Part shown: in pieces, positions 1-64,000 of the stretch
How positions within the stretch are numbered: the stretch's first letter is position 1
How the letters are laid out: each line of letters opens with the position of its first letter
Source of the DNA: Inonotus obliquus
Lineage: Eukaryota > Basidiomycota > Agaricomycetes > Hymenochaetales > Hymenochaetaceae
Length of the DNA stretch: 64,000 nt
NCBI GenBank assembly: GCA_032164295.1
Contig: JAJHTX010000005.1
Location: 2,418,001 to 2,482,000 of the forward strand
Reading direction: 5' to 3'
Made by a program: the position numbers and the translations under genes
Notes under the pieces: model-generated
What the model saw: only the letters and a program-made list of their open reading frames with translations
Database searches by the model: none
Told to the model about the DNA's origin: nothing

Positions 1-1
1 G

Positions 2-367
2 CGATGCAGAGTCGTTTCATCTATACCTAGCTGGGAGCTCTTGCAGTCGCGAAATCAAACATTGCACCTCGCAGGCGACACGACTCGCATCGAAGTATGG
101 AATCTGGTTTCGAGTGGAGAACTTGACGAACGAACGCTTTCCTGGGAAGCAAAGCCGCCTCGCAAAGAACTTGTAACTACTCTTACTGTTGCAGAAAACT
201 CCACCCATAATTCCGACGAGTTCTGGTGCGGACCGTCTGGTAGCCTGCAGACCATTGAGCTTCTCTGCACTGGTGTGGGCTGTTTCATCGAGCTTTGGCA
301 GGACATTTACTTCCAGCCTCGCTTTGGTTGGTCCCAAAGAGTTACGTTTCCTTGCAGCTGCAACTAA
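2..367 (+). CDS. C-terminal exon of a hypothetical, probably secreted protein (cut by the window edge)
   Basis: One frame is open from the first bases of the window to a TAA at 365-367. The peptide reads like real protein: it has alternating hydrophobic strands, several cysteines (for example in EFWCGPSGSLQTIELLCTG) and an aromatic-rich tail (QPRFGWSQRVTFPCSCN). I do not recognise the family by name. The cysteine content and short beta-strand pattern suggest an extracellular protein, but the N-terminus and any signal peptide lie outside the window. A minus-strand frame over the same DNA is also open but reads less like protein. Moderate to low confidence. Confidence 0.4.
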   Translation, partial: RCRVVSSIPSWELLQSRNQTLHLAGDTTRIEVWNLVSSGELDERTLSWEAKPPRKELVTTLTVAENSTHNSDEFWCGPSGSLQTIELLCTGVGCFIELWQDIYFQPRFGWSQRVTFPCSCN

Positions 368-489
368 TCAACCTTACAGGCATTTACATTCAACAATCAC
401 CTTCCATATAACCAACATTCATTTCATCTTCTAGCGTATGTCTTTTGTCCATCAGAGAATGAAAATTCGCCTCGTGCCCATGTCTACTG

Positions 490-1160
490 TCAATCTACAG
501 CCACGCCGTCCTTCACCGTCTCCCAGTATTCCGACCATCGTGCAAAATTCTCGTTCACAATGTCATACACCACCGACCAATCACGACACGAATGCGTAAC
601 CCCCACACCCGTCGCCTCGTTCCCCCTGTTCGCCTCGTCATAATCCTCCGGTTCGAGTGTCAAATCCGCCCCACATAGAACCATCTGACGAATGTAGTTC
701 ATGCAATGCTGCAAGTGCGGGATCGTCGCAACGGGGTCGTCTGGATTGTCAAGTGCACGACGCATCTTCTCGATGCAGTGAAGTTGGTGGAACATCGACA
801 CACAGAGGATACGTCGACCCGCTCCTAAGCGGACGAAGCCGAATCCGTTTGGGTAGACTCGACTCCAAGCGGTGCCGGCGTTTGGGCCATGGATAGGGAA
901 GTCTGCTGTGTTGTTCGCGAAGGTATAGTTGATGAGTGGGAGAGGTCGATCGAGTGGGAGCACCTCAGGGAAGTCGTTGCCAGTGTAGCCTAGTCATATT
1001 AGCTATTCATTGTAATTTAGGCTGAATGGTACCCACTGTACGTCTTTGCTCTTCGTAGTGCGCTGAACTCTCCGAACCTCTTCACAATGATTATGAGATT
1101 GAGAAGTGATAGTACCAGGAGTGCCGCGCGATGGTTGGTAGCAGCCTGTCCTTCATGACT
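490..1160 (-). CDS. UstYa-like (DUF3328) oxidase, gene 1
   Basis: UstYa-family proteins are single-pass membrane oxidases used in fungal secondary metabolism, for example in cyclisation or halogenation of ribosomal peptides. The main exon (490-989) carries both hallmark HxxHC motifs, FHQLHCIEKM and PHLQHCMNYIR, then the family's VLCGADLTLEP and THSCRDWSVVYD blocks. An intron at 990-1036 (GTGGGT...CTAG) joins an upstream exon coding a hydrophobic segment (LLVLSLLNLIIIVK), the expected membrane anchor, followed by a typical linker. I could not place the start codon: no ATG is in frame with the membrane segment, so another upstream exon probably exists and the 5' end given is approximate. The gene is divergent from gene 2 at 1378 and they probably share a promoter region. 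Confidence 0.85.
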
Positions 1161-1377
1161 GCCAGGTGAGAGAAACGAAGTAACAATTAGATCTCCGCAT
1201 GAGTAAAATGGTATTCACAGACCTCAAGGCTCGGTGTCAGAGCAAGATTCGCATCGAGAAGTGATAGATTACCCGAGTTGGTAGGACAATACGGATATAT
1301 TTCCCACTCAGCAGTGATTGATTCCCTTGTCCTTTTGTCTGTATACTTCTCTTGGGCTACCTTCGCTTGCAACCATC

Positions 1378-2050
1378 ATGTATACGGTGAAGGACTACGA
1401 TGCCAAAGGCATCTTCAATCTGAGACTGGCTGTCATCGTACTCGCCGTACTGACTGGAATCAATATTATACTCCCCGTTTTCATTTCTGCGCCTCCCGTG
1501 ATACTCGCGGATGCCGATGCAGTGCGAAAAGAGTCAGTACAGGGTGAGTAGTCAGCCTGCATTCTTGGAGTGTTTTAAGATTTATATTCCAGGCGAGGAA
1601 GCTCACCCGTTCGAATGGGAGTTATCTCTCAAACAAGTCGCACTCACAGTCGAGGACTCGGTCAATTTCCGAATCGACACGACCGAAGGCGCCGAACAAT
1701 GGCGTGCTATTCGACCACCAGGTAACGGCTACATCACCCTCGGAGAAGGATCAGACAAGCACCGATATCGTCTCGCGATGTTCCATGCACTCGATTGTCT
1801 CGATCTAATTCGCCGGAACGTCCTGCAGAGAAAAGCAGACAGGGAAACACCAGCATCACCCGAAGCACATTTCTGCTTGGATTATCTCAGGCAGACGATC
1901 CAGTGTCGATCGGACATCCAGCTGGAGCAAGTGCGAAGCGAATATGGTCCGAAATCTGTTCAGCCGTTCGTCACCCATACGAATTGTCGGGATTGGTCGA
2001 AGGTGTATGCGGAGTTTGGGATGCTGGAACGTAATGATGCACAATCATGA
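1378..2050 (+). CDS. UstYa-like (DUF3328) oxidase, gene 2, with altered HxxHC motifs
   Basis: Two exons, 1378-1543 and 1593-2050, are joined by a 49-bp intron (GTGAGT...TTCCAG) and give 207 aa. Residues ~12-35 form a membrane anchor (FNLRLAVIVLAVLTGINIIL). The rest is a UstYa domain with FHALDCLDLIRR, HFCLDYLRQTIQC and the conserved THTNCRDWSKVY. Compared with gene 1, the first HxxHC motif reads HALDC (second His replaced by Asp) and the second reads EAHFC. The presumed metal-binding histidines are therefore altered, and the protein may be inactive, a partner subunit, or a variant with different chemistry. It starts at the first ATG before the membrane anchor and is divergent from gene 1. Confidence 0.85.
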
Positions 2051-2157
2051 TGCGCCTGGTATTTCGAGTATATTTTAATACTTTCTTGTACTTATTGCAC
2101 AAGCCAGCGGACAAGAACGCCGCCTAATGAATCGACACTGTTCCCCTGCTTTCCTTT

Positions 2158-5100
2158 TCATAGGCGGATGCTTTCCGGTGGACCGAGATAACTCGGACGA
2201 ACTCCTCCGGTATCTGCATAAATACTTAGTTTTCAATCGCTCAGGGGATATGTGCATAACCTACCAATGACGATCTTCTGAACGACGACCGCGGGTTCCA
2301 CCATCCAAAGCTATTTGAATATTCAATTTTGACGATAGATATACTACACAGGCAAGTATGACTGACCTTCAATGTATGCACATCAGGCGGTGCAAACCAA
2401 GTCGTAACGACAGGCACTACCGCATTAGCAACGAAACCATCTGTTCCGCCCCATTCCTCTGGAAGCGTTCCAGGAGCTGACAGAGGGATGAAGGCTTTCG
2501 TCTGAGGCGATTGGTTATCTATTTGCACTCCAATCTTGATTGGTCTATCCGGACCCATGCTATTCAAAGTAGGTGAGACAAGCACAGTCACTGATACGCA
2601 TCCGGTCCCGTTTATCGTGTTGAAGTTGTAAAAGTCATATTCGCTGCACATACAGCATGAGGCAAGCTACTACGGGGAAAGGCTCGGAGAACTCACATGC
2701 TGGGCCCAGAACTCGCGGTAAAGTTACCAAAATCGTTTCCTGATCGTGGCCAAGGGGTAACACCGGAGAGCGTCTTCCCGTAACCGGGTAGTTCAGTCCA
2801 GGTGATGTTCATGACGCTTGTGTTCCGAGAAGCGTGTGCGGCCTCAATGGAAACGCCCCCGTCTCCTTCCACAAATCCTATGAACCATTGAGAGTTGTAG
2901 CTCGGAAAGTGACATAAGCCAAATCGAAACGCACCTTTGAAATCTCTTGGCGCTACCGTATGATTTGCAATGAAGAAAACCGGAACACTCATTGGCATCT
3001 GACCTTCCGAAGTCGCGTTGAAATCGATCTGAGCAGTGACTGATCCGTCGACCTTGTCCCAATCGACAGTCACCTCAACTCGCACTTCCAGGTTTGACGG
3101 CGATACATACCCTTCGCAAGGAGTCAGCATCAGCCACGAGGCATTCGAAGTCGCTGTGAAATTAAAGGACGCTGGTCCGCCAGCTCCAACGTCGATATAA
3201 CGAGAGTTAAAAGGTACGTAGCTGTCCAGGGAAATAACCGCTGGTGGACATGTATCGCTCATACTACACGAGAGAAGGTTTGGTCCGGGCCTGCCAAAAT
3301 GATACGCTCAGCGCAAGCCAGATGGGTAATGGGACCAACATGCCAAGCTTGTCCTGTTCCTTCAGGTGAAACTCTCATAGGTCCTGGTATCGCCTGCTTT
3401 CTCGTCCGCATTCGAGAAACTGGGGGCATTCTATTTACGCTGATGCATATTCGGATTCAAACTAATCAAATGGTGTACGTACGTATCAGCCATCGGCTGT
3501 CTCCGATAAAAGTATTGAACATGGGTCTGGTCCATCATGCTAGACGATAGTTATATAAGGATCAGTCGTACAGGTCCTCGAGAATTACGACCCACTGGTC
3601 CCATTTCCCGCCCAGAAGGTGATGATACTCTAATTCAATATCATAATCGCGCTCGAAAAGTTCTTCAACCTCACCCGCGAGAGTATTTGTACTCAAACGG
3701 GCCTGAGATGCGCGTAGATTGTTAAGTCCTTGAGCAATCCACATCCTGGACAGCGTAGAGCCCGCTAAAATGGGATGTTGCACCATTTCGAAGAAAGCGG
3801 GTCGAAACTCGGGAGACAGATTATCGTAAATCTTGGTCGAGGCATTCAGGAGGGCATCCCACTCGTCGATGACATTTTCCGCTCTGGAGATCAGATAAAT
3901 AAAGTGACCACAAACAAATCTTTCCTACTCACTCCCGGTAGTCCGTTAAGCTGAATGTCGTCCCATTGAGAAGTTCTGGCTTCCTTCGGTTATTCCATCG
4001 CGTCAGATTTGTTACAATTGTTGTCACTTCGTCTGCGGTAGAAGGCGGTAGATCAAATTCACGTTGAGCCCAAGACGAAACAAATTCATCAAGGTTGTGG
4101 TATGACCATCGCGAGGCATTCCAAGCGTAATCGAAGAAAAACTCGATGTTGAGTTCGTAGGGCTTTAGGTCTCCAATATTCACAACCCATATACGAGTCG
4201 CCTGGCGTTCAACTGCCTGAGACAACTGATCAAATGTCTGGGGATCAACTGCGTAAGCTGGAGTTTACCGCGGATACAAAGCAAACACGACCTTTGACAT
4301 TTGTGTACTCTTGTTGTTTGAAGTCAGGGCTCACTATAAGAGCAGCATTTTCTTCTAACACGCACCGTGATCCACTTGTAATCTCTCGGGTCGCCGACCT
4401 ATCAACCAGTCAGTTTACAAGAATAAAGCAGCCGTCTATCACACAAACATAGTCATACTACATAGTTACAGTAAGTAGTCATATCAAGAGAACCTGACGA
4501 GAACAAATATACGTACGTGGTAATAAACACCCGCTCCACCCGTCCTGTCGAACTCGTCGGGAATGGGAAGGCGTACCATATTGCCCCAACTTCAGAATGT
4601 CGGTTAATTTGTTAGTAGTAGCTTTGAAAGGCATACTGTAGCGCCTACTTATCGTCGCTCCACAATAAGGTGATGTCGTCCGGGACGCGCATACCATCTT
4701 CATAATACCCTGCGACTTCTCTGTCTAAGGATCCGTGAGTATGAATACAGCTTACAACTCGTCGGAACTTACAAAGTGCCCAGACTTGAGGTATATTCGA
4801 TACGTCCGTTTCGTTGAAGACCGTCTGCAGGATCTGCCGCTGATCTGCAATAATTCTTTCCAGCAAATTGATGTCCGTCGTTTCAGAGAGTGGTACTAAG
4901 GAGAATCAGAGATGGCAAGGTGCAAGATTTACATGAACTTACAATCCCCATCTCCTCGCATACCCATCGTGAATATATTTTCGTACGGTTTAGCACGCTC
5001 TGTACCATTTACCCAGAAGTCGTAGATAAACTGGGAATTGGTGGTGTAGTTCCACGGTCCCACTCCGAAAAGTGCCCATTCCACAGGAATGGAACGCATC

Positions 5101-6221
5101 ATCGGTTCTTCATGACTGAAAGAAACATGATTCATTGGCTGTCCATAAGCGGTGGAATATACCTTGTGCCCATGACTATTCCATACCAATCTGCAAGCGG
5201 TTGATTTTGCGCATCATCAACACCGAAGGCGCTTCAAATAGTTAGTGTGTCTTCTTAAAGAATGGGGTTTGGCGGTATACCTGCTCCAAATAGCTAAAAT
5301 GTAAATCGTCGGTACGCGCAAGAGTATGACTGAAATACTGATTTAAGACTGACCTGGCCATAAGAAGTTGCCTTTCAGTCTCAGGATGAGCTCAAACCTG
5401 GCTCAAAATTAGAGAAACTCAGCTTAGTTGGACGCGAACACCTACACCTTGGTGTAGAAGAAGTGATTGAATGGCGAGCCCGTTAGAGCAGCTCCAGTAC
5501 CGTTGGTGAACTTTTCCATAGCCCAATTCTGTAGAGAAGGCTTTTCGTCATTGAAGAAAATGGCTCTGTACTTCACCGTCGGAGATCCATGTGTGCATCC
5601 GGATGCTGAGAAGAATAATTCATTGTGTGTGGTCGTAGGTACATCTGCCCACCTTTAGCGGTGTCAGAATTACTTCTGGTACCCGTACGTCGCGAAATAG
5701 ACTCACCAGTACCATGGAGAAACACCAATTTGTTCGGATAGATCGTACATTGCGAAAATTGACCCGCGTTTATCTGCACCAATTATCACGTACGCTCTGG
5801 GTATGTCGGGAAGAGGGTTATCAACCAATCTCGTCATAAAAGCCTCCCACTTCCCAGAGACAGGAGAAACGTCCAGCTTCGAGTGATCCACCACGGCATC
5901 CACCAGAGATGACTTTCCGAGGGTGCCAATAATGATGGGCGGGGTGGAAACACCCACCGAGGAGGTGACATTCGACAAGTGCGGTAGCCTTCCTGTTACC
6001 TTTTCAATGTCGGAAGCAAAGTCGGCTGCAGCCCGCTGGACGCCAGGCCATTCGTCTTCGGACAGAAGCAAAGGAGAAACAGAGCTCTTTCTAACAACAG
6101 GGAACGAGGTTGAATCGCCAGTGAAGGATACACATAGGTCCTGGCCGATCGCATGCACACCAGAGCAGGGAATGAACAGCACGATGGCAACCACAATACA
6201 GCCGATACTGAGCGTAAGCAT
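2158..6221 (-). CDS. Secreted GH115 xylan alpha-glucuronidase, copy 1
   Basis: GH115 enzymes remove (4-O-methyl-)glucuronic acid side chains from xylan during plant cell-wall breakdown. The first exon encodes a signal peptide (MLTLSIGCIVVAIVLFIPCS, cleavage likely after GVHA). It is followed by the family N-terminal domain with PPIIIGTLGKSSLVDAVVDH, RAYVIIGADKRGSIFAMYDL and SEQIGVSPWYW. Many small exons follow down the minus strand, including FTNGTGAALTGSPFNHFFYTK, FNRTGGAGVYYH-type and FEAPFNSRYIDVGAGG-type blocks. The last exons give MVEPAVVVQKIVID then TGGVRPSYLGPPESIRL and a TGA at 2158-2160, the usual GH115 C-terminus. Coding length, judged from the exons, fits the ~1000 aa family size. 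I see no stop or frameshift. Start at 6221 is the first ATG before the signal peptide. It is tandem with copy 2 in the same orientation. Confidence 0.93.
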
Positions 6222-6817
6222 TGTAGATGGACTCGAGTCACTCACACAGTGATACTTCAGGGTTTATGTGGTGCAGACGCGATTTCCAAACCACGTCCTG
6301 TGACCAAGGTCATCCAACGCAGTTTGGATGTAAAGCACTTCCAGGAATTATGATATTGGCGTGCACCCCTCCAGAGCACCTAGTTACGCTAAAGCGCATC
6401 TCCGGTTCCGATAAGAGTCAGCAGGCCTGAGATTTCGGCAAGTTGGTGCAACAGAGGAGGTCGAGCGGGATAAGGGAGGAAGTCCAGTATTCCAACCGCG
6501 CCGGTGCAACTGTCCCCGAAAGGTGACACAAATAGCCTGTCAAGGTCATCTGAACATAGATAAGACCTAGGTGAACTAGTCTGAAGTCAAACATGAAATT
6601 TTAGTCTCGTGAAGCGAGCTCGAGCTGGTGTGGTGAGTGGACAAGACGCAAATCCCGTCGTGGATCCAAATGGATTAAAATGGATTACGTAAGAGCAGGA
6701 GCCCCGATCACTACATGAACTAAACAAGTATAACCAAGCTAGCAATATGTGACCGATCTATCGCGTTGTGTGCTATCCCAACCCCAACAAGGTTGTTGAT
6801 TCCGCCTACAGTGCATC
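6222..6817. other. Intergenic region between the two GH115 genes
   Basis: About 600 bp lie between the start of GH115 copy 1 and the stop of copy 2. No conserved coding frame is visible. It should hold the promoter of copy 1 and the 3' UTR of copy 2. No clear TATA box or repeat was identified. Confidence 0.5.
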
Positions 6818-9800
6818 CTATAGCCGAATACTTTCAGGTGGTCCAAGATAACTCGGACGGACGCCACCGGTGTCTGAAAGTTGCTCAACGTCTAATCCAT
6901 CAAAGGACACGGACAACATACCGATTACAATCTTTTGCACGACAACCGCCGGTTCAACCATCCACAACTAAAGAAAAATCAGCCTTCAAATTCCTGAAAG
7001 TACCCATTTACTGACCTTCAAGGTATGCGCACCGGGAGGAGCAGACCAATTTGTCACTACGCTCACGATAGCATTCGCCACAAAGCCATCGTTCCCGTCC
7101 CATTGTAAAGGCAAGGTTCCTGGAGTGGAAGATGGAATGAAAGCGACAGTCTGAGGCGATTGCTCGTCCATTTGAACGGCAATTTTGATTGGTCTAGCTG
7201 CTCCCATACTGTTAAGGGTAGGTGATACTAGCACGTTCACCGAGACGCTTCCAGATCCTCTAATCGTGTTAAAGTTGAAAAAGTCGTATTCGCTAGAGTC
7301 CGTATTCATGAGCTGCTTTCTAATGAGTGCCACCGTATTTTTGCTCACATACTGGGCCCTGACCCCTCCGTAAAGTTGTTGAAATCGTTGCCTGATCGTG
7401 GCCAAGGAGTCACGCCAGACAGTGTCTTCCCGTGGTCAGGCATCTCAGTCCAGGTTATTCCTGCTACTGTCGTATTTCGAGACGAATGCGCAGCCTCGAT
7501 AGAGATGCCACCATCCCCTTCCACGAAGCCTGTGCTTAGAATATCAGTAAAAGAGATGCAGCGCCGCTCCCTTCGGACATACCTCTGAAACCGTTCGGGA
7601 CCACAGTATGATTTGCGACAAAGAAGAGTGGGACGCTCAGAGGCATCTGATCCTTGGCAGTTGCAACGAAATTGATCTGTGCACCTTGTACACCTCGGGC
7701 TTTACTCCAATCAACCGTTGCTTCAACTCGGACTTCGGGATTTGAGGGCGATACAGTACCCTTGTTAGGAGTTAGGTTGAGCCAAGAGACATTTGACGTT
7801 GCGGTAAAGGTGAAGGGTACTGGCCCTCCGGCGCCAACATCGATGAAACGGGAATTGAATGGTACGAACGGATCAAGCGTTAAGGTGAAAGGCGGACAGC
7901 TGTAGCCCTGAGTACATTGATTTGGATTATCTCCAGGCCTTATTGAAGGAGTTGTGAGATTATGCAACAGATAAATGGTCAGTATACATACCAAGCTGCT
8001 TTCGTACCTTCGGGGGATATCCGCATCACTCCAGCCAAGCTTTGTTTCTTGGGCTGAACGCGAGAAATAGGTGGCATGCTAGTTGCAGACTCGTGAGTAA
8101 CGGAGGTTTGACGAGTTAGTGTGGGCATACGTGTTAGACATCGGCTGTTGCCAGTAAAAATATTGGATGTGAGTCTGGTCCATCATACTGCGGGACGTAG
8201 TGAGCAAGTCATTTCGCCGAGAAAGTACTAGGTAAGATAACACACTGATCCCATTTGCCATCGAGGAGCTGGTGGTATTGCGTCTCGATGTCGTAGTCCT
8301 GGGCGAACAAATCCTCAACCTGATCCGCTAGATTGTTCATGCTCAAACGGCCCTGCGTAGCACGAAGATTGTTCATCCCTTGGGCTATCCACATTTTTCC
8401 GAGGGTCGAGCTTGCCAATATTGGGTGTTGTACAGTCTCAAAGAAAGCTGGTTGAAACTCTGGAGACAGGCTGCTATAGATCTTCGTCGATACATCAAGA
8501 AGTGAATCCCACGCCGCCACAACATTCTCCGCTCTTGTTCAGTCAGTAATGTGAATATACGACAATGAAACACGCATACTCTCGGTAATCCGTAAGGCTA
8601 AACGTCGTTCCGTTTAGTAGCTCAGGCTTTCGCCTATTGTTCCATCTCGTGAGGTTGGTCATTATTGTAGTGACCTCCTTCGCTGTGGATGGTGGTAAAT
8701 CGAACTCGCGTTGAGCCCATGAAGAGACGAAGTTGTCCAAGTTATCGAAAGACCAGCGTGAAGCATTCCAACCATAGGATAGGAAAAATTCGGTATTGAG
8801 CTCGTAAGGTTTGAGATCTCCGACGTTCACGATCCATATCCGCGTAGCCTTCCGTTCAATAGCTTGTGATAACTGATCAAAGGTCTACAAACGGAGTCAG
8901 GGGTAGATCAATTGTTATGAGACCTGAGATGACCTTGGACATTTGCGAGCTCTAATAATATGTCATGAGAATCCGAACCTTGCACGCCAAAACGAAACGG
9001 AGAGTCTACCGTTATCCATTTATAGTCCCTTGGATCCCCAACCTATTGCTTCCAAGGTCATTGAATAGAGTGTGGGAAAGAAGTAACGTACGTACGTAGT
9101 CATACTGAATTGATGCAACGTCAGAACCAGGCCGAATATAGGGATGCATTTCTTGATACCCACATGATAGTATATCCCTGCTCCTCCTGTTCTATTGAAC
9201 TCACTGGGAATTGGTAGCCGAACCATATTGCCCCAGCTAATGCAGGTAAGAATTCGTTGAGGACAATCCGTAGACTTGAATATAGGGTGCGTACTTATCG
9301 TCACTCCAGAGCAATGTTATGTCTTCTGGGACACGCATCCCGTCATCGTAGTATCCTAGAACTTCCTTGTCTGAGGCAAGATTGGGTTAGAGAGTACGAC
9401 ACGAGAAACGCTTGCTAAAATACGAACACAACGTCCATACCTGCGGTATAGTTGACACGTCCGTCTGATTGAAGACATTCATAAGAATTTGTCGCTGATC
9501 GGCGATTATCCTCTCCAGCAACTCGATATTCGTTCCCTCAGACAATGGCACTGGTGATTGATGAACTTTCATGTCTCATTGATAGAAGAACACTCACAGT
9601 CGCCATTGCCTCGCATACCGACGGTGAAGATATTCTCGTACGATTTTGAACGTTCTGTACCGTTTACCCAGAAATTATAGATAAACTGTGAATTAGTTTC
9701 ATAGTCCCACGGGCCAACTCCCAACAGATCCCATTCGACTGGGATAGAACGCATCATGGGTTCTTCGTGGCTTAGTGACTACGTCAGACACAGAGTAAGA

Positions 9801-10893
9801 TTACCAGTTTTTTCTTGTACGTACCTCGTGCCCATGACGATACCAAACCAATCCGCGAGCGGCTGATTCTGCGGATCATCAATACCAAAAGCACTATTTA
9901 CGTTTGCTTAGCTTCTTTCATTAAAGATCTATAAAATATAGAACCTGCTCCACTGCGCTAGAAGAGAATCTGAATGAGTACACTTACATACAAGTCTAAA
10001 AGAAGTCCATTGAATACCTGGCCAAAGGTAGTTCCCTTTCAAACGCAATAAGAGTTCGAATCTAGTAAAAGAGTTACTCTTGCATTAAAACCCCGGACGG
10101 ACCGTACTAACACCTTAGAATAAAATAAATGATTGAACGGAGATCCAGTCAAATCGGCTCCTGTACCGTTAGTAAATTTCTCCATTGCCCAGTTTTGCAA
10201 AGCTGGTTGTTCGTCATTGAAAAAGATGCCCCGATACTTCACGGACGGAGATCCATGCGAGCATCCTGATGGGGAGAAGAAGACTGAGGGGCTCTTTGTC
10301 GTAGGTACATCCGCCCACCTATCATATCGCCCAGATCAATTAGCACGTACTAAATTCACAAACGGATCTACTCACCAATACCAAGGAGACACTCCGATTT
10401 GCTCTGAAAGATCGTATAAAGCATAAATAGTCCCACGCTTGTCGGCTCCGATGATAAGATACGCCTTCGAAACGCCATGAAGAGGATTGTCAACCATTCT
10501 CGTCATGAATGCCTCCCATTTCCCGGAGACAGAAGAAACGTCCAGTCGCGTGTGATTAACAATTGAGTCTATCAAGGACGATTTCCCGAGAGTTCCAATA
10601 ATTATGGGCGGCACAACGGTCTTCTTCACCGAGGATGTTACATTAGATAGCTGAGGCAGTTTACCGGTGACCTTTTGAATGTCAGAGGCAAAGTCGGCTG
10701 CAGCGCGCTGAACACCGGGCCAGTCATCTTCGGATATGAACAACGGGGCAACCGAGTGTCCATCGACGAGGGAAAGCGCGGAGGGCGAGGGCTTGAAAGA
10801 CACGCAAGTGTCTTGGCCGATGGCGTAGACACCACAGAGAAAAGACAAGTAACCGAGGAAAATAGTACGTCGTGAGCCACTGACGAGATGCAT
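6818..10893 (-). CDS. Secreted GH115 xylan alpha-glucuronidase, copy 2
   Basis: This is a full-length tandem paralogue of the gene at 2158-6221 with the same exon order. It begins at 10893 with a signal peptide (MHLVSGSRRTIFLGYLSFLC, cleavage probably near GVYA) followed by IGQDTCVSF, as in copy 1. The N-terminal domain has PPIIIGTLGKSSLIDSIVNH, KAYLIIGADKRGTIYALYDL and SEQIGVSPWYW. The middle exons match copy 1 block for block (LKPYELNTEFFLSYGWNASR, FVSSWAQREFDLPPST). It ends MVEPAVVVQKIVID / TGGVRPSYLGPPESIRL with TAG at 6818-6820. In the N-terminal domain roughly three quarters of residues match copy 1. No disabling change is visible. The pair probably acts outside the cell on glucuronoxylan, possibly with different substrate size or expression. 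Confidence 0.93.
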
Positions 10894-11610
10894 TGAGGGA
10901 TGTGAGGCTACATATGCCCGACCTACCTCAAGCTTTATGCGAAAAGAAAGAGCATTCCGATTTTCAGTCGCATCAATAATTGAGACTGAGAGGTAGGTCG
11001 CGACTCTCCATAATAGAGAACCCCATGAACGAAGCAATCTCGGAGACTACTAGTAGAACTCGTGATCAGGTCTCGCTGTCTGATGAACCAGAGGGCCCGC
11101 TCTTCGTCCGACAATATTGAGTATCCGGCGGGCCAATACAAGCCGGGTTGCCAAATATAACGAGGAGAAGCATGCCAAAATGGAATCACGCCGCTACGCA
11201 GACCGATGGTGGTCACTTGACAAAGAAACGGTCCTGCCGGGCCTCGGTGGATTATTCATCTATGCGAACTTTATGCTCTGCTCGCGTGCCTACTAGTAGT
11301 TAGCGTAGACTTCGGAGCACCTCTACGAAAGCGACACACTGGTAGAAAATTGATCCAGAAAACGAGAGCTTAGCGGCATTCTCATATAAACACAAGACTT
11401 CTGATTCGAATGATGCTGTCACATGTGACAGGACGTGTCTCAATGCAGTGGCACCGGGCACCCAGCAGAATAATCAGGGAAAGCTCCTTTGAGAGAAAAT
11501 ATCAATCCCATCCACAACTTCAAGACTGCATACTGATATGTAACGTGAGCATGCCATCTATAATGCACATCAGACCGCTGCCCTAATCAATCGACTAACC
11601 TTGAGAAACG
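10894..11610. other. Intergenic region upstream of GH115 copy 2
   Basis: About 700 bp with no convincing coding frame. The palindromic 9-mer TACTAGTAG occurs twice (near 11047 and 11290), which may be a protein-binding site or chance. The region should contain the GH115 copy 2 promoter and the 3' UTR of the gene at 11611. Confidence 0.4.
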
Positions 11611-12404
11611 CTAAACAGTCACGGTCTCTTCTACAACTCCAGTGATTGCTCCATTCATCGCTCGTCGTCTATCGACCTCTAAATACGATTCGTTCTCCGC
11701 CGCATGTCCGATCCACTTCCAAGCATTATCTCTCATGAAAACTTCGTACGACCAGAGTTCCGGTTCTAGCTGCGATAGAGGAGCATCCCATATGTAGACG
11801 TCAGCCTTGACAGGCTCGCCTAGCTCGGAGACTGAAGAGAAATGCGCCGTGTCGTTTGAAGTGATAGACGGAGAAGGGTCATTCAGAGGCTCGAATGGTC
11901 CTAGTGTGTGGACCAAGACTCTCTCCCTAACATATTCCTTGTCACATGAGGACGAGGTTAGCAAAGATCAACGTAGATCGAAATGATGAGACCAACATCG
12001 CCTTCAAAGACGTCCAGGAATTCAATGTCTGCCTCGCTCAGCCCAGCTACGAGGCTCCCTCGAACAGATCGGTCATCTGGACTCAACACTCGACTAAACA
12101 ACTGTCTAGATTTCTCGTAGGGCACCACTCCTGGATAATCGCAGTTCTATTACGGACGGATTCATGGGTATCCCATGCACTAGCGACGAGGCATAGAAGA
12201 AGCAAGCACCTTGACGTGATGGCGAGTATGCTCCTGCTGGCACTGTTAGTGACTGAAAGCATCAGACAAGAAATACAAGAGAACACAGACCGGCAGAATA
12301 GCTGGGCAAATTCGTAGGTGTGCACCATCATTGCCGATGACACGTTTGAGCACTCTCGGATGTAGCAGCGTGCCGTAGAAGAAGGCCGCGACTGAGTCCC
12401 CCAT
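11611..12404 (-). CDS. Gamma-glutamylcyclotransferase/AIG2-like protein
   Basis: The start exon (ATG at 12402-12404) reads MGDSVAAFFYGTLLHPRVLK, the family hallmark in which the YGTL loop binds the gamma-glutamyl group. A tiny exon follows (EHTRHHVK), then DYPGVVPYEKSRQLFSRVL with GSLVAGLSEADIEFLDVFEG, and a final exon with ADVYIWDAPLSQLEPELWSY and a stop at 11611. This order (FFYGTLL, R-H-x-V-K, YPxVxP, GxLxxxL, FEG, YIWxxPxxxLEPxxW) matches fungal AIG2-like/GGCT proteins, which act on gamma-glutamyl peptides or amines. The exact substrate cannot be read from sequence. There are at least three introns. It is divergent from the isomerase-like gene at 12611, with ~200 bp between starts. Confidence 0.85.
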
Positions 12405-12610
12405 TGGCCCTTGTAAATACAAGAAGGGACCTTCAGAGCGGGAGGTGAACGGTGGTCTCCGACCAGTTCTTGCTTGTCACCTCGGCGCCTCACCCACGGG
12501 AATCGAGGTGCCGATCACCTGACTTCAAAATCACATGGCACGTAAAACGCGCAGTAAATAAATGAGCCGTGGTCGCGTACCGTACCTTTGTTCTTTACTT
12601 ATTTTTTACC

Positions 12611-13838
12611 ATGTTGGACCTGAAACTCCCCACTGGAAAACCACTCGCAACAGTAACCAGAGACGGTTCGTATCATTATCTATACTCGAGCTACTGTTAT
12701 ACTTATAGTTGTGCAATTCAATTTCACTAAATGCAGCTCAAAATCCATGCATATGGGTTATCGAAATGCATAATGGCGAAGACAATCGGCTTACGCACGA
12801 TCTGATCAACGGGGCACTAAAACCTGCGCTGGATGTCGTGGAAAGAGAATGGAGAAAGGAGTGGCGAGTCGCTCAGGCTTCAAGCCAGTTACAACCAGCT
12901 GGATCTCTGTCTGGCTCGGGCACTGACTCAGATGGCCGAGGGGCACTTATCATACTCGGAAGACGAGATCAGAACAAGTTCTTCAGCAATGGTACGGGCA
13001 GTCATCTACACACAATCTTATTACCACATTTAACCCTCTCGTTGCCACCTGGATCTGCAGGTCTTGACTTTGCCAAAGCTACCAAGGATCCTAACTTCTT
13101 TCCTGGTGAGTAAGAATTCGATCAACGCTGAGTTTTCCAACCTCTCACTCATGAATGCATTTGTAGACACATACAATACACTCATGACTCGCATCATGAC
13201 TTTTCCTAGTACTGTGCAGCAATACTCTCGTCCAGAACCGTGATCCTGACCTCTGTCTTAGTTCCAATAATTGCGGCCATTAATGGTCATTGTTTTGCTG
13301 GTGGACTCATACTCGCTCTCGCTTGTGACTATCGTGTCATGACAGATGGAAAAGAGAGGCGCGCGTGGTGCTGTATGAACGAAGTACGTAGCGCTTCACA
13401 ATATCTGGCCAGGAAAGTGACTCTCATGTATTGGCTATACACAGATCCACTTTGGAGCTCCATGGCCTCTTTCCCTGGCAGCTGTCGCGCGAACCAAGAT
13501 ATCTGATGCTCGCACTCTGAGAAAGTTGGCTTTAGAAGGACACAGGTTTACCCCACAAGAAGCTCTCGAAGCAGGCATAATTGATGCTGTCGCAGAGGGT
13601 AGCTCTACTGATGCCGTACTCTTGGCCGCGAAGAATGTCGCTCGGGAAAGGGCTGCAAATGCGAAGACGGGGGTATGGGGATTAATAAAGGTTAGGCTTT
13701 CCGCAAATGGCAGTATCATACTTTCTTCTGAAATTCCGTTAGAGGGATATTTATCGACAGGCTCTGAAAGAAATCGGGAAGGACTATAGACAGATCCTTC
13801 CAGCCCATGAAGACCTGGCTGCGAGGGCACGACTATAA
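12611..13838 (+). CDS. Enoyl-CoA hydratase/isomerase family protein with peroxisomal signal
   Basis: This crotonase-fold protein is probably a delta3-delta2-enoyl-CoA isomerase-like enzyme of fatty acid beta-oxidation. Exons read MLDLKLPTGKPLATVTRD, then CIWVIEMHNGEDNRLT, GALIILGRRDQNKFFSNG, GLDFAKATKDPNFF, PIIAAINGHCFAGGLILALA with CDYRVM, then after an intron CCMNEIHFGAPWPLSLAAVA, and finally RDIYRQALKEIGKDYRQILP. The oxyanion-hole glycines (AINGHCFAGG) are present. The Glu of hydratases in the GGGxELA position is Leu here, while the later MNE Glu expected in isomerases is kept; that favours isomerase over hydratase. The C-terminus is ARL, which fits a type 1 peroxisomal targeting signal. 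The start is the first ATG in frame; introns interrupt at about 12667, 13107, 13383 and 13690. Confidence 0.85.
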
Positions 13839-14120
13839 TGCCTCGTGCAGTACACGGACAGATCACTTCTTGGATATGCCTAGTAAACCACTGTACCATG
13901 ATACTTCACGATCTGTGAAAATGACTTCCTGTAGCAAGTAGCTATTATTAATACTATTAACGACTGATCGTAGGACTGGAATCTATTCCTCAAAATCACG
14001 TGCATTCTCAATGAATTGCTGGCGTCGATCACGATCAGTGATTTACTTTGGCTGCTTATCTCTCTGCGACATTTACGAGAACTCCGTAAAGCATTACGAC
14101 AATCTCCTTTGGATCGCATT

Positions 14121-16434
14121 ATGTCCCAAGTATCCTCATCAGATGAATCCGAGAGAACCCTGGATACAGAGAAGATACAAAGCCGGCCGCGATTGCCTAG
14201 GTTACAATCGAACACGGGAAAACTATCGGGTGAGCCAATGAAGAACACTATTTTGAAGTCTCACGGTCGTTCCCCATGGTACGCGACGTGGCTTTCGACG
14301 CCAAATCTAAACTTAGTTCCTCATGCAAAAGGTACGATGAAAACGGAAAGCACATTTCGGATGCGTTTGTCATAGGAATTGCGGGTACGGTACTATCTAT
14401 ACTGTCTCGTATATTTGGATAACTCATCTGTCCAACTCAGGTGGTTCTGCGAGTGGCAAGGTCAGAGCAAATTTCAATGAGTGGCTTTGCGGCGCCTTAT
14501 ATCATGCAGACATACGTCGCTCGGCAGATTCTTCGGACTTTAGGATGTCTTCCTTCCGTGGTTATTATGTCACAGGTATATCTTTTTGCGATTTTGAAGT
14601 GGGATTGGGTGCTGACTAGGAATACTCAGGACAGCTTTTATAAGGAACTCACGTCTGAGCAGCTTGAGCTCGCTTTCTTAAATGAATATGACTTTGATCA
14701 TCCAGATGCCATTGATATGGCGGAATTTTCCGCAGTATGTCTTTGGACGTTGTTTGATGCCACGTCAAGCATTCTGAATCAAGTCCCAAAGTGCCTCGCC
14801 GAACTAAAGAAGGGAAAACAAACAAATATACCAATATATTCATTTGCTAAGCACCAACGAGAAAAGGAGAGGACATATCTCTACGGGGCAAGTATAATAA
14901 TAAGTATGTTCTATTCATCAGCAACTTTACTTCATATTCATACTCCTTCTGGACAGCGGAAGGAATCATGACTCTTCATGACCCAGCACTACGTTCTCTA
15001 TATGACCTCAAGGTGCGTTGCTTTCAGTGGTATTGGGTGGTCACTCACCACTTGTCTAGATTTTCGTGAAATGTGACTCAGACCTCATGTTGGCCAGACG
15101 CATCAGGAGAGATATCAAGGAGCGCGGAAGAAGTATTGACGGTGTTCTTAATCAGTACGTGGGCGCACGTATCACGCGATACTTGGTATGTTTTGATCAT
15201 TTGTTTGCAGGTATCTGCAATTCGTCAAGCCCGCGTATGACGATTTTGTTCTTCCGACTGCTCGTTATGCAGACATCGTGAGTTCCATACCGATTACCAT
15301 CAGGAGACAGTATCAATATTAGAAATACAAGATTGTCCCAGGTTTTGAGAATTCAGTAGCCATAGACCTCATTACTACTCATATTCGGCGAAAACTCGAC
15401 GAACGCTCACGAGGCTTCCGAGAGATGATGGCACGCTCTCAAGAAAGGACAGAAGCGATACTCCGGACTCTGTCACCTACTAGACCAGAACCCGTGACTT
15501 CTCTTGAATTGCTCAACGTCTATCTGCTTGAGCAGACACCTCAACTCAAAGTATGACCTTTAACTATTGTGTTGTTTCACGAGGACGTATCTCAAGCTAT
15601 ATGTACAGGGCATATATACGATCTTGCGAGATAAGGATACCACTCGCGAGGATTTCATTTTCTTTGTGGATCGTTTATCGACTTTCCTTGCTGAACAGGC
15701 TCTCGCTCTTTTACCATTCCAGCCAAAGTCCGTGATTACGCCTACAGGCGCGGAGTATGAAGGAAAGGAATCGGCAGCATCAGTGAGAGAACACCATACA
15801 TTACCTTCTATTATCCACTCTGACGCTTTGCATCTCCCACCTAGTGCATTTGCGGAGTATCCATTCTTCGCTCGTAAGTAAACATTCTCAATCCCATTCC
15901 CACTCCCGTCCCCATCCCTGACTCCATCTCATCTTCTGTTCCCTCCACAGAGGCGGTCCTCTCGAAAAGGGCCTCCGCCGCGTAATCAGTGGTATCCGCA
16001 TCGGTTCACTTCTTATCCAATCCGAATACAAAACCGGAGAACCCCTCCTCCTCCACATAAGTCTCCCAAACTCCATCCGTTCCCGTACTCTCGCAAAACA
16101 AACATACGTCCTCCTTCTAGACGCTCAAATCGGCACAGGAGCAGCTGGGTTCATGGCAATCCGCACTCTCCTCGATCACGGCGTCCAACAAGATCACATC
16201 GTCTTCGTTACGTTCCTTGTTGCCAGGCATGGTGGTATTGAAGTTTTACATCGTGCTTTTCCAGGAGTGAGGATTGTTTGTGGAGCAGTGGATGATGTGT
16301 TGGATGAACGATGGGTTGAGGTTAGTCAGGTTCATGAAGGCGAAGGTGATGCTTCTGCTTCTGCCTCTGGGGAGTGTAAGATATGGGCTATCGAGCCTGG
16401 TATGGGTCAGATCGGAGATAGATACTACCTGTGA
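14121..16434 (+). CDS. URK1: Uridine kinase / uracil phosphoribosyltransferase-like fusion (URK1/UCKL1 type)
   Basis: A pyrimidine-salvage kinase that phosphorylates uridine and cytidine. The N-terminal kinase domain has the P-loop [20 protein letters not shown] (assembled across an intron), then [69 protein letters not shown] and [21 protein letters not shown] second half resembles uracil phosphoribosyltransferase: [40 protein letters not shown] (PRPP-loop-like), [17 protein letters not shown] and [11 protein letters not shown] at the end. This two-domain layout is that of yeast Urk1 and human UCKL1. At least seven short introns are present. The start at 14121 ([12 protein letters not shown]) is the first in-frame ATG after an upstream open frame that lacks one. 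The cell-cycle gene downstream is convergent. Confidence 0.93.
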
Positions 16435-17657
16435 ATAGTTTCGTTCTACTTGAGACACTGAACTTTCGGTGACATGTGACGCTTTCGTTCTTTCATTGCT
16501 ATCGATTTTCTGGATCAATTCTCTCTAGCACAATCATGTATGTATATACTGTGAGGCTTTGCGCTCCTTCTTCTGACAATGATGATTTAACGACCCCGCT
16601 TTCACAATATATCTAGTAATTGAGGCTATTTACGAATGACACAAAGACACGTTGAATTTACATTGTCCCGCCACGTTGACATCAAACAATTACGAGCTAG
16701 AGGCTGAGATACGAAAGCAGCGACCCGGTCTCTTTCGCCTTCTATTGGCGTGATTGCTTGTACTAGTTTACACAGACGAACACTAGAAAAGAGGAGGAAG
16801 GAAGAAAAGGAGACTAGAGAGACTGGAAAGAAAGTGACCATAGGTAATGTCGGACTAATACTGATGAGGGCTGGGGAATAGGGGACGATGCATAGAAAAG
16901 AAGAGTAGGGAAAACGAAAAGAGAATGAATTATGAGGAAAAGGAGAGAAAGACAAGAGGAAAGCAAAAAAAAAAGAATAACAGAAACTGCGACAAAATGC
17001 GTTGCTATACAAGGTGTGGAATGCATTGCGCAAATACGGAAAGAGGAAGAATAAAAACGGAGATGGCTGAGGTGAAAGTGGATGAGGAAGCGCCGACAAG
17101 TCTGTGTGGTATGTCCGTAGACTTGCCTTTCTCGGGTGCTGTTGGGGACGTTTGCCAGGAGATAGGGAAGAAGCAAGACAGACGACAGAGAGCACTAGGC
17201 ACCCCGAATGGGCAAAGTCAATGCAGAAACGAGGTGACCTTCATGTCATGGGGAATAGGTGGAAGCTGACGCATGTGTGCTGCCACAGCGCATAAATCAA
17301 CGAGCTCATGGGATAGTGGACAAAGAATGCGTTGCAAGGTGAAGCAAAAGAAATGAGCGACTGCTTGTGCGAAAGGAGCGACGAGGGTTGATGAAACCGC
17401 ATGTACGATATGTACTTGTGTGACGTTTGAAAACGTAGACAAAGCACGCGGCATGCAGGGAGAGCTGAAAGGACATAACGGGTACACTGCTCGAGAGCAT
17501 ACGAAAGGATAAGAATGCGCATAGGTCTAAGCATAGTACGTTCGAGGAGGCGATGGCAGTTGGAGGAGATTGAAAGGCAAAGGAAGGGTAACGAAGCAAG
17601 ATCCAAAGAAGAGACAGCTGGTCACGGACTCTGGGCTGGAGATGCAAGTAGCGAGTC
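16435..17657. other. Convergent intergenic region with strong strand purine skew
   Basis: This region lies between the stops of the uridine kinase (+) and the cyclin (-). From about 16780 to 17050 the plus strand is very rich in A and G, giving long spurious frames on the minus strand made of Phe, Ser, Leu and Pro. Those frames have no recognisable domain and are judged to be compositional shadows. The region probably carries both 3' UTRs. Confidence 0.5.
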
Positions 17658-19522
17658 TCATGCCTCAAGAACCATTTCCTCCGGCTTCTCGCTTTCTGGA
17701 TTCGGTCCGTTCAGTTTCGCCCATTCGATTGCGAACACGCTCGCCTTGAGGAACTTCTTGTTAGCGTATTTACGGCTAACATATTGCCTATCAAAGCCTC
17801 TTTCAAGAAGTTTCTCAACGACGTAGTTGTGCCCCGTAAGAAGCTGTGTTTCCGTGTACCCAGAGTAGAATGTAAACGCATCGTTCTACAATAAGAGCGT
17901 CAGTCAGTCACGTGGAGTCAACGCGTCGCGACGCGAGGTACCGCAACAGTAGGTGGCTGTGCGGTTGGATGTCACTCACCCAGTCTCCACCAAGCATTCG
18001 ACGCGCAGTATACATCCCGACAGCAGCAACTATACTCGGTTTCACCCGGAGGAACCGATAGTCTAGAAGTGTGGCTTCGACGATGTATTTGCAGAGCGTT
18101 CGGGTTTGGATGTCGTAGTCGTCTGCTTTGCTGATGCGACGAACCCAACTATACGGTGAACAATAGCTCGAGATCTTGAAGTCAAGTGTTTGCATGACGA
18201 TTCGCTCTCCTTTTAGGATTTCTTCCTTGGAGTAGCCACCCTCCGTCATGAATACAAACTCCTCGACAGATGGCGCAAGGATCTCTTCGTATTTGGCTGC
18301 AATGAACATCGCGACAACCCCGACGAGCTGGAGTTTCACAACTGAGACGATACGTTTACTGAGGAATCGGTCGACAAGGTTAATCGCTATCCAAAGCGTT
18401 TCAGGTAGAAGATGGTAGCGAAGGTGGACCTGAAGAAGCCAGTCAACTAAGGTTTGGCGCATGTCCCAAGTAATTTCGCTTTGCCCGGAAATGTAATCAG
18501 GATTCGGCATCATTTCAAGCTGAAGGGAGTTTAGAAAAGTTGAGTCTTCGAGATTCAAATAGCGCACCTCAAGTTTCGACATATACTCAAAGATCTCGTC
18601 GGCATATTCGCTAACCATGGTTGTGTCAAACATGTCGACCTCATCATGGAACGTCTTCTGGATTTCCTCGATTTCGCTCCTATACTTTTCTGCCGCCCGA
18701 GGACTGATGGCGGGCCAAATATACTCTACAGGAACGTCTTCCACATCGTCCTCCAGCTCGTCATCCGTACTCGCTTCAACATCGCTTTCGCTCTCGCTCA
18801 CAATTTTTGATTCCTCGACTTGTTGCGCAACCTCCTTCTCTTCCTCAACCTCCATACTGTCCTCTTTGACGATGTCATCATAGTCCTCTTCATCCTCGAT
18901 CTCTGGTTCAGGCTCCTGCTTTGGTTTAGGTTCAGGCTCACGCGCCTGTTTGCTGAGCTCTGGCGCTGTCTCAGATTTTGGAATGTTTGGACGCTGCGGT
19001 CGCAGGGGAAGTCTGGTTGGTACTTCGGTGGCTGTGTTCGATGTGGCGACGTTGATGGGTGGTCGTACAGGACCAAGAGGTATGCGCTGAGCACCGCTGG
19101 CAGCATCCAAGGTCGCAGAACGATTCCTCTTGAGGCCGATGACTCCCTTGAGGCTTTGACCTGGCAATTTTACTGACGACTAGACGGGAGATAAAGCGGC
19201 CCCAAAGTCAACACCCATCATCACAACACCCTGAGGCCAACGCCAACGCGAGAGCAGCTCAGCACGTACATGTTTACTCATAGCGTTCGCAGGGACCTCC
19301 CCGAGTGCGGGGCGTTGAGGGCCTGTCTTGACGGGCACGCGTATAGGTCCCCCTACAGAAGCATGTTTGGCGTGCTTAGTTGGCATCGCGTTGGCATTCT
19401 CATCGCCGATGGTTTTGGGTCGCTGGGGGCCAAGTCGAGGACGAAACTGGACATCATTCAGTTCGATCAGATCAAGCGAACAATCTATGCTAGATAGAAC
19501 ATACTCTTGTGTTGAAGGCCAT
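17658..19522 (-). CDS. B-type (G2/mitotic) cyclin
   Basis: This cyclin activates Cdk1 for entry into mitosis. Proposed exons are 19505-19522 (MAFNTR), 19270-19446, 18568-19179, 17980-18519 and 17658-17885. The N-terminus has a D-box-like RPALGEVPANAMS, so APC/C-driven destruction is likely. An acidic stretch (EDEEDYDDIVKEDSMEVEEE) follows. The cyclin box has the signature MRQTLVDWLLQVHLRYHLLP, then WIAINLVDRFLSKR, VAMFIAAKYEEILAPSVEEF, GERIVMQTLDFKISSYCSPY and a second fold ending NDAFTFYSGYTETQLL. The 48-bp segment 18520-18567 (GTGCGC...CTTCAG) is stop-free and in frame, but it interrupts the usual join of FEYMSKLE to LEMMPNPDY, so I treat it as an intron. The first exon (18 nt) rests on a good GTATGT donor and needs transcript support. 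Confidence 0.92.
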
Positions 19523-20191
19523 GGACGACGATGACGTGCTAGAAAAGTCGCAGGAGGGCGCTAGGGGGAGAAAAAGAAGTGAAATATGCAAGAAGAAAGG
19601 AGAAATACCCTCCGTGAAGGTGAAGGAGGATGCGAGAGGACAGCTGGCTGCAGCGATGGAGTGGCTGGGAGAAACAAGACCTGAGTTGGGTCCAACTTGA
19701 ACAGACGCGATAATGCACGTGATCGCGAACCGGCTACCTTGAAATAAATTGGAACTGGTTATATCGGCTCCCTGTTCATCAATACTTAAGGAAGGTTTCC
19801 CTCTCTCTTGAATAATAATTCCGATGTTGCGTGTTCTTGGGTATTGTTGTATTGCAGACTGGTGGACTCGAAGTCCATATTCAAATCCGGCAGAACTTCA
19901 CGTCCTCTGGGACGTTGGGCAACAGAACAAAGCGCTTTATTTGCCCAAATATTAATTATATGATCTCGAAGTAAGTGAGCTACTGGTAACTAGACCGAAA
20001 CAAATTGACTGAGCTCTAGTTACATGAAACAGCAGACTTTTACTTAGGAAGCACTTGATCAATAGCTTAACTGCAGCGACTTGTGTAGCCGTGGTTATCA
20101 GACAGAACTATATTTTTTATTGTCAGCCAGGCTATAAACCGTCATGTAGTCACATTTGTTTCAGATAAATTAAGCTAACAAAATTCTATTA
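19523..20191. other. Intergenic region between the cyclin and the duplication array
   Basis: About 670 bp, AT-rich towards 20190. It holds the cyclin promoter. A tRNA-like fragment near 19855-19890 (GTGGACTCGAAGTCCA, then TTCAAATCC) was considered and rejected as a gene. No coding frame was recognised. Confidence 0.4.
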
Positions 20192-21726
20192 TCAATCGGG
20201 AAATGTCAATGTTGGATTCTTCCCAGCGTTGCGTTCACTTATATAATCATTCCAGCCCTTATTTATGTCTCTAACTGCACTTGTTCCCTGCCCCCTCATC
20301 TTCACTTGCGAGCTACTATCCTTATCTGCTATGTCCTGTTTTCTTTCTCTGTCTTTCTGTAAGTGCTCTCTTATTTTCTTGTCTCTCTCGTTCTTCTGGT
20401 GATCTTTTACTTTCTTGTCATTCTGATCTGCTATTGTCTGCATGTGTTGCAAATTGTCCAAATTAGTCGGGTACACATCAGAGAACTGACATGTGAATCA
20501 GTTACATTGCCAATCGCTGAAGGACTGTAATCATAACATACCATTCCATCCTTATTTGGAAAGAATTTAATATATTTTGTAGGTTCAATCCAAGAAGGAT
20601 TTCTCATCTGAACGATGAATTTGCTGTATTTCAAAACGACAGGGTCGCGTTGACCATCAAGTTTTGTGGTTGGTGAGACCGCAACAAAATCCTTCCAATC
20701 ATTTCTTTGTTCAGCATCTACTGAAGTTATTCTTGCCAGATTTACATATTTCTCATACTTATTATCTATTTTATTGATCACAATGTGGTAAATGCCGAAT
20801 TTTTCGGTTCTGTCCATGGTCGCAGGATCCGTCGGTTCAGCGACGGCAATAAGCATCCCAGGCTCAATGACGTCAAATGACGTATCACCAAAAGTGAGTT
20901 CGAGACCGTTCACATTCTTCAGAATCCTTTTCTGTTTGTATTCTTTTACATTCTTGTCATTCTCTTCAGCTATTTCCCGTAATCGTGATTCGTTGTCTGG
21001 ACAGGTCTCAAGTACATCAGAGAACTGAAATGTGAATCAGTTACTTTGCCAATATTATTTGCTGAAGGACTGCAATTAATCATAACATACCAAGCCTTGA
21101 TAAGGATGGGATATTATTTCTGTAGGCACAACCCAACAAGGACGTTTCATTAAAACTTTTGATTCTTTGTATGTCAGAGTGATAGGGGCGCGTTGACCAT
21201 GAAGATGTTTGGTTGGTGGTGAGACCGCAACAAGTTCATCGCACTTATCTGTTCGCTCAGCAATGTCTCTCTCCGTTGCTTTGTTTAGCGTAGATATTGT
21301 TGCCAATTCTAAATATTCCCCATCCGCATTTTTACCGACCACGATGTGCAAACAGTGCCTTTCCTTGTTTTTGTCCGTGCTATGTTGGCTAGGAATATGC
21401 CTCATGATTCCCAGATAAGCGAATGGATGAATGGTCATGATGGGATTAGCACTTAAAAGCATCCCAGGTCGTATCTCTTCAAACGGCTTTTTGACATATG
21501 GGATATCTTCTAGCTTAAGACCAAGATGATTGTTGGATCCGCGAGCTGTCGGGGGCCCAGACTGATAACTGGGAGCTGTTGTCCCGGCCCGGGGTCCGGT
21601 GGGGATTCTAGGAGGCTGATTATAAGCTGTCCCACTGCTTGTATTGCCTGTCGAAGATCGTCCCGCATCTCTGCCGTGGTGTCCATGGTGTGGGCCGCGT
21701 GGCATTGTAGGGACTGGGCGTGGCAT
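20192..21726 (-). CDS. Unrecognised two-domain repeat protein, array gene A
   Basis: Three exons (21091-21726, 20542-21024, 20192-20485), all joined in phase 0, give about 470 aa. I do not recognise the family. Layout: ~55 aa of low-complexity His/Gly/Arg/Ser sequence; repeat domain 1 (~130 aa, with RPGMLL, CLHIVVGKN, YLELATIS, ELVAVSPPTK, HGQRAPI, CWVVPTEI); a charged helical linker (LREIAEENDKNVKEYKQKR); repeat domain 2 (EPGMLIAVAE, YHIVINKID, VNLARI, DFVAVSPTTKLDGQRDPVVL, PSWIEPTKYIKFF); and a charged C-terminal coil (IADQNDKKVKDHQKNERDK). No signal peptide or membrane segment is present, so it is probably intracellular. Both introns start GTATGTTATGATT and end near TGATTCACATxTCAG. Start at 21726, with a second in-frame ATG 21 bp later inside a tandem duplication. 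Siblings are B (26576) and C (30560). Confidence 0.8.
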
Positions 21727-22420
21727 TGTAGGGACTGGGAGGTGACTTGGGAAGAGTGCAATATACGAGATATGTGTTGGGTGGGAGGTATCAGAAATGT
21801 GCCTCTCTTTATAGGAGAGAAAGATGCAATCCTCATGCAAGGGCATATGCACAGTATCGAATTGTCGAGCGCGTACATGACCTCAATGCGCTATTACATA
21901 ATGCCAGAAATGTCCGCATAGTTGTGGCGCTTGTGCAAAGTGCACATAAGAGAACTGGAAACAATGCGTGATAGATATCAGAAATTCTGCTCAACTGTGG
22001 CACTTTCGCAAAATGAATTCATGAAGAAATTTCCATACAAGTCAGGAATTCTGGCCAGTTGTGCACCTATGCAAAGTAAATACATGAGACATTGTCACAA
22101 TAAGCAATTCGTGACAGAAATGTTTGCATAGTTGTGGCACTTACGCAGAAAAACGAATATATGGCTGACTAATGAACAAAGGTAAAGCACAAAGCTGTCA
22201 AAAACCAGGGTCAGCAGTTTCGTGCACTTTGCATAATTCCATCCTCTTTGCTATGTCGCCACTCGTCAGACATGCTTGGCGCGAGTTATTCAGTAGTCGC
22301 AAGTTTGCATTCTGAGCTCAGAAGTTGGAGGATGTATTCGAAAGAACGGCAAGTGGGGAGTCACCGATTGCGAATATGCACGACTAACACAAGCTGTCTA
22401 CACCTCCCGATTCCCAGAGT
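21727..22420. repeat. Duplicated upstream region with ~70-bp tandem repeats (copy A)
   Basis: This noncoding block separates gene A from the truncated helicase copy. From about 21905 to 22180 it is built of four degenerate tandem units spaced ~64-74 bp, starting at about 21905, 21979, 22043 and 22114. Each begins CAGAAAT or similar and contains GTTGTGGCACTT-like and CAAAGTGxATACAT-like segments. The block recurs at 27579-28220 and 32018-32710. The copy at 32.2-32.98 kb is almost identical (offset 10290): translations of 22248-22487 and 32538-32777 differ at one residue. It may act as an upstream activating region. Confidence 0.8.
21807..21813 (-). promoter_or_regulatory. TATA box of array gene A
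   Basis: CTATAAAG read on the minus strand, ~85 bp upstream of the start of gene A. The same box, in the same context (CTATAAAGAGA followed by conserved CACCTCCCA-like DNA), precedes genes B and C. Confidence 0.65.
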
Positions 22421-23216
22421 TCACCGGTGGAACACTAATGTAGCACTGCGACTGTACACCTCCTTTAGATTCTGTAATGCCGTCTAGCAACAATCAAAAT
22501 ATCAGCATGTCCCTCCGAATAAACACAGAAAGGACCGCCATACATCGTACGCATCTTCCATCCCCTCAAATTCCCCATCCTTCACTCTCATCCGCGCAAC
22601 GCGCTCAAGCCTTCCTTCACCAGCATCACGCAACATATCCTTGAAGAATTTCGCTTCCTGGTCCTCGACGAGTGTCCATGCGTCCTGCGCGGTGGACGTA
22701 CTTGCGTATGTCTAAGGGTGCGTCGTAGGAGACGACGTGAGCGACGTGGGGGATGTCGAGTCCTCGTGCGACGAGGTCGGAGCATACGAGACTGTGGAAG
22801 AAGGGGGGTGTTAGGATGGGGCATGAGCGCGTAATGGAAGAGAAAGGAACTGACATGTCGATTTCCTGTCTCTTGAACTTGTCAAGAATATTCTTCCTCT
22901 CTCCAGGCAGGAAGATCACTCGAGTATGCCTGGGCAATGACACGCTTTCTATAACCCTCATTCGACTCTGTAGAGTTGTCACAACGGCTAACTGTACACT
23001 ATCAGTTAGATGGAAGACAGATCGTGAAAAACGCTTCACCTTCAAGCCTCTGCCCTTAGCAATATAGCTTCCAACGTCTCCTGCACGTGTAGTGCAAGGT
23101 CTCGAGTTGGCAGCATAACCAAGGCGCGCAACCGAGTCGCTATCCGCGCGCAGAGGATCTATGCTGCGGCCTGCTGTTAACCATGAGGATACCCGCGGGT
23201 TCACTACTCTCGCCTC
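22421..23216 (-). pseudogene. Truncated and deleted DBP6 helicase copy 1
   Basis: Homologous to the 3' part of the intact helicase gene at 32711-35116. It keeps the C-terminal exon, the terminal intron and part of domain 2 ([28 protein letters not shown]), but it is broken. A 29-bp deletion between two TGCGTC copies (near 22679) removes the end of motif VI and shifts the frame. An internal deletion of roughly 0.8 kb (joined near 22970) removes motifs II, III and the intervening part. The 5' end stops at the same place as in the other copies, just after the exon ending PIVE, so the Q motif and Walker A are missing. It is non-functional as a helicase. Confidence 0.85.
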
Positions 23217-23857
23217 AACGATAGAAAGCTACTTGATACGTATCACTCGATAAGAATAAATCTATCCCCCCAGACCCCAGATGGTAAGAAGAGATCGACA
23301 TGATCACACCTTGCCATTTGAGGGTTGATGTATCCTAATTGGTACAAGAAAATTTCATTCATTGTTACATAACTACGTCAAACATTCAAATTATGTCATC
23401 GACATCTACATATGGACGGAACTTGCTGTAACAGGCAAGAAAGGGCTATTTGTTTAGTTTTCTGCTTGCCTTCTGCCAAATTTTAGATCTGCGGCCACAG
23501 TTGCAACATACTACATGCCTCGTTTGCAATGCGCAATTCTCAGAGTGCTTGTTTGGATCGTATGCACTCATACCTGGGCTTCTGGACTTCTACTGATACG
23601 GACCGTTCGAATATAGTGTTTCTGCTGTATCTACTGCGAATAAGTTGGGTCTGAAGGGATAATTACCTCAGGTGCTGACGGTGTCAGTAAGGCATTCTTG
23701 GGTGGGAGACCGTGATGCCTCGTGATCTACATGACTAATCACCCCTATATATTACTCCCTGCATGCCGGTCGGACGACGGGTTCTCCAGCTTCAGAATCG
23801 ACGTACTCCTAAACCCCATATACAACTACAAGAGTATATCAACCTCTGACAACTGCA
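23217..23857. other. Unique segment inside the array, with a 5S-rRNA-like fragment
   Basis: A 0.64-kb stretch not shared with the other array units, upstream of the 51-aa gene. At about 23640-23727 the plus strand resembles the 3' half of a 5S rRNA (for example TTCTTGGGTGGGAGACCGTG followed by TGCCTCGTG). The 5' half cannot be aligned, so this is at most a relic. No coding frame was recognised in the rest. Confidence 0.35.
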
Positions 23858-24089
23858 ATGGCATTCCTGACCTTCACCGTCCCTGTTGACGCTTGCAGGC
23901 GTGTTCCGTGCTCAAAGTGTGGCAAGACGACGTGGGCGGTAAGCACTTATCTCGATAGTACACACCTCGATTTAACGCACTTGATTATTCCCCTTTCTAC
24001 CTTTTCTATAATAGGGCTGTGGCATGCACATAGACTCCGTCATGGCAGATGTCGCTCAGGAGGACAAGTGTGAATGCCCACGTGAATAG
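23858..24089 (+). CDS. 51-aa CxxC small zinc-binding-like protein
   Basis: Two exons (23858-23938 and 24015-24089, phase 0; intron GTAAGC...ATAATAG) encode 51 aa. The core is CSKCGKTTWAGCGMHIDSVM followed by a C-terminal KCECPRE. This CxxCGKxTWxGCGxH...CxCP pattern is one I associate with small conserved proteins in fungi and bacteria; the cysteines and histidine are arranged to bind one zinc ion, but the function is not established. It is too short to be found from a single open frame. It lies between two dead helicase copies, in unique DNA inside the duplication array, and is oriented against its neighbours. Splice sites are good and the join restores the motif, so I regard it as real. Confidence 0.8.
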
Positions 24090-24274
24090 TCAAATTGGAT
24101 TGTATGCCTATATACGTTCACTTGTTGAACTAACTTCGCTAATCGTTGTCAGGAAATGAGAGCGGCCGCATCATTTATTGATCGGAGCAACGATGAAGTC
24201 AAGTTGACGATAATATATAATGAGTAACTGAATAAATCTGAGTCCTCATTCAAGTCCTCGCCAGTCCTCAGGCA

Positions 24275-25745
24275 AGCGTGAGCTATTCAATAAGGGTGAT
24301 AATCGCAAATTGGAGGGTGTGTTCGAAAGACCGGCAAGTGAGGAGACGCCAGTTGAGTATATGCACGAGTAACGCAAGCTATCAGACTCCCGACGAGTGC
24401 CCACGCGTCACCCACTCGTCCTGCGCGAGCCGTGCGTTCTGCGCGGTGGACGTACTTACGTATGTCTATGGGTGCGTCGTAGGAGACGACGTGAGCGACG
24501 TGGGGGATGTCGAGTCCTCGTGCGACGAGGTCGGAGCATACGAGACTGTGGAAGAAGGGGGGTGTTAGGATGGGGCATGAGCGCGTAATGGAAGAGAAAG
24601 GAACTGACATGTCGATTTCCTGTCTCTTGAACCTGTCAAGAATATTCTTCCTCTCTCTGGGAGGAAGATCACTCGAGTATGCCTGGCCAATGATACGCTT
24701 TCTAGGACCCTCATTTGGCCCTGTGGACCCAGATTTCGACCAAGTGAAGTATGCATCCTCAAAGTACTCGAAAAGCTTAACCAGTCTCGCCGTCGACTCC
24801 GCACTCTTCGTAAACACAACCGCATTCGTCACACCCCGCTTGTGAACAAGATGAAACAGTATAAGGGGTTTTCGAGTCGCAGAGGTTGTGATGTAATGTT
24901 CCTGCAAACCAGCAGGCATCGCAAAGTCTTCCGTACTGAGGGATGCAGCAGCCGAAGTCTTTCCACCAAGGTCAGTCGAGGCCTGGACGACGAAGTACTT
25001 CGGGTCGCGTAAACCAAGCGCGGCTATTCGCGCCGGATCACGCGTGAGCGTTGCGCTGAAGAGGAGCTTTTGACATGAGGTGTGTTTGGGGTCATCGTAG
25101 TCCGTGGTGATGTGTGGGAGATGTGTAGGTGCGAGGGCGTCATGATACATGTTACTCAGTAACGACGGTTTTGAAGGCTCCAGGGATAAAGCTGAAACGG
25201 CGTCATGCGTGTGGCTTGAGCGCATTGAGCACTTGAGAAAGCCAATCTTGAAAGCTCTGTGCAAGAAGTCGATCGGCTTCGTCAATGAAGAGGAATCGGA
25301 GATGTTGAAGAGTAAACCCAGGCGTTCCGTTGAGATGATCCATGAGACGACCCGGTGCACATATCAATACGTCAACCTTGCTTGAGACTCCTCGTAACCT
25401 AATGGGAATAGGATATAATCACCTGTCCGAGACCGAGTGTGATCTAGGTGTAGCCTACCTATAACTAGTTGATTTTGTTCATGAGTGAGCGAGTGATGAT
25501 CTGTCACGACAGTCAACTGTACACTATCAGATAGATGGAAGATAGATCGTGAAAAACGCTTCACCTTCAAGCCTCTGCTTTTAGCGACAGCTTCAAACAT
25601 CTCCCGCACGTTCAGTACAAAGTATCGGATTGGAAGCACAACGAAGGCACGCAACTGAGTCACTATTCGCGCGGAGATAATATATGCTGTCGTTACCCAT
25701 ATTGGAAACTCCGGCAGGGTTACTATTCTCACCTCAACAATAGGA
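24275..25745 (-). pseudogene. Truncated DBP6 helicase copy 2
   Basis: The segment 24275-24383 matches the array's upstream block and then jumps directly into helicase sequence, so the last exon and the [10 protein letters not shown] region are deleted. The remaining helicase part (24384-25745) covers motif II to motif VI but has DEEESE-type changes at the DEAD box region, HRAER in place of HRAGR in motif VI, and an 11-bp net deletion that shifts the frame after NALKPHA. The same frameshift occurs in copy 3, so both descend from one broken ancestor. The 5' end stops near the exon ending PIVE, with no Walker A motif. Non-functional. Confidence 0.85.
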
Positions 25746-26575
25746 ATGAAGGGCACGTCTCACTCGATATTCCCAAAAGGGTTGCGAATCAGAACTCAGA
25801 TGGCAAGAATTGGAGAAAGTGCATCGAAAAGAATGGGCACTTGCGGCGTATATGCACGAATACTAGTACTGCCAGCTGTTCTACTTTTCCGAGTCCTGTT
25901 CATCTGGATCTACATCTCAGGGCTTGGTCTTGTGAGTGTATGCCCCACTTAGCTTCTGCAATGCCGTCCATGAGAAGCAATTAGTCGGTGAGAAGTGGGT
26001 GAAGAGGTGAAGGCTGAGGAAGCGGAAGGCAAGTCTGTCTCGATAACCTTTATTTTATTATTTTAAGTATGTGATGCGCATCGCTTATGTAACAAGGTTG
26101 CTGATCTACACCTACCCAATAATCCTCCTGCCACCATCAGCAAGGCTGCCTGCCGAAACCTCCTCAGGACCTGCAGCTGCCTTGCTGGTAACAGATGTGC
26201 TGCATCACACTTGAGGGAAACTGGCTGCTAGAAGCGGTGCCTTATTTTATTTCGTGAGAGAGAAAAACAGATTCGCTTATTCTTCATGTTTGATAGCAGT
26301 TTGCACACCACTAGTACTGACATCCTCAACATCCACCATGCGTCCGAAGCAGGTCGTCAAGATTAATATTCACATTCCCTTTCCTCTGAAAGCATGTTCA
26401 TCCCAGTCAGCACCAAATATCACAGTTAAACATAATTCTATTAGAGGTCACATCATAGTCCATACAAGCCAGATGACTGCTACATGTCACCTAGCAACCA
26501 TATATTTCACTGCATATTCACTCTTCCACGACTCGGACCCTTGTCACACACATCCGTCCATCAGCTACTATGACC
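25746..26575. repeat. Array spacer downstream of gene B (copy 1 of spacer)
   Basis: Noncoding DNA that joins the 5' breakpoint of helicase copy 2 to the 3' end of gene B. It aligns with 29763-30559: both contain GTTCTACTTTTCCGAGTCCT, GCTTCTGCAATGCCGTC, and further on AAACATAATTCTATT followed by AGGTCACATC. Short frames in it are not conserved between the copies, so I do not annotate a gene. It marks the other end of the duplicated unit. Confidence 0.7.
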
Positions 26576-27578
26576 TCACCTCCATTTTGGCGATTTCATT
26601 TTGAGCTCTTTTGCTTTCTGGGCCTCCTTAATCTTTTCCTGTTTGTATTTTCCTACTTTCTCGTTATTCTGGTCTGCTATTTCCTTCAAGTATTCTTCAT
26701 TAATATTGTCTACATTGGTCGGATATACATTATTGAACTAAAATATGAATCAGTTAGTTTGCCAATATTATGTAATCGCTAAAGGAAGTACTGCAATTAT
26801 GACATACCTGACCATTCTTATTTGGATAGTAGTAAATATTATCTGTAGGCAAAATACAAGAATGATCTCCCATCACGACCTTTGATCCATTGTATTCCAA
26901 CACGACATGCTTCCGTTGACCTTTGGATGGTGGGGTTGGGAAGACTGAGACAAGCTCTTGCGGCTTTTCAACATTGCTGTCCAATACTAATTGAGATATT
27001 CTTACTAATCTTAAGGTACTCGACTCCATATTGACCACGACGTGCATATGGCCACCGTATCCCGCCCCGCCCTTCTCATTCATTCCCAGGTAATCAAAGG
27101 GATCAATATCAATATTGCCCCGTTTGATGGCTGCGAATACAAGCATCCCAGGCTTCATGTCTTCAAGTGAGATTATACCACATGGGACAAGTTCGCCCCT
27201 CTCATTCCACAGTTTCGTTTCATTATCTTCTTTTATACTCTTCAACAAGCTAGACGCTGGCGTTTGTTCATGAAGCTGATCATTATTGACAACTGTTGTC
27301 GTACTGGCGCGTGTGTTTGTTGTTGTACCGGGTTGTGATGTACGACCCTGAGAATTATCTGACACTGTCGGATCGGTGCGGGTGCCAGGGCCAGCGGCAC
27401 GGTCAGTTCTCCAATTTGTTGATGTCTGGCTGGCGTGTGGGGCCCTTCTGTCACGCGATTGTTCCGGAGTCTGATTATTAGCTGTCGTACTGGCTGAACT
27501 TGTTGGACTTCTCCAATGTCTGTCCAAATTTTTCCGTGAGCCCGTACTGGCGCGTCCGCCCCTCGGTCCTCCTGACAT
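26576..27578 (-). CDS. Unrecognised one-domain repeat protein, array gene B
   Basis: Two exons (26808-27578 and 26576-26737, phase 0) give about 310 aa. The N-terminal ~110 aa are low-complexity Ser/Thr/Arg/Gln-rich sequence. One copy of the repeat domain follows (KPGMLVFAAIKRG, MHVVVNMES, LRLVRISQLVLD, ELVSVFPTPPSKGQRKHVVL, ILPTDNIYYYPN), then after the intron a charged coil starting FNNVYPTNVDN with IADQNNEKVGKYKQEKIKEA. Compared with A and C it lacks the second repeat domain. Its intron resembles the first introns of A and C (ATAATATTGGCAAA, CTAACTGATTCA), so the loss probably involved domain 2. No signal peptide. Start is the only in-frame ATG near the conserved CCTACA context, ~70 bp after the TATA box. 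Confidence 0.78.
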
Positions 27579-28220
27579 TGTAGGGACTGGTAGGTGACCT
27601 GGGAAGAGATGAGTGTTGGGTGGGGGGTATCAGAAACGCACTTCTCTTTATAGGAGAGAAGGATGCAATTCTAATGCAAGGGCATATGTACAATACATAC
27701 ATGTGTAGCTGAAATTGTCCCAATGCGTAATTACATAATGCCAGAAAAGTCTGCATAATTGTGGCGCTTGTGCAAAGTGCACATAAGAGAAATGGCCACA
27801 TTAATGCGTAATAACTTCAGAAATTCTGCTTAACTGTGGCACTTAGGCAAAGTGAATTAAGAAATTGCCATACAAGTCAGAAATTCTGGCTAGTTGTGGC
27901 ACCTATGCAAAGTAAATACATGAGACATTGTCACAATACGCAATTAGTGACAGAAATGTCTGCATAGTTGTGGCACTTACGCATATATGGCTTACTAATG
28001 AACAAAGGTAAAGCGCAAAGCTGTCAAAAACCAGGGTCAGCAGTTTCGTGCACTTTGCATAATGCCATCCTCTTTGCTATGTCGCCACTCGTCAGACATA
28101 CTTGGCGTGAGTTATTCAGTAGTCGCAAGTTTGCATTCTGAGCTCAGAAGTTGGAGGATGTGTTCGAAAGAACGGCAAGTGGGAAGTCGCCGCTTGCGAA
28201 CCCCTCCCGATTCCCAGCGT
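27579..28220. repeat. Duplicated upstream region with ~70-bp tandem repeats (copy B)
   Basis: Second occurrence of the array's upstream block. The tandem ~70-bp units are recognisable at about 27740-27990 (CAGAAAAGTCTGCATAATTG, CAGAAATTCTGCTTAACTGT, CAGAAATTCTGGCTAGTTGT, CAGAAATGTCTGCATAGTTG). It is more diverged from copies A and C than they are from each other and has small deletions. It continues directly into helicase copy 3. Confidence 0.75.
27647..27652 (-). promoter_or_regulatory. TATA box of array gene B
   Basis: TATAAA on the minus strand within CTATAAAGAGAAG, ~70 bp before the start of gene B; same context as in genes A and C. Confidence 0.65.
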
Positions 28221-29762
28221 TCACCGGCGGGACATTAATGTAGCACTGCGACTGTACACCTCCTTCAGCTTCTGTAATGCCGTCTAGCAACAACATGTCA
28301 GCATGTCCCTCCGAATAAACACAGAAAGGACCGCCATACATCGTACGCATCTTCCATCCCCTCCAGTTCCCCATCCTTCACTCTCATCCGCGCAACGCGC
28401 TCAAGCCTCCCTTCACCAGCACCACGCAACATATCCTTGAAGAATTTCGCCTCCTGGTCCTCGACGAGTGTCCATGCGTCACCCACTCGTCCTGCACGAG
28501 CCGTGCGTCCTGCGCGGTGGACGTACTTGCGTATGTCCATGGGTGCGTCGTAGGAGACGACGTGAGCGACGTGGGGGATGTCGAGTCCTCGTGCGACGAG
28601 GTCGGAGCATACGAGACTGTGGAAGAAGGGGCGTGTTGAGTTGGGTGATGTGCGTAATGGAAGAGAAAGGGACTGACATGTCGATTTCCTGTCTCTTGAA
28701 CTTGTCAAGAATGGACTTCCTCTCTCCGGGAGGAAGATCACTCGAGTATGCCTGGGCAATGACACGCTTTCTAGAACCCTCATTTGGCCCTGTGGACCCA
28801 GCTTTCGACGAAGTGAAGTATGCTTCCTCAAAGGACTCGAAAAGCTTAACCAGTCTCGCCGTCGACTCCGCACTCTTCGTAAACACAACCGCATTCGTCA
28901 CACCCCGCTTGTGAACAAGATGAAACAGTATAAGGGGTTTTTGAGTCGTGGAAGTTGTGATGTAATGTTCCTGCAAACCAGCAGGCATCGCAAAGTCTTC
29001 CGTACTGAGGGATGCAGCAGCCGAAGTCTTTCCACCAAGGTCAGTCGAGGCCTGGACGACGAAGTACTTCGGGTTGCGTAAACCAAGCGCGGCTATTCGC
29101 GCCGGATCACGCGTGAGCGTTGCGCTGAAGAGGAGCTTTTGACATGAGGTGTGTTTGGGGTCATCGTAGTCCGTGGTGATGTGTGGGAGATGTGTAGGTG
29201 CGAGGGCGTCATGATACATGTTACTCAGTAACGACGGTTTTGAAGACTCCAGGGATAAAGCTGAAACGGCGTCATGCGTGTGGCTTGAGCGCATTGAGCA
29301 CTTGAGAAAGCCAATCTTGAAAGCTCTGTGCAAGAAGTCGATCGGCTTCGTCAATGAAGAGGAATCGGAGATGTTGAAGAATGAACCCAGGCGTTCCGCT
29401 GAGATGATCCATGAGACGACCCGGTGTGCATATCAATACGTCAACCTTGCTTGAGCCTCCTCGAAACCTATTGGTAATGGTACATATAATCAACCGTCTG
29501 GGATCGAGTGTGATCTGAGTGTAACCCACTTCTCTTGACCTGTACTTTTTCTCATGAGGGAACGAGTGATGACGTACACCATCAGATAGATGGAAGATAA
29601 AATCATGAAAAACGCTTCACCTTCAAGCCTTTGCCCTTAGCGACAGCTTCAAGCGGCTCCTGCACTTGTAGTGCGAGATCTCGAGTTGGTAGCACGACCA
29701 ATTTCCGCGCGGAGAGGATATACGCTGTCGCTAGCCATAAGGACTCCAGAGGCGACAATAGG
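28221..29762 (-). pseudogene. 5'-truncated DBP6 helicase copy 3
   Basis: The most complete dead copy. It keeps the C-terminal exon, the terminal intron, motif VI ([19 protein letters not shown]), the domain-2 exons, [11 protein letters not shown] and a DEAD box ([20 protein letters not shown]). It shares with copy 2 an 11-bp net deletion that shifts the frame after NALKPHA. The homology ends just past the exon that carries PIVE in the intact gene; the Q motif, Walker A and whole N-terminal region are absent, and no alternative start region is present. One intron (near 28620-28680) differs in length from the intact gene, which supports that segment being an intron. Possible antisense or noncoding transcription cannot be judged. 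Confidence 0.87.
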
Positions 29763-30559
29763 TTTGTGTCGAAAGCTACTCGATACTTGTCACTCGATAT
29801 CCCTAAAAGGGCTGCGAGTCCGCACTAAGATAGCAAGAAATTGGAGAAAGTGCATCTGGAAGAATGGGCACTTGAGGAGTCCGCACTGTCAGCTGTTCTA
29901 CTTTTCCGAGTCCTGTTCATCTGGCTCTACATCTCAGGGCTTGTTCTTGTGTATGTCCCCCTTAGCTTCTGCAATGCCGTCTATGAGAAGCGGTTAGTCC
30001 GTATATCCGCGAGTGAAGAGGTGAAGGCTGAAGACGAGTCGTATGCGATCCACATCGCTTATGTAACAAAGTGAGCTATAACCTGGAACTAGAAACGAAA
30101 CTCCGACTGCTGTTTATACGCAAAAACGAAGTCAGATATCGTCTTCCTTCGATAGCAGTTTGCACAGTACATCCTCAACATCCACCAAACACCCGAAGCA
30201 AGTCTTCAGCCTTCACGTCTTCTCTCCTCTTTCCTCGCTTCGCGTGCCGCCCGCCTTCAGGGCTCCTTAATATTGTCTCGCCGTTTCTCTCGTCTGTCAC
30301 TCTTCCTCAAGTCTGTCTGTTCCTCATAGTCACATCAACGTACCAAATATCATGGCCAAACATAATTCTATTCGAGGTCACATCGTAGTCCAAGCGAGCC
30401 AGAGGACTGCTGTATATCACCGTATCTATTCAGATTAAATGGAGGTCTTTCACGTATCGGATCCTTGTCGCACCCCTCCATCCATCGACTATCTACTTCT
30501 ATGCTATGCGAATGAGAAAGGACACGTTTATGGGACGTACACGAAGTCTGATTCCCCGA
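29763..30559. repeat. Array spacer downstream of gene C (copy 2 of spacer)
   Basis: Counterpart of the spacer at 25746-26575, linking helicase copy 3 to the 3' end of gene C. It contains the same landmarks in the same order. A plus-strand frame of 77 aa (29841-30074) is present but is broken in the other spacer, so I do not call a gene. Confidence 0.7.
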
Positions 30560-32017
30560 TTATGTAGATTTGAGATACTTGGCAACGTGTCCAAATGCAT
30601 TGTTTATTCCTTCAAGGCCCTCGGCATTCAATATTATTCTGCGTAGTTCTTTTTTCTTGGCAATCTCTTCTCTTACTTTCTTGTGATTCTCTTTTGCTAC
30701 GTTCTGCAAATTTTTTATATCGTCTGGATAGTAGGTCGGGTACACATGAAAGAACTATAATGTGAATCAATTGATTTGTCAATCACTGAAGGACTGCAAT
30801 CATGACATACCTTTCCATTCTGATCTGGATAATCAATATATTCTGTAGGCTCAATCCAATGATTTTCCATGACAATGTTCAAATTGTTCTGTTTGTTTTT
30901 CAAAACGACAGGGTTGCGTTGACCGTCAAGTTGTTTAGTTGGGTAGACTGCAACCAGCTCTTTCCACTTCTTGGTTAGTTTAGGGAGATGACCATAACCC
31001 CTTATCCCTTCACGCATAAATGAACACATTCTGACCAACCTCAAATATTTCGGTCCCTCATCCTTATCTATTTTATCGATCACAATGTGATAAAGACGCC
31101 TCTTTTTATTTACATCCACAGCATCCGTATTGATTTTCAGATAATTCATCCCTGTTTCGGTGGTTGCAAAAATAACCATGCCAACCGTTATGTCTCCAAA
31201 TGACACATCATTCATACTGTTTACGGGGTTTCCTATTTCATCCTCCAGACTGTTTGACATTGAATTTATGTCATCCCATACCTTCTCGTCATTCTCTTTT
31301 GCTCTTGTCTGTACGTGCGTTTCGTTGGCTAGACGGGTCTTGTATACATTACGGAACTGAAACATGAATCAGTTAATTTGCCAATATTATTTGCTGACTG
31401 CAATTATAACATACCTTTTCATTATGATATGAACGGAGTATAATATATTCTGAAGGCTCAACCCAAGAAGGATTTATCATCTGAACCACTGAATCATTGT
31501 ATGTCAAAACGACAGGGTCGGGTTGACCGTCCAGTAGTGGAGTTGGTGAAAGCGGCAGAAGCTCTTTCCACTTTGGCGTTAGGACAGGGAGTTCTTCAAC
31601 ACTCTTTATGCCTAATGAAGATATTTTGACCAATTTTAACCAATTCCCAAGCGTATCGTTTCCCTTAGCGACCACGATGTGCAAAAAGGCCTTTCTTCTC
31701 AAATCCTGTTGCATATTCCCCCTTATTCTCAGGTAAGTGTATGTGGGAAGGGTCGTGTAGGTGGTTGCATATATAAGCATCCCAGTCTCTATCTCATCTA
31801 ACGACAAATCAACCTTTGGGACTTCTTCTCCGTTCGCATTCTTCAGATTAGGACCTGTCGAATTCTGAGGCTTATAATCACTGACAGTCGTTGTCATTGT
31901 ACCAGCACTACCGCCTCTCCGAGTCCGAGGACCTGAAGCTCTGTGAGGCCGATCATCAGTACTGCCTCTCGAAGATTGTCCCGCACGTCTGTGGCCCGTT
32001 TCCATTTGATTTGACAT
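30560..32017 (-). CDS. Unrecognised two-domain repeat protein, array gene C
   Basis: Three exons (31415-32017, 30811-31356, 30560-30754), all phase 0, give about 447 aa. Layout is as in gene A. A ~60-aa Arg/Ser/Gly-rich N-terminus is followed by domain 1 (ETGMLIYATTY, FLHIVVAKGND, LKLVKISSLG, ELLPLSPTPLLDGQPDPVVL, PSWVEPSEYI), a linker, domain 2 (TVGMVIFATTE, YHIVIDKIDKDEG, LRLVRMCSF, ELVAVYPTKQLDGQRNPVVL, HWIEPTEYIDYP), and a charged tail beginning FFHVYPTYYPDD. By eye only about a third of residues match gene A in domain 1, far less similar than the flanking noncoding DNA. No signal peptide or known domain. It is co-oriented with, and ~0.7 kb downstream of, the intact DBP6 gene. Confidence 0.8.
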
Positions 32018-32710
32018 TGAAGGGCCTGAAAGACGACCTAGGAAGAGTGCAATTTACGAGATGAGTGCTGGTTGGGAGGTGTCCGAAACATGCTTCTCTT
32101 TATAGGAGCTGGATGCAATCCTATTGCAAGGGCATATGTACAATACATAGTACATGTGTAGCTGAAATTGCCACAATGCGCAATTACATAATGCCAGAAA
32201 TGTCCGCATAGTTGTGGCGCTTGTGCAAAGTGCACATAAGAGAAATGGCAACAATGCGTAATAAATATCAGAAATTCTGCTCAACTGTGGCACTTTCGCA
32301 AAATGAATTCATCAAGAAATTTCCATACAAGTCAGGAATTCTGGCCAGTTGTGCACCTATGCAAAGTAAATACATGAGACATTGTCACAATAAGCAATTC
32401 GTGACAGAAATGTTTGCATAGTTGTGGCACTTACGCAGAAAAACGAATATATGGCTGACTAATGAACAAAGGTAAAGCACAAAGCTGTCAAAAACCAGGG
32501 TCAGCAGTTTCGTGCACTTTGCATAATTCCATCCTCTTTGCTATGTCGCCACTCGTCAGACATGCTTGGCGCGAGTTATTCAGTAGTCGCAAGTTTGCAT
32601 TCTGAGCTCAGAAGTTGGAGGATGTATTCGAAAGAACGGCAAGTGGGGAGTCACCGATTGCGAATATGCACGACTAACACAAGCTGTCTACACCTCCCGA
32701 TTCCCAGAGT
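32018..32710. repeat. Duplicated upstream region with ~70-bp tandem repeats (copy C)
   Basis: Third occurrence of the block, between gene C and the stop codon of intact DBP6. The tandem ~70-bp units span about 32195-32470. From about 32220 onward, and on into the DBP6 3' end, it is nearly identical to 21930-22680, which points to recent duplication or gene conversion. Confidence 0.8.
32099..32104 (-). promoter_or_regulatory. TATA box of array gene C
   Basis: TATAAA on the minus strand within CTATAAAGAGAAG, ~83 bp before the start of gene C. Confidence 0.65.
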
Positions 32711-35116
32711 TCACCGGTGGGACACTAATGTAGCACTGCGACTGTACACCTCCTTTAGATTCTGTAATGCCGTCTAGCAACAATCAAAATATCAGCATGT
32801 CCCTCCGAATAAACACAGAAAGGACCGCCATACGTACGCATCTTCCATCCCCTCGAATTCCCCATCCTTCACTCTCATCCGCGCAACGCGCTCAAGCCTT
32901 CCTTCACCAGCATCACGCAACATATCCTTGAAGAACTTCGCCTCCTGGTCCTCGACGAGTGTCCATGCGTCACCCACTCGTCCTGCACGAGCCGTGCGTC
33001 CTGCGCGGTGGACGTACTTGCGTATGTCTATGGGTGCGTCGTAGGAGACGACGTGAGCGACGTGGGGGATGTCGAGTCCTCGTGCGACGAGGTCGGAGCA
33101 TACGAGACTGTGGAATAAGGGGGGTGTTAGGATGGGGCATGAGCGCGTAATGGAAGAGAAAGGAACTGACATGTCGATTTCTTGTCTCTTGAACTCGTCA
33201 AGAATATTCTTCCTCTCTCCGGGAGGAAGATCACTCGAGTATGCCCGGGCAATGATACGCTTTCTAGAACCCTTATTTGGCCCTGTAGACCCAGCTTTCG
33301 ACGAAGTGAAGTATGCTTCCTCAAAGGACTCGAAAAGCTTAACCAGTCTCGCCGTCGACTCCGCACTCTTCGTAAACACAACCGCATTCGTCACACCCCG
33401 CTTGTGAACAAGGTGAAACAGTATAAGGGGTTTTTGAGTCGTAGAAGTTGTGATGTAATGTTCCTGCAAACCAGCAGGCATCGCAAAGTCTTCCGTACCG
33501 AGGGATGCAGCAGCCGAAGTCTTTCCACCAAGGTCAGTCGAGGCCTGGACGACGAAGTACTTCGGGTTGCGTAAACCAAGCGCGGCTATTCGCGCCGGAT
33601 CACGCGTGAGCGTTGCGCTGAAGAGGAGCTTTTGACATGAAGTGTGTTTGGGGTCGTCGTAGTCCGTGGGGATGTGCGGAAGATGTGTAGGTGCGAGGGC
33701 ATCATGATACATGTTACCCAGTAACGAAGGTTTTGGAGACTCCAGGGATAAAGCTGAAACGGCGTCGTTTATGGAACGTGCGTGTGGCTTGAGCGCATTG
33801 AGTACTTGAGAAAGCCAATCTTGAAAGCTCTGTGCAAGCAGTCGATCGGCTTCGTCAATGACGAGGAATCGGAGATGTTGAAGAGTGAACCCAGGCGTTC
33901 CGTTGAGATGATCCATGAGACGACCCGGTGTACATAACAATACGTCCACCTTGCTTGAGCCTCCTCGTAACCTATTGGTAATGGTATATAATCAACCGTC
34001 TGGGATCGAGTATGATCAGGGCGTAACCTACCCCTCTTGGCCTGTAACTAGTTGATTTTGTTCATGAGTGAACGAGTGTTGACCTGTCACGACGGCTAAC
34101 TGTATACGATCAGATACATGGAAGATTGATCGGGAAATACGTTTCACCTTGAAGCCTCTGCCTTTAGCAACCGCTTCAAACGTCTCCTGCACTTGTAGTG
34201 CGAGATCTCGAGTTGGTAGCACAACCAAAGCACGCAACCGAGTCGCTATTCGGGCGGAGAGGAGCTATACTGCCGTTAACCGTAAGGACTCCAAACGGGC
34301 TTGCTATTCTCACCTCAACAATGGGAATCACATACGCCAGGGTCTTCCCACTGCCGGTCGGCGCAGACGCGCAAACATCTCGCGGAGGATCATAAGGAAG
34401 GTACAACGCGCGTAAACGACGCTGCGGCGGTAGAAGAAATGGAAGCAAAACCGTCTGGACTATACAGAAAAAACGTCAAAGAAAGCGAAGATGGGCCGGA
34501 TGATCGTACCTGCGAAGAACTGGGTTATCCCAAGCTCATGAAGCCTTTTCTTCATTTTCTCACTGATGACGGGTAGATCCCCTGCATTTGGATTGCGCCC
34601 TGCATTTAGAGCGTCGATAGGAAGAGTCTTTGAAGGGTCGACTAACTCTGCGCCAAGGAGTGCCTTGTCGAGGCCTTGAAGCGCAAGAGTTGCCTTTGAA
34701 GGGGCATCTGGGGCAACAGGCAATGGGAAAGACGGTAGTCCAGCAGGAGGTGTTGGTGACCTAGTGCGAGACTCTTCATGTTGTTCATTCACTGTTCTAG
34801 CTTCAGAGCCAGGGTCTGAGAAAGCCTCAGCATCCGAATCGATTTTTTGTCGTTTTCGTGGCGGTTGCCTAGTTTCGGACACATTCAGAGTGGCCTGAAT
34901 GTGTTCTTCCTCTCTTTCTGATTGAGAGGATGTATTTTCGTTATCCTCAGATTCCTGGGGGGGATGCGATACGACCGTAGTGAGAGGCGATGCATGGTTT
35001 GTGTCTGTCTTCCTTAGTTTGCGCCTCTCCTTCTTTCTCTTGAGATAGCGTACTTTGGCCTTTGTCTTGCCCTTGCCTTTTGGCGGGAGGCCTGTTGTTG
35101 TCACAGCGACAAACAT
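32711..35116 (-). CDS. DBP6: DEAD-box RNA helicase DBP6/DDX51, intact copy
   Basis: A nucleolar helicase needed for 60S ribosomal subunit assembly. Exons: 34510-35116, 34314-34459, 34032-34264, 33171-33972, 32834-33107, 32711-32773. The basic, charged N-terminus (KAKVRYLKRKKERRKLRKT) and acidic region fit Dbp6. Motifs in order: Q-motif region GITQFFAVQTVLLPFL, Walker [50 protein letters not shown] box [71 protein letters not shown] and [16 protein letters not shown]. The stop-free 63-bp segment 33108-33170 is called an intron because removal restores EIDILVCSDL and the segment varies in length in a dead copy. Start 35116 is the first in-frame ATG. It is the only array copy with an ATP-binding motif, so it is the functional gene and the source of the fragments. 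Confidence 0.93.
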
Positions 35117-35505
35117 CAAGGAAATAAAGTATAAAAAGTAAAATATTGAGGAGTGCGCGGATTAATGTGACTGAATATGTCGAATGTCACAAGGTGTCAC
35201 AAATATTGACAAATATGGCAGTGTGCCAGGCAATTCATCTTCCTCACCCATCACCGCGCCTTTCCCATCCTATCCGCCCGACGCGCCCTCAGTGTCGCCA
35301 GAGAAAGCTAGCAAGCAACACTAACGGGCAGCCGAGCGACGGACGAGAGCTGATTGAGGACGAGGTTGTTTAGTTGATATTGAGGCTGTGTCTTTCTGTA
35401 CACCCGATAAGGGTTGTTTTCGACTCGCCGACGCTTTGCTATCCCCATATTTTATTCTTTTCGACATTTTCACCGAATATAATTCTCCTCCAGCAACAAA
35501 GCGCG
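35117..35505. other. Divergent promoter region between DBP6 and the AT-hook/Myb gene
   Basis: About 390 bp between two divergent starts. TTTTTATACTTTATTTCC lies just upstream of DBP6 on the minus strand. No other coding signal was seen. Confidence 0.45.
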
Positions 35506-37269
35506 ATGGACAACTCCGTTTATCAGCCTCTATCACACGCCCTCAACCCTCCCACAGCAGACCCTCGCCCGCCATACTCCCACTCTGTTCAACTCCAGAA
35601 CAGCGCTCCAGATCACGATGCTCGTCCAGAGTCCGGCGTTCGCCACGAGGAGGAAGAGGAAGAGGAGGAAGTAGAAGGCGCCGTCGACTCTTCAGCCAAC
35701 GCAGACAAACAGACGTACGTTCTTCATTTCATTTCGTCCTTGTTGATGTCGTCCAATTCAGCTTTTTTCAGATCTTCTGGTCAGTCTCAGCCAACTTCGG
35801 TAACGGCTCGGCGAAAACCTGGAAGGCCGAAGGGCTCAAAAAACAAGAAGCCACGATTCGATGTGACTACAGTACCGCAAAAACAGCTATTCCCGTCCGC
35901 TCCCCTCTATGCGTATCCTCAGCAATTGCCACCAGTCGCTGTCGTCGTTCAAACACCACCACCACCACCACCACCACCACCAGCAGCAGCTGCTCGGCAA
36001 AGTGTAGGCGCTCAACCTGCACCTTCACCATATCAGGCCCCTGATCCCAGCCATCAAGCCCTGTACGATTTCCAGTGGAGGGTTTTATCGCTCTGTTCCG
36101 AGTTCTACAATGCGGCAGACGAACTCATCGTGCGTTCAGGTTCCACCAATTTACCTATTGCTTGTAATTAAAGTTCATCTCAGAGGAACACTCCTCAGTA
36201 TGTTCTCCACCAGTGCTTTAGCCTGCCTGGAAACCAGGTCGATCCGATAACACTCCTGCATGAGGCTCGCAAAGCATGCGACCAACTGGTCGGTTTATAT
36301 TTGTCTTAATTGAATAGCCTTCCGATTTTCACGGCGATATCCTAGATGGCTAATCCAACCGCAGTTGTCCTGAAGGTCCCTCCCCAGTCTGCTGGTCAAC
36401 ATCCTTCTGGAAGTTCTGCAAAGCCCCACTCGCCGTCTACTGGCGGCTCAGTCATCAGTAATCCCGGATCATTTGTAATGTCGCTAACCGGAACGCCCAC
36501 GCAAACTCCGCAACAAGGCGCATACAACCCACCTGGCGGTACTTTCTCAAATCAAAGTCGCTATCCCGCAGCGCCATATTATGCGTATGCGGCACAACCG
36601 ACCCCGCCGGGGACTAATTCGTATGTGGGTCAGCAGCAAGTGATGAAGCCTGTAAACCTCTCAACACCTTCCGCAGCGGGGAACCAAGGCGCGTGGAGTG
36701 ATGAAGAGACGGAAAAGCTCAAGCAACTAGCCGAGGAGAGCAAGAAAGCGGGTGCAGGTGCTGAAACAGGTGAAATTGATTGGGACTGGGTGGTAACTCA
36801 TTGGGGACCAGGACGAACTCGTCATCAAATCCTCATCAAAGCGACAAATATGAATATGAAAGAGAGTTCGACACGCGCGACGAAGAAAAGACGCGAGAAC
36901 GAAAGCGCGCATGACACACCGGCGGACCACCACGTATCGACGACTGCTAACAACGGAAATGCAAATCATTCGCCGGGAATAAACGGAGTTGCAACTGCTT
37001 CGGTACCGAATACTGCACAAGCGATATTGAACGCTGTTGCCGCTGCCGCGTCAACGAGTACGTCTCCTCCGAATGAGCAGCCAGCGTCATCGTCTGCGTC
37101 TCCAGTGGCAGTACACCCACAACAACAACCTTCCTCAGCTCCTGCTCCTCCTGGAGGAGGAAACCTTATGCATTGGCCTGTTCCTTCACCTTCACCGGTC
37201 ATTTCTTCTGGAACGTTGGCCTCACGATCTGTTTATTATCCCCGAGAGCGGAATGGATCGAAGGCTTGA
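35506..37269 (+). CDS. AT-hook and Myb/SANT-like nuclear protein
   Basis: Probable DNA-binding regulator. Exons 35506-35714, 35772-36129, 36184-36288 and 36346-37269; joins restore a single frame (ADKQT/SSGQSQ, ADELI/RNTPQYV, ACDQL/MANPTA). An acidic tract (EEEEEEEEVEG) comes early. An AT-hook follows (ARRKPGRPKGSKNKKPRFD), then a polyproline run, a short helical region around LYDFQWRVLSLCSEFYNAAD, and long Ser/Pro/Gln-rich sequence. Near the middle of the last exon is a Myb/SANT-like helix set: GAWSDEETEKLKQLAEESKK, then GEIDWDWVVTHWGPGRTRHQ. This layout is common in mushroom genomes, but I know no characterised target. The C-terminal ~130 aa are low complexity. Confidence 0.85.
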
Positions 37270-38148
37270 TTGGCTTTTTTAGTCTTCGGTCCTCCATCTT
37301 CCTCTTCCTTCCATCGTATGTATGCTTTCGTGTAACTAGTAACTTTCGGACTCAACGCTTTCGTAACTTCCTGTCACGAAATCAGGACACTCGCTCTGTA
37401 AATTGCCCTCTCTTCCGTCTCCCGTCTACGTCTTCCATTCTCCTCTCCTTGTCTCCCAACCCTTTACTTCATGTACATGCCATCACTTCCCTCCACGTTA
37501 TGACCCGCCCGGGCTTTCCCTTTCTAGGCCACCTTCCGGATCAAAAGCTACTTTACTTATTTTTCTGTAAGATGTCCCCCCCTTTCTCCGTTCTCCCTTT
37601 CGGGTCCGCAGAGCATTTAATCCCCCCCTTCTCTTCCCCTTTCCTCTACAACGTGCAACATCGTTTATTTATCTTGAATTAACTTGCTCTTTCAACCCTG
37701 CTTTTTCTTTACGCATTCTCTACTCCATTTTTGTCGAGTCATGCGTCCTTCTTTGCTTTATAATGATTGTGAAACTTCGTTGACTTCACCACTCTTCTAC
37801 TTTTTCCCGGAAATGTACTCGATTCGCATTGCACATAAAGTGTACATTTGTGTACCGCTAATTGAAGGTCCTAATGAATGAATGGATCAGTTGTAATAGA
37901 GAGTGGTTTTGGTTTTGTGGCTATTGTGGATTATGGGGGTGATTAAGGAGTGACTTTGGTCGGCTTGATATGGCTGTACAGAATGGAAAATGTATAAAGC
38001 TCTCCGATACGAACCGTACATAGATTGTGACTAATCCATGACGTCTTTATCCTGCAATTTGCCATGTTTGGACCCAAGAAGGAAAAAAAGGGAAAACAAA
38101 ACAAAACAATGAACGTTCGAAATGAGGTGTGTTCACCGCCTCTATGCG
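37270..38148. other. Convergent 3' intergenic region
   Basis: About 880 bp, strongly C/T-rich on the plus strand until ~37750, then AT-rich. Open frames here are low-complexity shadows. It likely carries the 3' UTRs of the Myb-like gene and the DUF6533 gene. Confidence 0.45.
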
Positions 38149-39910
38149 TCAAACATCATACTAAACACCGACACCAACAGTCGATCGGTCAGAACAAACA
38201 AAATTAGAAATGAAGAACATACCTTTCTCCCAGTGCTAACACTCTCAATCTCCGACGCAGGTGACTTGGCCTCAAATTCACCTAAAGTAGTCAATTGGAA
38301 GTCCACATCACTATAAGGAATTGATAATGTTCCCATTGGCTGGACGTTTAGCTCGGGGGCTAGACTTCGCAGGGAAACGAGAACTCGTGCGGTTAAGATG
38401 GAGTGAATAACGCGTTCGAAGCTGATATATAAAGGGGATGTGGACGTGTGTGTGAGTTGTGAAGATATGAAGAGAAGGGGGTTGTTCACTTTGTTAGGAT
38501 TTGTGTCATTCCGTTCTATTGGACCATCAGTCAAGGTATTTCGCTAATGGTCATGAAGGAATGCTCACCGGAAGCGTTAGGATGCAAACGATGTTTAACG
38601 ATGAAAGCACTTTCTCCGGTATGAGTAACGCGAATGGTGTCGGCGTTGATGGGATTTCTCACCGAAGAGATATACGTAGAACATCGATCCTTCAGAGGAG
38701 GATGAGATAAGACATTAATCGAATGATATCCAGCATGTGCGCACCATCCTGGTAGACAATCTTGTAGATAGATGAACGTCCGTGTAACCTATCTGTGAGG
38801 CATAATGTGAGATACATAAAACTGCCGGAGGAATGGCAGCCAGACGCTGCGCGAAACTTACAGTTTTGAACGGCTTTGATGACCATAAGCGTCAGGACGA
38901 CTGTATGCAAGTGACGGAAACAGGACACGATTAGGATGTCGGAAGAGCACCAACAGGCGTTTCCTCGCACCTGATTCGTAGAACATGAGTAGTACCCAGT
39001 CGATAAAGTCGAGCGCACTTCCTTCGATTGCAAAGCATCCGGGAAGTTCTGGCGGTAACGTCGTATCTAGAACAACAGCAAATCAGAATTTATATAGAAC
39101 TTAGCTGTGATACACTTACAAACGATGGATTTTAGGAATATTCCGGTGATGACAAGCTGCGGTATCCATACGATGAGGAAAAAGATGACGAGTACAATGC
39201 CTAGCTTCCGATTTCTTTCCCAAAGAGCCCAGGTGCGGTAAGTTAATATGACTACAGTTTCAATGTCTTTGTGATCCGTCGTTCTTGATGAAGCTGACTG
39301 CTTACTTTCAGAGAACATCAATCCGATAGATGTGCACCCTAAGCGATGTCAAGGCTCTATGACTTCATCTCAATTGCGACGCAAGTGCCACTCACATCCA
39401 ACGACTTGTACGCCGAGGAAGCAGTCCGAGGCAGTTAAACCAAATTGGAAGTGCTCTATATAAGGCTCACGTCAAAAGCGGTTCTTCTTGAAGAAGGGAA
39501 AACAGACGGGCTATGAGGATTGTCATATCGACAAAGGGGAGGTAGCGAGTGACGAAGAACAGCCATTTGGAGGGCGACTTGAACGACATTGGCCACATCA
39601 AATTTCGTTCATTGTTGAAGGTGATGAGGTACTCGTATACCTATGAATCATTCATCACATCTAAATACTGGTATCAATCAGGCAGAAGGTGCACGACCGA
39701 CTCACGAGCACTGTAAATGCACAGGCTAATCACAATGCGGTGCGTTAACAGCAACTCGACTGAGATCAAAAATCACATACTGTCGACATACTGTAAAAAT
39801 CGTCAGTATCAATGACAATTTTGGCAAAGGGCTGTGGTTGAGCCTACGGTTGAGTACTGCAGACTTTGCAGACCAGCGACGAGCTGTGCAGGGGGTAGAG
39901 GTGTGGCCAT
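38149..39910 (-). CDS. DUF6533-type multi-pass membrane protein
   Basis: A basidiomycete family of multi-helix membrane proteins of unknown function. Several short exons join as MATPLPPAQLVAGLQSLQYS, then YVDTCAFTVLVYEYLITFNN with ERNLMWPMSFKSPSKWLFFV and TRYLPFVD (the DUF6533 signature of a short acidic loop and an NRYLP-like motif), then VVILTYRTWALWERNRKLGI, a hydrophobic helix IVLVIFFLIVWIPQLVITGI, a loop with DTTLPPELPGCF, VVLTLMVIKAVQN, MFYVYLF and RVIHSILTARVLVSLRSL before a polar tail ending STGRKYDV and TGA at 38149-38151. Exon joins in the middle are approximate. The same loop-helix segment survives as a dead copy at 41475-41710. Confidence 0.8.
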
Positions 39911-40877
39911 CGTCACGAGCGTACGCAAAAGGGATAACGGGCATCGCCTTTAATAAGTGACTACTGTTCGTCAGCGGAGTGTCCGGATAGTGTTATGGAA
40001 CCCGAATATTGCTGCATTGAGGATATGAAGACTTCGATAAGATTGTTGCGCAATACTAGAAGCCGAAGTACTGAAATGGCCAATAGGGGTGATCGTAACA
40101 GGAGCATTATGACAGTCATCAGCGCTCGGTGGGTATTTCATACTGAAGAGGGCACAATTCTCATATTGCGTGCGAGTATTAACGAGCGAACAGGACTATT
40201 ATCTTCGGTCCGTGATGTTCTGTGCATTCGCGAATTGATCTGGAGTGAAAGGGGTAAGCTTCCCACCCTTTGAAGAAACATTTGGGAATGGACCGCAGGA
40301 GTTTCCCCTTCCTGCATAAAAAGTCCTTGCCGTGTATCCCGGAGGGATGAGTAAACACCGTACCCTTTGTCATGGATCCTATCATCAGCGGGCTCAGACC
40401 CACCCCACAAGTGCTCGCCCAACGAACGCACGAATGAAGCCAAAGGCACCATCCTCCGGCGGTCATTCAGAATTCAGAAGTAAGGCCCGTTGACGCATCT
40501 TCAGCCCCAATCCACGAGAGTGAAAAGACTTGGAGCGTTCATCCATGAATAGATCGAGAGACCGAGCGGCTTTCCCAGCATCAGTGTGCTGGGACTATGT
40601 CTTTTCAATTGCGAGTGAAGAACCGAGTAGTACCCCGACTCGATTGTTACCCACGGGGCACTTCTCAAAAAAAAAATTATGGTGGGTAGAAAAAGAGGTG
40701 CGGACTTGAACGGCTGAAGCACGTGCACATATTTCCACAATCCATTCCGAACTCCTCCGAGCCACAAGTGGCCAGGCAGCAGCACTGCAGCAGTGACGCT
40801 TTAAAGCTTTGTAGAAACAACACGGGCTATACTTTCTCCCGCTGAACTGCGTTTGACGAAGTCGGGATAACGTTCCG

Positions 40878-41350
40878 TCGCAATCAATTTTATCTCTCCT
40901 CGTTGCCTACTGCAACTATTGCCCGTTTCGAGCGCCGTCGGGTATTGATCCAGACTCGAATTTCCGTTAGCTGAACACCGTGCGTGTAGTAATAGAGATC
41001 CATTGTTCATAGTTTGGCTTCCCAACAGTTGTTCCCTTACAAGAGGAGCATCACTCGATGAACCTCTTTGATCCAAGCAGCATGTCTTCAGACGCCGGCC
41101 ATTGTGCAGTAAAAGGCTCACGCGGCTTTCTTTCCGGCCTTTGTGCGAGGTTCTTACACACCCGGGTGCTATCCAACACCAAAGTCCTTCGATCGTTGGA
41201 AATTCTAGGACGATGACACTGGTTCTCGTTGCCGACTAACACCGTGTCGGTATCTCAAATAAACGGCACCGCACTTGATGACGCCTAGTGCGGTGGTGCG
41301 GTGATAACATCCAATCGTTTCCTGTGATTCCTTTCGCTCGGGTTACAGGC
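40878..41350. repeat. Diverged repeat, left copy
   Basis: Aligns with 42060-42710 in the same orientation. Shared landmarks in order are GTTGCCTACTG, a GCTGxACACCG segment, GATGAACCTCTTTGATCCAA, a CTTTCTTTxCGGCCT segment, GTATCTC followed by GGCACCGCA, and GATGACGCCT. The copies are too diverged for a transposase to be recognised; they are probably relics of a transposable element or an old duplication. Confidence 0.6.
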
Positions 41351-41474
41351 CTGATGTTATCTCTCGGGAATCTGGCCAAACTACGGTTATTCAAAGGGTA
41401 ACTTGCCGCAAGAGGCTCTAAATATTGATGCCAGAGCGCCTATCGATCTTCTCCTGTCCCTAGAGTCGGCTCGA

Positions 41475-41710
41475 TGGACCTCAGGAATATTCCAGCGATG
41501 ACGAGCTGTGATATTCATAAGATGAGGAAAGGATGACAAGCCCAATGCCCAAGGGTCGATTTCTTTCCCAAACATCCCAGGTACGATAGGCCAAGATAGA
41601 CACAGATTCGGTAACTCGGCGTCTTATCGTTCCTATTGAAACTGACTGCTTACAAGATGATAGTTGCAACTCGTGTGGGCGCCATGTACGGATCGAGAGG
41701 TCAGACATTC
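41475..41710 (-). pseudogene. DUF6533 gene fragment (dead)
   Basis: The minus strand reads ESVSILAYRTWDVWERNRPL then GIGLVIL, matching ETVVILTYRTWALWERNRKL of the intact gene at 38149-39910. After VIL the frame shifts by one base, and the continuation in the new frame (LIL, stop, ISQLVIAGIFLRSIE) matches FLIVWIPQLVITGIFLKSIV, with Trp replaced by a stop codon. Even the upstream intron is recognisable (GTAAGCAGTCAG). Only this middle portion survives, flanked by the two diverged repeats, so it is a decayed duplicate. Confidence 0.8.
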
Positions 41711-42059
41711 CGCAGATCAGCTTTCCAATATCATGATAGTGTCTGTATTCGTTCGTGGGTGAAGAATAAGCAGCATTGAGATCTCCTGTGAATCGGCTCC
41801 AGCATCATGGCATAAAGAAGGATATATTTTATTATTTAGTTGTGAGAAATTTCGACGCCCGGACTTTTCCGAGAGGATCACATGACGTATTCATTCATGT
41901 TTCCCAGAACCAGAGAAATTCTCCCCATCTCTGAGTCCGAGTCCGAGTCGCCCTCCATCAGGAGCGCAGAAGGCAATACTCGCGAAACCATCTTTGTGTT
42001 TAACCACTCGCAATTTTGTCAAGATGTCGAACGTGGACGGTTTCGACAGAGCAGGGATA

Positions 42060-42710
42060 GAATCCGTCACCCTCGTTGTTCAGTTGCCTACTGTACTTAA
42101 TCGTTGTGCGGAGTCAGTCGCACATCAATCCAGAGCGAAACCCCGTTGGCTGCACACCGGGTATGTGATCGGAACACATTGCCAAAACGTCGGCTTATAA
42201 TAGTTATTTAATTGGTTATGAGCTTTTGACCATACTGAAGGCAGATTGTGTGGATGGTTGTTATCCGCACTTCGGGTGTCCATTCCCTGGCTGAAAATGA
42301 AAAGATGAGAAGATAAAACATCGTGTAAACGACGGTGACGCGCACGGATCACTGAAGAACTAGGGCCCAACAGTGATTCCGATACATCACTTGATGAACC
42401 TCTTTGATCCAATCGCGTTTTTAGACATCGACCATTGAGCTGTCAAAGACCCACTCAGCTTTCTTTTCGGCCTATTTTTTCTGAGTCTCTACACCTACCG
42501 GGCGCTATTTGACATTAGAATCTTGACATTATAGTCCTCCGATCACCGGAGAACCGTTGCTTCTTCTGAGGACGCCGACTCTGATCGCGTTGTCGACCGA
42601 CTCCGCATCGGTATCTCGAGTATGCGGCACCGCAGTTGATGACCTGCGATGACGCCTGGCAAAGAGATAGCGGCCAGTCGTATCCTTTTGTTCCACCCGT
42701 TCCAGGTCGC
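42060..42710. repeat. Diverged repeat, right copy
   Basis: Right-hand partner of 40878-41350, direct orientation, ~1.2-1.3 kb away. It carries an extra ~150 bp in the middle (about 42190-42350). See the left copy for landmarks. Confidence 0.6.
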
Positions 42711-43441
42711 TTAGATGTCAATTTTAATGCTATGCTCTTGGAGTCACATCAAACAACCGTTGTTAGAAGGCAGCTGTGCTACCAGAGGACCCGATGGTTC
42801 TTACCAGGACGTTTTGTGTCCATCACCCTTTTCGCCTCTTCACTCGGCTAACAAAATTGATGCGGTACTTGTTCTCTTTGATGTTCAATCTAGAAACGAC
42901 GCAACCTCATCGATAGTATGGTATGGCGGACACGTAGCACCTACTCCAAACCGAGCCCACCTCTATTGGAGGCCCAGACCAGTGGTTCGCTGACGCGAAC
43001 TTGACTCACCAAGCGCGAGTGAAGCGGAAATAGCGCGTTGGTGAGGGCTGTTTATCATCGGTACCGAATGCTTTGTTTAACTACGTGTGAAGTCGTCGCA
43101 CCTTAGGTCGCGTCGCGTTTGCTGTGTCAGTCGCCCTCAAGTGAGGTTTCGACACAGGCCTGACACTCAGTATACTGACCGATTGATAGATACTACTACG
43201 TGGCTATAACTCCTGCTAGACTTGACTCTTGCGCAGCCTTGTCACAGCTTCTTACGCTCGCGAAATCGCTATAAAGGATGGGGGGTACGACCCTGTTCGA
43301 GTATCAACAATCTCGCTAATTCCTTTCGTTCATTCTATTCACTTCCCTTCAATTCTAAGCTACCTTACTTCGTCAAAGAGTAAGTGGCCCTTCGCTTATA
43401 TCGTATACTAGCGTCCGCTTACCGAACTCTTTCAACAGAAC

Positions 43442-43734
43442 ATGGTTGACACATTCAGACTACTCCTTACTACTACCGCTATCGCCGCCTTGTCCGCTGC
43501 TCACCCTGTCGGGCGACAGGTGTCGACGCTCAGCTCCACGTCACCTGTATCAACCGAAGAGACCGTCTTCCTTTCGTCTTCGGATGCGTCCCCGACTCCT
43601 ACTGCCACCTTTAACGGCACCGAAAAGGTAAACTCTTTCTCTTATACGTCACTTGAAGCATTTAGACTGATCATCGTTCTTTCGTTCAGGTGGCTGATCC
43701 AAGCAAGTTCAAAGAGGCGTGCAACTTCATGTAA
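43442..43734 (+). CDS. Small secreted protein, 76 aa
   Basis: Two exons (43442-43627 and 43690-43734, phase 0) encode 76 aa. The N-terminus is a clear signal peptide (MVDTFRLLLTTTAIAALSAA, cleavage near AHP). A Ser/Thr-rich mature region follows (STLSSTSPVSTEETVFLSSS), with one NGT glycosylation site, and the C-terminus reads VADPSKFKEACNFM. It has only one cysteine in the mature part, so it is not a typical cysteine-rich effector. Function unknown. It is isolated between a gene-poor region and CTU2. Confidence 0.7.
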
Positions 43735-44715
43735 TCGCGCAACATAAATGAAATACACGGTCCTTATTGTCCGCTCATCTTCCTTCACCACCACATCATA
43801 ATACCTGAGCTTCCACGGTCCCCAGTTAAATTATTTTGCACAGAGAAACATCGTATAAAGAAGCGTTTGTATAACATCATACCCTCCCTATCCTTATATT
43901 CCTTTTCTCACTCATATGTCTTACTATAGTTCTAGTCTCCCCTTTCGGATTTTTTATTACTTTCAGGCTGGACCCTGAAATCTATGTAGTCCCAATCATT
44001 TCTTATATCGATACTGCCGGATCAGAGAAGACAAACCATGTAACTTAGTCTCATTATTTATTGAATTGAAATATAGTACTGTATAGTGTAAATGTGGTCC
44101 AACAGAATAGATCGTAGGTGTTCCGAAGAGGATCAAACCCGAAACCCGACTTCGGAGGGGGAGACGTGCTGTTCTAGTGGCCCAGGCTTGCGAAGCTGAA
44201 TGATGGCTAGATTCGTCCTAGGAATAATAACCCTCGCTTTCCGCGTCCGCTGTTCATATAATATTATATATTACATCCAGACATCCATACGCTCGAATCG
44301 GACAGTCCATATATGTATATACGCATTCCAACGGAGCACGCAGTCTAATTTAGACCTTAACTCAGATAAACGATGTGCCAAAAATAGATTGATGCGATAT
44401 ATTTATGAAGAGCTTGGGACGCTTGAGAGGAGCACGCATTGAAGGATTGTCTACTATACCTATAAAAATCAATGAAAGGACACGGAGTACAGTATTAGAC
44501 TCGCCGATGATGGACTCAGACTAATTGATGAAAGGCTCCGTGACGAGCGATAGAAATCACAGTAACCTCAACACTACTAGCCAGAACAACCACCGAGTCG
44601 GAATCAAAATCATGTCCCTCGACAAGAAACTGCTAGCGACAACGGCAATGGACGACATGAGATGTGAGACTCGGTAGAAACCTATACTGTACTAGTACTC
44701 TCAAAATCATAAAAA
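43735..44715. other. Intergenic region between the small secreted protein and CTU2
   Basis: About 980 bp, AT-rich, with no conserved coding frame. A tRNA-like stretch near 44125-44200 on the minus strand (GGTTTGATCC resembles a B box) was rejected as a gene. Confidence 0.4.
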
Positions 44716-46612
44716 TCATAATAAAAAACCATCAACAACAGCTTTCATCTTTTCCTGACTCATTACCGAACCGGACCAGATCTCCTCCGCTTCATTACCA
44801 TCAATACGAAGACGAGAAGAATTGGACGAGGATTCTTTACTTGCGTTCAATAATAGAGCGTTGGTCCATTGAGGTAACGGTAATGCTTTGTTACTGGTTG
44901 TAGCGGATCGAGAAGACCGACTCGTTAGGTGCGTATGACATGCGTAACATAGGCTATATGAGAGAAGTTCTGGTCCTGGTCCCACTCCCGATTCCGAGTC
45001 GGTCTGAGGGTGAGGATGATTCGAGTCGGGTCTGTCTGGTCTCAGAGAGCGGACTGATATTCGGCTTTTCCAATCTTGAATACCGGAAGGAGTTGCTCTG
45101 TAAGACATCAGAGGACGTATGAACCAATGGGTTACATCTAGATTCTAAGATGATTGAATTTCCCTTACTTCTGGCATAATGCACAACGATCTCGAACTTC
45201 GTCCTTTGCTTCGACCTTGCTACAAGTCCTCACGATCGTTGAGACTGTTGATGGGTAGTCTCGTTCAAGTCCGATGATAAAGTCTTAAAAGGTTAGTTGT
45301 AATGAAGATCTATCACTCACTCGTTTAATATAGCTTACTCTTTGTCAGAGACCCTATCGTTTGCTTCACTGAGATACCCGGAGATTTCTCTCTTCCAACA
45401 ATCGAGAGCCGCTTCCAGTATGCCCATGCAGCGCACTCCTTCATCCCTACGTCGTGTAGCGGTCTGACGATTCTAACAGATATAGGATTAGGACGATCAA
45501 CCGGACGATCAACGCTTGATGGTTCGTGCCACTCTTCGAAATATTCATCACGCAGATTAAATCCACCACCTTGTGAGATTGACGTAATGAGCGAGATGGA
45601 TAGGGACGTAAGTGAAGTTCCGAGCGCTAGATGTGAGCAATGGAGACGATGGGCGGTGAATGTAAGGATGAGACGCGTGAGCAGGGAAATAGTAGATTGT
45701 TCCGCTGATCGTGTGGGTAACGACGATAGGTAGGTTCGAAGTAGTTCCGCTGGGCTTTGCGAGCCATCCTCTGACGAGGACAAAGTAGGAAATAATGGTA
45801 GTCCTGAACTGACGTGAGTACTAGTCCCTATATATGAAGGTGTTTGCGGAGGATTACCTTCACTACCGAATGACGCAGACAACGCGTGCTCTGGCTTTCC
45901 TTGTCCCATACTGTCCCACCAATTTGGATCAAAAGCATATTCTATCCGTGCCGTAACGAGCTCGAAGTTCTCGTTGTCCTCAAAGAATCGCTGAATATCG
46001 GCGCTACGATCTCCTATCTGAAAAATGCGTCAACATCTGAATGAGACAGTCGAATCGATCATCGTTACCCCCGGAAACGCACTGCTGGCTTCGACGTAGC
46101 ACACATAAGCTTTCGTCCATACCCTCTTATTCCTCGGATGACCCTTTCCACCTTTGCCATTCATACTCCCGTTCACCGAAGGGAAATACGTGCTGGTCAT
46201 AAGGTCCAACAGCACGGTAGATCCGAGACCACCAGAGAAACCGACAAGAAGGTTTCCTGATGCCTTGAGCCCATTTCGCTTCGAAACTTTCGAGGACTCG
46301 TTAATGTGAGGTTCGATACATCGTCGGAATTTGGTCGTGACAAGTGGAAAGAAGCAAGTCCTGCACCCGAATGTCAAGAGGAGTCTTCGCATAAACGTAC
46401 ATCTCTCACATACTTGCAGTACACTGTATGTCGTATAACGATATTCCCTCTCTGTTCTTTACACTTGATACACCAAGTCGATTTGTCAAATTTTGTCCTT
46501 CCTGGTACGAAATGTGAGTTAGTATCAGTGGCGAGCCTAGGTATCGAAACGTACACAACTCACGTTGCATCAGAGCCTCTTCTCCTCCGGCTGCAGGATT
46601 TCCACAAGACAT
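44716..46612 (-). CDS. CTU2: Cytoplasmic tRNA 2-thiolation protein 2 (CTU2/NCS2)
   Basis: CTU2 works with CTU1 to add sulfur to U34 of tRNAs for Lys, Gln and Glu, using the URM1 pathway in the cytosol. Exon 1 (46564-46612) reads MSCGNPAAGGEEALMQ; joins then give RRTKFDKSTWCIKCKEQRGN, HTVYCKTCFFPLVTTKFRRC (paired CxxC motifs) and IEPHINESSK. The PP-loop-like motif is LLVGFSGGLGSTVLLDLMTS. Later blocks are FELVTARIEYAFDPNWWDS, TYLSSLPTRSAEQSTISLLT, HLALGTSLTSLSISLITSIS, VRIVRPLHDVGMKECAAWAY and a C-terminal zinc-like CALCQ...CYACH pair. Stop at 44716-44718. Five or more introns. Length and order fit fungal CTU2. The adjacent b561 gene is divergent. Confidence 0.92.
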
Positions 46613-47329
46613 AGTATCGCAGAAGTACAGTGAAATCGAAGACAATAAGTTAAAGCAAATGAAGAAAGTCAAGATGACAAGAATCCTTCGATCGACGAGT
46701 GCGAAATTTCTAATCGACCACGTGATTTAAGCTACATGACTTACATAACCATTTAGGATAGATTTGTTACGAAGCTATATACAAGAAGAGTTTCGGCCAT
46801 CTTATGGATTTGGCGTGATGAAGATTAAGCTAGTACAGAATACAGAGTTGCAGTAGCCATGCACCGACAAAAATTAATTCCAAATTTCTCAATGGTTCCT
46901 TCCTTTTGCGGGATGGACCTCGGCAATCACCGTGTCGATCGCAGTATACTCTGCTTCCACCCGCAACACCTCTCTCTCGCAGGGCCTCTACAAATAATCA
47001 ATGACCACGTCAGCGATTTAAACACAGAAGAAACGACACAGGGGTACCGTCAGATCGTCGAGGAACGATGGAATCTGGTATGCAATAATCCATGGGAAAG
47101 ACGCAGTTTCGTTAACCACGATAGGACGGATGACACCCAGCGGCCGCAACCGTGTGTAAGTTGATGTACTCAAAGGGTATCCAGATCCACCAAACTCGGA
47201 ATTAACTAGATGCGTCCCGCCACTCACCGGCCGCTCATATGCATTTCTGCACAAGACCATTCCCACATCGGCTGCCCTTGAGACGAAGCGTCTAGTCTGT
47301 GACTGACTCTGAGTGCGGGATACTTAAAT
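46613..47329. other. Divergent promoter region between CTU2 and the b561-like gene
   Basis: About 720 bp between two divergent starts. A 101-aa plus-strand frame (46859-47164) has no recognisable domain and is not called. Confidence 0.4.
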
Positions 47330-48716
47330 ATGAAGGCTGGGAATACGACTTCCGACTCTGCTACGCTGTACAAGCCCATCCCTCAGGCTCCTCCTGCGTC
47401 TCGAGCGCTCCTTCAAGAGGAAGAGGAAGACGCTAACTTTGTCGACATCGACACGGACACCCTGGATCTGCAGAACCGACATCAGCGCCAGAGTCTGGCT
47501 TATCGATCCCATTCTTCTTCGCCATACACGGATAACCCAACGGACGACAAGCACGTTAGAGCGGTTGAGATGGCGACATACGAACCTCAACTGAGTTACG
47601 GCGCGTCGTACGGCGCGAGTCAGTCGGAACTTAGTCCCCCACCCGTCAAAGAGGGTAGGAGGGGTGACAAGATGGCGTTGTATGTCACACTTGTGAGTGT
47701 TGTTTATGATTTGGCTTCCATCTGCTTTGAGATCGCCGTACGCTCCCAGCCGGACGGCATCAGCTGATGGAACCAGATTATTCTCGCAAATTGCTTGTGG
47801 TTTGATACGAGAGGGCTGACGGTTTTGAAACGCGTTTGTTGCTCCACAACAATATGGCCATTTCTAGGCATCGTTGGGGGTGAGTTGATTGGATTTTCAT
47901 CCGAAGAACTCCACTTAGCGCTCATGGAATATACCAGACGATGATGATTGGAACATGGTTACTTGTTTTCCTCAACAACCCGTCTAGACTTGGTCTCTTT
48001 GCGGCACACCCACCGCTACAAACATTGGCAGTTACTTGCTTTGCACTAGGTTTGTCATGATGTTGAGTTTTTTTAGAGAATGGAATAGCAAGACATGGGA
48101 AACTTAATATAGGAATCTTGCTACTCCAACCAACTTCCCAACCGAAAACAAAGGCGCAAGGTCTTGCTCGGCACCAGCTGGCTATTCTTGTTGTCGGTGT
48201 ACCATCTATCATCATCGGCACAGTGGTTATTTTTGTGAATAAGAATATTCATGAAAGCCCGCACTTTGTTACATGGCATGCTGTAAGTGGTTCCTCATCT
48301 CTGGTTCGAGTCCGATCCTAACAACATTCCTTTTTGTAGACTTTCGGTTTGATTGCTGTTGTATGGATGGTGATCCAAATATTGCTCGGTGGGCTAAGCG
48401 TGTGGTTCGGCGGGCGCGCATTTGGTGGTGGGATGAAAGCGAAGAGTGTATGGAAGTACCATCGGTACGTGCGATTTCTCGCATACGGAGCCGTGATATA
48501 TGGATAGCTAATTTGCCATGCGTGTCAAGTGCGTCTGGCTACCTGCTGTTTCCATTGTTCCTGATGACTATCGCGGTTGGTGGGAACTACTCGGATTGGA
48601 CGGCGAGTGTAGCGAGTGTGGGTGTGCGAGTGTTGTTGTACACGCTAGCACCGATTTTCGCACTGGTGGGGCTTTGGAGCCGGGCACGGTTATCCAAGAT
48701 GAACTTCAGGCCGTAA
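47330..48716 (+). CDS. Cytochrome b561-like transmembrane protein
   Basis: A membrane electron-transfer protein, probably diheme and possibly a ferric reductase. The N-terminal ~115 aa are polar and cytosolic (with EEEEDANFVDIDTDTLDLQN). The membrane part reads MALYVTL / ASLG / TMMIGTWLLVFLNNPSRLGL, then FAAHPPLQTLAVTCFALG, ARHQLAILVVGVPSIIIGTV, PHFVTWHATFGLIAVVWMVI, KYHR, ASGYLLFPLFLMTIAVGG and a final helix VGVRVLLYTLAPIFALVGLW. Four histidines in helices (AAHPP, ARHQL, TWHAT, KYHRA) fit two heme sites. Exons include 47330-47692, a 12-nt microexon 47868-47879, and 47938-48049. The microexon is inferred because it is the simplest in-phase join that completes the first helix. Stop at 48714-48716. 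Confidence 0.85.
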
Positions 48717-49126
48717 AATTGTGGCTTGGGATATGCTTGTGTATTATTTCGTTGATCCGATGTCGTGATGCTATATTGATGATAAATATTTCGGCGTCGA
48801 GAAGATGGGATGCAAATGTCCATATATGTTATTTTTGGGGAAAAATGATGCCAGAATACACTTGGCATCCTCAAGGCACAATTCACTTGCTTCTTCTGAC
48901 CATCCCCTCGGATTTGAGTTTTGATTTCCCCGTTGATAAGTCCAAGCCTTGGCTGCAGACAGTATCATCCATCCAACAGTCCATCCAGCGAGTCTGTAAA
49001 AAAAAAAGAAAATAAAGACGATGGTCGGATCGGAAACCGGAAGGTGGAGTTCTAGATTTGGTCGGTGATCCTCCATGTGCGTCATACTCACGTGAGTGAT
49101 GCACCACGTGACACGCAGTTGCCGAG
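48717..49126. other. Intergenic region upstream of the hybrid kinase
   Basis: About 410 bp with an A-run near 48999-49010. It should contain the kinase promoter. No gene seen. Confidence 0.4.
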
Positions 49127-52100
49127 ATGGCGCCCCACCTGCCGAACATAATGGGCAAGGAAGTCACTTACTTGTACGTCCTTGCATGTTGTCCTCAACT
49201 AGTACTATTATCTGAAATGGGTCGCGACAAAGACGTGCAAGCCACCGACGCCCGCAACGTCGACTCTCAAGACGCGTCGTGCGGTCAGGCAAACGCAGTC
49301 GCAACAGCTGCGACCCTGGTCGCCGCGGACGAGGCACACGTTCAGCCTCGAGTCCTCGACCAGCTCAGCCAGCAAACGGTTTTGCCAAACATCCTTTCCG
49401 GTCGATGTCACTCTGCGGTTGGTCATTCCACGTCCCCTGTGGCATCCCTAAGCTCGAGAGGACTTATCGACATTCCTCCCGTCGAGGATACAGATATCCC
49501 TCCACCGGTGCGAGCGGATGCGCGGGAGCTCCACGCGACTAATTCTGGGCCGAAGGTGAATTCGGGTCTGTCACCTGGCCTATCAGCCAGACTATTGAAC
49601 CGCTTGTCACCGCAAGGCCAAGGTATGTTCTTGCGTCAATTCTCCGTCGAGGGGGAAGCTGACTTTTAAACTAGGCGTAGATCGTGTTGCATCATCCCCA
49701 GACGTCACTTCAATGGTCGCGGAATCTCTCGCACAATTGCCTTCACCGCCGCCGTTAGCCAGGAACGATAGTCAATGTGCCTCAGCTTCAACTGCGCAGT
49801 CCCAATATGCCCCTGGAAGTTATGACTGGCCTACTTTTGTTGCTGCGTACGCAGCAGGAAGGTGGAACCCACACCGTGTTCCTTCAGCGCCTCGGCCTAC
49901 TGTTTATTCAACGCCGGCTACTCCTGGGATCTTGTCCACTCAGTCGCGGAGGGCAGACGACGGTTCCAAGCAGTCATCTGATTCCAGTACAAAGACCATT
50001 GAACCTCTTGCATTGCCTTTATCGACACCTCATCCTTCCCCTCTGCCATCCAGCGGACAAGCGACAGGCACTGATAGCAGCACTTCTGTAAGTGACATCT
50101 CAGGGCAGTCACATGTCACTACGAGTTCCGCACCGACTTCAGCATACTCAACAGCTGGATCACCGCCTCAACCAAGATCGTCGACGGAACCATTGATGGA
50201 AACTAGGCCGATAGCAGTAGATTCCACCTCTGAACTCTCTACGTCTTTGCCTCAAGAAATTACACCCCTCACTGGTATAGGCCAGCGTCGTGCCAGTTTC
50301 GGTTCGTCTTCTCCACGCGCGAGCGAGATGCGAATACCTCTACCTTCACCGTCAATAATGGGAAGTACTTCCAGTACTCCTCTCCACATCAGGAATGCGT
50401 TGTTCTCTCCTTCCACCTACCCTTCTCCACCACAATTACAGCCGTTGGCCCCCTTGATTGCTACCCCCGGCTCGGAAGGCCAATCATCGGTATACTTTTC
50501 GGCTGCTTCGGCCTTACCATCAGGACCAACCACTCCCGACTTGACTACTGCCGCTGCGACGATGCGCTGGGCTGCGTCTTCGCATCCTTCTCTTGCGCCT
50601 TTGGCTATTCCGAGTCCCGAACACGAGCTGACCGACCCCATGCGGGGTTTCGCAGTAGCAGTTCCGGTTGACGAAGTGAATTATGCTGAGGAGGAACACA
50701 GCTCTGACAATGGAAGTAATAGCCGCAGTCGGTCCGGACTTGGCATCAGAGTTGGGAAGGCAAGAAGTTGGAGGAGAGGCTATTACGTCAAGGGAAAGAC
50801 AGCAAACAAAACGCGGAGGATATGGGAGAAATTCATAAGCGGTGAGACGCAGCAGTCTTCCAGTGAGGAGATAGAAGTGGGTAAGAGCGATGATGACTGC
50901 CTACATCTTCCTTCAGAACCAATGCACTCTCGTCGGCGTGGGGGTGGACCCGCTTCTACTGCGTCGATTCTACCCACGATTGAAGCAAGTCCGTCAGGGA
51001 GTCCAGCTAGAGAATTTCCAAGAGAAGAGCTTCAATCGCGCGAGGAGCATGTCGTTAGCGCATCTGTTGTCATTGATGACTCTCCTCGCTTGCACGGTGG
51101 CTCTCGTAGTTCGTCTGTACCCGCGCCATCGTCGCAACCAATTCTACGTACTGCATCGGAGGATGGCAAGGCTCGTTTATCATTACAAACAGACTATTTT
51201 GGACTGGCAGTTCAAAAGGAAACCTTGAATATGACAACACCACTTTCCGGGACCTCTGTCGAAGCTGTAGACGACATCAAGGAGAGCTTGCCGTCTGCAA
51301 AGCAGGAGTCGACTACTGAAACTGAACTTGATTCGTCCTCGCAAAGCGTCAGCTCACTTACCGTGCCGCTAAGCTCGCGAACGAGTGAACCTAGTCAATC
51401 TTCTACTTCCGTACAAGCGTCCCGCGGCGGCCTGCAGACTCCTGCCTCATTGTCGCTTCCAAACACGCCGTTGCAACGCGGAGTACTGAATCGTCAGTCT
51501 TCTTCTCCTTTACCTGCTCGATCGAGCAAAATTGACGACGACGAGGTGGAAGAGGTGGCCCCGACCAACCCACCACCTTCCACGGATGTCCCAGAGCGAC
51601 GAGTTGCGATTGACACTGCTCGGTTACGGTTTAGCGGATCAGTAAGTGTTGGCGGAAAAGCTAGAGATCCAGAGCGACCTGGGCTTTCACGTGCGCAATC
51701 GATGAAGGCTTTGGGTTCCGGTCATGGATCCTCGAGGCTAACAAGAGAGGAAGAGGTGTATCTGGAGAAAGGGTTTCTTGTTCCTCCGTTCCCACGTGAT
51801 GAGGTCGAGCGACGACGGGCGCTGCGCAAGTATGTTATTCTTTGACATTCGCACATATGTGCATATGCACAGTTCAACTAATTTGTCTGGTGTCTTTCGA
51901 ATCAGGTTCAATATAGTTCACACAACACCCGATGTAAACTTTGACCGGATAGCATATCTTACGAAACTGGTCTTTAGTACGAAAATCGTCGTCGTCTCTC
52001 TTATCAACGAAGACGAGGAGTGAGGCTGACTCTTTATCAATTTTGACGAGGATACTTTGCTGATTTCTTACCTTGTTGACTTGATCAGATGGTTCAAGAT

Positions 52101-55100
52101 GGAATGTAAGTATCTTTGGCTAGGCTGTGCTCGCGATTCAACTAAACATTTTTAATATATGTCGATACTCCTTTCTCACGTAGCTGGAATGGGTATGCAA
52201 TCGCTCCCGAGAGATAACTCATTCAGCGCGCATGCAATTCTTCAAAGGTACGTTTCCTTTAATGTTTGATTAATTGATGGAACTGTATTAGTGTACATAG
52301 AGGAGATGAGCCCACTATTGTTCTGGATACTCGACGTGACTGGCGATTTACTATGAACGTGAGTACTGCGCTATTCTCTCCTAAACCATTGTTGAATCAG
52401 CATTGTAGCCTTTGGTAACTGAACCCCCACATGTTCGCTTCTTTGCCGCTGCACCTCTTCGGGCATCTGAAGGCCATAATATCGGAGCGTAAGTCAAGGT
52501 CTTAATTGCCCAGACACACGCAAGCTAACTGAGTGATTCTGTTTTCACCAGTCTATGCATCATGGATGATCGACCACATTCGGAGTTTGCTCCTCGCCAA
52601 CGACATACTCTCAAAGAATTTGCTGTGAGTGGAAGGTGATAATTATTGCGAGTGGCCATTAAGACTTAAATTACAGGCAATTGTCATGAGGGAGATGGAA
52701 TTGTGGAAGGACAAAATTCAACTGCGAATACGCGATCGCATACAAACGTCTATGGAACAATTCACCCGCGAATGTCTTGAGATTGGTACCGAGGAGACAT
52801 CTTCTACTCAGGGTATGCTCAAGGCAGGATCAATGGATCGTGTTTATGAACGCGCTGCGAAGCTCGTAAAGAAGACTCTGGACGTCGAAGGTGCAACGGT
52901 CATGGACGTTTCGCATTTTGATGTCCTTGAGACCACGAATAGGGAGGGAGCAATCTCGATTGTGTGTCATCACGGCGACTCCCTTGAAGGTGAATACAAG
53001 GGGACAACTACAACGACGCATTCGATCCCTACGGACGAATATCCAGCATTCATGGAGTTCTTCTCAAGATTTCCCGAAGGGAAGATAGCTGAAGGGATCA
53101 TTCCAAAGTGCTTCCGGTCGATCCTTCCGACCCGAATTCAGCATGCGTTGAGTATGTAACGTAACCGAGCGTACTGAAGTTTGTCAGTTTAGCTTACGTG
53201 TATGATCCGCTTCTAGTCGTTCCCATTTTCAATATCGACAAGAGGCCGTTTGCACTCTTATGCGCATACAATACCGCTGATCATGTCAAACCATTCGTAA
53301 GTATATGAGATGTTAGCCGTCCTGCCTATACTTAGTATCTTTTTAGTTAGAGGGCCACGAGTTGTCATATCTCCGGGCCATCGGTTGGTTATCTTTATCA
53401 TTAACTAGAGTTTGGATATTGATATCTTCCTATTCTTAGGTGTCATTATTTTAAGTGCGGTGCTTAAGCGTCGTATGATTCTTGCAGATAAATCAAAGGG
53501 TCTCTTTATTTCGAAGTGCGTGAACTATTCCTCTTGAAAGGACTTCTCTAATTTGACAAAAACGCACAGCATATCGCACGAGTTACGAACACCCTTGCAT
53601 GGTGTAGGTATTCTGCTGAACGACGCTATACTTTGTTGACAATTTGTTTAGATCCTTGCAGCCGCTGAATTACTGGGAGATACAGAGCTTGATGACAACC
53701 AGTCTTCGTTCCTGCGCACAGTACAAGCATGTGGTACTTCACTCGTTGAAACGGTCAATCACGTCCTCGACTTCACCAAATTGAGCGGAAACTCTAAGAA
53801 TGGTGGCGTTGAAAACGTCATCCATCCCAGCAGGTAAGTATCAGCTGACTTGATCGCATTGTAAGTACACTTATTGGGTAAACCAGAGTCGATTTGATGC
53901 AACTTGTTGAGGAGGCCGTTGAGGGTTGTTGGATTGGTCATCGGGCACGCCTACCGGCGAGTTCAGAAATCGGATCGGTGTATGCGCCTCCACCGTCGGG
54001 TTCTCAGTTTGCCTTTGCACGGACATCTGTTGAGGTTGTGATCGAGGTCGGACTTCGGAATAGGGGTTGGCAGCTTGTTTGCGAGAAGGGCGGTATCAGG
54101 AGAGTATTGATGAATCTCATTGGCAACAGTTTGAAGTTCACTTCGGTGCGGCATTTTCTCAGTTTATCCTTCTTACTACGCTTAACTCGCTCTCTAGACT
54201 GGTTATATTCACATTACTCTCAAAGAAATTCCTGGCTCGCCTTCCGATAAAGCCAAGATCGAGCTGGCAGTTATCGATACTGGCAAGGTAGTCTTCTTAT
54301 GCCGTACTGAATGCTTACGCGTACTGACAAGGTCGTTCTCTTAGGGTATTAGCAAGGAATTCTTGAAAGTGAGTGATTGTTTGCAGATCAATACGATCAC
54401 ATAAACTCACTTTCCTATTCAGAATCAACTCTTCCACCCATTCTCCCAAGAGAACCCTTTACAGTCGGGAACAGGTCTGGGCCTAGCAATCGTCAATAGC
54501 ATAGTTCGATCGGAATCCGTCAACGGACAAGTAGAAGTTTCTTCTACCGAAGGCGTTGGAACAGAGATTCGAATCACTTTCGACGCGGGTGTTCTCGAGG
54601 ACGAGCAACCTCCCGAGATCGAGAAGCTTGAGTTGCAAGGCAAGCAACCGACTGTCTCTTTGATCGGTTTCGAGGACGGGTCGAAGGGAACGGTACTTTT
54701 GTATGACGTTTTGAACAAGTATCTGAAGGACTGGTGGGGTTTCCAGATCGTTCCTACATCCAATGGCACCCTGGGAGATATTCTGGTACTGAATGAGGAT
54801 ACGAAACTAATCTCGCACGCTACCGCGGCGAAAGATGTCTCACGACCATTCGTGTTGCTGACTTCATCTCGCGCTGACGCAGATACAATGGCAACAGTCT
54901 ATGATTTCGAACGCTTAGGAGGGTTCTGCCGGCTGGTTTCGAAACCTGCAGGTCCATCCCGCTTACGTCAAGTGCTGAAGGCTTGCGTTCATATCATTCA
55001 CTTCAAAGAGACTGCTCAGCGTCCTGGACCATCGGAGCCAAGTCGTTCGGGTACACTTCCCACACCTAGTGAGCTTGGTCAGATACATCCTGGATTGTCA

Positions 55101-55964
55101 CGGCAGTCATCGCAGGAACCTGGAACACAAACTTCGACACGACCAAGAATGACACCTAGGGCGAATACGTTCCATCCCGTATTGCCCGAGCGTGCTTCTA
55201 CGCCTACGACCCCGAGAACGGTCTTACCGCAGGAGTACCCAAGTAGTCCGGGGGATACGACTATCACCATCGGTTCTGGAGGGACGCTTCTGAAGTCATC
55301 CATCGGGTCTTGGGGTCGTCAGGGACATGGCAGGACGCGTGTCCTTGTTGTAGAGGACAATCAGATTCTCCGAGATCTCTTGTGAGTCATCCACTGGTGT
55401 GAAGTTTTTCTTCACCTTTAACGCCAGTCTTCCCTTCTCAGAACGCGGTGGCTAAAGAATAGGGTAAGAAACCATCCACAGAGAGCTTATCGGATTCTGA
55501 CGGGCTCCTTTATTGTGCAGGGCTATGAGTTCCAGCATGCTAATGACGGTCGAGAAGGTGTCAATGCCTTTGAACAGACGGACCATATCGAGTATGTGAT
55601 CAGATTATTTTCTATCTATCGTCAATCTTATCCTATCTAGTGTCGTCCTTGTCGATTTGTCTATGCCAGTCCTTGATGGAATTTCAGCAACCGCCGAAAT
55701 CCGCGAAATTGAGGCGAAGCGGCTACATGATCATGCAAAATCTGCAGCGGGTTCCGAACCTCCTCCACCGAGTAAAATTCTGGCTTTGACGGGTATGTCG
55801 TCTCTCGAAGACAAGCGACGAGCCTTCGAGGCAGGAGTCGACGGCTAGTATGTATTTCTTGATTGTCATAGGCACTAATACTCACTGGACGGCGTTCTAG
55901 TCTCGTTAAACCAGTCGCTTTTAAGACTTTGGATGCCATGTTCCATCAACTAGGTGTTTCCTAA
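49127..55964 (+). CDS. GAF-domain hybrid histidine kinase with long disordered N-terminus
   Basis: A cytosolic two-component sensor. The first ~890 aa (exons to 49622, then 49675-~51830) are Ser/Thr/Pro-rich and largely disordered. Then come a GAF domain (NFDRIAYLTKLVFSTKIVVV, ALCIMDDRPHSEFAPRQRHT), a second GAF-like region (RVYERAAKLVKKTLDVEGAT, ALIVPIFNIDKRPFALLCAY), a HisKA domain with the phospho-acceptor His in FISNISHELRTPLHGILAAA, an ATPase domain (LMNLIGNSLKFTS, LAVIDTGKGISKEFL, GTGLGLAIV), a linker, and a receiver domain with VLVVEDNQILRDLL, acceptor Asp in VVLVDLSMPVLDG, ALTGMSS and LVKPV. All key residues are present, so it should be active, passing phosphate to a histidine phosphotransfer protein. 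The ligand is unknown. The start is uncertain: 49127 or the downstream ATG at 49217. Confidence 0.9.
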
Positions 55965-57022
55965 CTCCCTTCCGCAATTCTGCCAGATATCTCCACGGTT
56001 GGTAGAGCTGCACCCGCACCAGCCACACAGCTTTGTGTTGAGAAGTGCGTTCGCCTTCGCATGTGCACATGCGCACAAAAAAAGCGTCATTCAAGAAGTC
56101 AAACCGTCGTTCTCGATTTCCTTCCTTGCATTTGGTTCGTGTCAATGATCCGATTGTCGGAAGTTCAATTTTGGTTTTATGCCCTTTGACAATGAGTACG
56201 TTGATGCAAGAACAGCCTCGTGCTTTAGCTCAGGCCAAGCATACCTCTTCATAAATACCCTCCACAATCTCTTTCAATCCATGCTTTCTCTTGCTGTACC
56301 CCTACCTCCTCCGCCTTTCCATTTCTTGTAAATACTACATCCCGACTCTCCTGTATTTCCGTGTCACCCCGCCTCTCCCCTTCCTACCATTCTAATAATT
56401 CACTGCATCGCATTATCTTTCCCAGTCATTTGAGTTTTTCTTTTCTCATTCTATATTCATCATTCATCATCCAAATCTTGTTCACGCGCATTGCAATCAT
56501 TGTCTTTTTATGATGCTCTACCCCACGTCGTTCATCATCATGAACGTGTAGTACTATAGAGTACATTAGCTTGACTTGGTACTGATATTTTTTTCTTGCG
56601 TCATGATGATAGTGTTCGGTATCGAGTGGTAATTCTACTTGGACTTATACTCGTACCGATTATCATTATTATCGCCACACTCAATAGTAGTATGTATGCT
56701 TTATTTGCATGAACACCTACCTCTATTTAGTCTATTCCTTTCTAAACTAGAGATAAATATACCGAATGAATGAACGGCAAAAATATATGCCAGAGACGAA
56801 TTCAAAGCGTCCGTTCAAGGTGGGTTTGCATACTCTTTTAATAGTTTGGTACCACGCAGTGGACGGACGTCGGACACGGAATGCTCACATGAACACAGAA
56901 AGCATTCACGATCAATAACACAACAAAGATACTGTACGAGAAGGGTCGGGTAGTTCCATAACTTAGTATATAAATTGAGAGCTCCTGAGACGACTCGCTT
57001 ATCTCGCTATCCAACCAGCATC
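55965..57022. other. Intergenic region with a TATA box for the downstream lactamase-fold gene
   Basis: About 1.06 kb. The first part is probably the kinase 3' UTR. A TATATAAA box at about 56967-56974 lies ~50 bp before the start at 57023. No coding region was recognised; short frames near 55954-56254 lack domains. Confidence 0.5.
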
Positions 57023-57946
57023 ATGGCCACCACTACCTCCACCGTCCCACCTCTACCTCCACCAAGCGATGACCAAGCCTACTGCGATGTCTCCGCTCTC
57101 GAAGGAGGTATCCTACAGATGCCCTGTCACCTCTTCGTCACCACCGCACCAGAAGGCGAGAAACATCTAGTACCATCACTCTCCTTCCTCATCACTCATC
57201 ACATCTCCAAAACTCGCATCGTATTCGACTTGGGTATCCGAAGCGACATCCACAACTATCCCGAACTAACTCGAAAACGTTTATCAGACGTCTTTAACGC
57301 AGGTGTCCCATGCGACGTTCCTACATCTTTATCAAAGGGCGGAATTTCGCCCAATGATATTACACATGTGTGTTTATCCCATTGTCATTGGGATCACACA
57401 GGAAACCCTTCCCTGTTTACAAATGCGAAATTCCTAGTTGGTGGGGACGCTAAAACGCTTTTCCAACCTGGGTATCCAGAAGATCCCAAGAGCATTTTCC
57501 CATCGAATTTGTTACCGAAAGGACGTACGGAGTTCTTAGACGTCACTGCGGAAGCGTGGAAACCTATCGGTCCGTTCCCGCGTACACTCGATTATTTCGG
57601 TGATGGTTCGTTATATTTCGTCGATGCTCCGGGTCACCTTCCTGGACATATGAATTTCCTCGTACGAACGAGTTCGGATGGAGGATGGATTTATCTTGCT
57701 GGTGATGCTGCACATGATTGGAGACTCGTACGAGGAGAAGGGAAAATCGCTATGTACCCTGCTAGTGATGGTGGCGGATTAACTTGCATTCATACGAATA
57801 AGGAGCAGGCGGAGGCGACTATTAAACGTATAGCGGAAGTGCTCACGCTGCCTCGGGTCCGTATAATCTTGGCGCATGATGGGGAGTGGTATCATAAGAA
57901 CAAGGATGGGGATGCCTTCTGGCCTGGAAAAATACCATCGCTCTGA
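57023..57946 (+). CDS. Metallo-beta-lactamase-fold hydrolase, copy 1 (lactonase-like)
   Basis: Intronless, 307 aa. The zinc motif HxHxDH is present in VCLSHCHWDHTGNPSLF, followed by VDAPGHLPGHMNFLVR, IYLAGDAAHDWRLVRGEGK and a late histidine in IILAHDGEWYHKNKDG. The order and spacing resemble the AHL-lactonase/quorum-quenching branch of the superfamily, which opens lactone rings; the real substrate is unknown and could be a fungal or plant lactone. The start at 57023 is the first ATG after the TATA box. No signal peptide, so it is intracellular. Its paralogue lies at 60106-61020 in the opposite orientation. Both end in PGKIPSL. Confidence 0.9.
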   Translation: MATTTSTVPPLPPPSDDQAYCDVSALEGGILQMPCHLFVTTAPEGEKHLVPSLSFLITHHISKTRIVFDLGIRSDIHNYPELTRKRLSDVFNAGVPCDVPTSLSKGGISPNDITHVCLSHCHWDHTGNPSLFTNAKFLVGGDAKTLFQPGYPEDPKSIFPSNLLPKGRTEFLDVTAEAWKPIGPFPRTLDYFGDGSLYFVDAPGHLPGHMNFLVRTSSDGGWIYLAGDAAHDWRLVRGEGKIAMYPASDGGGLTCIHTNKEQAEATIKRIAEVLTLPRVRIILAHDGEWYHKNKDGDAFWPGKIPSL

Positions 57947-58128
57947 TTACCATTGCAAACATGTCAAACTGTTGTATCCAATTCAGGATATGGATTCGGA
58001 AATACTCACCAGTCGAATGTTTACAAGCGTAGTCTGACAAGTTGACCAAACCTAAATCAAACACTATCGGTCCCGTCTCTGACTAAGTCCATTTTTCGCG
58101 TTGCCTTCGGTTAAGACAGCATAAGCCA

Positions 58129-59910
58129 TCACGTCGACAAATGAGCGACTAAACCTACCCGAACGATCAAATCCTCATCTATCGCTGGGAGTTCCTCGTG
58201 AACTTCACCCTGTGCAGGACGAATCTCCCACTTAGTCGGCAAGTTTCCGACGCATGAACACAAATCCTCCGGAAGATGGTCTCTATGTTCAGCAAAGAAC
58301 GCCTCTCGAAGTTGTATCTCCTCTGAAGGAGGACAGAGATTTTGGTTATTCAACGAGCGCATAACATAAAACGCGAAAGCTTACCAGTGCGCATCGCTTC
58401 GAGTTGTCGAGCCATCCCTCGTACTATCTCTTCCGCAGCATCTCGGTACCTTCTTCGACGTTCTAGCTCTATCAGAAGACAGTTGAACGAAGTCTCATAT
58501 TGAGTGTATGTGATGTATAAGTGTTCCGTGTTCGTGAGATGTTGCTGTAGTGACTCAAGTTGAGCCTCGTACTCTGTCTTTAAGTTGGTCAAATCTCTGT
58601 TGGGAATTTGTCGAAAAAATGAATACACTACCTCAACACTCTGCTGTTGTTCGAGCATATCAGACATGACTCCTTCCAGCTCATCGAGCTGAGAAACAAT
58701 TTCCTTGAGTTTGTCCAAGCGCTCGATAGCATCATTCTTCGTGGAGAGAAGCTGGTCACTAACATGGTGAGCATCCCTGAACAGAACGTAAATAAGATCC
58801 ACTTACTGGCTCGATCGAACGCTAGCAACGTCATCTTCAAGCTCCGCGATGACCGAGGGGAGTTCATCAGTATCCTTGTTCATGACTGTGTTCCTTCTTC
58901 AGAATAGGCTATACAGAAACATAGAATATCCAAACCTGCTAAATCATCCTCGCTAATTTCTATTCCGGACTCCTTATCCTCTAGAGCCGCTTTCATCTGG
59001 TCATAATGAGATGCCAAGCCTTCCAGGTGTTTGGCCATGCTCGCGGTAGCTATCTCCTGCGAAGTGAATACCTCCTGCATCGACGGAACCCTTACACCGA
59101 GTGGCAGAGCTGCCCGCAAAGATGCCACACTATCGCTTAGACTTAAGGAGAAGCCTTCAGTTCTCGAGAGGATATCCTGAATACAAAGTTCTTCAATGTC
59201 ACTCAAATTTAACCTCAACTACACTCATACCTCAAGAACATCACGATCTTCGTCCATTTCTTCCGTTGCCTTCACGATACTACCAAAGTCGACGAAATCT
59301 CGTAACGTTTTCCATTTGCTCCGGTCGGTCTTGGTATTGCGAGGCTTCTGAGTTTCTTTCGATAGAGCGCCGTCCACTTCATTTGGACCATCCGAGTCAC
59401 TTTCGTCATGACCGCCGAATAGGGAAGAGGATGACGAGGAGAGATGGAAGTCCGGTGGAACGACTTGCTTTTCTAACGTCTCAAGGATATTGTCCAGGTT
59501 TCCAGCATGGAAAGAGCGCGCTCTGTCCCACTCCTACGCACAACGGTGTCAGCTATGGCCTTGAGTTCACAGACTGCTATTAAATACCTTTCCCTGCCCT
59601 TCTAACCGACTTCGTTGCGATTCTATGCACTTTGCGACGTTTCCAGCAAGCTAACGGAGTATATCAGCACCGATACTTAAGCACACAAGGTCAGAGAATT
59701 TACCTTCAGCTGCTCCAAGACCCCCTGCGCAACCCAGTGCGTCTTAGCATCAAGAGAAAGAACATCCGCTGCGAGACCTGACGTTACATGGACGAGTTCA
59801 TGGGCACGTGTGCATAGCTGTTCTCCATGTTGTAGAGCTTTCTTTGAGTGCAGAACGAGTGAGACGAGATGCGGTGTGCCCGGAGAAGGTGGACTCTGTG
59901 GTCGCGACAT
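58129..59910 (-). CDS. ATG17: Autophagy scaffold protein ATG17
   Basis: ATG17 organises the Atg1 kinase complex at the pre-autophagosomal structure. Exons read MSRPQSPPSPGTPHLVSLVL, then HSKKALQHGEQLCTRAHELV, AKCIESQRSRLEGQGK, EWDRARSFHAGNLDNILETL, KATEEMDEDRDVLE, DILSRTEGFSLSLSDSVASL, MAKHLEGLASHYDQMKAALE, a long helical coiled-coil region (SDQLLSTKNDAIERLDKLKE, SQLDELEGVMSDMLEQQQSV), YETSFNCLLIELERRRRYRD and REAFFAEHRDHLPEDLCSCV near the end. The mostly helical composition and these blocks fit fungal ATG17. Stop at 58129 follows a possible donor site, so a short extra 3' exon cannot be excluded. It lies between the two lactamase-fold paralogues. Confidence 0.88.
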
Positions 59911-60105
59911 CGAGTAGAGGCGAGGCGGTCAACGATGTAACTGTGTCCGGATTGGATGATTGACGCGAAGCACATGATTTGGACGCGTCTCAGTCACGGT
60001 CGACTCACAGTCATCTTCCCTACACTAATAAGCTCGACTATACTGAATCTTTTGTCAATAATTCTTCCATGCTAATAGTACATAATGATCAACATCGACG
60101 CATCG

Positions 60106-61020
60106 CTACAGCGACGGTATCTTTCCTGGCAAGAACGCGTTTCCTTCCTTATTCTCCTCATACCATTCATTATCGTGTGCCAATATGACGCGTACTCGTG
60201 GTAGAGCCATCAACTCCTTAATTCTGCGAATATTCTCCCTCGCTTGCTCCGGGTCGATGTGCATGCATGAAATGCCACAGTACGGGGTTTGCAACACAGC
60301 AATATCTGCTTCTCCGCGAAGAAGTCGCCAATCGTGCGCGCTATCGCCTGCCAGGTAGATCCACCCTCCGTCTACTGAGGTACGTGCGAGTACGTTTAGA
60401 TGTCCAGGGATATGACCCGGTGCGTCGACAATGTACAGTGAACCGTCTTGGAAATAATCCCAAGCGCGTTCGAACGGTCCGATGGACTTCCACTCAAAAC
60501 CGTTCGGGTCGAGAAAATCTGTTCGATCCTCGGGAAGCAAACGTTGATGGAACCAACTCGTCGGATTCTCCGGATATCCCGCCCTCAACAATCCCCTCGC
60601 CCCTTCACCAACCATGAAACGCGCCTTCTCGAAACACGCTGGGTTACCGATATGGTCGAAATGAATATGCGAAACGAGTATATGCGTAATGTCTTCCTGA
60701 CCGAGCCCGCCCGCTTTTAACGACGTAACGACGTCCTTCGGAACAAATGGCTTAAAGAGCGTAAGGCTTTCCTTGGACGCGGGCGTATACGCTAACCCAT
60801 CTTCATCAAGATTGAGGCCCAGGTCGAAGAGAATACGCTTTCCTGACGGAACGTGTGTGATAAGAAAAGTAAGCGAAGGAGCGATGTGTTCGTCACTGTC
60901 ATCAGAGCCTGCAACCATGATTTTGCCGGGGATTGTCAGAAATCCGGCTTCGACAGCAGATACATCACAGTAAGGCTGCTCGGGTCCGGGAGGAGGAAGT
61001 CCAGCAGTGCTTGAAGCCAT
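60106..61020 (-). CDS. Metallo-beta-lactamase-fold hydrolase, copy 2 (lactonase-like)
   Basis: Intronless, 304 aa, paralogous to the gene at 57023-57946. It has the zinc motif in ILVSHIHFDHIGNPACF, then VDAPGHIPGHLNVLARTSVD, IYLAGDSAHDWRLLRGEADI, GISCMHIDPEQARENIRRIK and VILAHDNEWYEENKEGNAF. All metal ligands seen in copy 1 are kept. By eye the two share about half their residues, so the duplication is not recent. No signal peptide. It starts at 61020 and ends PGKIPSL like copy 1. Substrate unknown. Confidence 0.9.
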   Translation of the reverse strand: MASSTAGLPPPGPEQPYCDVSAVEAGFLTIPGKIMVAGSDDSDEHIAPSLTFLITHVPSGKRILFDLGLNLDEDGLAYTPASKESLTLFKPFVPKDVVTSLKAGGLGQEDITHILVSHIHFDHIGNPACFEKARFMVGEGARGLLRAGYPENPTSWFHQRLLPEDRTDFLDPNGFEWKSIGPFERAWDYFQDGSLYIVDAPGHIPGHLNVLARTSVDGGWIYLAGDSAHDWRLLRGEADIAVLQTPYCGISCMHIDPEQARENIRRIKELMALPRVRVILAHDNEWYEENKEGNAFLPGKIPSL

Positions 61021-61354
61021 GGGCGACCAAATATTCAGCGCGTTTTGGATGTCAAGTTGGTGAGGCGAGCGTGTAACGCCGAACGGTGCCCCGCATACGC
61101 CTTAGTAATATATAATATACACGCACATGCACATGTGGGAAGACTCTCTACTATCTGGGCACTTTTGAATGCGTCAAAGCTGGTCGAAAGAAGAACTTAT
61201 GTAAGCTATCGCCGAGACCACTGCAAGTCTATCTATACGACGCGACGGCGGCGAAATCGGTCAAGTCCCTGACCTGAATGTACATGCTTGAAGGTAAAAC
61301 TTTAGTTTTTCATTTCCGCAATAATACAGACCAGTCCGAATCTTCTAGTTGACA

Positions 61355-63061
61355 CTACCAAATATCTGATATCTCCTGCAAATACTTGGGCCAACTTCTT
61401 CGTACTGAGCTTTTGTATGGCAGTAGGAGTAGAACTCGGGCTACGGGATGTTATCAGGGGCACACTCCAAGTTCATCACTAGACTACTTACCAAGGATGC
61501 GAGTAAAGAACCCCCAAACCATACCGCATACCTGAGGAAATACAGATTAGCACACCGGTGCCACCATGAAGCATGGCAGGGACACCAACCTTTGCCTCTT
61601 GTGCGAGATGACTTCAACTTCCATGCCAGAAGACTACATGTTATTCATGAGTAACCGGTGAAATAGGGCAGAGTACCGATAGGTCTCACCTTTGCCCCGC
61701 TCGCGGCTTCGCTAGCCTCGATACGACGATCTACAAGCTGTTTGAGGTCACGCTTTAATCGTTGCCCGAAGTGTGTAAACATAGTCGAGCCTCCGGAGAG
61801 AACGATATTCTGAAGGGACGCGTCAGTTTGTCCAGCACAAAGATTTACAGATTTACTTTACTTTGTAGAGACCACGTCGGACATCTATAGGGGAGGCCTG
61901 GATCATGTTATCGACAATATCTGGGAGGGGCGTTAAGAAGTCTGACGAGAAAATTTCGGGGTTGAAGAAAATCTCAGGTGCCAGGAAGCGCTCGTATCCA
62001 ACATCAATGCTGTATTGCTGAATAATTGAAGCTTCAGTTCATATCTCTCAATACACAGAGGAGGTGAGTTACCCTGCCGGTTACCGAGTGCTCGCCCGTG
62101 AAACGTTGGAACATGTTGTACGGATCAGAGTCGTACTTCCTGAACTCCTTCACAATGTCCTGACAAACATAGCTGTAATTCTCCTTAACCTTGCTCGCAA
62201 CACGCAACTGATCCTCGGGCGGGATATTTGCAGTCTCACCGCGCTCACGCATGAGCGTCAGGACAAACTGCGTGATGTCACGCCCAGCGATGGGAATGTG
62301 CTTAATAGCGCTACCAATTACATAACCCTCCGCGCATGGAATAACGTGGGTAACACCATCACCAGAGTCAATGACAGTGCCGGTCAGTGTCCGATCGGTG
62401 ACCTTGTTTGATGACCATGACGCGGCTAAAGCAAGTACTGCTTGCACGGCAATGTATAAACCCTTGATGTTGAAAGACTCGAAGAATATCTCAGCGGTCT
62501 GCTCGCGGTTCTCCGGAGCATTTAACGGTGGTTCCGTCTGCGTGATAGCGGTTTAGTAGCGCATAGATAAATAATAGCGATATACGTACGAGAAGGAAGT
62601 AATGGTCCTCCGGTTCAGCACGCAAATACTTAAATATCGTCTGCTCCCAGTACCGTTCCATGTGATCCCAGTTGTCTATCATACCGTGACGAACTGGGTA
62701 GTGCACGCCGTAGCCGGGTGTCTTTTGATTCGCGATAGCCTCATCTCCGATAAAGAAATCGAGGTCCTCCACTCCACGTTTGGAGGCAAGATTACCTGGC
62801 TTTGATGGGATTGGCGGTCCGGCGCGAGTTGATTGAGCGGTAGCACCACCACGAGTGGCTATAGCGGTTGGGAAGACACTACGAATAATGAGGCAGCATT
62901 TGGGGAAAGATACACGCTGCATTCAACTTACAATGATGGGTCCGAGTTGCCGGCGAAGCTGTGAACAATCAGAGCTTGAAATCTCCAGACATAGAGTATG
63001 CATACCCGATTTTTGAGAAACCTGTTCCATTGTCACTGATAATGGGGGCGAGCAGCGACAT
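61355..63061 (-). CDS. ARP3: Actin-related protein 3 (Arp2/3 complex subunit)
   Basis: Arp3 is a core subunit of the complex that nucleates branched actin filaments. Exon 1 (63006-63061) reads [19 protein letters not shown]; the next small exons give FAGNSDPSF and [20 protein letters not shown]. Then come [173 protein letters not shown] and a C-terminal [20 protein letters not shown] then CRRYQIFG with TAG at 61355-61357. The insertions relative to actin match Arp3. About eight short introns. Confidence 0.93.
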
Positions 63062-63537
63062 GATGTTTCGTGTGCAAAGTTACAAGTAAACAGCGCGAGC
63101 GCAGTACGGGTACTAAGGTAGGCACTGCGATGTTATCACGTCACGCTCCTCTCGGAGCTTTCCGAGAGACCGAACATCTCATATCTTTTCACATTTAAAT
63201 TCAACTTATGCTTCATCGACCACCACCAAGAAATTACCCCCCTTATGCTGTTTTTACTAAAGTAAGACCGTAATCTGGAATTCTTCAGAAGCTGTTATTT
63301 GGCTTGTCTTTCTCTGTCTCATGTCACTGTGTAATTCTTTGTGGTTTATGGATACTACGTCGCGTATAAATCAAAGTATCTCAACGCTAGGATTCAACGC
63401 TAGGATTCGATCAACTTCCTCTTGCCTCACAAGCCGACGTATCGGCTCGACGGCCGCATACTTCTTTTTACTTGAAATGCCATATCAGCCGGGATATTGG
63501 AAGTACGTATAGTCACTGACAACATACCTTCATCGAA
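63062..63537. other. Region upstream of ARP3 with a perfect hairpin palindrome
   Basis: About 480 bp. At 63149-63168 lies a perfect inverted repeat, CTCTCGGA, loop GCTT, TCCGAGAG, ~90 bp upstream of the ARP3 start. A direct repeat of CAACGCTAGGATT occurs at about 63380-63406. No coding region recognised. Confidence 0.5.
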
Positions 63538-63702
63538 TCATGATGACGTGCGACAAGGGCAGACAACGGTTTCCGTCGGAGTGCCCGAAACCGTAATGGT
63601 CTCAACGATACAGATGTCTGGGCAAGGGTGTACAACCGGCTCGGGCGCAGCTGCTGCCACAGCGACGAGAGCGAGGACAGTAGCGATGAGGTACGAACGC
63701 AT
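63538..63702 (-). CDS. Small secreted cysteine-containing protein, 54 aa
   Basis: A single exon of 55 codons. The N-terminus is a strong signal peptide (MRSYLIATVLALVAVAAAAP, cleavage after AAA). The mature ~34 aa hold four cysteines (HPCPDICIVE near the start and VVCPCRTSS at the end), enough for two disulfide bonds. A GATAAAAG box lies ~65 bp upstream (near 63765). It could be a small effector, a hydrophobin-unrelated surface peptide or an antimicrobial peptide; the family is not recognised. A longer transcript with introns cannot be excluded. Confidence 0.6.
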   Translation of the reverse strand: MRSYLIATVLALVAVAAAAPEPVVHPCPDICIVETITVSGTPTETVVCPCRTSS

Positions 63703-64000
63703 AACTACTTTGGTGGGAGATTTTAGTTCGGAGACTGGTGACTAACAGCCTGCAAGTCCTCCTTTTATCCTCTTTGGATCCGTGACATCGATTATAGTAC
63801 CCGTACTTTCTTCACGAGCGGTCTCGTCGACCTTCTGGACTCGGACCGAGCTCATTCTGAATTTGAATCTGATATAGCACGGCCTGAAACACCAGTCTAA
63901 CGCTCGGTAGCGGCTTACCAGAGGGGCATCAACTTCAGCCGCAGCGATGTCCCATTGATACAAATAACTTGCGCCGTGATCGGCCTAAACGTACGCATTT
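63703..64000. other. Right edge of the window
   Basis: A minus-strand frame of 73 aa (63742-63963) has no recognisable domain and overlaps the probable promoter of the small secreted protein. An exon of a further minus-strand gene may end here, but I cannot support one. Confidence 0.3.

What the first reader, a model, noticed from the sequence alone, without database searches (positions are those of the whole stretch)
20192..32710. Coding regions of A, B and C are far more diverged than their promoters, introns and flanks
Flanks of A and C (21.93-22.68 versus 32.22-32.98 kb) are almost identical, and introns share long blocks such as TTGGCAAAxTAACTGATTCA. By contrast domain 1 of A and C matches at only about a third of residues, and the N-termini are unrelated. 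Conserved noncoding DNA around rapidly changing protein is what diversifying selection plus gene conversion produces, as in self/non-self recognition, host interaction or genetic-conflict genes. This is the strongest candidate for an undescribed system here.
Basis: partly seen in the sequence, partly recalled or inferred. Interest (0 to 1): 0.88.

Follow-up and report, generated by a model that had tools for sequence, protein, structure and literature searches.

The report
Fast-changing fungal genes in conserved frames
Three neighbouring genes of a mushroom-forming fungus belong to an undescribed family whose proteins change unusually fast while the DNA around them stays nearly the same, a pattern seen in genes for recognition or genetic conflict, although what these proteins do is unknown.

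Summary
A, B and C (minus strand) are open 470, 310 and 447 aa genes with phase-0 introns; a fourth copy, D, lies about 46 kb left of A. The "flanks" are promoter plus truncated copies of a DEAD-box helicase gene. Divergence K climbs from 0.003-0.06 (over 400 bp upstream) to 0.11-0.23 (last ~200 bp) to 0.54-0.69 in exon 1, except A-D, 0.19. The second is not: domain dN/dS is about 1 (0.7-2.2), against 0.05 in a control pair. All ten A-D exon indels are multiples of three. The gradient recurs in pairs on contigs C9 and C2. Over four pairs the folded domain gives joint omega 1.45 (p 0.014), with N-termini 1.09 (p 0.50); site tests are alignment-sensitive (12 of 19 runs). Hymenochaetaceae-like genome; no homologue or Pfam family found; possible SH3-like, weakly MazF-like barrel. 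Best reading: a lineage-restricted diversifying family with exchange-prone flanks, perhaps recognition or conflict. Function unproven.

The parts
20192..21726 (-). Gene A, 470 aa, two copies of the beta domain; exons 21726-21091, 21024-20542, 20485-20192; a later in-frame ATG at 21705 is also possible
   Evidence: Splice model with open frame and GTATGT...AG introns, both phase 0; no transcript evidence
21025..21090 (-). A intron 1 (66 bp)
   Evidence: 100% identical to D intron 1, 91% to C intron 1 in the intron-only alignment
20486..20541 (-). A intron 2 (56 bp), 95% identical to A intron 1 over 56 aligned bases
21727..22533 (-). 5' flank/promoter of A; K to C 0.003 distal, 0.025 mid, 0.21 proximal
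22505..22910 (-). Truncated helicase copy (hel-A), two open pieces
24389..25376 (-). Truncated helicase copy (hel-b), in two frames, one piece with a TGA
   Evidence: 91% identical in protein to the C-flank helicase
26576..27578 (-). Gene B, 310 aa, one beta domain; exons 27578-26808, 26737-26576
28301..29445 (-). Truncated helicase copy (hel-B), three overlapping pieces in different frames, one with a TGA
30560..32017 (-). Gene C, 447 aa, two beta domains; exons 32017-31415, 31356-30811, 30754-30560
32025..32790 (-). 5' flank of C, homologous to those of A, B and D
32795..35161 (-). Most complete copy of the DEAD-box helicase gene: 385-aa open frame with DEAD and Helicase_C matches, PTRDLA at 34216 and GSGKT at 34355 in other frames, N-terminal open frame 35161-34463; probable source of the truncated copies
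   Evidence: exon structure and intactness not established

Best explanation
A, B, C and D are members of an undescribed multigene family, at least 15 loci (fragments included) on five contigs of a Hymenochaetaceae-like fungus. The C5 members have a polar, disordered-looking N-terminus (by eye), one or two copies of a beta domain, and after each domain a phase-0 intron and a helical-looking segment. SHOWN: the C5 genes are open and their A-D exon indels keep the frame; in the folded domain the protein changes about as fast as, or faster than, synonymous sites; distal flanks are much less diverged than coding exons (A-D, with its recent coding tract, is the exception), and introns are less diverged too; divergence rises towards the start codon over the last 200-400 bp; the pattern repeats at loci on two other contigs. 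INFERRED: tandem and dispersed duplication with upstream DNA leaves long homologous frames; non-allelic conversion or unequal exchange keeps homogenising those frames; tracts that would overwrite the coding exons are mostly not retained because distinct proteins are favoured (occasional coding conversion is seen, A-D). Most likely function, with low confidence: intracellular binding proteins in recognition or genetic conflict (allorecognition, defence against mobile elements or viruses, or drive), where novelty is rewarded.
For: K rises from distal to proximal flank in 6 of 6 C5 pairs, and from proximal flank to exon 1 in 5 of 6 (not A-D). Same in G-H (0.041, 0.063, 0.194, coding domain 0.24) and M-N (0.04-0.07, 0.116, 0.146, coding dN 0.42, dS 0.31). 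dN/dS over domain 1: A-D 1.62, A-C 1.20, A-B 0.85, D-C 1.14, D-B 0.73, C-B 1.85; exon 2: A-D 2.17, A-C 0.72, D-C 0.73. Joint omega of four pairs with no shared branch if A-D and C-B are sisters: 1.45, p 0.014. Control paralogues in the window, 174 codons: 0.05. Noncoding flank read as codons gives mean 0.99, range 0.58-1.60, over 4 regions x 6 frames (flank divergence 6-10%, below that of most coding pairs). All ten gap runs in the A-D exon alignments are multiples of three. Without constraint 2.0-2.9 stops per gene would be expected at 0.05 substitutions per site and 14-21 at 0.35; none is seen in the modelled frames. A-D mosaic: first half of domain 1 against the rest, Fisher p 7e-12.
Against: Of the domain-1 and exon-2 pairs only C-B rejects omega = 1 upward (p 0.039, one of nine tests, uncorrected), and with slightly different limits it gives 1.54, z 1.49. 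Two N-terminal pairs reject omega = 1 downward (D-C p 0.011, D-B p 0.013, few codons, saturated dS); the other four N-terminal estimates are 0.33-1.01. Last-exon estimates are erratic (0.01-2.11, saturated dS in two). Site tests: 9 of 9 untrimmed runs but 3 of 10 runs with a 3-column margin around gaps reach 0.05, so misalignment may contribute; the runs share sequences. Single-difference codons show no significant nonsynonymous excess in 9 of 9 pairs. Exon dS exceeds intron and flank K, which positive selection alone does not predict. Gene models were chosen as open frames. Domain limits were set after seeing the data. No expression, population or cross-species data. Function rests on analogy.
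Confidence: 0.5

Rival explanations
1. Relaxed constraint. Dispensable paralogues drift at about the neutral rate with a few core positions kept, and only the flanks were recently homogenised by conversion; sequence divergence in the exons then blocks further conversion there.
For: Omega near 1 for most domain pairs; dS much larger than flank K; several members look degraded: N has a frame break (or an intron that I did not model), E's second domain is split with a repeat between the halves, J lacks a normal N-terminus.
Against: Four open genes on C5; all ten A-D exon gap runs multiples of three; no stops where 2-21 per gene were expected, depending on divergence; domain joint omega 1.45; a class with omega 1.8-2.6 in 16 of 19 site-model runs.
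Confidence: 0.27
2. Old balanced alleles put in tandem. Deeply diverged alleles of one recognition gene came to lie side by side by unequal crossing-over in the shared flank, so coding is old and flank is young.
For: Divergence decays within a few hundred bp of the coding sequence, as reported for Aspergillus fumigatus het genes (PMC11138114, abstract and section 9 read); coding and flank groupings disagree.
Against: Same pattern at several loci, one pair 230 kb apart, which unequal crossing-over of neighbours would not place; no allele data.
Confidence: 0.13
3. MazF/PemK-like toxins, or a poison-antidote (spore-killer) family.
Confidence: 0.06
4. Secreted effectors or host-interaction proteins.
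For: Fast evolution and apparent lineage restriction.
Against: The N-termini of A, B, C and D are polar, with no hydrophobic stretch to serve as a signal peptide (read by eye; no predictor run).
Confidence: 0.03
5. Assembly or haplotype artefact.
For: Tandem near-identical flanks could arise from mis-joined haplotypes.
Against: One contig, copies with different coding and differently truncated helicase pieces; the flank search listed copies on C5 only (a lower bound).
Confidence: 0.01

Closest known systems
Snake-venom phospholipase A2 gene families (accelerated evolution)
   Same: Multigene family with branches of omega above 1 and diversifying selection outside the scaffold (PMC1783844, passages and abstract start seen). 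That introns and flanks are more conserved than coding exons there is recalled; the Nakashima paper was not held.
   Different: Secreted enzymes with a strong statistical signal; here intracellular-looking proteins and modest support.
wtf killer meiotic drivers of fission yeast
   Same: Fungal multigene family with non-allelic gene conversion, promoters included, and fast change (PMC6526906, passages read; PMC13160552, passages read).
   Different: No Pfam family above cut-off for the A, B and C frames scanned. In wtf, conversion was reported as not restricted to one part of the gene; here the coding exons are mostly spared.
Fungal het (heterokaryon incompatibility) genes
   Same: Coding diversity with a footprint that falls off within 500 bp of start and stop codon (PMC11138114, abstract and section 9); diversifying selection in het-c (PMC3969566, abstract).
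   Different: Those are alleles in populations; here paralogues in one genome, and no Pfam match.
MazF/PemK and tudor-type SH3-like barrels
   Same: Weak fold resemblance of two low-to-moderate confidence models.
   Different: No profile match; no catalytic residues or binding site shown.

Membership tests
MazF/PemK (PF02452) | Profile match | tested here: not met
   No match in the whole genome at E up to 1, while 3 of 14 control genomes ring; none among 11 family domains at E up to 1
MazF/PemK (PF02452) | Fold | tested here: inconclusive
MazF/PemK (PF02452) | mRNA-cleaving activity with antitoxin partner | not testable with these tools
   needs bench work; no partner gene was looked for
Diversifying multigene family (venom-PLA2-like pattern, recalled) | Introns and flanks less diverged than coding exons | tested here: met
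   exception: A-D exon 2 and second half of domain 1
Diversifying multigene family (venom-PLA2-like pattern, recalled) | dN/dS above 1 | tested here: inconclusive
   Domain-only joint 1.45, p 0.014; with N-termini 1.09, p 0.50; site tests 12 of 19 runs
wtf/Spok spore killers | Sequence family match | tested here: inconclusive
   No Pfam family above cut-off for the five A, B, C frames; whether Pfam holds models for these families was not checked; no homologue for C or an 8-row alignment in a word-seeded search
wtf/Spok spore killers | Transmission bias through gamete killing | not testable with these tools
   needs crosses
Fungal het genes | Allelic polymorphism under balancing selection | not testable with these tools
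   one genome only
Fungal mating-type genes | Linkage to STE3 or HD genes | tested here: not met
   STE3 matches only on C9, homeobox-KN matches on C1 and C7; array on C5

The most novel reading that the evidence does not exclude
A previously undescribed fungal recognition or conflict system: a genome-wide family of intracellular SH3-like (possibly MazF-fold) proteins kept as variable coding cassettes inside exchange-prone conserved frames, so that new specificities arise by mutation and cassette shuffling while promoters and introns are held constant.
Probability: 0.12. Interest if true: 0.85.

Novelty: new member of a known kind. Interest (0 to 1): 0.52.

Why it matters
Families whose proteins change at or above the synonymous rate inside conserved frames, repeated at several loci, often mark recognition, toxin or drive genes. 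This one had no match in the protein collection searched, although that collection holds relatives from the same fungal family. If the pattern holds in populations, it points to a tractable set of candidate conflict genes in mushroom-forming fungi, where to my knowledge few have been described.

Tried and rejected
Mating-type linkage: rejected. Homologues outside this genome: none for protein C (E up to 0.01, 3629 candidates) or for an 8-row family alignment (E up to 0.1, 7991 scored); a cyclin from the same window finds four Hymenochaetaceae at 64-76% as its best rows (family), so the collection is not blind to this lineage, but word seeding can miss fast-changing proteins. Sequence relative in the PDB: none for the 11-row profile at E up to 10. 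Pfam on A, B, C frames: only sub-threshold matches for one of five; on 11 domains, four families with one member each, best E 0.0035 for a condensin subunit domain, taken as noise. Foldseek: best E 0.37 and 1.2.

Literature: in the listings I saw no title or abstract start that describes this family; apart from five papers nothing was opened, so this is weak evidence of absence. The genome's species was not identified, which limits such searches.

Fourfold sites: K4 in codons with conserved residues is 0.28 for A-C, lower than the model dS, which would put omega near 2; over all codons fourfold in both, third positions differ in 10 of 42 (domain 1) and 15 of 40 (exon 2). I did not rely on it because the first is conditioned on conserved residues. 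A second control pair was poorly alignable (omega 0.01) and is not used. 3' side: B-C identity is 62-74% for 200 bp after the stop, 38-49% (hardly alignable) to 500 bp, 75-95% at 500-800 bp, so the divergent island includes part of the 3' flank.
Full report
What is there. The window lies on contig C5 (2418001-2482000) of a 36.07 Mb, 30-contig genome. A cyclin at 17908-19167 matches Sanghuangporus weigelae at 76% and three other species at 64-68% as its best rows, all Hymenochaetaceae, so the host is Hymenochaetaceae-like; the species is not established. Genes A (21726-20192, 470 aa), B (27578-26576, 310 aa) and C (32017-30560, 447 aa) lie on the minus strand with phase-0 introns of 56-70 bp. 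A and C hold two copies of a beta domain, B one; each domain is followed by an intron and a helical-looking stretch. A fourth copy, D (377 aa), lies about 46 kb to the left of A (locus L018). These are sequence models; no transcript was seen.

The flanks. Beyond the promoter the flank is a piece of a DEAD-box helicase gene (Pfam DEAD and Helicase_C; closest PDB sequences DDX18/Has1). The copy beside C is the most complete, with GSGKT and PTRDLA motifs upstream of the 385-aa frame, though its exon structure was not worked out. The other four copies (hel-A, hel-b, hel-B, hel-D) are truncated or broken, and the other helicase matches listed in the genome are at most 52% identical (34 matches). 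So the repeated unit is [gene + promoter + helicase], duplicated with one helicase left near whole.

Divergence along the unit. Jukes-Cantor K: helicase 3' part 0.02-0.08; 22150-22533 0.003-0.06; 21950-22149 0.025-0.13; 21760-21949 0.11-0.23; the 33-bp leader 0.07-0.34; exon 1 0.54-0.69 (A-D 0.19); intron 1 0.11-0.27 (A-D 0); exon 2 A-C 0.48, C-D 0.51, A-D 0.06; exon 3 0.70-0.90 (A, C, D); first 150 bp downstream A-D 0.13, A-C 1.04 (unalignable). A groups with C in the distal flank but with D in the coding tract, and the A-D coding region is a mosaic (first half of domain 1 against the rest, Fisher p 7e-12, from the counts). Coding and flank therefore have separate histories.

Rates. My own maximum-likelihood codon model (GY94, F3x4) gives, over domain 1, dN/dS of 1.62 (A-D), 1.20 (A-C), 0.85 (A-B), 1.14 (D-C), 0.73 (D-B), 1.85 (C-B, p 0.039 against 1, uncorrected); exon 2 2.17 (A-D), 0.72 (A-C), 0.73 (D-C). 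Only C-B departs from 1 by itself, and with slightly other limits it gives 1.54, z 1.49. The short, poorly alignable N-termini give 0.02-1.01, two of six significantly below 1; last exons are erratic, 0.01-2.11. Noncoding flank read as codons gives mean 0.99, range 0.58-1.60, over 24 frames, so the code is not biased upward at 6-10% divergence; higher divergence was not calibrated. Tandem paralogues elsewhere in the window give 0.05 at 68% protein identity with saturated dS. Site models on three or four domains: 12 of 19 runs prefer M2a to M1a at 0.05, namely 9 of 9 without trimming and 3 of 10 with a 3-column margin around gaps; the positive class has omega 1.8-2.6 in 16 runs and 6.8-12.5 in three. 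In one search, A1-C1-C2 gave p 0.019 and A2-D2-C2 p 0.089. The runs share sequences. The signal is suggestive and sensitive to alignment.

Constraint. Without constraint 2.0-2.9 stops per gene would be expected at 0.05 substitutions per site and 14-21 at 0.35; the modelled frames have none, though they were chosen as open. The ten gap runs in the A-D exon alignments are 3, 9, 3, 114, 9, 9, 6 (exon 1), 9 (exon 2), 3 and 162 (exon 3) bases, while intron lengths differ by other amounts. Five positions are invariant over 11 family domains.

Replication. The family has at least 15 loci, fragments included: four on C5; three on C9 (917280, 920764, 1115759); one on C7 (1829836); six on C2 (3928987, 4055560, 4156910, 4159914, about 4197461-4200347, 4232765); one weak on C11 (578497). 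G-H on C9: upstream K 0.041 and 0.063, last 119 bp 0.194, coding domain 0.24, intron 0.087, dN 0.283, dS 0.214. M-N on C2, 230 kb apart: upstream 0.04-0.07, then 0.116 and 0.146, coding dN 0.42, dS 0.31. J-G omega 1.22, J-H 0.81. Outside C5 these are the only two pairs in which I measured a gradient; other shared flanks were seen only. Over the four pairs A-D, C-B, G-H and M-N the folded domain gives a shared omega of 1.45 (2dlnL 6.08, p 0.014); with N-termini 1.09 (p 0.50). Domain limits were chosen after seeing the data.

The first half holds (A-D apart), the second does not. The flanks were homogenised or exchanged apart from the coding exons, and the domain exons evolve at about or above the synonymous rate. 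That introns are less diverged than exon dS may reflect splice constraint on 56-70 bp as much as conversion; I cannot separate the two.

Mechanism. Shown: duplication of frames, mosaic exchange, fast protein change, frame conservation. Inferred: conversion tracts reaching into coding are selected against. Guessed: recognition or conflict. The nearest parallels in pattern are venom PLA2 genes, wtf drivers and het genes; none is shown to be a family relation.

Noticed in passing
window 1-2018 and C5:2383736-2385751 (L021); also C5:2386252-2387651 against 2416403-2417500: An inverted repeat, 97.8% identical over 2018 bp and 76-95% in three further pieces, frames the ~29 kb segment that holds copy D; a UstYa-like open frame (1502-2047) lies mostly in the window arm.
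   Followed up: partly
window 2361-6084 and 7010-10756: Tandem paralogues (70-85% DNA identity in six pieces), also present in the left neighbour region; two of their open frames have no Pfam match, and one pair gives dN/dS 0.05.
   Followed up: partly
window 56954-57943 (+) and 60109-61101 (-): Two metallo-beta-lactamase-superfamily open frames facing each other.
   Followed up: no
window 23860-24240: Between two helicase fragments lies what reads by eye as a short spliced gene for a small Cys-containing protein.
   Followed up: no
L022 3654-4283: A repeat 95% identical to L060 9355-10000 starts where the second domain of family member E on C2 is split.
   Followed up: no
L025 1-214 and 3461-3674: The duplicated frame of the C9 pair includes a piece of a kelch-like coding sequence, as the C5 frame includes helicase pieces (kelch named from memory).
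   Followed up: no
C2 3.93-4.23 Mb of 4.36 Mb: Six of the family loci lie in the last 430 kb of contig C2.
   Followed up: no
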